DNA from: Lachnospiraceae bacterium
GTDB lineage: Bacteria > Bacillota_A > Clostridia > Lachnospirales > Lachnospiraceae
DNA: 33,768 bases
Assembly: GCA_028694115.1 (NCBI GenBank)
Contig: JAQUUB010000044.1
Span: 1-33,768 of the forward strand
Direction of reading: 5' to 3'
The notes beneath the pieces are model-generated. The model did not search any database. It had not been told where the DNA came from and saw nothing but the letters and a program-made list of their open reading frames with translations. Within the stretch, counting starts at the first letter, position 1; every line of letters starts with the position of its first letter. This document shows positions 1 to 33,768 of this stretch, piece by piece. The translations under genes and the position numbers were made by a program.

Positions 1-128
1 AAAGAGTAGGTAATCCATATCGCATTCCTAATCTACGTTTTTTGTTATGAAAGCCGTAGGTCTATTAAAGTTACCCTTCTGTATGAAAAATAAATCAAAA
101 TACTTCTTGACTATTTACCAAATTGCTC
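1..128. repeat. Left arm of a 128-bp inverted repeat at the window ends
   Basis: Bases 1-128 are the reverse complement of 33641-33768, with one mismatch (T at 91 where the other copy would give C). Similarity ends sharply at about base 129. The right copy is part of a longer dispersed repeat that includes a big palindrome; the left copy holds only the distal 128 bp and must continue outside the window. It supplies the last codons of the small ORF at 115-339, so it appears to have interrupted that gene. Probably one end of a dispersed non-coding repeat rather than transposon ends. Confidence 0.9.
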
Positions 129-339
129 CCTGCCCAAGTATCTTTTTCATACAGAAGCCTACACATGGCTGATGCGCACCATATGGGCATCCATCACAGG
201 GAGAAGGTTTCTTTTCTACCGGTTTCAGCAAATAATAGCAATTATCTTTACCTAATACGCATCCCTTTTTCTTCCCATTCCAGTAATAACAGAATTCACA
301 GCTTTTCGGTTTATCCTCTGCATATAATTTCTCCATCAT
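115..339 (-). CDS. Small cysteine-rich mobile-element protein, C-terminus altered by repeat
   Basis: A 74-residue protein with about ten cysteines, several in close pairs (CEFC near 14-17, CDGC near 48-51, and a CVGFC motif), suggesting a small metal-binding protein. I recognise it only as a type of gene found in large conjugative elements of gut Clostridia; its function is unknown. The start is supported by a GGAGG box seven bases upstream, and ATGA overlap with the upstream DUF5688-like gene shows translational coupling. The last four to five codons (about GAIW and stop) lie inside the 128-bp terminal repeat, so the natural C-terminus was probably replaced. Whether the shortened protein works cannot be told. 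Confidence 0.6.
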   Translation of the reverse strand: MMEKLYAEDKPKSCEFCYYWNGKKKGCVLGKDNCYYLLKPVEKKPSPCDGCPYGAHQPCVGFCMKKILGQGAIW

Positions 340-1397
340 AATGCAACCTCCGCACTTCTAGCCTGTAAGTCCTTTGGCTTAGGCATCTTTTCCGCTATTT
401 CTTTCCGCTTTTCACCGAGTTCCTTTAAAACTGAGCCCTTTTCATGGTTTTCATCCAATGCAGCCTCTTTGGCTGAACGACGTGCATCATATTTCTCAGC
501 AAGTTCAAACACCTTTGCTTCACTGTCATAGTGATAAACCTTGTCTGAAAGACGTTCGCTTGGTTCAACCTGAGTTTCATTGACTTCTTTTACCATAGCT
601 TCAAGTTGCGTTCTATCCATATCCCCACTATCAGCAAGTAAAATGCATTCATGCACCGATGATGGGAGAACATAGAAGTCTCCACCCAACCGTTCTTTCG
701 CCTGTTCCATAAAATCAGGATAAGCCAGAATCCCGGCACCCTGCACACGATCAGGTACAGATGCTACATACATTGGCATCTCTTCTGGTGGGAGCATCTC
801 TCCCATCTCAGGTCCCATCATTTCCATAAGTACCTCTGCCATGCTCTGAATGACTGCCGGTTCATTCATCGGAGCAAATTCAAGTGCATCCTGATGGAGC
901 TGTTCTGCTGTAATTCCATAAGAATCCATCATCGCGTTAGTTACCAGAACAGTTGCTCTGCCATTATCACTGCTTCCCATGTTCAGACGGTATACGACAG
1001 ACATATCTTCCATTTCATGATGAGGAATATTTGCGAGCATATCTGCATTTTCAGCTGTAGAAACCACCTGTATAATCAGTTTCTCCTTCATAGCTTCATA
1101 ATTGCTCAGGCTGGCAATATCAATTTCAGGAGACTGCTCAAATCCCTGCTCTACAATGTCAGTTGCACGAGAAAGCATTTCATCATATGAGATGTCGTTT
1201 CGATCCATATGCTCATACAAAGCTGACACATTCAGTGTCACACCAATCTGTTCTCCTTCCTTTCGAACTACGATACCCTGATAGGATTCATTCTGTAACT
1301 TATCTACGTTGTTTTCTGCAACGATGATTTTTGCATCAGAATTAATCTGATCAGGAATATCCTGCATTAATTGTTTCTTGAATTCATCAAAATTCAT
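336..1397 (-). CDS. DUF5688-like protein of conjugative elements
   Basis: A 353-residue acidic soluble protein without signal peptide or membrane segment. The opening (MNFDEFKKQL...), the NNVDKLQNESYQGIVVR stretch and the following VTLNVSALYE segment resemble the DUF5688 family, found in many integrative conjugative elements of Lachnospiraceae; its biochemical role is not known. The start is firm: AAAGGAGG lies nine bases before ATG at 1397. It overlaps the next small gene by four bases (ATGA). About 375 bp of non-coding, hairpin-rich sequence precedes it. It belongs to the truncated conjugative-element cargo of element 1 rather than to the integrase module at 1.9-4.4 kb. Confidence 0.7.
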   Translation of the reverse strand: MNFDEFKKQLMQDIPDQINSDAKIIVAENNVDKLQNESYQGIVVRKEGEQIGVTLNVSALYEHMDRNDISYDEMLSRATDIVEQGFEQSPEIDIASLSNYEAMKEKLIIQVVSTAENADMLANIPHHEMEDMSVVYRLNMGSSDNGRATVLVTNAMMDSYGITAEQLHQDALEFAPMNEPAVIQSMAEVLMEMMGPEMGEMLPPEEMPMYVASVPDRVQGAGILAYPDFMEQAKERLGGDFYVLPSSVHECILLADSGDMDRTQLEAMVKEVNETQVEPSERLSDKVYHYDSEAKVFELAEKYDARRSAKEAALDENHEKGSVLKELGEKRKEIAEKMPKPKDLQARSAEVAL

Positions 1398-1771
1398 ATC
1401 TGTGATCCTCCTTTGATTTCATAGCTTTATGCTATGTACGTGTGCGCCGGTTCTTTTGAACCACCTCATCGCCCCGCACACAAAAAGGATTTTTCCTTTG
1501 GGAGTTACTGGGTACTTGTTCTTTTCCCCGCATGTCATATATATGATCACGACGCCCCTGATTTTCACCAGGCACTATCTCCTCTGCCGTTTTGAGGATA
1601 AGGAAGTTCTCTGCTTCCTCTGTGGGTTATTATCCTTCCGCAATAATGTTAACTGCCATAACTCGCTTGATCTTCTTCTCTCGATTCATCGACTCTGCTC
1701 GCAAGTCTCGACTGATTTCATGTCCTGGCTATACCCCGGAATTCTCCATGCTGTAACTGATTATGAAAGAC
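1398..1771 (-). other. Structured non-coding stretch upstream of DUF5688-like gene
   Basis: No convincing gene is seen here; the 143-codon plus-strand ORF across it lacks a ribosome binding site and a recognisable product. On the minus strand the stretch reads as a leader to the DUF5688-like gene. It holds a strong two-tier hairpin at 1440-1481 (outer stem GTGTGCG/CGCACAC, inner stem GGTTC/GAACC with an AAAA loop on the minus strand), an AAAGGA/TCCTTT hairpin near 1485-1500, and other short inverted repeats (for example in 1680-1710). It may be a cis-acting RNA or a decayed gene. Confidence 0.4.
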
Positions 1772-1867
1772 TTATTTCTTTGTCTTTGGCATCTCTGCCG
1801 TTGATATTTCATAGTTTACTGTATCGGGATCAATCGCAACACGAACTGACAGGCAAATAATCCGGAA
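1772..1867 (-). pseudogene. C-terminal remnant of a conjugative-element gene
   Basis: An open minus-strand frame without a start, closed upstream by an in-frame TAA at 1868-1870. It reads ...LSVRVAIDPDTVNYEIS..., ending in lysine-rich residues and a TAA at 1772. The text looks like the tail of a real protein, not random translation, and it sits where the gene before the DUF5688-like gene would be. The rest is missing. I infer a truncated gene marking the junction between the integrase module and older element DNA. Confidence 0.35.
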
Positions 1868-1878
1868 TTAGTTTGCCT
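1851..1878. repeat. Inverted repeat at the junction of the element 1 modules
   Basis: AGGCAAATAAT and ATTAGTTTGCCT form an inverted repeat with one bulged base around the centre CCGGA. It sits exactly between the truncated gene remnant and the terminator of the integrase module. It could be a protein-binding site, the scar of a recombination, or a hairpin. There is no T-run, so it is not a typical terminator. Confidence 0.4.
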
Positions 1879-1895
1879 AATATAGGTAAATCAGC

Positions 1896-1935
1896 AAAAA
1901 AAGAACAGCTACCACATTTTCTGTGATAACTGCTC
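1896..1935 (-). terminator. Rho-independent terminator after the RHH gene of element 1
   Basis: On the minus strand an imperfect 14-bp stem (arms 1922-1935 and 1903-1916, five-base loop) is followed by seven T residues (A-run at 1896-1902 on the plus strand). It lies directly after the stop codon at 1945, so it ends the xis-int-RHH transcript of element 1. Confidence 0.8.
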
Positions 1936-1944
1936 GTAGATTAT

Positions 1945-2301
1945 TTACTCTTCATTTTCAAAATCCTCATCTATTTCTTCCATACTCTGAAAAGCTTCCA
2001 GTATTTCTGCCATAGTACGTATTGGTGTGAAAAACTCTTCTCCCACTTCATTGATGTTATCAATACGTTTTAGCTCAGCTTCTATATTTTGCAGGTACTT
2101 TCGAAATTGTACAAGCATTAATGGATTTCCTTTTGCCAATACTTTTTGGTAAAGCAGGCTTTGAATTATGTATTCCTGACGGGTTCTAAAACCCATCAGT
2201 TTCACTCTCATTTCCAGTTCCTCGTTTTCTTCCTTCGACATCCTGAATGCTACCGTCACGTTTCTCCAACGGTTTTTCTTGTCCATGCTCTTCTCCGACA
2301 T
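1945..2301 (-). CDS. Ribbon-helix-helix protein (MobC-like), downstream of integrase
   Basis: 118 residues. The N-terminal part (about 12-50, VTVAFRMSKEENEELEMRV...) reads like a ribbon-helix-helix DNA-binding domain of the MobC / relaxosome-accessory kind; the rest is helical and acidic. Start chosen at 2301 because a GAGG box lies upstream. The coding region overlaps the end of the integrase by 116 bp in another frame, which is unusually long. Element 2 has an equivalent gene in the same place (21885-22286), so the order xis-int-RHH is shared. Likely role: DNA-binding accessory protein for processing or regulation; the exact role is unknown. Confidence 0.65.
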   Translation of the reverse strand: MSEKSMDKKNRWRNVTVAFRMSKEENEELEMRVKLMGFRTRQEYIIQSLLYQKVLAKGNPLMLVQFRKYLQNIEAELKRIDNINEVGEEFFTPIRTMAEILEAFQSMEEIDEDFENEE

Positions 2302-3379
2302 TGATTAATTCCTCTCTTTCCTGATTTAATTTGTTTGCCATATCTGACTGTACTGTTGGGAATAAGTGTGCATATCGATATGTGATATCTACTGCTTCGT
2401 GTCCTACTCTTTCACCAATAGCCAGTGGTGAATACCCTAAATGAATGAGTAATGAAATATGCGAATGCCTTAATCCATGAATCTTTATTCTTTTAATTCC
2501 GGCTTCTGCAGCTCCTCTATCCATTTCATGATGAAGATAACTCTTACTAATCTGAAAGAGACGGTCATGTTTTCGATATCCATACAAAGACCTGATAAAC
2601 TCCTTCATCTCAATGCATAAGAAATCCGGCATCACAATAGTTCGATTACTCTTTTCTGTCTTAGGTGTGGTAATAACGTCATCTCCCTCTAACCTCTGAT
2701 ATGACTTATCAATTGTTACGGTTCCCTTCTTAAAATCGAAATCTGCTTTTGTTAGTGCCAGCAATTCTCCTTCGCGAATTCCTGTCCAATATAACATTTC
2801 AAATGCGTAGAAAGATATTTCCTTGTCTGCTACCACCTCAATGAATTTCTGATAATCGCCCTGTGTCCAAAACTCTACTTCTCTACTTTTTTCTTTTCCC
2901 ATTCCACCTGCTTTTCTTGCAACATTTACGTTTAATCCGTACAGATTTACCGCATGATTTAGTATTGCGCTCATCTGATTATGAATTGTTTTAAGGTAAA
3001 CTGGTGAAAATGCTTCTCCGTTATCTTTCGTCATCTTCATGATTTCATTCTGCCATTGAACAATATCAGATGGACGGATATCCTGTAGCTTTTTCTTCTT
3101 GAAATATGGAAGTATCTTGGTTCTAATGATGTGTTCCTTCGTCAGAAAGGAATTACGTTTAAGTCTCAATTTTATGTCATTCAGATACACATCTACAAAA
3201 TCTTCGAATTTCATATCCAGATTTTGATCGCATTTTAATTTGAATGCTCGTTCCCACTCCTGCGCTTCACTTTTTTTCGCGAAACCACGTTTTGTTTTCT
3301 GCTTGCGTTCGCCGGTCCAATCTGTATAGTAGGTTCGGACTTCCCACGTATTGGTCTTGGTATTCTTTATTACTGCCAT
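2186..3379 (-). CDS. int: Tyrosine recombinase (integrase) of element 1
   Basis: A 397-residue phage/Tn916-type integrase. N-terminal AP2-like arm-binding region (about 1-50), SAM-like core-binding region (about 55-150), then the catalytic domain with Arg202 (in GIREGELL), His301-x-x-Arg304 (HGLRH), His327 and the nucleophile Tyr336 (RYAHLFP). Start set at ATG 3379, not 3385: GGAGG lies seven bases upstream of it, and it forms a TAATG overlap with the xis stop. The C-terminal 60 residues are low-complexity and overlap the next gene. It is clearly paralogous to the integrase of element 2, with catalytic residues at identical positions, which fits both using the guaA 3' end. Confidence 0.95.
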   Translation of the reverse strand: MAVIKNTKTNTWEVRTYYTDWTGERKQKTKRGFAKKSEAQEWERAFKLKCDQNLDMKFEDFVDVYLNDIKLRLKRNSFLTKEHIIRTKILPYFKKKKLQDIRPSDIVQWQNEIMKMTKDNGEAFSPVYLKTIHNQMSAILNHAVNLYGLNVNVARKAGGMGKEKSREVEFWTQGDYQKFIEVVADKEISFYAFEMLYWTGIREGELLALTKADFDFKKGTVTIDKSYQRLEGDDVITTPKTEKSNRTIVMPDFLCIEMKEFIRSLYGYRKHDRLFQISKSYLHHEMDRGAAEAGIKRIKIHGLRHSHISLLIHLGYSPLAIGERVGHEAVDITYRYAHLFPTVQSDMANKLNQEREELINVGEEHGQEKPLEKRDGSIQDVEGRKRGTGNESETDGF

Positions 3380-3582
3380 TAACATGCCTCCCTGAATTCT
3401 TCGTTCATGCCACCATATATTCTTTCTGAAAAATACTGACGATTAACTCGACCCTTGATAACAATATAGCCGTCTTTCTCTAATTCTGCATTCATGTCGC
3501 GAATGATTCGATATGCTTGCCTTTTTGAAATCTGTAATTCTCTTGCCACTTCATCGGCGCTAATAAATAATGTTTTACTCAT
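3379..3582 (-). CDS. xis: Excisionase / MerR-like small DNA-binding protein of element 1
   Basis: 67 residues. A winged-helix/MerR-type helix-turn-helix (ISADEVARELQISKRQAYRIIRDM) followed by a basic KGRVNRQYF segment, typical of excisionases paired with this integrase group. Start moved to ATG 3582 because GGAGG sits eight bases upstream; the longer frame to 3621 has no ribosome binding site and would run into the operator repeats. The stop overlaps the integrase start (TAATG). It is expected to bind the element ends and direct the integrase toward excision. Confidence 0.85.
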   Translation of the reverse strand: MSKTLFISADEVARELQISKRQAYRIIRDMNAELEKDGYIVIKGRVNRQYFSERIYGGMNEEFREAC

Positions 3583-3620
3583 TTTGTGTTCCTCCTGTTG
3601 TTTTATGTCCGCGCCGTTCA

Positions 3621-3749
3621 TTTCTGTACTGTTTTGTCATTAATATAACAGTTCGTTTCCGTACTGTCAATAATGTTGGCAAAAAAAGATTTCATTTCTG
3701 AACTGTTGGTGCTATAATCAAGGCAAATCTACCTTAAGGAGGTCGAAAA
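3621..3749. promoter_or_regulatory. Divergent xis/repressor control region with three operator repeats
   Basis: Three direct copies of a 13-base motif, consensus TTTCYGWACTGTY, lie at 3621-3633, 3656-3668 and 3695-3707. They sit between divergent xis (minus) and the XRE repressor gene (plus). The third copy overlaps the promoter of the repressor gene, which has an extended -10 (TGCTATAAT, TATAAT at 3713-3718). A strong AAGGAGG precedes the TTG start at 3750. I infer these are binding sites of the repressor encoded at 3750-4277. Confidence 0.7.
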
Positions 3750-4277
3750 TTGGCTGAAAATGGAATTGGGGCAGTTGGTACCCTTATTAGACAATACAGA
3801 ATTATTGCTGAACTGACGCAGAAGCAGCTTGCAGAAAGATGTGGAATCAATGAGTCCACAATAAGAAATTATGAATTAGGTAACAGATACCCGGATTCGG
3901 AAACCCTTGCTAAAATCGCAGCAGAATTAGGAGTCAGCTATTATACACTGGCAGACCCTAATCCTTATGATGTTACCGGTGCTCTGCACGTTTTATTTGA
4001 TTTGGAACGGTATTATGGATTATGTCCTGAAATGAAGAATGGAAAGATTATTTTCTCTTTTGGTGAAAAACCGGAGTGGGCTGTACCTACTGATCCGAAG
4101 GATACAGAAATGCTAAAAATCATGACTGAGAAGTGGATTCAAGTTCGCGATGAATTGAAATCGGGAGCTATTACAGATGATGATTACTTCATGTGGGAAA
4201 GTCGTTATCCGGAAAATGCGGTAACACAGAAACCAATAAATGATTCGCGAAAAAGGAAGAAGCCGAAAGATAAGTAA
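3750..4277 (+). CDS. XRE-family repressor of element 1
   Basis: 175 residues. The helix-turn-helix is at about residues 11-66 (LTQKQLAERCGINESTIRNYE), a Cro/C1-type domain. The C-terminal half has no recognisable domain and ends in a basic tail. The start is TTG at 3750, supported by AAGGAGG seven bases upstream. It is transcribed away from xis-int across a region with three operator-like repeats, the usual lysogeny-type switch controlling excision. Element 2 has a positional equivalent at 24088-24642 with a different operator type, so the two circuits are probably not cross-regulated. Confidence 0.85.
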   Translation: MAENGIGAVGTLIRQYRIIAELTQKQLAERCGINESTIRNYELGNRYPDSETLAKIAAELGVSYYTLADPNPYDVTGALHVLFDLERYYGLCPEMKNGKIIFSFGEKPEWAVPTDPKDTEMLKIMTEKWIQVRDELKSGAITDDDYFMWESRYPENAVTQKPINDSRKRKKPKDK

Positions 4278-4350
4278 GTTCTGTAATTTTCCTTGTCCGT
4301 TCGGATATGAAATGTATAAAGAAATTATTCACATGATTTTTTCAAAAATT

Positions 4351-4368
4351 ATTGTCATTTGATTGTCA
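4351..4368. promoter_or_regulatory. Candidate integrase arm-site pair, element 1
   Basis: ATTGTCA occurs twice, 11 bp apart (4351-4357 and 4362-4368), one helical turn. The inner copy ends 61 bp before the guaA-type core at 4429. Element 2 has a GGTATCA pair with the same 11-bp period and a 60-bp distance at its guaA end. This matches the arm-type binding sites used by integrases with an AP2-like N-terminal domain. Confidence 0.55.
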
Positions 4369-4381
4369 CGAGACATAAAGA

Positions 4382-4420
4382 GAGCCTGCAAACCCGCATA
4401 AATGCTGGATTTGTAGGCTC
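4382..4420. terminator. Hairpin next to the att core of element 1
   Basis: An 11-bp stem (4382-4392 with 4410-4420) whose single irregular pair is G-U in a plus-strand RNA and A-C in a minus-strand RNA. It would suit termination of the plus-strand repressor gene best. It occupies the same place as the 13-bp hairpin after guaA in element 2, so before element 2 arrived it may also have ended guaA transcription. Confidence 0.6.
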
Positions 4421-4428
4421 CTGTGTAT

Positions 4429-4439
4429 TATTCAAACTC
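4429..4439. mobile_element. att core between element 1 and element 2
   Basis: TATTCAAACTC here is identical to 26053-26063 at the 3' end of guaA, in the same orientation. Read on the minus strand it is the guaA ending GAG-TTT-GAA followed by a stop (TAA here, TAG at guaA). It marks the distal end of element 2 and the guaA-proximal end of element 1, giving element 2 a length of about 21.6 kb. Confidence 0.8.
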
Positions 4440-4440
4440 C

Positions 4441-4720
4441 CTAACTATTCGCTTTAAAGCGAATGTATTTGGTATATTTCTTGCTGTTTTATTGCTTTTA
4501 TTCCGGGTATTCTATGTACTATTTTGAGTATAGTAAGCTTTAGGTATCATAACGGTATCATTCTATGTATGTGAGTTTCAGATAATTGCTCTACATCTAA
4601 ATTTCCATATGCTTTTTTATAATATTTTCTTTTACACGCTTCTTAATGATTCAATAACATTATCACCAAATTCCCAATTGCCGTTATCGAAAGTCAAATA
4701 TCTTGCATACCTCTTAAGTC
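4441..4720. other. Non-coding distal end of element 2
   Basis: About 280 bp without a supported gene between the core and the last CBASS gene. It holds the 18-bp operator palindrome (4447-4464) and two direct GGTATCA repeats 11 bp apart (4543-4549 and 4554-4560), identical to the pair at 25976-25993 at the other end and read in the same orientation. I take these as integrase arm sites. No clear terminator with a T-run was found after the CBASS operon. Confidence 0.6.
4447..4464. promoter_or_regulatory. Isolated copy of the element 2 repressor operator near its far end
   Basis: ATTCGCTTTAAAGCGAAT is a perfect 18-bp palindrome with the same half sites (TTCGC-N6-GCGAA) as the three operators in front of the element 2 repressor gene 19.5 kb away. 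It begins eight bases inside the core repeat. In an excised circle it would lie right beside the joined att site. Confidence 0.65.
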
Positions 4721-5623
4721 CTATTTAATATCTACTTCATATATTTTATTATTTCTTTTTACTTTATATAGCTCAATCTCATTATCTTGAAGAATCTTAA
4801 TTGTATGATCTCCAATATTTTCTACCATTTTATCAGTACCTTCAACAATTCCACACGTTTTAATTTGCTTTGCATTTACAAATCTAAAATTCTTAGATTT
4901 ACACGTACCCAAATCACGTAATATTTGCATTTGTTCTTTTGTTTCTTTTAATTCTACAATATCAGCCATCAATAACTCATAGCAATTAAAATGCCTGCTA
5001 TACTCAATTTTTGTGAAATGCCTTCCACAATACCTATACATAATGTGACTAAAATCCAAAATATTTGTTTCAATGAGTTCTTCCTTAAACTCTCTGGATA
5101 AATCGCTTATAGTTTCTCTGTTACTTGACTTATTAAATCTCTTAATAAATTTTTTTAGATATTTTACCGGTACATGTAATCGATAATCATTATGTGATGA
5201 TTTATCCAATTTAATTTTATCATCATCAACAACTGAAAATTTATTGCAAAGATAGTCTTTTTCTTCCTCACTGCATTTATATGCGCCACCAACCGGTTGA
5301 TATTTTTGAGTTCCTCTTCCATTAAGAACCAGCATATATTTATCATCTACTTTAATACGAAACAAGTATGCGAACGAAATTCTCACTTTATCATTTTTCT
5401 TTAAAATTCCTGCTCTTCTTAATTGTCTTAACTCAACTTGCCACAAATCAACATCTGATAAATCGATCAGCAATTTACCTAGATATGGTATTAAAATCCC
5501 TAACACAACCCCTATAAAGCAACCAATTACTGGTATTGTTTTCTTCTCCACAACATACAGCCCTGCTGATAAACAAACAATAAGTATTATGAAAACTGTT
5601 ACCTTAGCGATCTTTTTCTTCAT
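4721..5623 (-). CDS. cap16: CBASS effector: 2TM membrane protein with SMODS-associated NUDIX domain (Cap16-like)
   Basis: 300 residues. Two hydrophobic segments at about 5-25 and 31-52 form a 2TM anchor, followed by a cytosolic domain. Within it, KYQPVGGAY (about 108-116) and the degenerate NUDIX helix REFKEEL (about 178-184) match the SMODS-associated NUDIX fold known from 2TM-NUDIX effectors of CBASS. In that family the NUDIX domain is the likely sensor of the cyclic nucleotide and the membrane part kills or arrests the infected cell; this is family knowledge, not shown here. The start at 5623 overlaps the E2-like gene by 20 bp. It is the last gene of a three-gene operon. Confidence 0.85.
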   Translation of the reverse strand: MKKKIAKVTVFIILIVCLSAGLYVVEKKTIPVIGCFIGVVLGILIPYLGKLLIDLSDVDLWQVELRQLRRAGILKKNDKVRISFAYLFRIKVDDKYMLVLNGRGTQKYQPVGGAYKCSEEEKDYLCNKFSVVDDDKIKLDKSSHNDYRLHVPVKYLKKFIKRFNKSSNRETISDLSREFKEELIETNILDFSHIMYRYCGRHFTKIEYSRHFNCYELLMADIVELKETKEQMQILRDLGTCKSKNFRFVNAKQIKTCGIVEGTDKMVENIGDHTIKILQDNEIELYKVKRNNKIYEVDIK

Positions 5624-6059
5624 TCACATTCTCCTTTTTAGGTCCACTGCTAGGATGAACACCACCACCATACCAGACACCTGTCAATAGCCATATTTCA
5701 TAAAATTCTGTCCATTCAGCTGCCCACGGTATATATGAATCTATTAATAAAATTGATGGGTTCCAATCATCTAATTTAGGATGTTTTAAACATAATTCGG
5801 GAATTTCTTTTTTATAAGCACCATGAAAGTGCATTCCATAAGTATGAATTTCCACTGAATCACTCATATCAATATTGGGAGCTAACATATACACTGAGAC
5901 AATTCCTTTGTAGTAATAATCAATTCTGATTTTGTACTTACCTTGTCTTAATTCAATTTCTGCCGAAAATCCATATCTACTCTTCACTATAATTTTGCAA
6001 TTTTCCATTCTGCTTAATTGAATCACATTTTTATGCATGAATAACAGTTTTTCTTTCAC
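5604..6059 (-). CDS. CBASS E2-like ubiquitin-conjugating protein (E2-only type II)
   Basis: 151 residues with the pattern of prokaryotic E2 proteins: histidine-rich IHTYGMHFH (71-79), a candidate catalytic cysteine Cys90 in ELCLKHPK, then W99 and the conserved IPWAAEWTEFYEIWLLTG (110-127) and GGG segment. It is flanked by a CD-NTase and a 2TM-NUDIX effector, so it fits the 'short' type II CBASS, in which a lone E2 without E1 or JAB protease acts on the C-terminus of the CD-NTase to prime it. ATGA overlap with the CD-NTase gene. No E1 or deconjugase gene is present in the window. Confidence 0.85.
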   Translation of the reverse strand: MKEKLLFMHKNVIQLSRMENCKIIVKSRYGFSAEIELRQGKYKIRIDYYYKGIVSVYMLAPNIDMSDSVEIHTYGMHFHGAYKKEIPELCLKHPKLDDWNPSILLIDSYIPWAAEWTEFYEIWLLTGVWYGGGVHPSSGPKKENVNEEKDR

Positions 6060-7228
6060 TTACTATCACCACCAAAATATGTATGCTTATCATAATTTCT
6101 ATCAGTATCATCCGTAGTAATTGAAGCTGCATTCTGATTAAAACGCAATGTATCATTTTTTGCCATCTCCCCCATTACATTTCCATACCGATTTAAAGCA
6201 CCCATACCCACGCTTTCGCCAAATGATTTTAGAATTCCTGCACGTAATTCTATTTGATCGGTTTCAATAAATTGTTCTGGATTAACTAAAATATCTAGTC
6301 TCGCCTGCTGAATCCACTCATCAAATGCTTTCTTCAATAATTCATTGTTCTTCCATTTTTTTAAAAAATTTTCTTGGTTATTTGATGGATTAAAAAGGCA
6401 CCATTCCCCATCTGGATTTATCTTAATAAATTCAGGAAACTTTTGAAGCATATTTTTTATCGTCACATATACATTTTCTTTTTCACCCATGTATGAAAAT
6501 GAATTATCATATGTCAATGCACACAATGTTGTAATAATAATCGAAGACGGTCTATCATCACTATTGTCTTTATTAGTGAAGTAAATATCCCTATGTCTTT
6601 TCAAAATCTGAATTGCTTTTTGTAACGGTGTCCTTACTTTCATTAAATCAAGTTTTTCAACTTCCGTTGAAGCTTTTTCTGAAAATGCTCTATACTCTGT
6701 AATAACTTTTTCAAACTTCATTGCATTTTTAAACCACTCTACATATCCCTTGGGATTACTAAGGTCATAATAATACAAATTACCATCATATCTAGCAATA
6801 TTTATCGATTCATCTTGTGCTTGTTCGATACCTTGCGCACTTGCCACATCCATATGAAATTGAGACGAGTCCGCATATTGAATGCGTATACACGGTTTTT
6901 TATCTTGAACTTTCCCAACATATCTTCCATGATTCTCAAGAAGTTCTTTTATTTTATTTCTCAAATCTTCAGGACTATAGTGTGGATTCCTAATAAGTAC
7001 AACTAGATCAACATCATATTGTTCATCTTCATTTAATGGTTTTACCACAGTACCTAATTCAAATGAGCCTTGAGGATAAATAATCACTTCCCATTCCTCA
7101 TTTGCTGTCTTAATATAATCACCTAACGCAGTGTATGCTGTTTTAGCTTTATCCAACATAGTTTCTGTAATATTGAGTTCTTCCGCCAGTGAATTAAAAA
7201 TCATTCCTAATTTTTTCTCTTTTTCCAA
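6056..7228 (-). CDS. cdn: CBASS CD-NTase (cGAS/DncV-like nucleotidyltransferase)
   Basis: 390 residues. The nucleotidyltransferase signature is clear: Gly54-Ser55 (QGSFELGT), Asp72 and Asp74 (YDVDLVV), and third acidic residue Asp127 (FHMDVAS). After phage detection such enzymes make a cyclic oligonucleotide that activates the neighbouring effector; the exact product cannot be read from sequence by eye. Start is TTG at 7228 with AAGGA nine bases upstream. The extreme C-terminus ends in two glycines followed by Asp-Ser-Lys, relevant to conjugation by the E2-like protein. It lies 14 bp after the metalloprotease gene and heads the CBASS operon. Confidence 0.93.
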   Translation of the reverse strand: MEKEKKLGMIFNSLAEELNITETMLDKAKTAYTALGDYIKTANEEWEVIIYPQGSFELGTVVKPLNEDEQYDVDLVVLIRNPHYSPEDLRNKIKELLENHGRYVGKVQDKKPCIRIQYADSSQFHMDVASAQGIEQAQDESINIARYDGNLYYYDLSNPKGYVEWFKNAMKFEKVITEYRAFSEKASTEVEKLDLMKVRTPLQKAIQILKRHRDIYFTNKDNSDDRPSSIIITTLCALTYDNSFSYMGEKENVYVTIKNMLQKFPEFIKINPDGEWCLFNPSNNQENFLKKWKNNELLKKAFDEWIQQARLDILVNPEQFIETDQIELRAGILKSFGESVGMGALNRYGNVMGEMAKNDTLRFNQNAASITTDDTDRNYDKHTYFGGDSK

Positions 7229-7242
7229 TTAACATGTCCTTT

Positions 7243-7968
7243 CTACAATCTCTTCTCCAGTTCCATCTTCCGCTCCTTCCAATCAGGCATTAACATTGCC
7301 ACAAAATCATAAAACTTCTTAGAATGGTTCGGGTGTATGAAGTGCGTGAACTCATGCAACACAACATACTCTATACAGTTTCTTGGTGCTTCTATCAGCT
7401 TACTATTCAAAGTTATTACACCTCGTTTCGGCTGACAGGACCCCCACCTTGATGTCATATATCTAACTTTTACAATTGGATATTCCACATCATATTTTTT
7501 GAATATCTGGTAGATTTCTCTGCTAATCTGATTAAATGTACCAGTTTGCATTTCTTTTAACCAATTATTCATTAAGTTCTCTTTACGCTTTTGATTTTCT
7601 TTATTTCTTAAAGTAAGAAATATAAACACGCCATCCGTTGTTACTGATTCCTGCTTCCCCTGGATAACTTTTAACCGTAAGCTTTTTCCTAATATATCAA
7701 AACTTTCACCGCTTACATATTGCCTTGGAGCAAATGATACATACTTACGGTTTTCCTCATATTTGTCTAGCGCTCGTATTATGTATTCCTGCTTTTCTTT
7801 GACAAAATAATCAATGAACTCAACTGGTACACTTTCACTAGCTGATACAAATACTTGACCATCCGGCTTTACACGTAAATTAATATTCTTTACCTGTTTT
7901 CGTGTGAGCTGATATTCTAATACTCTTTGCTCACACCGAACATTTCTTATTTCTGTATTAGATATCAT
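7243..7968 (-). CDS. YgjP-type (DUF45 / M48-like) zinc metalloprotease linked to type I RM
   Basis: 241 residues, soluble. The zinc motif HEFTH lies about residue 205-209 (VLHEFTHFIHPNHSKKF), with the downstream HPNHSKKFY characteristic of the DUF45/WLM-related YgjP family; RWGSCQPKRGVITLN precedes it, as usual. Genes of this family often sit directly after hsdR in type I restriction-modification operons, and the role there is not established. The start overlaps the hsdR stop (TGATG), so the two are translationally coupled. Regulated proteolysis of restriction subunits is a possible job, but that is speculation. Confidence 0.85.
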   Translation of the reverse strand: MISNTEIRNVRCEQRVLEYQLTRKQVKNINLRVKPDGQVFVSASESVPVEFIDYFVKEKQEYIIRALDKYEENRKYVSFAPRQYVSGESFDILGKSLRLKVIQGKQESVTTDGVFIFLTLRNKENQKRKENLMNNWLKEMQTGTFNQISREIYQIFKKYDVEYPIVKVRYMTSRWGSCQPKRGVITLNSKLIEAPRNCIEYVVLHEFTHFIHPNHSKKFYDFVAMLMPDWKERKMELEKRL

Positions 7969-10900
7969 CAGCTTTTAAATCTCCTTAATGCCGTTGTTTT
8001 AACATTCTCAATGATTTTATCAATCACATCATACGTTAATTTGAATTTTCCTGCGCACTCATACTCATAGAACAGATCATCCATATCTTGTGCTATTCTG
8101 TCATGAATTGTCTTGTTATTTGTCCAATCCACTCTGCTATGCTTTTCAATGATATTTGTTATTTGTATTGCAATGTCTGCGATCAATTCTTGCTTTGTTG
8201 GCTTAGTACCAGCTTCATATGTCGATTCTTCCGCTACTAAATATGCATTCTTAGGATTATCAATCTCATCATTTAATATTGCTCCTACTACACCATAAAA
8301 TGCCTGTGCATGAACATTATTCTTTAGCTTTTCTGGGTATTTTACATCCGTAACACCGGATGCATAATCAGCCATAATCGAACGCATTTTTTCCAGGTAT
8401 TCGGCATCCGTAATTATCTTTTCTTTATACTGCTGCAGCGTATCTTTAATTCTTTTTGAAAAACTATCATAATAAGCTGGATTTTCATCATACTTCTCAC
8501 TGATGCTCTTCGTCATCTTCGACTGAATAGCATCCGCTTTTGATCGCAGAGTTCCAAGCTCATCTAATTCTTTTTCAAAATCAGACCGATTTAGGATGTC
8601 TATTGGAGCTGTAATTTGCTTTAACCCAACCACAGACAAATGATTATCTAAAAGGTTCTGCATCAATGGTTCATATTCACTATTATCAATAGAATCGCAA
8701 TATCGAATCTTAACCGAACGTCTAACCTTTGAATAAAATATAAATGCATCCTGGTAACGTTTTCTTTCTTCTTTTGGTATATCTTGATATGCAATTTCTG
8801 AATTTAAGACGATAGACAGATTCTTTCCTAATTCACAAAGTAAATTATAAAACTCTTTTCGCTTCTTATCGTCTGCTAAAAACACTTCAACTTCTTCTGT
8901 ATCACTCTTATTGTTAATTGATACAAACAAATCATCAAGTCTTGAATAAGCTTGTCTCAATTTGCCAACTACAGTAATTACATCTACAATGGCACCTTGT
9001 AAATCTCCTGCTTCAAAGTTTTCTAATCCAGCACCGCTATACATATTCATTGCATCATCGAGCTTTTGAATCAAACCTCTGTAATCTACAATCAAACCAT
9101 AGTCCTTGCCATCTGCCAAACGGTTTGTTCTTGCAATAGCTTGTAACAATCCATGTTCTTTTAATTCTTTATCAATATAAAGCACTTGGCATACTGGCGC
9201 ATCAAATCCAGTTAGCAACTTACTACACACAATCAGTATATCGATATCACCATCAACAAAACGATTTTTCACTGAGTCTTCGTAAGAATCTCCATCACCA
9301 TACTTTTTCATCATTTTATTCCAGTATGCAATCACTCTATTATCTGTTGATTCATCAATGTCAGTTACACTTTCCCGCATATCTGGAGGAGAAATACATA
9401 CTTCGCATTTTAGATCTCCAAACTGTTCAAAACAAGTCAAATAAGAAACAGCATCTCTTTTTCTATTTGTAGCAAGGATTGCCTTAAATCCAGTTTCTTT
9501 GTATCCTTCAACAAAATGATTATTTATATCAAGTGCGATTCTTTTTATTCGTGCTTCTGTGGAACCAAGATGCTTCATGCTGCTCCACTTTTTCTTTAAG
9601 TCAATCTTTTGTTTATCATTTAATTTCTTTGTGGTCTGCTCAAACCACAAGTCAATATTAGCTTCATCTACTGCCTGTTCAACAAATCTGCCTTCGTATA
9701 TTAATGGAACAATGGCTCGATCCTCCACACCATCTTTGATGGTATACTTATGAATCAATTTACCAAACTTGGTCATGGTATTTTTTTCACTTTTCATAAG
9801 AGGTGTTCCAGTGAATCCAATATAGCAAGCATTTGGAAATACAACTCGCATCTTTGTAGATAGTTCACCATAATTTGAACGATGACTTTCATCTACCAAT
9901 ATAAAGATATCTTTACCAAGAGACTTCAATCCGCTATTTTCAACTGTATTAAACTTGTTAATAATAGTTGTAATAATATCTGCTTTTCCTTCATCAATTA
10001 AGCCAATTAGATTTTTACCGCTAGTAGCCCTTGCCGGTCTACATCTTGTATGGGTAAATGTCTTAGCAATCTGTTTATCCAACTCTTTTCGGTCCGTTAC
10101 AATAACTACCTTTGGTTCTAATTTTGCCATCTCTAATAAAATATACTTTGCAAGCATAACCATTGTAAGTGATTTCCCTGAACCTTGTGTATGCCAGATC
10201 ACACCACTTTGACGATTCCCCTGTATATCATTTGTGTTGATTGTTTTAATAATTTCCTTGATTGCAAAATATTGCTGATATCTACAGATTTTCTTCACAT
10301 TGGCATCATATACCACAAAATATTTTGTCAGTTCCATTAAGCGTTCTTTAGAAAATAGAGCAATAATATTTTCATCCTGAACTGTTGGTTGCCTATCATA
10401 AATACACTCTGCAATCTTTCCCTCTAAAAATTCTTGATTTTCTTCTTTCCATACACTCCAGAACTTCTTTGGTGTACCTGCTGTTGCATATTTTACGGAA
10501 TTCTTATTGGTTGCCATAACAATCTGTGCGAACTTGAATAACTGAGGTATATAATCGGCCTGTTCATTCCGCAAAGTTTGCTCTACACCTTGCTCTACCG
10601 TAATATGTGGAGCTTTACATTCAATCACTGAGAATGGAATTCCATTCACAAAGAGTACAATGTCAGGTCTTGCATTATGTTCACCATCATGGCTATCTAC
10701 TGAATATTCCTCTGTTACATGAAAGATATTATTTTCAATATGATTCCAATCAATATATTTCAAATCAAAGCTAAGAACCTTTCCCCCACCAACAGTTTCA
10801 GGGTAACTTTTCCCAAGCATTAATGCATCAAATATTTTTTCGCTAGTTTTTATTAACCCATCTGTCAATGGTTCATCTAAATCATCAATAGCCCTTTCAA

Positions 10901-11117
10901 TATTTGCAGAAGAAAATTCCTGCTCAATACCACCAAATTCAAAACGATTTAATTTGCGGAGTTGATTTCGTAAAATTCCTTTCAACAAAACCTGATACTT
11001 ACTTCCACGTTGTACCATGCAGTCTTCTGGTGATATATAGGTGTATTCTAACTGCTTTAATAAATCTATTGCAGGACATTTACTTATGTTATCTTCCAGG
11101 TATAAATTACTATCCAT
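7968..11117 (-). CDS. hsdR: Type I restriction enzyme, R subunit
   Basis: 1049 residues, normal length. The N-terminal nuclease has Pro151-Asp152 and Glu166-x-Lys168 (PD-(D/E)xK; ARPDIVLF...VIECKAP). The SF2 translocase follows: Walker A QGSGKS (311-316), DESH box (409-412), the GFTGTPL motif III, and the late TGFDAP and QAIARTNR motifs. The C-terminal helical part would contact the methylase. It cuts DNA lacking the HsdMS methylation after ATP-driven translocation. The start has GGAGGTGA just upstream. It follows the 57-residue ORF after a 91-bp gap containing a hairpin. Confidence 0.96.
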   Translation of the reverse strand: MDSNLYLEDNISKCPAIDLLKQLEYTYISPEDCMVQRGSKYQVLLKGILRNQLRKLNRFEFGGIEQEFSSANIERAIDDLDEPLTDGLIKTSEKIFDALMLGKSYPETVGGGKVLSFDLKYIDWNHIENNIFHVTEEYSVDSHDGEHNARPDIVLFVNGIPFSVIECKAPHITVEQGVEQTLRNEQADYIPQLFKFAQIVMATNKNSVKYATAGTPKKFWSVWKEENQEFLEGKIAECIYDRQPTVQDENIIALFSKERLMELTKYFVVYDANVKKICRYQQYFAIKEIIKTINTNDIQGNRQSGVIWHTQGSGKSLTMVMLAKYILLEMAKLEPKVVIVTDRKELDKQIAKTFTHTRCRPARATSGKNLIGLIDEGKADIITTIINKFNTVENSGLKSLGKDIFILVDESHRSNYGELSTKMRVVFPNACYIGFTGTPLMKSEKNTMTKFGKLIHKYTIKDGVEDRAIVPLIYEGRFVEQAVDEANIDLWFEQTTKKLNDKQKIDLKKKWSSMKHLGSTEARIKRIALDINNHFVEGYKETGFKAILATNRKRDAVSYLTCFEQFGDLKCEVCISPPDMRESVTDIDESTDNRVIAYWNKMMKKYGDGDSYEDSVKNRFVDGDIDILIVCSKLLTGFDAPVCQVLYIDKELKEHGLLQAIARTNRLADGKDYGLIVDYRGLIQKLDDAMNMYSGAGLENFEAGDLQGAIVDVITVVGKLRQAYSRLDDLFVSINNKSDTEEVEVFLADDKKRKEFYNLLCELGKNLSIVLNSEIAYQDIPKEERKRYQDAFIFYSKVRRSVKIRYCDSIDNSEYEPLMQNLLDNHLSVVGLKQITAPIDILNRSDFEKELDELGTLRSKADAIQSKMTKSISEKYDENPAYYDSFSKRIKDTLQQYKEKIITDAEYLEKMRSIMADYASGVTDVKYPEKLKNNVHAQAFYGVVGAILNDEIDNPKNAYLVAEESTYEAGTKPTKQELIADIAIQITNIIEKHSRVDWTNNKTIHDRIAQDMDDLFYEYECAGKFKLTYDVIDKIIENVKTTALRRFKS

Positions 11118-11155
11118 TGTCTCACCTCCATATGAGGATAATATCTATTTTATTT

Positions 11156-11184
11156 GTCACCCGACTCATTCTGAATCGGATGAC
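11156..11184 (-). promoter_or_regulatory. Intercistronic hairpin before hsdR
   Basis: A 12-bp stem with a five-base loop lies between the 57-residue ORF and hsdR. Its two irregular pairs are G-U when read as the minus-strand RNA and A-C on the other strand, so the structure fits the operon transcript. There is no U-run after it, so it may be an RNA-processing or stability element that separates hsdR expression from the methylase genes. Confidence 0.5.
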
Positions 11185-11208
11185 ATTCTGTCTTTTGTAA
11201 ACCATTAA

Positions 11209-11382
11209 CTATTTCTCTTTTGTTACACCTTTAAAAGGTGTTCCGTCTTGTTTCACATCCATAAATCTTCCAGTATCAGAATCTCTTTTTACCCATTGCT
11301 CGGTTTTTGGATTATATGTTTGTGAACGGTCTGTAACAGCACCATTTCTGTGCCCATCACCTGCGACTCCATTTTTAGCCAT
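11209..11382 (-). CDS. Small conserved-looking protein between hsdS and hsdR
   Basis: 57 residues, starting ATG at 11382, with GGAGG inside the end of hsdS and one base separating the two genes. The sequence is hydrophilic, with Gly/Asn-rich start and a TYNPKTEQWVKRDSDTGRFMDVK core. Short proteins with this core occur beside type I restriction genes as far as I recall, but no function is known to me. The tight spacing and good ribosome binding site argue that it is a real gene. Confidence 0.7.
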   Translation of the reverse strand: MAKNGVAGDGHRNGAVTDRSQTYNPKTEQWVKRDSDTGRFMDVKQDGTPFKGVTKEK

Positions 11383-11383
11383 A

Positions 11384-12667
11384 TTATTCTTCGCCTCCTT
11401 TTTGATTCACTCTAACAATACCAGTTAAAAGCAATTGCATCATTGCTTTCTTTTCAAGTTTTATTTGCTCAAATTGTTGTTCTAGTAGTTCTATTTCTTT
11501 ATCTGCCTGAGATAAAATTTGGGAAATAGCTTTTTGTTCTTCTAAACCTGGTAGTTCAACCTCAAAATTTAAAAAATCATATGGAGATACTGCCATTCTT
11601 TCATATACTGTTCCTTCTTCATATTTTCTCACAGCATTTATAAAATCCCACCTCATTAAGAATTGTGATATAAATTCAATATCATAGTTTCTATTCACCT
11701 CGAAAGTAACATAAATTGGTGAAAATATAGCATTCCCAAATGTATTTCTACAAATAACTCCAAATTTCAAATTTGCCGGATTATAACATATATCATTTAG
11801 AAATGTTACTTTATATTCTTTGTCCTCATTTTTAACTAAATGATCTCTATCATATCTCTGACTTTTATCGTATATTCCTTCTGTTGAAAGAGTTACATGG
11901 GGATATTGTTCTCCCTTTTGTGCATACAATTTTCTTTCTTTCAAGACATGACTTAGTTTAATTTTCTTCCACTCAAGACTAAAATTCTTTAATCTTTTTT
12001 TTCTAGTAAAAAATTGTTGCACATAAAATTTTTTTTGTAATTTCTTCTGTGAAATAAGCTTTGTATATAATTCTTGTTTTCGTTGATACAAATCAAGTGT
12101 TTTTACTATTTCAACTTGTTCTACTCGTTTTGGTATGCACATATTTGAAGCAAAAAAATCATCTACAGCAATATTTAGCAACCCATGATTTCTTGCTCCT
12201 TCCTGAGCAAATGCATTTATTTCTTTATTAAGCATTCCGTAATCAAAATAATACTTATAGTATAATTCATATACCTCATTATTGATTTTAGAAAAACATA
12301 TATATAAGGGCGACACAATACCCTTGTCATAATATTTCAACTGCTTAATTGCACCATATGGGTATCCATTAGAGTAACTTTTGTTATATGCAAACTCTCC
12401 TTTTTTCAGCAAATAATAATTGCTCTTATCTTCACTTGCTACTGATTTAGTGAAAAATTCCTCTTGGGAAATCAATCCATTTTGTGCTGATATCGTCAAT
12501 ACGTTATCATTATTTTCTTTATTTTTCCTATTAACCCTCTTGAATTTTGTACTTAGTTTACACTCTTCCCACTTTTCAGGGAATATCCCGTTCTTTGTAC
12601 CCTTATATCCTTTAGGGATCTCTCCTCTTTTTATCATCTCAATACGTTCTTTTATCTCTTTTCTCAA
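11384..12667 (-). CDS. hsdS: Type I RM specificity subunit with two target-recognition domains
   Basis: 427 residues, full length for HsdS. Two repeats of target-recognition domain plus coiled-coil spacer: the first about residues 25-215 (ending in the helical EIVKTLDLYQRKQELYTKL), the second about 225-410 (ending in EEQKAISQILSQADKEIELLEQQFEQ). It determines the bipartite DNA site recognised by the complex. The start overlaps the dinD stop by four bases. It is in frame and apparently intact. A second, single-TRD S-like gene lies upstream of hsdM, so the locus has two S-type genes. Confidence 0.93.
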   Translation of the reverse strand: MRKEIKERIEMIKRGEIPKGYKGTKNGIFPEKWEECKLSTKFKRVNRKNKENNDNVLTISAQNGLISQEEFFTKSVASEDKSNYYLLKKGEFAYNKSYSNGYPYGAIKQLKYYDKGIVSPLYICFSKINNEVYELYYKYYFDYGMLNKEINAFAQEGARNHGLLNIAVDDFFASNMCIPKRVEQVEIVKTLDLYQRKQELYTKLISQKKLQKKFYVQQFFTRKKRLKNFSLEWKKIKLSHVLKERKLYAQKGEQYPHVTLSTEGIYDKSQRYDRDHLVKNEDKEYKVTFLNDICYNPANLKFGVICRNTFGNAIFSPIYVTFEVNRNYDIEFISQFLMRWDFINAVRKYEEGTVYERMAVSPYDFLNFEVELPGLEEQKAISQILSQADKEIELLEQQFEQIKLEKKAMMQLLLTGIVRVNQKGGEE

Positions 12668-13518
12668 CTATTTTCACCTCCATTCTGTGACTTTTCTATC
12701 CTTTTTGCCTCTTCTTTTTCAATCTGTTTAATACTTTTATTTGGAGTTGGCAAGTCTTCAGGCATTGTTCCACCAAGTTCTACAATTGTCTGTCTTACTT
12801 TCTTACCAACTTCATAGTGTGCGTCCCCAGCTTCTTTTTTACCCTGAATATTTTCTCTTCGGAGTTTCTCATCTGTCTGTGTTGCACGAAATAGATTTGC
12901 TGCAAGTTCTGTACTCCCCATATGGTCTAGAATTTGCTGACTTTTTTTCAATCCTTTTCTTTCATGAATACCTTTCGCACCTAATCCGCCATAAAGCCCT
13001 TGATATCCTCTGTTTTGAAAAATTGCATAATCTTTTGAATCTTCTATTCCTGCATTTTTTGCTGCATCTGCCAAAGATTTATTATGAATTTTCATTTCAT
13101 TTCGGATAGCAAGTCTTTTCTGGTCTTCATCTAAGCTTTCATAATTTTCAATCAATTCCTGCTGTCTTGTTTTAACTGCAAAATAGGTTTGTCCTAATGC
13201 AATGACTGCTTTTCTTGAATCACCATTCATTACAATCAAATAACAAGCATATCTTGATAATTCATAATCCTGAATTTCCTTTTTCGCATTATTGGGCATC
13301 TCTATCGTTTTGCCGACCTCGGCAAAATGTTCTTCTATATCATTTCCACTTTTTTCACATGCAGTTTTAGCTCTTTCAATTGTTTCATTAAATCTTCTCC
13401 ATTGAGAATAATCTAAAGCTATCTGCAATTCTCTGGCATACCAAAATTCCTGTCCATTTTCATTGATATGCTTTATGAATTCAAAAGTCTGCTCATTATA
13501 ATTTACAATATCACTCAT
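12664..13518 (-). CDS. dinD: DinD-like protein within the type I RM operon
   Basis: 284 residues resembling DNA-damage-inducible protein D. The N-terminal half is the Bro-N-like fold (FWYARELQIALDYSQWRRFNETIERA), followed by the conserved RNRGYQGLYGGLGAKGIHERKGL-type region (about 167-190) and a C-terminal basic helical tail. E. coli DinD is SOS-controlled and modulates RecA filaments; whether this one does is unknown. It overlaps both neighbours, hsdM (13515) and hsdS (12667), by four bases, so it is produced with them. No LexA-type box was noticed before the operon. Confidence 0.88.
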   Translation of the reverse strand: MSDIVNYNEQTFEFIKHINENGQEFWYARELQIALDYSQWRRFNETIERAKTACEKSGNDIEEHFAEVGKTIEMPNNAKKEIQDYELSRYACYLIVMNGDSRKAVIALGQTYFAVKTRQQELIENYESLDEDQKRLAIRNEMKIHNKSLADAAKNAGIEDSKDYAIFQNRGYQGLYGGLGAKGIHERKGLKKSQQILDHMGSTELAANLFRATQTDEKLRRENIQGKKEAGDAHYEVGKKVRQTIVELGGTMPEDLPTPNKSIKQIEKEEAKRIEKSQNGGENS

Positions 13519-15044
13519 AAGCCCAACTCCTTTAGATATACATCCATTTGTGCTTGAACTTCTTTTAATTCTCGTTCAATATTGGCAATGTTGCAACGCA
13601 CTTCATCAATATTTACCATTTCCTCTTCTTCAAATGTATCTACGTAACGAGGGATATTTAAATTAAAATCATTTTCCTTAATTTCATCAAAAGTAGCAAC
13701 ATATGAGTATTTATCCACTGCTTCATAAGCTTTATAAGTTGATACTATTTTTTCAATATCTAAATCTCTTAATAAATTTTGATTCTTTCCTTTTTCAAAA
13801 TTACCGTCACCACTTGCATCTATAAATAAAACATCCCTGCGTTTACGATTTTTCTTAAAAATTAGTACACATGCTGGGATTGATGTCCCATAAAATAAGT
13901 TAGCAGGTAAACCAATAACTGCATCTAATAAATTAAATTCTATTATCTGTTGTCTTATTCTACCTTCAGATGCACCTCTAAATAAAACTCCATGAGGTAA
14001 TACTACGCCCATTCTTCCATTATCTGCATCTAAACTATTTAACATATGAAGAACGAATGCGTAATCTCCTTTACTTGATGGTGGAACTCCCCAATCAAAT
14101 CTATGATATATATCTAAATCAGCTGACATCTTAGATTTCTTTTTATCATCCGCTGTATCTGGCAAAAATCCACTATCCCATTTATCTAAACTAAATGGTG
14201 GATTTGCAACTACTACCTGGAATTTCATCAGCTTATCGTCCTCAATGTTCTGTGGATTAGCTAATGTATCTCCTTGCCATATTTTTGCATCATCTATTCC
14301 ATGCAAGAACATGTTCATACTGCATAATGCCCAAGTCTGCATATTTTTTTCCTGTCCATAAATTGCAACCTTATTGGTATGTGCCTGATGATATGCTTTT
14401 AATAATAATCCACCACTTCCGCACGTAGGATCATAAATCCTATCGTTTTCTTGTGGATCTACTAAAGTTGCAACCAACTTAGATACTTGACTCGGTGTAA
14501 AAAATTCTCCGCCCTTTTTGCCTGCATCCGAAGCAAAATTTGCAATCATATATTCATATGCATCACCAATAATATCATTACTCTCCAATACTGATGGTCT
14601 TAAATCAAGCGAAGAAAAATCTTCTAATACATTTTTTAAGGTAGCATTTTTCTCTTTCTTTTCTCCAAAATCTACCGTTGAATTAAAGTCAATTGCACGA
14701 AATACATTGCGTAACTTTCCACTATTATGTTCTTCAATATTATTAAGTGCTATATTAATCATCTGACCAATTTCTGAATCCGCTCTACTAGAATATAGAT
14801 AATCAAATGTTGAGTCATTATCAAGTATAAATGATTCTCTGCTCATTGCTCTCTCTACTCTTCGCTCATCACCATCATACTGTTTCATAAACTTTTCTTT
14901 TGTCTCTGTACATACATCACTTAAATACTTTACAAATAACATTGACAAAATATAATCCTTATATCTTGAACTATCTATTTTTCCTCTAAAGCTATCACAA
15001 GCTTTCCATAATACTCTTTCAATATCACTTTTAGTTGTCTTCAT
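13515..15044 (-). CDS. hsdM: Type I RM adenine methyltransferase, M subunit
   Basis: 509 residues, normal length. N-terminal helical HsdM_N domain (about 5-150), then the N6-adenine methylase core with SAM-binding motif I DPTCGSGG (205-212) and catalytic motif IV NPPF (281-284). It forms M2S with the specificity subunit, and with HsdR the restriction complex. The start at 15044 overlaps the preceding half-hsdS gene by 14 bp, with an AGGAG-type box upstream. It lies in an uninterrupted minus-strand operon. Confidence 0.96.
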   Translation of the reverse strand: MKTTKSDIERVLWKACDSFRGKIDSSRYKDYILSMLFVKYLSDVCTETKEKFMKQYDGDERRVERAMSRESFILDNDSTFDYLYSSRADSEIGQMINIALNNIEEHNSGKLRNVFRAIDFNSTVDFGEKKEKNATLKNVLEDFSSLDLRPSVLESNDIIGDAYEYMIANFASDAGKKGGEFFTPSQVSKLVATLVDPQENDRIYDPTCGSGGLLLKAYHQAHTNKVAIYGQEKNMQTWALCSMNMFLHGIDDAKIWQGDTLANPQNIEDDKLMKFQVVVANPPFSLDKWDSGFLPDTADDKKKSKMSADLDIYHRFDWGVPPSSKGDYAFVLHMLNSLDADNGRMGVVLPHGVLFRGASEGRIRQQIIEFNLLDAVIGLPANLFYGTSIPACVLIFKKNRKRRDVLFIDASGDGNFEKGKNQNLLRDLDIEKIVSTYKAYEAVDKYSYVATFDEIKENDFNLNIPRYVDTFEEEEMVNIDEVRCNIANIERELKEVQAQMDVYLKELGL

Positions 15045-15633
15045 TTTTTCTTCTCCTCATTTCCTTCTGTGCTTTATCAATCGCCTCTTTATAATACAAC
15101 TCTTTCTGTCCTATTAAACGGTCTAGCAGGTGAATTTCTTTTTTTGCAAGCAAATTCAATTCTGAAATTTTTCGTTGTTCATCTAATGTTAATAATTCAA
15201 TTTCCATTTCTGCATAAGACGATGGCTTTACTGTTCCTATCATTATACTGCTAACATTTTGCAAAATTGATGCCTTTACTTTTTCAGTATTTAGCAACCA
15301 ATACAAATACTCTGGTAATATTTTTTTACCTCTTGTCCTTATTACAACAAAATGAGACGGTATGACCATACCAGCAAAATCTTCATCAATAAGTACCGCA
15401 GTATATGGTGTTGTTAGCCTGACAATAACATCTCCAGGTTGGGTTAGATATTCAGCTTTTAATCTTTCATTTGCGCAAAATTCTTCTAAGTTATTCTCAT
15501 CAATATATCCTTTAGAATCAATTGCTTTCAGATTCAACTGCCTGTACTTTGCTATTTCATCAGAAGGGTGTTTCGCTTGCTTTCTTGCAAGAACTAATCC
15601 AGTTTTGACCGAAACTAATTCATCTAATCTCAA
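15031..15633 (-). CDS. Single-TRD HsdS-like protein upstream of hsdM
   Basis: About 200 residues, half the length of a normal HsdS: one target-recognition domain (LDELVSVKTGLVLARKQAKH...) and one coiled-coil region (LTLDEQRKISELNLLAKKEIHLLDRLI). The frame runs upstream to ATG 15648, but GGGAGG lies seven bases before an in-frame TTG at 15633 and the ATG has no box, so TTG is preferred. It is not a visible truncation: both ends are clean, and it overlaps hsdM by 14 bp. Half-size S proteins can work as dimers; here it could give a second specificity or act as a regulator. Confidence 0.8.
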   Translation of the reverse strand: MRLDELVSVKTGLVLARKQAKHPSDEIAKYRQLNLKAIDSKGYIDENNLEEFCANERLKAEYLTQPGDVIVRLTTPYTAVLIDEDFAGMVIPSHFVVIRTRGKKILPEYLYWLLNTEKVKASILQNVSSIMIGTVKPSSYAEMEIELLTLDEQRKISELNLLAKKEIHLLDRLIGQKELYYKEAIDKAQKEMRRRKNEDN

Positions 15634-15660
15634 TCTATTTCCTCCCATTCTTGGAATTTA

Positions 15661-15690
15661 GAGAAAACGGAACCATCCAGACGTTTTCTC
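15661..15690 (-). promoter_or_regulatory. Hairpin displaying an anti-leader loop, before half-hsdS
   Basis: On the operon strand an eight-base-pair stem (GAGAAAAC/GTTTTCTC) closes a 14-base loop that contains GGATGGTTCC. That decamer is the exact complement of GGAACCATCC in the leader of the same transcript (15896-15905) and is identical to a stretch of the antisense RNA described below. On the plus strand the hairpin is followed by TTTTT and could also act as a terminator for transcription from the left. Confidence 0.55.
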
Positions 15691-15697
15691 TTTTTAA

Positions 15698-15820
15698 TTA
15701 TTTCTTCTTAATTGGTATTTTGAAAAGTTTACCGTTTTTTGGATATATTCTTACACCATTCTTGGTAATATAAGGTCTAAAAATATAGTCTACTTCTTCG
15801 TCTTTTTCTTTCTTTTCCAT
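15698..15820 (-). CDS. 40-residue basic protein, first gene of the RM operon
   Basis: 40 residues, too short for most gene finders: acidic/lysine start (MEKKEKDEEVDYIFRPYI) and a basic end (KLFKIPIKKK). AAAGGAG lies six to seven bases upstream of ATG 15820. The start codon is inside an 11-bp perfect stem with sequence 22 bases upstream, so translation is probably gated by RNA structure. It lies between a strong promoter and the half-hsdS gene. I do not know its function; it may be a small regulator or a leader peptide. Confidence 0.6.
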   Translation of the reverse strand: MEKKEKDEEVDYIFRPYITKNGVRIYPKNGKLFKIPIKKK

Positions 15821-15859
15821 AGATTTCTCCTTTCTATTTATAATGATTGAAATCTATGG
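15817..15859 (-). promoter_or_regulatory. Start-codon-sequestering stem
   Basis: CCATAGATTTC (15849-15859 on the minus strand) pairs perfectly with GAAATCTATGG (15817-15827), which contains the ATG of the 40-residue ORF; the ribosome binding site is at the edge of the 21-base loop. An RNA with this stem would hide the start of the first gene in the restriction operon. Confidence 0.65.
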
Positions 15860-15876
15860 ACCGATTATGCTATAAT
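15847..15876 (+). promoter_or_regulatory. Promoter of the antisense RNA
   Basis: On the plus strand TTGAAA (15847-15852), an 18-bp spacer, then TATAAT (15871-15876) preceded by TG one base before (extended -10). No ORF follows; a terminator lies about 80 bp downstream. Confidence 0.7.
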
Positions 15877-15882
15877 GAATCT

Positions 15883-15961
15883 ACTAAGAATTCGTGGATG
15901 GTTCCATATCGATTCACAGATTATTTGAACTATGAAGTTGCCGCTTCGTAGTTCTTTTTTT
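15883..15961 (+). ncRNA. Antisense small RNA in the RM operon leader
   Basis: A predicted RNA of about 79 nt between a plus-strand promoter (15847-15876) and a rho-independent terminator (11-bp stem 15927-15937 with 15944-15954, six-base loop, seven T residues at 15955-15961). The only irregular pair in the stem is U-G in this RNA but C-A in the opposite strand, which supports the plus strand as the functional one. It is wholly complementary to the leader of the minus-strand restriction operon (transcription start near 16015). It contains GGATGGTTCC, also shown in the loop at 15661-15690. Likely a cis-acting regulator of restriction expression. Ends are inferred. Confidence 0.65.
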
Positions 15962-16021
15962 GTTATGTGCCAAATATGACGGCAAACATTCAAAAAAATA
16001 GGCCTTTTCAAGCTTGTTTAC

Positions 16022-16050
16022 ATTATATCATTTTATCATCATCTTGTCAA
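16022..16050 (-). promoter_or_regulatory. Consensus promoter of the RM (and possibly CBASS) operon
   Basis: On the minus strand a perfect TTGACA (16045-16050), a 17-bp spacer and perfect TATAAT (16022-16027). Transcription would start near 16015 and run through a leader of about 195 nt into the 40-residue ORF, half-hsdS, hsdM, dinD, hsdS, hsdR and beyond. Such a perfect promoter implies strong basal transcription, held in check by the leader structure and antisense RNA. Confidence 0.85.
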
Positions 16051-16100
16051 CGCATTTTCTGTTATGTTTGTTTTGTGACAATTTTATTCTTGAAATATAT

Positions 16101-16140
16101 AGGCATGCTATATAAAAATAATTTTCATAATAACATGCCT
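16101..16140 (-). terminator. Possible terminator after the relaxase gene
   Basis: AGGCATG (16101-16107) and CATGCCT (16134-16140) form a 7-bp stem with an AT-rich interior, ten bases after the relaxase stop. The tail on the minus strand is only ATATATTTC, so termination would be weak. Confidence 0.35.
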
Positions 16141-16149
16141 TGAACTGTT

Positions 16150-18189
16150 TTACCTACTTCTATCCCACTTCTTCTCCTGCATTCCATCTGCCATTCTCAT
16201 CATCTTCGCCTCATAAATCTCCTGATATCCCTCAAACAATTCAGAGCTGGACATCTTTTGATTCATCTTCCTCATAACCTCTTTGTACAAATTCAAATTG
16301 TAATTATTATCTGTCATATCAAATTCAAAATACTTTGTCTTAGAAGCCACAGATAAAAGAGAATATGATTCAGGACTAATTCCATCCACCAACATTTGCA
16401 CAGCAATGATTTCAGCCTGCTCATCTACCAAACTGGATTTATAAGCAATTTCTAGTTCTTTCGCTTCATCATAGACTTCTCCACAATAAATTGGATGACC
16501 AATACGCTTAAAATATATTTCCACCATTGAATAGGCATCTTCCTTACCAGTCATCTGATAACGTTTCACCTTATCTTCTACAGATAAAAGAGAATAATCG
16601 GCAAATTTATCAGGAAGTGACTCTGCATAAACAAGTAAATCTGGTTCTGCTTGCGCTGGTACAGTGCTCTGTAAATTTCGCTCACTTGCCAGGTCCTGTA
16701 CTTGTATTGAAATATCATGAACCCGCAATTGCTCCATAAGCTGCGGTATCTCCTGATGTTCTTTCAAATTCTCATTCCACACAGGTTCTTCCTCATAAAA
16801 CGATCTTGACTCCTCTGTTGGTTTCTGCTTCTCAAATAACTGATTTGATTCCAAATAAGAATCCATTACCATAACATCTGCTTCCACTACCTTTTCCGCA
16901 ACAAATACAGGAATTTTCACTTTATTCGTAGAATCAATTTCTTCATTCTCAAGTATAAGATCAATAGCAGTATCTAACTTTTCAGCAAGACAATGTTCTG
17001 CCATTGCAACCATATCCTTAGCTTCTTTCTTCTCATCCTTCAATTTATCCAGTTTACTATATTCATCCATGTGCCATTGCTGATATACTCTCCAGTCCCC
17101 ATCTGTTTTACAAGCTCTTTTCTTACTTGAATTTTGCTTATATATTGTGTCCTGAATCTTTGTTATTTCTTCAATGCGATTCTGCTTACTTTCTCTGATT
17201 TCAAGCAATTCCTCAATGGTACGGATATTATTATTTGCAAGAAACAGATACTCTTCCTGAAGCTTATGAAATAACATCAAGTCTTTCCCATATTTGGCTG
17301 AACCCACATAAAAACGCTTCTGCTCAATCATTCGTAGTCGATACAGTTTCCCATAAAATTTCTTTTGATAGGGCGACATATTACTCCGTTTTTTCCATGT
17401 AGGATCTGTGGAATAAAAATGCGGAATATGCATACTGGAGTATTCAAAGCAATATTTAAACCTGCCCTCTGCAAAATATTCATCCATTTTATCCAACCGA
17501 TGATATAGTTTTCGCCCCGGCATCTTCACTGTAAGATATTCTTTCGGTTTGAATTCATATCCCAATCGCTGCATTAAAAACAAAAAATGCTCCATACTCC
17601 CAGCATAGGAAGCACAAAACATTGCGTCACGATAAATCATTTCTTTAAATGTCTGTTCAAACTGCCATTCTTTTCTGGAAAGATTTTGCGAATTCTTCAC
17701 ATACTCTGCTTCGATAACAGATAACCCATATTCCCTGCATAGCTTGTTGGTAATTGGCTGAATTACATGCTTCCAATCCCCTTTCTTATAATCATACTTT
17801 TTACCATCAAGAAAGCTAACACTATTCCAAACTATGTGACTATGAATATGATCTTTATCTACATGAACGGCATATACTGCCTCATACCTGTCTCCAAGAA
17901 ATTCTTCTGTAAATCTCTTTGCCATATCATAGGCGATTTCTGGTGAACCCTCTCCTGGTTTTAAGGCCAATACAACATGATATCCCTGCCTCTTATCCGT
18001 TTTCTGAAACATCTTCTTTGTATTCATCATCTGTTCAAAGGCTGTTTTTGGCGGGCAGTTAACACTGCCCACAAAAAGTAATTTCTCAGTCTTGTCTGGA
18101 TTCTGTATATACTCCAATGCATTTTGAAGATGCTGCGCAGGATTACGGTTTTTCTCTGAATTCATGTGCATTATTTTCGATATTGCCAT
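16150..18189 (-). CDS. Relaxase (MOBP-type mobilization nuclease)
   Basis: 679 residues. The N-terminal relaxase domain (about 1-270) has the metal-binding three-histidine motif HVDKDHIHSHIVWN (about 109-122), and GYHVVLALKPGEGSPEIAYDMAKRF before it matches the Relaxase/MobA Pfam family (MOBP clade). The candidate catalytic tyrosine is in the N-terminal region and was not pinned down. The C-terminal 400 residues are helical and poorly conserved. It would nick oriT in one strand and lead the DNA into a helper conjugation system. It overlaps mobC by 19 bp; the candidate oriT lies just upstream of mobC. Confidence 0.92.
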   Translation of the reverse strand: MAISKIMHMNSEKNRNPAQHLQNALEYIQNPDKTEKLLFVGSVNCPPKTAFEQMMNTKKMFQKTDKRQGYHVVLALKPGEGSPEIAYDMAKRFTEEFLGDRYEAVYAVHVDKDHIHSHIVWNSVSFLDGKKYDYKKGDWKHVIQPITNKLCREYGLSVIEAEYVKNSQNLSRKEWQFEQTFKEMIYRDAMFCASYAGSMEHFLFLMQRLGYEFKPKEYLTVKMPGRKLYHRLDKMDEYFAEGRFKYCFEYSSMHIPHFYSTDPTWKKRSNMSPYQKKFYGKLYRLRMIEQKRFYVGSAKYGKDLMLFHKLQEEYLFLANNNIRTIEELLEIRESKQNRIEEITKIQDTIYKQNSSKKRACKTDGDWRVYQQWHMDEYSKLDKLKDEKKEAKDMVAMAEHCLAEKLDTAIDLILENEEIDSTNKVKIPVFVAEKVVEADVMVMDSYLESNQLFEKQKPTEESRSFYEEEPVWNENLKEHQEIPQLMEQLRVHDISIQVQDLASERNLQSTVPAQAEPDLLVYAESLPDKFADYSLLSVEDKVKRYQMTGKEDAYSMVEIYFKRIGHPIYCGEVYDEAKELEIAYKSSLVDEQAEIIAVQMLVDGISPESYSLLSVASKTKYFEFDMTDNNYNLNLYKEVMRKMNQKMSSSELFEGYQEIYEAKMMRMADGMQEKKWDRSR

Positions 18190-18530
18190 CCCTCAAGTAC
18201 CTCCTTTAAAATGTCCTGAAGTTTCACAACTTCCTGACGTACTTCTTCAATAGCAGAAAAATATATCTGCCCCTGCGCATTTGCTAGATGTGTCATCTGA
18301 TTCACATTATTCGATACTCCAGAAACTTTCCTAATTAGTATTGCTCTATCCTCTGGAAATGTTGGATCAACTCCTTTTGAATTTTGAATCAAGGCCCGCA
18401 GGTATTTGCTTCTGTCCATACCTGCTGATTTCGCATCTGATTCCAGTTTCAAAAAGTCTCCCTCGGATAATTTTATAGAAACGTGACAATCCTTCTTACA
18501 GGATAGGTATTTTCGTTTTCCATTTGTCAT
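18171..18530 (-). CDS. mobC: MobC-like relaxosome accessory protein
   Basis: 119 residues. A ribbon-helix-helix N-terminus (CHVSIKLSEGDFLKLESDAKSAGMDRSKYLRALI) followed by the NNVNQMTHLANAQG motif typical of MobC/BmgB-like proteins, which help the relaxase bind and open oriT. ATG 18530 is chosen over the upstream TTG at 18545 because GGGGGA lies seven bases before it. It is translated just before the relaxase (19-bp overlap). A 30-codon ORF with a strong ribosome binding site overlaps its start. Confidence 0.88.
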   Translation of the reverse strand: MTNGKRKYLSCKKDCHVSIKLSEGDFLKLESDAKSAGMDRSKYLRALIQNSKGVDPTFPEDRAILIRKVSGVSNNVNQMTHLANAQGQIYFSAIEEVRQEVVKLQDILKEVLEGWQYRK

Positions 18531-18588
18531 ATAAAAATCCCCCAATCTTCTTTTGTGTTTTGATACAAATTTCTCTTATCTGTCTCAT
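18496..18588 (-). CDS. Possible 30-residue leader peptide overlapping mobC
   Basis: ATG at 18588 is preceded by a very good AAGGAGA box with seven-base spacing, better than that of mobC. The 30-residue reading frame (MRQIREICIKTQKK...) ends inside mobC in another frame, 35 bp after the mobC start. The peptide has no known relatives that I recognise. It may couple translation of mobC, or the box may simply be left over from a longer ancestral mobC start. Confidence 0.4.
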   Translation of the reverse strand: MRQIREICIKTQKKIGGFLYDKWKTKIPIL

Positions 18589-18663
18589 TGTTTTAATCTC
18601 CTTTCCTTCCTGACTAATGCCTGGGTAATTCTATTAGTAGAGTTCACAGGGTCTGCAAGATAC

Positions 18664-18749
18664 GGGAAAAGTAGCACTTTTTCCCATCCGCAACAGCGGA
18701 CGTCTTGGCAGGAGCACCTGCACCCAATAATTAGCCCACTGTTGTGGGC
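18664..18749. other. Candidate oriT: cluster of four hairpins upstream of mobC
   Basis: Four perfect short hairpins lie within 86 bp: 18664-18685 (GGGAAAA/TTTTCCC), 18687-18700 (TCCGC/GCGGA), 18708-18721 (GCAGG/CCTGC) and 18734-18749 (GCCCAC/GTGGGC). They are in the non-coding gap directly upstream of mobC-relaxase, where oriT of mobilizable elements usually is. The nick site was not identified. A structured leader RNA is an alternative. Confidence 0.5.
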
Positions 18750-18941
18750 AATATAATATACAATATAAATCCCTTTATGATATTCACTAAAAGCATAAGA
18801 TATCAGTAATGAATTCTTTTATCCCATTTTGATTGCAAAAAGAAGACATCTGACACCAATCTTCTCAACCACAAATTTTGATGTCCGCCTGGCTATGTCT
18901 TGATGTCATCTCTGCAAAAATGATTTCATTTCTGATGTCTT
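18750..18941. other. Non-coding gap after parR with TGATGTC repeats
   Basis: No gene is seen. The AT-rich stretch holds copies of TGATGTC at 18879-18885, 18901-18907 and 18933-18939, a variant ending in TATGTC near 18895-18900, and inverted GACATC at 18845-18850. Lying directly after parR, these could be the ParR-binding centromere, although spacing is irregular (22 and 32 bp). Confidence 0.35.
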
Positions 18942-19421
18942 TTAGAAAATATTGTCCAAATCCAGGTACTCATTGTCCACTAGTTCTGCTTCGCTGATAT
19001 CAGCTTTGATTGCAACTTCCTGTGCTTTCGTAGTATTTGAAGTAGCAACGAAACCCTCCTCAACAGCGCCACTGGTATATTTTTCAGCCAAAGACCTGCC
19101 AATGAATGACACGCCTTCTTTCTCTCCTGCTAACAGACCAATTAAAAATCCCCCAACTACCTTGGGAAGGTCTGCTGTCAGTTGCTCCATCACGCCATGT
19201 GTAATTCGCTTGATAAATTCTTCCTCACGCTCTCGCGTCTCTAGATAAGGATCATCCTTCAAATCTGCAATCTTATGATAATAGCTGTTAATTGCTTCTA
19301 TGATGAATTCCTGATGTGATGAACAAATATCTTTATCCAGCTGGTGCAGATACTCCCATGCTTCTTTATGCTTTGGATTATTGACATAGAAGCGAACTGT
19401 TTTCTGCTCTGTATTCTTCAT
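18942..19421 (-). CDS. parR: ParR-like partner of the actin-type segregation protein
   Basis: 159 residues. The start (KTVRFYVNNPKHKEAWEYLHQLDKDICSSHQEFIIEAINSYY) has the look of a ribbon-helix-helix DNA-binding domain, as in ParR adaptors. The middle has a short hydrophobic glycine-rich segment (VVGGFLIGLLAG, about 85-96), and the C-terminus is acidic, as in ParR tails that contact ParM. It lies 17 bp after the ParM-like gene in the usual parM-parR order. Assignment depends mainly on position and general features. Confidence 0.7.
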   Translation of the reverse strand: MKNTEQKTVRFYVNNPKHKEAWEYLHQLDKDICSSHQEFIIEAINSYYHKIADLKDDPYLETREREEEFIKRITHGVMEQLTADLPKVVGGFLIGLLAGEKEGVSFIGRSLAEKYTSGAVEEGFVATSNTTKAQEVAIKADISEAELVDNEYLDLDNIF

Positions 19422-19438
19422 TTGCCTAGACTCCTTTC

Positions 19439-20368
19439 TTAAGCTCGTCTACGTTTGCGCATTGCCAAATAGCAGAAATACTCGAACCCTTTAGCATTGG
19501 CACAGATATCATGGTTAAATGCTACTCTCACAGGTTCATAATCTCCAAAAAGCTCAACCAGTTTTGCTCCACCACCCATAAAATGCAATTTCATCAGTTT
19601 GGAATTATAACCGAGCTCTTTCAATTTCAGGAAAATATTTTGAACATAGGTCTTTGCTGTTTCTTCCATAAACTTCAGGTATTCTTCATCCACATCGGCT
19701 TTTCCCTTCATAAGATAGGAATTCAGCAGATTTTCATCCAGTTCTACCTGAAACTTATTTAACACTGTATCGTGAATTAACAGCGCGCATTGTTTTACTC
19801 CAAGGATTTCCGTCCACATTTTTTTCTCAATGGTTCTTCCATCTTGAAGATACATTACATTCATGGTCCCATTTCCAATGTCCGCTAACATATTAAGTCC
19901 TTGAAAAGAACCTAGTTTTTCTGCTACAGCAGCATAACATTGTGGCATCACACTGCACCCGGTAATATCAACGAAGTAATTATTTCCACAATAGGAAAAT
20001 TCCACATGGTCATTTCGTAGCAGGTACTTCTTGAATTCCTCCTGCTGTGCATCCCGCCATTTTAGTGGTAATCCTACCGCAAGGTGAACCTGCTCTCGTG
20101 TAATTCCTCTTAATCGAAGTTCCTTTGCAATTGCTGCAATGGTAAGAATATAAAAATCATCGTCATTAATTTTTTCAGAAGCATAAGGTTTATGCCCCTG
20201 ATTTAGCACATAATACTTTCCTTCAAAAAATAAGTAATCTCTGCTCATAATAGGTTCTGTGTCATATACCGCCATTCCATTACTAAATACTATATTTGCT
20301 GTTTTCATATTTCCGAAACCGTGATCTACAGCAATAATCAGGCTCCCATCTACTCTATATTGATTCAT
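19439..20368 (-). CDS. parM: ParM/StbA-family actin-like ATPase
   Basis: 309 residues. Actin-fold phosphate-binding motifs are visible: VDHGFGNMKT (14-23, phosphate 1), LADIGNGTMNV (about 161-171, phosphate 2) and FMGGGAKL (about 263-270, adenosine loop). ParM filaments push plasmid copies apart via ParR bound to a centromere. In an integrated element this implies a replicating circular stage needing stable inheritance. AGAGG lies eight bases before ATG 20368. It is followed by parR and preceded by the TnpV-like gene, all on the same strand. Confidence 0.88.
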   Translation of the reverse strand: MNQYRVDGSLIIAVDHGFGNMKTANIVFSNGMAVYDTEPIMSRDYLFFEGKYYVLNQGHKPYASEKINDDDFYILTIAAIAKELRLRGITREQVHLAVGLPLKWRDAQQEEFKKYLLRNDHVEFSYCGNNYFVDITGCSVMPQCYAAVAEKLGSFQGLNMLADIGNGTMNVMYLQDGRTIEKKMWTEILGVKQCALLIHDTVLNKFQVELDENLLNSYLMKGKADVDEEYLKFMEETAKTYVQNIFLKLKELGYNSKLMKLHFMGGGAKLVELFGDYEPVRVAFNHDICANAKGFEYFCYLAMRKRRRA

Positions 20369-20401
20369 AAAAATATCCTCTCTTTCATATCGTTTTTTAT
20401 T

Positions 20402-20782
20402 TTAGTGAAACTGCCTAACTACGTCATGAAGCACAACTTCTTCTGCCATCATTCTTGCCTGATTGCGAAGGTGTAGTTGTTCCACAAAGGAATTAGCATT
20501 CTTTGCTCTGTGCTTATCTAACCATCTGACTTCAATGTCTTCTAACAGCTCATATGCTGTTTCATTTACCATTTCAGCACGCTCCTTTAATTCTCCAAAT
20601 CGCACCAGACTGCGATATCTCTGTGGGTAAATAATCTTAATATGTTCAATCCACATATGACCATATTTTCCAATATTACGACATTGGCTATCCTCTTTTG
20701 TTACAGATAAAATTGGATAAAAAATACCATCAATCTCCTGATACTCTACACTTAGCTTCTCAAATAACGTTTCTTCCTTCAT
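20402..20782 (-). CDS. TnpV-like transposon-encoded protein
   Basis: 126 residues from ATG 20782, which has an AAAGGAAG box; the longer frame to 20827 has no start support. The pattern (YQEIDGIFYPILSV..., GKYGHMWIEHIKIIYPQRYRSLVRFGEL, LHLRNQARMMAEEVVLHDVV) matches the TnpV family named after Tn4451-type mobile elements, in which function remains unclear. It is in line with the repA-parM genes. Confidence 0.7.
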   Translation of the reverse strand: MKEETLFEKLSVEYQEIDGIFYPILSVTKEDSQCRNIGKYGHMWIEHIKIIYPQRYRSLVRFGELKERAEMVNETAYELLEDIEVRWLDKHRAKNANSFVEQLHLRNQARMMAEEVVLHDVVRQFH

Positions 20783-20814
20783 GACACATACTTCCTTTCT
20801 TTTATTCAATCTGC

Positions 20815-20919
20815 AAGACCGCAACACCGCAAAGCCTATGGTGTTTGCAACCTTGCAATCATGTTTTACACCGCAAATTTAAGACCGTAAAATCTGATAC
20901 TTTGCAATGTTGCGGTCTT
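20815..20919. repeat. ACCGCAA repeat cluster with 20-bp inverted ends (candidate iterons)
   Basis: ACCGCAA occurs at 20818-20824, 20826-20832 and 20870-20876, and inverted at 20910-20916. The outer 20 bp (AAGACCGCAACACCGCAAAG at 20815-20834) reappears inverted at 20900-20919 with two mismatches. It lies between the RepA-like gene and the tnpV-like gene. Within it AAGACCG (20881) and CGGTCTT (20913) can form a hairpin. It may be a replication origin, a centromere or an operator. Confidence 0.55.
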
Positions 20920-20923
20920 AAAA

Positions 20924-21922
20924 TCAAGATTCATCAGAATCATTTTGCTTTAACTCCCAATACCAGATATTGTTAACTCGCTTTGCTTTGATTCCCAATT
21001 CCTTCTTAGCACTTTCCAAAGTTCTCTTAGAAATTCCTTCTCCCAAAGCAAGCTCCATAATTTCACTACTCTGCATCATAGTCTTGTCTGCACACAAGTC
21101 CTTAAGTAGTTGCTTTGCCTGCTCCATTTTATTTGCTTTTGGTACAATACCACCAAGAACTTCATCCGCTGTAATATCATAATCACCAAGCCAACAAAAT
21201 CCATCTTCCTCTAGTGCAAAAGCTTTGCCATGTCCAAATGCAGCTAAATTATTCTTAATCTGTATAACAGCCCTCATCTGTTCCTGCCCTTCAATTCGGC
21301 CAACCAGAATCACGCTTCTTGCAACTGCAAAGAAGTCTATGGAACCCATTCCACGATATGCAGCTTTCGCTCCACCACCTTTATTCATATGACCAATAAG
21401 AACAATTGCACATCCCGTCTTCTCTGCCAATGCTCCAAGCTTTTTGGTCATATCTCTGGCTTCATTGGCACGATTCATATCGGTGCCGCCACCAAGATAT
21501 GCCTGAATTGGATCTAGGATAAGCAGTTTTGCTTGTTGCTTCATTATCGCTTCTTCTAATCGCTCATCCACCATAGAAACTGATTTCTCACTTTCATCTA
21601 TTATGGAAATCCGACTACAATCAGCTCCTGCAAGTTCCAGTCTCGGCTTCACTGTATCAGCCAGACCATCCTCAGCAGTTTGATAAATCACATTCATTGG
21701 CTCTGTAGGCTTCATTTCAGCATCAAGACCTTCCCCCTTTGACAGCCTTGCGGCAATATTCAATACCAAGGTACTTTTACCATCACCAGGATCTCCCTGA
21801 ATGATGGTAAGCTTCCCATATGGTATAAAAGGGTACCAAAGCCAATCAATTGAACTCGCCTGGACGTCCGCCATATTAATCATCTTAAGTTCGACTTTCG
21901 CTTCCTCCACAATTATCACCAT
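20924..21922 (-). CDS. RepA-like hexameric AAA/RecA-fold ATPase (helicase type)
   Basis: 332 residues from the preferred ATG 21922. Walker A GDPGDGKST (about 44-52) and Walker B LLILDPIQAYLGG with an IGHMNKG sensor-type segment place it in the AAA_25 / RSF1010 RepA-like group of plasmid helicases. These load at an origin and unwind DNA, fitting a replicating excised stage. The C-terminus contains a winged-helix-like segment (ADKTMMQSSEIMELALGEGISKRTLESAKKELG). The start is uncertain: the gene overlaps the upstream RHH gene by 38 bp, and a longer frame begins at 21964. No separate initiator or primase is seen. Confidence 0.8.
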   Translation of the reverse strand: MVIIVEEAKVELKMINMADVQASSIDWLWYPFIPYGKLTIIQGDPGDGKSTLVLNIAARLSKGEGLDAEMKPTEPMNVIYQTAEDGLADTVKPRLELAGADCSRISIIDESEKSVSMVDERLEEAIMKQQAKLLILDPIQAYLGGGTDMNRANEARDMTKKLGALAEKTGCAIVLIGHMNKGGGAKAAYRGMGSIDFFAVARSVILVGRIEGQEQMRAVIQIKNNLAAFGHGKAFALEEDGFCWLGDYDITADEVLGGIVPKANKMEQAKQLLKDLCADKTMMQSSEIMELALGEGISKRTLESAKKELGIKAKRVNNIWYWELKQNDSDES

Positions 21923-22286
21923 CCTTCCCTGCTGTATTTTTTCCTTCCCACAAATATCTTGCACCTTCTAACATCCACAGAATTGCTTTTAGCATATATT
22001 CGTAGTCCAGCTGTAATTCCTGTATTTCTGAACTGGTCATCGGAATATTCTCCGATAAAATCTGTTCATGCAACTGATAAAGATTTTGTTGCATTTTCTG
22101 TAATTCCTTTACCAGTACATACACTGTCTCTTTCTTGCCAACAACACACACATGGTTATAAATACAGGAACGAATAAAATAATCTTTCTTCATCATTCCA
22201 CTTGCCTTAATCTTTGCTTCAATTTCTCGTCTTTCATAATCTGAAATACGAAAACTAATAGTTGGATTTTTATGAACTCCCGGCAT
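21885..22286 (-). CDS. Ribbon-helix-helix protein of element 2 (MobC-like)
   Basis: 133 residues. N-terminus PTISFRISDYERREIEAKIKASGMMKKDYFIRS is a ribbon-helix-helix type DNA-binding region; a helical, glutamine-rich middle follows. The start overlaps the integrase stop (TAATG). It is the counterpart of the 118-residue protein at 1945-2301. Its place between int and the RepA-like ATPase suggests a role in replication or excision, while the true mobC of this element is at 18171-18530. Confidence 0.7.
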   Translation of the reverse strand: MPGVHKNPTISFRISDYERREIEAKIKASGMMKKDYFIRSCIYNHVCVVGKKETVYVLVKELQKMQQNLYQLHEQILSENIPMTSSEIQELQLDYEYMLKAILWMLEGARYLWEGKNTAGKDGDNCGGSESRT

Positions 22287-23380
22287 TACTCATCACCTTC
22301 CTTATCTGTAATCACAAAAGCATCGTTTAGCATGGTTGCCATCTGCTTCTGCTCACTTGGAAACATATGTGCATAGCGAAAGGTAATATCAGAACTTTCA
22401 TGACCAACTCTGGAACCAATTGCTACTGCTGTAAATCCCATGTTAATTAATAGCGAAACGTGGGAATGGCGCAGGTCATGGATTCTAATTCTCTGGACAC
22501 TTGCTTTCTTAGCCCCTCGATCCATCTCATGATGCAAATATGTTTTTGTAATATGAAACAACCTGTCTTTCTTGGTAATCCCATATAATCGACTCATATA
22601 ATCTTGCAATTCATCACGTAAAAAATCAGGAATAACAACATCACGTTTACTCTTTGGAGTCTTTGGATCTGTAATTACATCCTTACCCTTAATTCGCTGG
22701 TAAGATTTTGTAATATGAATCACATTCTTCGCAATATCAATATCTGCAGGAGTCAATGCTAATAGTTCACCCATTCGAAGCCCACACCAATATAGAATCT
22801 GAAATGCATAATACGAAACAGGTTTATCCTTCACCTGCTCGATAAATTTCAAATACTCTTCCTTTATCCAAAAGAGCATTTCATCTGCTGTTCCCTTTCC
22901 CAATGGACCAGCCTTAACCACTGGATTTTCTTTCAATTCATAAAATCTTACTGCATGGTTAAACAATGCGCTCAACTCCGATTGAATTGTTTTCAGATAA
23001 GTAGGCTTAAATAAATTCCCCTGTGGATTTTTAAGCTTAATCATCTGATTCTGCCACTGAATAATATCTGTAGGTTTGATATCCTTCATTTTCTTATCCT
23101 TAAAATAGGGAAGTAATTTGCTGTTCACAACAGCTTCTTTTGTATTCCATGTGTTCTCTTTCAATTTGGGCTTCATGTCTCTTGTATATGCTTCTACAAA
23201 ATCTCCAAAAGTCATCTCTAAATTGGATTCTTCCTTCATACGAAAATGTTGTTCCCACTCTAGTGCTTCTCTTCTGGTTTTAAAACCACGCTTCAATTTA
23301 CGCTTATTCTTACCAGTCCAGTCATTGTAATGGAACGAGACATACCATGTGCCTCGCTCCTCATCTTTATATGCTGCCAT
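22286..23380 (-). CDS. int: Tyrosine recombinase (integrase) of element 2
   Basis: 364 residues, the same design as the element 1 integrase: AP2-like N-terminal arm-binding region, core-binding domain, then Arg202 (GLRMGELL), His301-x-x-Arg304 (HDLRH), His327 and nucleophile Tyr336 (RYAHMFP). It inserts the element at the 3' end of guaA through the TATTCAAACTC core. It lies 15 bp after xis, and both are driven by the consensus promoter at 23948-23976, which the repressor can block. Lacks the extra C-terminal tail of the element 1 enzyme. Confidence 0.96.
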   Translation of the reverse strand: MAAYKDEERGTWYVSFHYNDWTGKNKRKLKRGFKTRREALEWEQHFRMKEESNLEMTFGDFVEAYTRDMKPKLKENTWNTKEAVVNSKLLPYFKDKKMKDIKPTDIIQWQNQMIKLKNPQGNLFKPTYLKTIQSELSALFNHAVRFYELKENPVVKAGPLGKGTADEMLFWIKEEYLKFIEQVKDKPVSYYAFQILYWCGLRMGELLALTPADIDIAKNVIHITKSYQRIKGKDVITDPKTPKSKRDVVIPDFLRDELQDYMSRLYGITKKDRLFHITKTYLHHEMDRGAKKASVQRIRIHDLRHSHVSLLINMGFTAVAIGSRVGHESSDITFRYAHMFPSEQKQMATMLNDAFVITDKEGDE

Positions 23381-23395
23381 TAATATCTCCTTTCC

Positions 23396-23581
23396 TTACG
23401 CTGACATTACTCCGTAAAATTTCTCTTCAAAATACTTCTTTGCTACTTTGCCAGGAATGGCTAAGTAACCTTTTGCAACAAGTTCATCATTCAGCTGTCT
23501 GATAATCTTGTATGCATATGGTTTTGAAATACCAAGCATTTCAGCCATCTCAGCTGCTGTAATAAAAATCGTTCCCTCCAT
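23396..23581 (-). CDS. xis: Excisionase of element 2
   Basis: 61 residues: a winged-helix/MerR-like helix-turn-helix (ITAAEMAEMLGISKPYAYKIIRQLNDEL) and a basic PGKVAKKYFEEKFYG end. GAGGAGG lies seven to eight bases before ATG 23581. Parallel to the 67-residue xis of element 1. Expected to bend DNA at the element ends and favour excision. Confidence 0.88.
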   Translation of the reverse strand: MEGTIFITAAEMAEMLGISKPYAYKIIRQLNDELVAKGYLAIPGKVAKKYFEEKFYGVMSA

Positions 23582-23941
23582 CTGTCCACCTCCTCTGCTA
23601 AAAAAATTTAAATCTAACTAAGGACCTGGGGAACCACCCCGGCCGCTCAACTATTGTTTGGACTGTTGCAGCTAAATCAGGTGCTATAACTCACGTTATA
23701 ACTACGGTTTTCCTATTAGGAAAATCGTTGGCGTTCTGTGTATTCATATGTTGCTGGTGTTTCAACCAACCTCTGTTTTCAATAACCCGGGCCCGCTCTT
23801 GCGTGAGGTATTCCCGCCAATTCTGGGAGTGTCTTTCCTCGCTCGCTTCCTTACCGGAAGGTCTTGGCATAAGTCTGTTAACATATGATACCGCTCATTC
23901 AGTTGTATTAGTATTCGCAATATTGCGAATGTCCTGTTCTG
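23582..23941 (-). promoter_or_regulatory. Long structured leader between the xis promoter and xis
   Basis: About 340 nt of transcript lie between the promoter and the xis start. It has hairpins at 23708-23724 (TTTTCCT/AGGAAAA), 23685-23700 (TATAAC/GTTATA) and 23628-23640 (GGGG/CCCC), and a possible 40-codon ORF (23762-23884, from an ATG with a poor ribosome binding site). This is long for an excisionase leader and looks like an attenuator or RNA switch. Its mechanism is not apparent. Confidence 0.45.
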
Positions 23942-24000
23942 ATACCTATTATAGTTCGCCAAATTGCGAATGTCAATATTATTTTCGCTTAAATGCGAAA
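23913..24000. promoter_or_regulatory. Three 18-bp palindromic operators of the element 2 repressor
   Basis: ATTCGCAATATTGCGAAT (23913-23930, perfect), GTTCGCCAAATTGCGAAT (23954-23971) and TTTCGCTTAAATGCGAAA (23983-24000) share TTCGC-N6-GCGAA. The first lies at or just after the xis transcription start, the second fills the spacer of the xis promoter, and the third is upstream of the repressor's own promoter. A fourth copy is at 4447-4464. Confidence 0.85.
23948..23976 (-). promoter_or_regulatory. Consensus xis-int promoter with operator in its spacer
   Basis: On the minus strand TTGACA (23971-23976), a 17-bp spacer and TATAAT (23948-23953), all consensus. Operator 2 (23954-23971) occupies the spacer, so bound repressor would exclude RNA polymerase. 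It drives xis, int, the RHH gene and probably the replication genes. Confidence 0.85.
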
Positions 24001-24007
24001 GTTTTTA

Positions 24008-24036
24008 TTTACTGTATCTCATTTATCAGATATAAT
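24008..24036 (+). promoter_or_regulatory. Promoter of the element 2 repressor gene
   Basis: TATAAT at 24031-24036, with TTTACT at 24008-24013 (17-bp spacer) as a weaker -35. Operator 3 ends eight bases upstream of the -35, so autoregulation is plausible. AAAGGAGG precedes the ATG at 24088. Confidence 0.6.
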
Positions 24037-24087
24037 AAGTCCTATAAGGTTTTATTATTATTTAATTTCCAGTAAAGGAGGCAGTCT

Positions 24088-24642
24088 ATGACAATTGGTA
24101 AAAAAATAAAATTTGTACGAAAACTCAGAAAAATGACCCAGCAGGAACTTGGAGTTGCCGTTGGTTTAGAAGAAAAAGGTGCTGCAAATCGTATTGCGCA
24201 ATATGAGTGTGATTACAGGTTTCCTCAAAAAGATATGCTTATAGATATGGCAAAAGCTATGAATATTAACCCCTTAAACTTTGTTAGTGAAGTCCCAGGA
24301 AGTGCAGAAGATATTATGCAAACTTTCTTCTGGCTAGATGAAGACAACCGTGGAGCAATCAATCTTTTCTCTCTTATCCGTAGTAATAAAAAAGAAAAAG
24401 CCACCACAAAGGCGGTAGCCCAATATGATGACAATGGTGATTACTGGCCAGATGAACCGCCAGTCGGTATGTGGTTTAATTATGGTTTGGTGGATGAATT
24501 CATGAGGGAATGGATGATCCGAAAGCAAGAGCTTGCGAATAAAGAGATATCAGAACCTGAGTATTTGGAATGGAAACTGAACTGGCCGGATACTTGTGAT
24601 GATTGTGGGACACATAACCCAAAGATAATCTGGAGAAAATAA
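24088..24642 (+). CDS. XRE-family repressor of element 2
   Basis: 184 residues. The Cro/C1-type helix-turn-helix is at about residues 5-65 (MTQQELGVAVGLEEKGAANRIAQYECDYRFPQKDML). The C-terminal half has no peptidase or other domain that I recognise, but both element repressors share a similar tryptophan-containing end segment (EPEYLEWKLNWPD here; DDDYFMWESRYPE in element 1). It is divergent from xis-int across three palindromic operators. No RecA-cleavable domain is seen, so induction must occur by another route. Confidence 0.88.
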   Translation: MTIGKKIKFVRKLRKMTQQELGVAVGLEEKGAANRIAQYECDYRFPQKDMLIDMAKAMNINPLNFVSEVPGSAEDIMQTFFWLDEDNRGAINLFSLIRSNKKEKATTKAVAQYDDNGDYWPDEPPVGMWFNYGLVDEFMREWMIRKQELANKEISEPEYLEWKLNWPDTCDDCGTHNPKIIWRK

Positions 24643-24779
24643 CCACCAGTACTTCCCAATGTCATATTTCGCGAAAATTACAAAGACTATAATGATACCA
24701 AAAACAGATATGGTTTATATATTCATTTGATTTAGTAAAACCATTCTACCAAAATACACAGAAAAATATGAGGATAAAT
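24643..24779 (+). promoter_or_regulatory. Gap before the GTPase gene with a TTTCGCGAAA palindrome
   Basis: TATAAT at 24689-24694 could be a -10. About 15 bp upstream is the palindrome TTTCGCGAAA (24667-24676), made of the same half sites as the repressor operators but without the six-base spacer. A second possible -35 (TTGATT) lies at 24728. No terminator with a clear T-run follows the repressor gene, so read-through into the GTPase gene is possible. Confidence 0.35.
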
Positions 24780-25937
24780 ATGGACAGAGGAAATGTATTA
24801 GTTATTGGAAATTCTGGTGTAGGAAAATCAACTCTTATTAATGCCATTCTTGGAGAAAAACGGGCCGAGACAGGATGGGGAACTGCAGGTACAACAAAAG
24901 AATTAGTAATATATGAAAATGAGGATATCCCCTTTCGTATAATAGATTCTGTTGGATTTGAACCTTCTTTTATTAATAGGCAAAAAGCTATTCATGCAGT
25001 TAAAAAATGGTCTTCTAAAAGCACTAAAGATGGACATCAAGATAGTCAAATTAATGCAATTTGGTTTTGTATAGAAGGTACTTCACGTAAGTTATTTCCT
25101 GAAATGATTAAGAACCTTTCAAATGCAACTTCAATGTGGGAATCTGTTCCTGTTATAGTTGTAATTACCAAATCTTATTCAGTTCAAGAAAGAGAAGAAA
25201 ATATCGAGATGGTAAACAATGCTTTTGCAAGACAAAAGCGTTACTCAAACAATCTCAAAAAAATAATTCCTGTTGTTGCCTCTACATATGTATTAAACGA
25301 TACAGCATATGCTGCTCCGGAAGGAATCACTGAGCTTATTGATGCAACAAATGAATTATTACCAGAAGGTGTTAAATCAGCTGAAAACGATATCTACAAA
25401 TATAAACTCAACCGAAAAAGAGTATTTGCTCAAAGTATTGTCGGAGTATCTACAACTGCAGGTGTAGTTGTTGGAGCAGTCCCAATACCCTTTGCCGATG
25501 CAATTATACTCTCCCCAATAGAAGTTGCAGAGATTAATGCGCTAGCTCAATTATATGGAATTAATAAGCATGAAAATTCAAAACAGTTCTTAAATTCAAT
25601 CATTGAGGTGGGCACAGTTAGCACTGCTGCAAAAGCTGCAATCAGTGGCTTGAAAGCAATTCCTGGAATCAACTTAGCTGCAAGTGTTATAAATGCCATT
25701 ATTGCTGGATGCTTTGTAGCTGCCATCGGAGAAGGCACGATATATGCTTTTGAACAAGTTTATTTAGGTAAAAAAACCGTTGAAGATATTGATTGGTTAA
25801 AGAAAATAATAGAATCAAAACTGTCAACAGAATTACTCGAAAAAGTAAAACTTACTTCCGATAAAATAACCGATAAAACTGACTTAAAAAGCATCGGAAA
25901 AATTATTTCAGAACTATTTGGTGCTACTTCCAAATAA
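24780..25937 (+). CDS. Era-like GTPase with C-terminal DUF697-like hydrophobic domain
   Basis: 385 residues from ATG 24780, chosen for its GAGG box (the frame also opens at 24768). The N-terminal G domain has P-loop GNSGVGKST (10-18), DSVG (56-59, G3) and a degenerate G4, Thr-Lys-Ser (130-132) instead of NKxD. The C-terminal part (about 205-330) is rich in Gly/Ala/Val and contains VPIPFADAIILSPIEVAEI, the pattern of the DUF697/YcjF-type domain thought to associate with membranes. It is the only cargo gene on the plus strand, between repressor and att. Its role is unknown; an immunity or stress GTPase of the element is one possibility. Confidence 0.8.
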   Translation: MDRGNVLVIGNSGVGKSTLINAILGEKRAETGWGTAGTTKELVIYENEDIPFRIIDSVGFEPSFINRQKAIHAVKKWSSKSTKDGHQDSQINAIWFCIEGTSRKLFPEMIKNLSNATSMWESVPVIVVITKSYSVQEREENIEMVNNAFARQKRYSNNLKKIIPVVASTYVLNDTAYAAPEGITELIDATNELLPEGVKSAENDIYKYKLNRKRVFAQSIVGVSTTAGVVVGAVPIPFADAIILSPIEVAEINALAQLYGINKHENSKQFLNSIIEVGTVSTAAKAAISGLKAIPGINLAASVINAIIAGCFVAAIGEGTIYAFEQVYLGKKTVEDIDWLKKIIESKLSTELLEKVKLTSDKITDKTDLKSIGKIISELFGATSK

Positions 25938-25975
25938 ATAAATTATTTATTCAATCATAGTCTATTTGTAATTCA

Positions 25976-25993
25976 GGTATCAAAAAGGTATCA
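25976..25993. promoter_or_regulatory. Integrase arm-site pair at the guaA end of element 2
   Basis: GGTATCA at 25976-25982 and 25987-25993, an 11-bp period, ends 60 bp before the core at 26053. The same pair, same orientation, is at 4543-4560 near the opposite end. Matches the expected arm sites of the AP2-type integrase at 22286-23380. Confidence 0.65.
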
Positions 25994-26004
25994 CACCCCA
26001 AAGG

Positions 26005-26046
26005 AAAGCCCCAAGAACCTCGTAAATACGCCATTCTTGGGGCTTT
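26005..26046 (-). terminator. guaA terminator supplied by element 2
   Basis: A perfect 13-bp stem (AAAGCCCCAAGAA at 26005-26017 with its complement at 26034-26046; 16-base loop) lies six bases after the guaA stop. On the minus strand it ends in CTTTCCTTT. It lies inside the element, so insertion replaced the original terminator. Confidence 0.8.
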
Positions 26047-26051
26047 GTTCT

Positions 26052-27596
26052 CTATTCAAACTCAATCGTACCCGGCGGCTTACTCGTCAGGTCATACATT
26101 ACTCTATTAACTCCCTTTACTTCATTTATAATCCTGCTCATGACCTTCTGCAGTACCTCAAATGGTATCTCAGCGGCCTCAGCTGTCATAAAGTCAATGG
26201 TATTTACTGCTCTAAGTGCTACAGCATAGTCATAGGTTCTTTCGTCACCCATAACACCTACGGATCTCATATTAGTCAGTGCTGCAAAGTACTGGCCGAT
26301 GGAGCGATCCAGTCCGGCGTTGGCGATTTCTTCACGGTAGATAGCGTCTGCGTCCTGGACGATTTTCACTCGTTCTGCAGTTACTTCTCCAATGATACGG
26401 ATGCCGAGTCCGGGGCCCGGGAAAGGCTGACGGAATACGAGTTTCTCAGGGATGCCTAATTCCAGTCCGGCTTTTCTAACTTCATCTTTGAACAGATTGC
26501 GCAGAGGTTCGATGATTTCCTTGAAATCAACATAGTCAGGCAGTCCGCCTACATTGTGGTGGGATTTGATCACTGCGGATTCGCCGCCCAGACCACTTTC
26601 TACAACGTCAGGGTAGATGGTTCCCTGTACCAGGAAATCTACTTTACCGATTTTCTTTGCTTCTTCTTCAAAGACACGGATGAATTCTTCACCAATGATC
26701 TTACGTTTCTGTTCCGGCTCGGATACGCCTGCCAGTTTATTATAAAAACGTTCCTGTGCGTTAACGCGGATAAAGTTCAAGTTGTATGGGCCGTTTGGTC
26801 CGAATACTTCTTCTACTTCGTCGCCTTCGTTTTTACGAAGTAAGCCGTGATCTACGAATACGCAGGTCAGCTGACTGCCAATTGCTTTTGCCATCATAAC
26901 TGCTGCTACGGAAGAATCAACACCACCGGAAAGAGCACAGAGTGCCTTGCCGTCGCCGACTTTTTCACGGATTTCCTGGATGGAATGCTCTACGAAGGAG
27001 TCCATTCTCCAGGTTCCTGCACAGTCACAAACATTACGTACAAAGTTATGAAGCATTTCTGTACCGTGTTCTGTATGGAGAACTTCCGGATGGAACTGGA
27101 TTGCGTATAATTTCTTTTCTTCATTTGCTGCTGCTGCGATTGGGCAGTCTGCAGTGTGCGCGATATTCTTAAAGCCCGGTGCCAGTTCTGAGATTCTGTC
27201 AAAATGGCTCATCCAGCAGATTTCTTTTTCGGGGATGCCCTTGAATACTGCTGCGGTTGTATCCAGGATAACCTCTGTTTTACCATATTCACCAACTTCA
27301 GGGGTAATGACCTTGCCGCCTAATACGTGCATCATCAGCTGTGCACCATAGCAAAGTCCCAGAACCGGGATACCCAGTTCAAACAGTTTCTTGGAATAGG
27401 TTGGAGAATCAGGTTCATAACAGCTGTTAGGTCCTCCGGTTAAAATGATTCCTTTTGGATTCATTTCTTTGATCTTTGCTAAATCTGTACGATAGGAATA
27501 GATTTCGCAATAGACATTACATTCTCTGACACGTCTCGCAACCAGCTGGTTGTACTGACCGCCAAAATCTAAGACAATTACTTTTTCATGATCCAT
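26052..27596 (-). CDS. guaA: GMP synthase (glutamine-hydrolysing)
   Basis: 514 residues, normal length. The class I glutamine amidotransferase domain has the nucleophile Cys82 (GLCYGAQ) and the His169/Glu171 pair (QFHPEV). The ATP pyrophosphatase P-loop is SGGVDSS (223-229), and the C-terminal dimerisation domain ends in the conserved GTIEFE. It converts XMP, glutamine and ATP to GMP in the cytoplasm. Its 3' end is a known integration hotspot for mobile elements, used here twice in tandem. Strong GAGGAGG before the start; host-like base composition. Confidence 0.98.
26053..26063. mobile_element. att core at the guaA end of element 2
   Basis: TATTCAAACTC, identical to 4429-4439 and lying within the last codons of guaA (Glu-Phe-Glu-stop). 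Insertion here keeps guaA intact. Confidence 0.8.
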
Positions 27597-27652
27597 GAGT
27601 TACTTTTCCTCCTCAGGTAATTTCAAGACAAATACTTTAGTCCTATTGTAAA

Positions 27653-27713
27653 TTAGCCAATTCTGAAATGCAAGGCATTTTACAAAATGCACTGCATCCT
27701 CAAAATTGGCTAA
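27653..27713 (-). promoter_or_regulatory. Large hairpin between scrK and guaA
   Basis: Outer 10-bp perfect stem TTAGCCAATT/AATTGGCTAA (27653-27662 with 27704-27713), enclosing a second near-perfect inverted repeat (GCATTTT/AAAATGC with flanking GCA/TGC). On the minus strand TTGCAT, 17 bp and TACAAT just after it could be a guaA promoter. It may be a terminator of the scr operon, though it lacks a strong T-run, or part of a guaA leader. Confidence 0.45.
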
Positions 27714-27757
27714 CCTAACGCTCTATCATGTTTTTTCACTACATTTACCAATAATTC

Positions 27758-28714
27758 TCATGCTTTCATCTCATTCCTTGTGGGATAGGAAGCAATGGCA
27801 CCTGCTTTCAGCACGCTTTTACTGCAATACTTACTGGAAAAATCAAGAAAAGCTTCCATTTGTTCTGCTGTTAATGCATCCAGGTTCTGCACACCGATTT
27901 TTGCTTCTGAAAGCTGATACAGGAATGATCCGATGAAAGCATCCCCTGCGCCGGTAGTGTCAAAGGCTTTTACCGGGTAGCCGGGTGTGGCTGCTTTCGC
28001 ATTTGCCGTATAGGCTTCTGAACCGTCTGCTCCTTTTGTGAAGATGACCAGCTTCACATTACCTTTAAAGAGCATAGGAAGTGCGTCTTCTATTTTTTCT
28101 TTTCCGGTTAAAAAAGAAAGCTCTTCGTCCGAGATCTTTACGATATGCGCCAGTGGCAAAAATTCCAGCACTGCTTTTTTCAGATCTTCCGGCTTCTCCC
28201 AGAGTGCCATGCGCAGATTGGGATCAAAGCTGATGATGGCACCGGCTTGTGTTGCATAAGCGATTGCCCGTTTATGTGTCTGTTTCATGGGGAAATCTCC
28301 CAGAGAAACCGAACAGAAATGAAGGGCATAGGTATCTGTGAACCATTCCTTTTGAATCGCTGTTTCTTCTAATAACATATCCGCACCGGGTTTTCTATAA
28401 AAGGAAAATTCCCTGTTGCCATCTTCCTTCAGTGCCACAAAAGCAAGGGAAGTATTGGCTTTGGTGGTGCGACTTAAATAGCTGCAGTCGATCTCCCAGG
28501 ACTGAAAAGCTTCCACAATTTTATCCCCAAAAGGATCCTGTCCCAACTGGGTTATCATTCCGGCTTCGCCACCCAGTTTCCGGTAAGCGCCACATACATT
28601 GGCAGGTGCACCGCCAACTGCCGGACTAAAACCGGACACGTCCTTCATGGCCTTGCCACTTTCCTGCGGTATAAAATCAATGAGTGCCTCACCAATTGCC
28701 AGTAATTTTTTCAT
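27758..28714 (-). CDS. scrK: Fructokinase (PfkB family)
   Basis: 318 residues. PfkB signature 1 is GGAPANVCGAYRKLGG (34-49) and signature 2 is DTTGAGDAFIGSF in the C-terminal third, with the catalytic Asp in GAGD. It phosphorylates the free fructose released by ScrB to fructose-6-phosphate in the cytoplasm. It is the last gene of the sucrose operon, 96 bp after scrB, with AGGAAGG before the start. Confidence 0.95.
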   Translation of the reverse strand: MKKLLAIGEALIDFIPQESGKAMKDVSGFSPAVGGAPANVCGAYRKLGGEAGMITQLGQDPFGDKIVEAFQSWEIDCSYLSRTTKANTSLAFVALKEDGNREFSFYRKPGADMLLEETAIQKEWFTDTYALHFCSVSLGDFPMKQTHKRAIAYATQAGAIISFDPNLRMALWEKPEDLKKAVLEFLPLAHIVKISDEELSFLTGKEKIEDALPMLFKGNVKLVIFTKGADGSEAYTANAKAATPGYPVKAFDTTGAGDAFIGSFLYQLSEAKIGVQNLDALTAEQMEAFLDFSSKYCSKSVLKAGAIASYPTRNEMKA

Positions 28715-28810
28715 ATGCCTTCCTTTCTCATCATAACAATCCGGTGCAAAGAATCTTACTTTTATTTCTGTTTTTCTGAATCTATTATTTGAATCTGTAT
28801 CTTTGAATTT

Positions 28811-30238
28811 TCATTTTCCCAGCATCCATACCGTAGAATCCAGGTTATCTGTAATAGACACGGTTCGTTCTGCTGTTTCAAAATAATATCTGGTGGTAAA
28901 TACCAGTTCTCCATGGTTTACATAAATCTCCATCAAAGAGGTGTCTGATAAGATTCTAATATCTTTAATTTCCGAAACCTTTGCCCGTCTGATTCCCCGT
29001 CCTCTGCCGGCAGCTTCGGAGATCTGCAGGCTGATGCTTTTATCTTCACAGATTAAAGTAACTCGTTCCTGTCTGCAGCTAATCTCTATCCTGCCACGAA
29101 TACCACGTCCTCTTTCCTGAATTTTCCAGTCAAATACCGGACCGGACAGGCGACACAGGGACGCTCCCGGAATGCGGATTTCTTTGGTACGAAGCGCTTT
29201 TAATTCTGTAACAGGCTGCTGCAAAATGATATCGCCACTAACTGTAAGTTCTCTTGGGACGGTCAGGGCATGCTGCCAGCCGTTTATCACCGTAGGCTCA
29301 TTATCATATTCCGCATCAGGTATGCCTGCCCAGCCGATTAGGATCCGTCTGCCCCTGGGGTCTAAGAAAGTCTGGGGCGCATAGAAGTCGAATCCCACAT
29401 CCCATTCGTGAAACTCTTCCGGCTTTACTTTCCAATCCTCGTTTATCGGAAAATATCCCGCTTGATACACATTCTGAAATCTGTAGTCTTCATGTGGCAA
29501 GCCCTGTGGAGAACAGGATAAAAATGCTTTCTCTTCTATTTTAAAATAATCCGGGCATTCCCACATGTAGCCGAAGGGTTGTGATGTTGTGATTTCTTTT
29601 GTAAAAATAAAGTGCTCAGGGTCATTTCCTGTGAATAAAAGAACCGCTCCCTGGTCCTGTTCTTTTCCTTTTTTCCTGCCTCCCTGTACCATGTAGTAGC
29701 TGCCATCTTCATACCATACTTTCGGATCTCTCACATGACAGCTGTAATCTGCCGGGAAATCAGCGTTCGTCAGGATACATTTTTTTTCAGAGAAATGCAT
29801 GCCATCAGTACTGGTCACCAATACTGTATTGGATTCCCTGCCGCTGTAAGTATAATCGTGATCTCCGGGAATTTTCACGTTTCCGGTACAGTACAGGTAC
29901 ATGGTATCATCCCGGATGCAGGCACTGCCGGAATACACGCCGTCCCAGTCAAAGGGCTGATCGGGCAAAAGAGGGATTCCCACATATTCCCAATGGATCA
30001 GATCTTCTGATACGAAATGTCCCCAGGCTTTGAATCCGCCCTCGGCATCTGCGGGGGAATATTGGAAGAATACATGGTATTTCCCCTGAAAATAGCAAAG
30101 TCCGTTGGGATCATTAAGCCATCCCTGCGGTGGCATCAAATGAAACTGCAGGCGATTGGGGTCCTGTTTTATTTTTTCCAGATAAGCTTCTGCAAAATCA
30201 TCTGCCTGTTGCAAAAGCTGACGTTGTCTTTTCTTCAT
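28811..30238 (-). CDS. scrB: Sucrose-6-phosphate hydrolase (GH32)
   Basis: 475 residues with the GH32 catalytic triad: nucleophile Asp43 (WLNDPNG), transition-state Asp171 (RDPK) and acid/base Glu227 (WECPD). No signal peptide, so it acts in the cytoplasm on sucrose-6-phosphate delivered by ScrA, giving glucose-6-phosphate and fructose. The start overlaps the scrA stop (TAATG). The C-terminal beta-sandwich is present, so the protein is complete. Confidence 0.96.
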   Translation of the reverse strand: MKKRQRQLLQQADDFAEAYLEKIKQDPNRLQFHLMPPQGWLNDPNGLCYFQGKYHVFFQYSPADAEGGFKAWGHFVSEDLIHWEYVGIPLLPDQPFDWDGVYSGSACIRDDTMYLYCTGNVKIPGDHDYTYSGRESNTVLVTSTDGMHFSEKKCILTNADFPADYSCHVRDPKVWYEDGSYYMVQGGRKKGKEQDQGAVLLFTGNDPEHFIFTKEITTSQPFGYMWECPDYFKIEEKAFLSCSPQGLPHEDYRFQNVYQAGYFPINEDWKVKPEEFHEWDVGFDFYAPQTFLDPRGRRILIGWAGIPDAEYDNEPTVINGWQHALTVPRELTVSGDIILQQPVTELKALRTKEIRIPGASLCRLSGPVFDWKIQERGRGIRGRIEISCRQERVTLICEDKSISLQISEAAGRGRGIRRAKVSEIKDIRILSDTSLMEIYVNHGELVFTTRYYFETAERTVSITDNLDSTVWMLGK

Positions 30239-32058
30239 TAAGACACCACCATTACTTTCTCACCAGCCTCCATGGCTCCGGTGCGCTCCAGCTTCTTTTC
30301 GTTTACGGTCTGAGACGGATCAATCAAAACAGTGACAGTCATGTCATATCCTGCTTTGCCGATTTCTTCCATATCAAAGGTTAACAATGGCTGTCCTTTT
30401 TTCATCATGTCTCCGTCAGCCACTTCTGCGGTGAAGAATTTTCCGCCCAGTTCCACAGTATTGATACCCACATGCACCAGGTAAATCATTCCTTTGCTGT
30501 CGGAGATACCAACAACGTGTTTGGTCTTAAATACCATTTCTACTTTGCCGTCAAAGGGAGCATATACTATTCCTTCTGACGGAATGATACCGAAACCTTT
30601 TCCCATGATACCGCTGGAGAAGACTTCGTCCTGTACTTCTTCCAGGGGGATGATGTTTCCCTTCACAGGATTGTAGACTACATGTGATATGGTTAGCTTG
30701 TTTTCTGTCGTGCTTTGATAATCTGTCTGGTCGGCTATAGCTTCCTTTTTTTCTTCTTTGAATAAAATCCAGGAAATAGCAAATGCCACGCCTGCGGCCA
30801 CCAGCATTTCAATGGCGTACCACATGGCATATCTGGTGGTAATCAAAAATCCAAAGATACCGGTGATGCCATAAGCTGTTGCACCGATTCCAAAGATACC
30901 GGCCAGCAGACCACCTGCGGCACCGCCTACACAGCCGGCCACAAATGGTGTCATGTAACGAATATTTACTCCAAAGATAGCAGGTTCTGTGATCCCCAGG
31001 AATGCAGAAAGGGATGCGGGAAGTGCCAGCGCCTTGGTTTTATTATTTCCGGTTTTCACAGCAACTGCCAGCGCTGCCGCGCCCTGTGCCACATTCGGTG
31101 CAGTGGCAATAGGCATCCAGGTATTGACGCCGCTTTGACTTAAGAGTCCGGCTTCCAACGCGTTATACATATGGTGAAGTCCGGCGACTACGGTTGGTGC
31201 ATAGAATGCGCCTGCAAAAGCACTGCCTAATCCAAAAGGAATGGTGATAAGTGCTGCCGCTGCCGCCAGTACCCAGTTTTCCACGGTGGAAAAAACAGGT
31301 CCGATCACGGTTAATGTCACATATCCTGTCACCAGAACCGTACACAGTGGTGTAACAAACAGATCGATGATAACCGGAATGACGTGACCCTGATAGCCTA
31401 CCAGGTTAATATCGTATAAACCAAACCAGGCGGAAGCCGTTGGAATATCAGCTGCATTCATGCCGGATACAGACCATGCATTGAGCAGATCAGAGTGGAT
31501 CATGATCATACCGATAACTGCACCCAGGAACAGATTACCACCAAATGCTTTTGCTGCAGAAATTGCAATCAAAATCGGCAGATACACAAAAGCCGCATTA
31601 CTGAACAAATGAATAATCGTGTAAGTACCTGATTCTGCCATGGCTGGCCATACATTGCAAAGACCTTCCAACAGACCCATGAGCAAGCCACTTGCTACGA
31701 TTGCCGGAATAATCGGTACAAAAATATCTCCCAGGGTATTGATCGCTCTTTTAAAAGGATTCTGCTTCGCCGCGGCTGTCTGCTTTACCTCTTCCTTTGT
31801 GGCACCGGTGATATGTCCCAAGTCCATCATTTCATCATATACTTTATTCACAGTGCCTGTTCCGAAGATCACCTGGAGCTGTCCGGAAGCTTCAAAGGTT
31901 CCCTTGACCCCTTCTATGTTCTCCAGTTTTTCCTTCTGTACCTTACTGTTATCTGCAATGACCAGTCTCAATCGGGTGGCACAATGGGCTGCTGATACGA
32001 TATTCTCGGTTCCACCGATATATTGAAGTACTTCCTTTGCTGCGCTGCGGTAATCCAT
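30238..32058 (-). CDS. scrA: Sucrose-specific PTS transporter, EIIBCA
   Basis: 606 residues. EIIB at the N-terminus has the phosphorylated Cys26 (AAHCATRLRL); a multi-membrane EIIC occupies about 105-440; EIIA (glucose/Crr type) is at the C-terminus with His529 in HVGINTVEL. It imports and phosphorylates sucrose using PEP. The attached EIIA makes a separate EIIA unnecessary. Followed directly by scrB and next to a LacI regulator and fructokinase, which supports sucrose over other beta-glucoside-type sugars. AAAGGAG precedes the start. Confidence 0.93.
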   Translation of the reverse strand: MDYRSAAKEVLQYIGGTENIVSAAHCATRLRLVIADNSKVQKEKLENIEGVKGTFEASGQLQVIFGTGTVNKVYDEMMDLGHITGATKEEVKQTAAAKQNPFKRAINTLGDIFVPIIPAIVASGLLMGLLEGLCNVWPAMAESGTYTIIHLFSNAAFVYLPILIAISAAKAFGGNLFLGAVIGMIMIHSDLLNAWSVSGMNAADIPTASAWFGLYDINLVGYQGHVIPVIIDLFVTPLCTVLVTGYVTLTVIGPVFSTVENWVLAAAAALITIPFGLGSAFAGAFYAPTVVAGLHHMYNALEAGLLSQSGVNTWMPIATAPNVAQGAAALAVAVKTGNNKTKALALPASLSAFLGITEPAIFGVNIRYMTPFVAGCVGGAAGGLLAGIFGIGATAYGITGIFGFLITTRYAMWYAIEMLVAAGVAFAISWILFKEEKKEAIADQTDYQSTTENKLTISHVVYNPVKGNIIPLEEVQDEVFSSGIMGKGFGIIPSEGIVYAPFDGKVEMVFKTKHVVGISDSKGMIYLVHVGINTVELGGKFFTAEVADGDMMKKGQPLLTFDMEEIGKAGYDMTVTVLIDPSQTVNEKKLERTGAMEAGEKVMVVS

Positions 32059-32133
32059 GATGTTTTTCTCCTTTTAATGACGCTTCCATATATTTTATAA
32101 ATATCATTCCTCATTTTCAGCAAAATTACACAA

Positions 32134-32173
32134 AAAGGCTTTCTGAATTATAGTTTTAATCCAGACAGCCTTT
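32134..32173 (-). terminator. Terminator after scrR
   Basis: On the minus strand AAAGGCTGTCTG pairs with CAGAAAGCCTTT (one mismatch), followed by TTTTTGTG. Located 10 bp after the scrR stop, it separates scrR from scrA transcription, so scrA needs its own promoter in 32060-32130 (none clearly recognised). Confidence 0.75.
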
Positions 32174-32183
32174 GTCATTCATT

Positions 32184-33170
32184 TCATATTGCTCTTGTGG
32201 AATCATGCTCCGCAAGTTCATACCCCATCTCCACTGTCTTACGAAGATTCACGCCGTTCTCTAATATTTCCAGTAAAAGTCTGGCCGCCTCTGCTCCTGT
32301 CTCCTGATAATAATAATGCACCGTTGTCAGTGCCGGCGTCACTACACTTGCCACTTCTGTGTCACCGAATCCGATGATCTGCACCTGCTCCGGTACAGAA
32401 ATTTTTTGTTCATGAAGATATTTTAAAGCACCAATTGCGATATTATCGGTTGCACAGAATAAAGCATCCGTCTCCGGTACTTTGGAAAGCAGCTCTGCCG
32501 CTTTTTCGTATCCCGACCGAATACCCATTTCCGCAATTTTCATCTGTTCCTGCGTTATGGTTAATCCTGCTTCCTCAACAGCCTCCAAGAAGCCTCTTTT
32601 CCGATCTCTGCCTACCGCCACATCATCTTCCTTTGTCCCCAGATACCCTGGCATCCGACTGCTCTGTAGCAGTTTTCGAGAAATTTCCCTGGCTGCATGA
32701 TAATCATCCTGGTAGACACTGGGGTAACCATCCAAACGCTGTCCGATGATTACAATGGGCACTTCCAAATTTTTCAGCTGATGCATATGTTCTTTTGTAA
32801 AAGTAGTCCCCATGAAAAGAATCCCATCCACCTGACTCTTATTAAAGGTTTTCAGATATTTGATCTCTTCCTTGGGATTACCCATGGTATTAGCCAGTAA
32901 CAGCTGATAATCCTTATCCGCCAGCACACTGCTGATCCCGCTTACCATACGGCTTACGGATTCTGACTGTGTCTTGGGAATAACCAATCCGATGATTCCG
33001 GTTTTCTGCAGTCGCAGTTTCCTCGCCTGGGTAGAAGGCTTATATCCTGTTTTCTCAATAACCTTCCTGACCGCCTCTTTTTTATCATTACCTACATAAC
33101 CATTATTCAAATACCGGGATACCGTCGCCCGGGATACATTTGCCATTTTAGCAATTTCATTAATGTTCAT
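32184..33170 (-). CDS. scrR: LacI-family sucrose operon regulator
   Basis: 328 residues. LacI helix-turn-helix and hinge at 1-55 (MNINEIAKMANVSRATVSRYLNNG), then a periplasmic-binding-protein-like sensor domain (about 60-328). It lies directly upstream of scrA on the same strand and probably represses the operon until a sugar (fructose or a phosphate ester) binds. Two short palindromes upstream, near 33187-33204 and TACAATTGTA at 33233-33242, could be operators; neither was found in front of scrA. Confidence 0.9.
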   Translation of the reverse strand: MNINEIAKMANVSRATVSRYLNNGYVGNDKKEAVRKVIEKTGYKPSTQARKLRLQKTGIIGLVIPKTQSESVSRMVSGISSVLADKDYQLLLANTMGNPKEEIKYLKTFNKSQVDGILFMGTTFTKEHMHQLKNLEVPIVIIGQRLDGYPSVYQDDYHAAREISRKLLQSSRMPGYLGTKEDDVAVGRDRKRGFLEAVEEAGLTITQEQMKIAEMGIRSGYEKAAELLSKVPETDALFCATDNIAIGALKYLHEQKISVPEQVQIIGFGDTEVASVVTPALTTVHYYYQETGAEAARLLLEILENGVNLRKTVEMGYELAEHDSTRAI

Positions 33171-33300
33171 GAAGTTGTCGAGTTCCTTTCTGCGCAGGAA
33201 AGCCGGGGGCTTAACCGGGCAGTTTGTTATAGTACAATTGTAGGATCAAATTTGGATTAAAGCAAGAAATCGTTCTCATATTTTTCTTAAAATTTATTTA
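33171..33300. promoter_or_regulatory. Upstream region of scrR
   Basis: Contains the palindrome TACAATTGTA at 33233-33242 overlapping a possible minus-strand -10 (TATAAC just downstream of it), and a short inverted repeat around TGCGCA near 33194. No gene is seen. Confidence 0.35.
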
Positions 33301-33566
33301 TATTTGAGTAGAGATTGTGATCGGGGAGATATAAGGGAGTGGAAGGGATCAGTTTCATTCAGTGGAATGGTGGGGGATTTTCTAAGAGGGTGTGTAAAAG
33401 TAGCAGAACAACCACAAGATTCGTAAACTCGCTTCGCTCAAACAGGTACGAATCTTGCGGTTACGCCACTTTTACCCCCTCCAAGAAAATCTCCCCGCCA
33501 TTCCAATTCATGAAACCAATCCCTCCCCCTCTTTATATCCACCCTATCGCAATTTCTACTCAAATA
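33301..33566. repeat. 266-bp imperfect palindrome inside a dispersed repeat
   Basis: The left arm starting TATTTGAGTAGA (33301) is mirrored by TCTACTCAAATA ending at 33566. Pairing continues through GGAATGG, GGATTTTCT, AAAAGT and AAGATTCGTA-type blocks to a central hairpin near 33412-33455 (CAAGATTCGTA/TACGAATCTTG). By eye most of each arm is complementary, with a few small gaps. ORFs here in all frames look spurious. Such long hairpins are typical of non-autonomous dispersed repeats in gut Lachnospiraceae. Confidence 0.75.
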
Positions 33567-33640
33567 TTGCATGATGTGGAAAACTGTTTGCTGCTCATTC
33601 CCCGAATGGCAGCATAGGGAATTGGTGGGAAACTGGTAGA

Positions 33641-33768
33641 GAGCAATTTGGTAAATAGTCAAGAAGTATTTTGATTTGTTTTTCATACAGAAGGGTAACT
33701 TTAATAGACCTACGGCTTTCATAACAAAAAACGTAGATTAGGAATGCGATATGGATTACCTACTCTTT
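33641..33768. repeat. Right arm of the 128-bp inverted repeat at the window ends
   Basis: Reverse complement of bases 1-128 with one mismatch. It is separated from the palindrome by 74 bp, and the three together look like one repeat unit of about 470 bp. On the minus strand it reads as an ORF start (MKAVGLLKLPFCMKNKSKYF), which I recognise as a recurring repeat-derived translation in this bacterial family rather than a gene. Confidence 0.85.

Follow-up and report, generated by a model that had tools for sequence, protein, structure and literature searches.

Antisense control in described systems

By analogy, the closest working likeness to the locus described here appeared to be the replication control of I-complex and IncL/M plasmids. 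In these plasmids repA requires the translation of a leader peptide that is inhibited by RNAI, as described in the accessible part of PMC10286972, and a competition between pseudoknot and antisense RNA is named in reference titles within the accessible part of PMC10724649. Another point of comparison is provided by hok/sok and other type I toxin-antitoxin systems, for which the accessible part of PMC4147584 describes a small protein, an antisense RNA on the leader, pairing of the mRNA ends and a location on mobile elements; almost all of the toxins are, according to the same text, small and hydrophobic with a membrane helix. The antisense target in hok is a second ORF, mok. The symE/symR locus of Escherichia coli sets a short antisense RNA, SymR, against a non-hydrophobic small protein in the company of type I restriction genes. 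Excerpts of PMC1891008 and PMC4147584 place SymR over the Shine-Dalgarno (SD) sequence and start of symE and its promoter inside the gene, and the accessible part of PMC12707154 lists symE symR as a companion of type I systems.

In restriction systems proper, antisense RNAs have been described for EcoRI and Eco29kI, both of type II, where they arise from reverse promoters within the restriction gene (accessible parts of PMC12707154 and PMC3874152). These two reviews, from 2025 and 2013, also mention antisense control for one type III system, and their accessible parts contained none for a type I system. Literature searches with DUF2188, with peptide strings of the protein family, and with antisense RNA combined with type I restriction or hsdS gave, in partly accessible texts, nothing on the module described below.

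Layout of the locus

We analysed a stretch of 33,768 nt from a Lachnospiraceae bacterium (hereafter the window), in which a minus-strand series of defence genes was preceded by a leader and a 40-aa ORF (Table 1). On balance, and with considerable doubt remaining, we think it probable that the plus-strand RNA predicted in this leader would serve as the antisense component of an RNA switch with three parts, centred on the gene of the 40-residue protein. This reading draws, from sequence and comparison, on the parts themselves, their conserved arrangement, a covarying complementarity between leader and loop, and the place of that complementarity inside the antisense RNA.

The likeness to the I-complex and IncL/M plasmids was one of arrangement. 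Namely, an antisense RNA (here predicted and conserved) lies over a leader upstream of a short ORF, this ORF (RepB or RepY in the plasmids) lies between the leader and the next gene, and a leader element is complementary to a hairpin loop near the start of that next gene; the pseudoknot of the plasmids is putative here. In contrast, the controlled gene of the plasmids is a replication initiator (repA/repZ), and its counterpart in the window would be an hsdS-like gene. Moreover, the short ORF of the window belongs to a protein family kept across phyla, and to our knowledge the leader peptides of the plasmids are not similarly conserved.

Table 1. Features of the leader, the small gene and the genes behind it
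Feature	Position	Strand	Remark
Sense promoter TTGACA-17-TATAAT, TG extension	16022..16050	-	12/12; predicted start ~16015
mRNA 5' leader, ~195 nt	15821..16015	-	start inferred from promoter
Antisense promoter TTGAAA-18-TATAAT, TG extension	15847..15876	+	11/12; p = 0.005 given terminator
Predicted antisense RNA, ~79 nt	15883..15961	+	architecture conserved
Intrinsic terminator of antisense RNA	15927..15961	+	stem 15927-15954, seven Ts 15955-15961
Leader element GGAACCATCCA	15895..15905	-	reads TGGATGGTTCC in antisense RNA
12-bp hairpin predicted to sequester small-gene start codon, 5' arm	15849..15860	-	
Same hairpin, 3' arm	15816..15827	-	includes small-gene ATG
40-aa ORF	15698..15820	-	family core YIFRPYITKNGKRIYPKNGK.FKIP; SD AAAGGAG
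Hairpin behind 40-aa gene	15660..15691	-	10-bp stem, 12-nt loop
Loop element TGGATGGTTCC	15669..15679	-	last base in stem; perfect complement of leader element
SD GGGAGG and probable TTG start of hsdS-like gene	15631..15646	-	
Half-length hsdS-like gene	15031..15633	-	first large gene after switch; ORF-list start 15648
hsdM	13515..15044	-	
Bro-N protein gene	12664..13518	-	presumably DinD-like
Full-length hsdS	11384..12667	-	
hsdR	7968..11117	-	
CD-NTase (CBASS-type)	6056-7228	-	
E2-like gene (CBASS-type)	5604-6059	-	
2TM/Sa_NUDIX effector gene (CBASS-type)	4721-5623	-	

After the 40-aa ORF, the genes on the minus strand followed in the order hsdS-like, hsdM, Bro-N, hsdS, hsdR, YgjP-like and CBASS-type. 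From 4721 to 15633, the type I restriction and CBASS-type genes, with the YgjP-like gene between them, stood close together on the same strand, with one perfect promoter ahead of them. The 40-aa ORF and the probable TTG start of the hsdS-like gene were separated by 64 nt including the hairpin, whose 3' arm was predicted to be able to pair with the SD of the hsdS-like gene. L035 and L094, the latter an Arcobacter plasmid, likewise had a half-length hsdS-like gene before hsdM and a full hsdS after it.

A predicted antisense RNA gene in the leader

The first-pass annotation had proposed a cis-antisense RNA over the 5' leader of the restriction operon, and this proposal was well supported, mainly by comparative evidence. 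Both promoters and the terminator lay where it had put them. Its leader length of about 195 nt was also right, but the leader ends at the ATG (15820) of the 40-aa ORF, which had been missed, and not at hsdS. In the terminator, the seven Ts were present as described, and the stem given as 11 bp had 12 pairs by our tool, the twelfth being a loop-closing U-G. The wobble pairing was indeed good only in the plus-strand RNA; there were two wobbles instead of the reported one, and both became A-C mismatches on the minus strand.

The two promoters were two of the three sites with at least 11 matches between 4600 and 18600, and the plus-strand RNA (15883-15962) folded with -23.7 kcal/mol (z = -4.2 against shuffles). 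Counts of such sites were at chance level: 9 promoter-like sites (8.8 expected) and 1 terminator-like site (0.7 expected) were found between 15000 and 17000, and 57 (67 expected) and 6 (4.6 expected), respectively, between 4600 and 18600. Therefore, the evidence from the single sequence was modest. The arrangement of a promoter followed after about 45 nt by a terminator was less probable by chance, as the p value in Table 1 indicates, and the decisive support for the predicted antisense gene is comparative. A promoter and a terminator that arose fortuitously in an AT-rich leader, with no RNA produced, would agree with the regional counts; we consider this extremely improbable, since position and arrangement were conserved in unrelated sequence and leader and loop covaried (see below). 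The antisense RNA gene is probably real.

Rfam covariance models, applied to the window and 12 loci, gave no known RNA family for the module. Matches elsewhere were a Clostridiales-3 RNA (RF02942, 169.7 bits) far off in the window at 1435-1699 on the minus strand and a tRNA in L012, and the leader surroundings gave three matches to eukaryotic families far below the cut-off. Close DNA relatives of the window leader were found neither in plasmids or phages nor, by exact pattern, in viral contigs; there were none in 397 genomes from the family of G001 (taken as Lachnospiraceae) either, a search without positive control that shows little.

Conservation of the arrangement among relatives

DNA was readable for 59 loci with a family match, the window included. 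Dropping L022 (small gene cut short, leader alike) and the weak L043, L044 and L046 left 55 loci, and 52 remained after L059, L071 and L079, which had too little upstream sequence for the terminator test. Second copies of loci already included (L011, L036, L047-L058, L066 and L067) had been left out beforehand, and L084, L086, L090 and L093 came from genomes already represented. The rule, fixed after some of the loci had been seen, required an intrinsic terminator within 40-260 nt upstream of the small gene and in antisense orientation to it.

By this rule, 27 of the 52 loci had an antisense terminator compared with 1.3 expected from shuffles, a count that includes the near duplicates L007/L008 and L003/L078/L082, and the other 25 had none. 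Sense-strand terminators by the same rule occurred at 9 of 52 loci, and 224 mechanically called control ORFs of at least 150 aa from the same loci had 8 antisense and 11 sense terminators. Of the 27 terminators, 26 lay 100-193 nt upstream and that of L021 lay at 62-87. Among six relatives found after the rule, L087, L088, L089, L091 and L092 had the terminator and L085 did not. The leaders of L007/L008, L087/L088 (with similar stems) and L019/L089 were related, so the loci were not all independent. Otherwise the stem sequences differed among loci; therefore, it was the architecture that was conserved and not the sequence. The first-pass annotation had looked to homologous leaders for conservation, which they offered in the former respect and not in the latter.

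An antisense promoter with p <= 0.05 was present at 13 of the 30 loci with a terminator (1.5 expected), and the RNAs predicted from these 13 measured 65-99 nt to the end of the stem. For the 13 loci in the promoter table that were assigned to Clostridia by their titles or by the search group (L004, L007, L008, L019, L023, L037, L039, L040, L041, L042, L087, L089 and L092), the p value was at most 0.07 in 12 (0.13 in L041), and the -10 element was TG-extended in all except L023. Gammaproteobacterial plasmid loci had poor antisense-promoter scores. L085, L088 and L091 were examined singly, outside both the promoter table and the 46-locus loop test described below.

Complementarity between leader and loop

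A repeat search revealed that 11 bases of the predicted antisense RNA (15895-15905) reappear in the mRNA at 15679-15669, where they fall in the loop of the hairpin that follows the 40-aa gene and extend by one base into its stem. The leader thus has two possible partners, this loop and the antisense RNA. In the antisense RNA this segment occupied positions +13 to +23 from the start at 15883, or +14 to +24 by an alternative start. Throughout the 33.8 kb the element had exactly two perfect copies, in leader and loop; with one mismatch allowed, there were 4 copies compared with 0.48 expected.

A covariation test at 46 loci set the loop of the best hairpin following each gene against the leader of the same locus and against those of all the others. 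The near duplicates L008, L038, L077, L078, L079 and L082 were dropped in this test only, and loci lacking a callable hairpin or with short upstream sequence were also left out. The matched complementarity summed to 681 compared with 580 +- 15 (z = 6.7), and none of 20,000 permutations reached 681. Per locus, loop and leader matched at p <= 0.05 in 9 of 46 cases (2.3 expected) and at p <= 0.1 in 15 (4.6 expected). The pairing letters themselves varied by locus (AACCATCCA, AAACCGCC, GCGGTTAGC, TGCCGGGA, GCTAGCA, CCGTTGA and others). A match at p <= 0.1 was missing in 31 of the 46 loci, including the gammaproteobacterial ones other than L006, and there was no convincing match at the gammaproteobacterial plasmid loci L001-L003, L013, L077, L078 and L080-L083.

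An earlier loop test had given 12 of 52 loci at p <= 0.05, and a first test covering the entire region behind the gene 7 of 54; the loop tests were the stronger. Single p values depended on the hairpin chosen, as in L014 (0.013 in the earlier loop test, 0.609 in the 46-locus test), and the automatic choice missed the loop match of L039 in both loop tests and those of L007 and L008 in the earlier one, matches that were recognised separately.

The element lay between antisense start and terminator at 12 of 15 placed loci, a count without a computed chance expectation, and mostly began 14-23 nt from the start; at L006, L021 and L092 it was outside this span. The placed loci include L007, L039, L041 and L092, although their matches were above p = 0.1 in the 46-locus test, and L045, L065, L074 and L075, with a loop match but without an antisense terminator, were unplaced. 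By eye, the hairpins of L037, L042 and L065 resembled the small gene's own terminator, without a gene to switch behind them. Where the hairpin has this appearance, the pairing can act solely on the small gene's own mRNA.

Predicted folding and the sign of control

In the switch proposed here, two partners would be available to the leader element: in cis the loop of the hairpin that follows the small gene, and in trans an antisense RNA transcribed across the leader. The two pairings would be mutually exclusive, and the antisense RNA and the loop would thus compete for the leader. Binding of the antisense RNA would withdraw the leader from the loop and shut off the effect of the cis pairing, and the duplex of leader and antisense RNA would probably also be cleaved. 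By analogy, repression would be the more probable sign of control, given that the leader antisense RNAs we know of act as repressors.

Folding predictions placed the 3' arm of the hairpin over the SD or start of the next gene in L004, L007, L008 and L039, and in the window over that of the hsdS-like gene when the 5' arm was blocked. We calculated how open the next SD was with the leader and loop elements barred from other pairing, the pseudoknot itself lying outside the model. Openness with the elements paired was higher than with the antisense RNA bound in L004 (0.38 vs 0.21), L007 (0.51 vs 0.16), L008 (0.44 vs 0.15) and L023 (0.45 vs 0.28). The direction was opposite in L039 (0.10 vs 0.17) and L040 (0.19 vs 0.44), and the two states were practically equal in L087 (0.62 vs 0.63) and the window (0.40 vs 0.40). 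The window value was 0.17 for the free mRNA and 0.40 both with the antisense RNA bound and with both elements taken. The 11-bp helix with a 12-nt loop would be strained. In a nested fold of the window mRNA, leader and loop paired with P 0.93, the hsdS start was closed and the hairpin was broken; as modelled, this fold is the lock reading of the pairing.

Sequestration of the small gene's start codon was considered as a general trait and rejected, being seen at p <= 0.05 in 2 of 51 loci, as expected by chance, with the window among the two.

The small protein and its family

The 40-aa protein had 17 close relatives, and a broader profile matched 689 of 807 candidates at E <= 0.001. Few of the 120 matches listed carried a name; they were hypothetical or uncharacterised, except for one Paratox. 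No Pfam or NCBIfam model matched the family at cut-off, and the window protein had no PADLOC family. By tblastn with a loose limit (E <= 1), the protein matched in 78 plasmid records; further family loci were 20 from genomes and a few from viral contigs. A tblastn search of phage records gave no match. A viral library gave nothing at E <= 0.001, the best match being an unnamed phage protein (E 0.017). Among evenly drawn genomes, the family occurred in 11 of 391 from the class of G001 (E <= 0.001; some proved weak), 4 of 369 from the class of G786 and 5 of 247 from the phylum of G792. The named loci spanned Firmicutes, Gamma- and Alphaproteobacteria, Bacteroidota, Acidobacteria and Dehalococcoidia, and across phyla the core motif of the protein was kept but the RNA letters were not.

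AlphaFold modelled the protein as a small beta fold (pLDDT 83, pTM 0.45). It was basic and soluble-looking, without an evident membrane helix as judged from the sequence by eye and from the beta model. Solved structures gave no meaningful match by sequence or fold.

We tried two named families. Paratox (PF24313) reached 13.3 bits and E = 0.068 with a cut-off of 27; a family member from a phage record (P0117) bears that name, but Paratox was absent among the matches of the 40-aa protein to solved structures. SymE was rejected as well, since ten members gave no such Pfam match up to E = 10 and PADLOC was equally silent on the window protein.

These properties bear on a reading in which the module is a type I toxin-antitoxin system with a new, non-membrane toxin. 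The antisense RNA would block a 40-aa toxin, pairing of leader and hairpin would lock the mRNA as in hok, and the hsd genes would merely lie behind, stabilised with the element. It would fit the combination of a small protein and an antisense RNA predicted at about 80 nt, the occurrence of the family on plasmids and viral contigs, the neighbouring relaxase gene in the window, the hairpins that by eye resemble the mRNA's own terminator in some loci, and the nested window fold. SymE/SymR, moreover, is an example of such a system with a non-hydrophobic protein and in the company of type I restriction genes (accessible parts of PMC4147584 and PMC12707154). Nevertheless, we consider this reading rather unlikely: the protein is basic and soluble-looking, unlike the usual type I toxins, recurring downstream partners such as DUF2188 would be left unexplained, and, in contrast to SymR, the predicted antisense RNA leaves the start codon of the small gene uncovered, beginning about 62 nt upstream of it.

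It is also conceivable, though improbable in our judgement, that the small protein is a regulator with a binding site in its own leader, in the antisense RNA or in the hairpin behind the gene, with the antisense RNA setting its dose and this portable dose control being placed before varied downstream genes. A core motif kept across phyla where the RNA letters are not, the basic small beta fold and the variety of downstream genes would suit such a regulator. However, it matched no solved structure, and a single fixed site of binding is hard to reconcile with RNA sequences that vary. The competition of antisense RNA and loop for the leader remains the reading that we prefer.

On three plasmids (L001, L080 and L081), a gene for a WYL-domain regulator preceded the small gene in opposite orientation, immediately so in L080. 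In L040 and L088, a similar short basic ORF starting MAKTK came after the small gene.

Relation to type I restriction

The tie of the antisense RNA to type I restriction, drawn in the first-pass annotation, was not supported by the comparison: the conserved partner was the 40-aa gene and not hsd. Comparison of eleven window proteins by tblastn with the loci of 58 relatives (each 1.6-10 kb long) produced a single match, which was HsdS-like and lay on the opposite strand in L059; HsdM and HsdR had no match. A next ORF followed within 260 nt in about half of 54 relatives and was never hsd; by Pfam it was DUF2188 in four cases, in L080 it was annotated as HNH, and in the others it was unnamed. The DUF2188 gene (PF09954) stood after the small gene in L004, L007, L016 and L039 (L008 was alike), suggesting a recurring pair in Clostridia and an alphaproteobacterial contig.

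Related hsd operons, on the other hand, had other sequence in front, as judged by eye in L035 and by annotation in L094; HsdM of L035 matched that of the window at 80 % and its HsdR at 75 % over the part available. Relatives of the HsdS half were absent from viral contigs and, in a search without positive control, from 46 genomes of the genus of G001. Since relatives of the module lacked hsd and relatives of the hsd genes lacked the module, the module was probably added to the hsd operon and did not evolve with it.

This bears directly on the proposal that the antisense RNA evolved to tune type I restriction. Such tuning would account for the position of the antisense RNA, opposite the leader of an hsd operon, and has a parallel in the antisense control of EcoRI and Eco29kI (accessible parts of PMC12707154 and PMC3874152), from which the window differs in that its antisense RNA lies in the leader before a small gene and not inside a restriction gene. 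We regard it as highly improbable in view of the separate occurrence of module and hsd genes. A delay of restriction after entry into a new host, which the first-pass annotation also suggested, would be conjectural. According to the switch that we favour, the hsd operon would have been captured, and elsewhere the switch would serve the small gene alone or with other partners. As the hsd operon sits behind the switch, it may be under its control.

More tentatively, the loci could represent a phylum-crossing class of portable mobile modules, each combining a tiny conserved protein with an antisense RNA and with a lock of leader and loop in which the letters co-vary, and running alone or before other genes; here it would gate a whole defence operon, comprising type I restriction and possibly the CBASS genes. 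This broader proposal is possible but leaves us more doubtful than hopeful. If the switch proposed here were true, the competition between antisense RNA and hairpin known from plasmid replication control would also govern a widespread, unnamed small-protein family, and such a competition could be captured to control defence genes. It would also give a handle on hundreds of small proteins of unassigned role, and the bases that must pair would be predictable from sequence alone at many loci.

The window also contained two related integrase genes (2186-3385 and 22286-23380), with MobC, relaxase and AAA genes between them, which suggests that two integrative mobilizable elements adjoin each other near guaA. 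The second integrase gene was adjoined by a plus-strand GTPase gene (24768-25937) with MMR_HSR1 and DUF697 domains.
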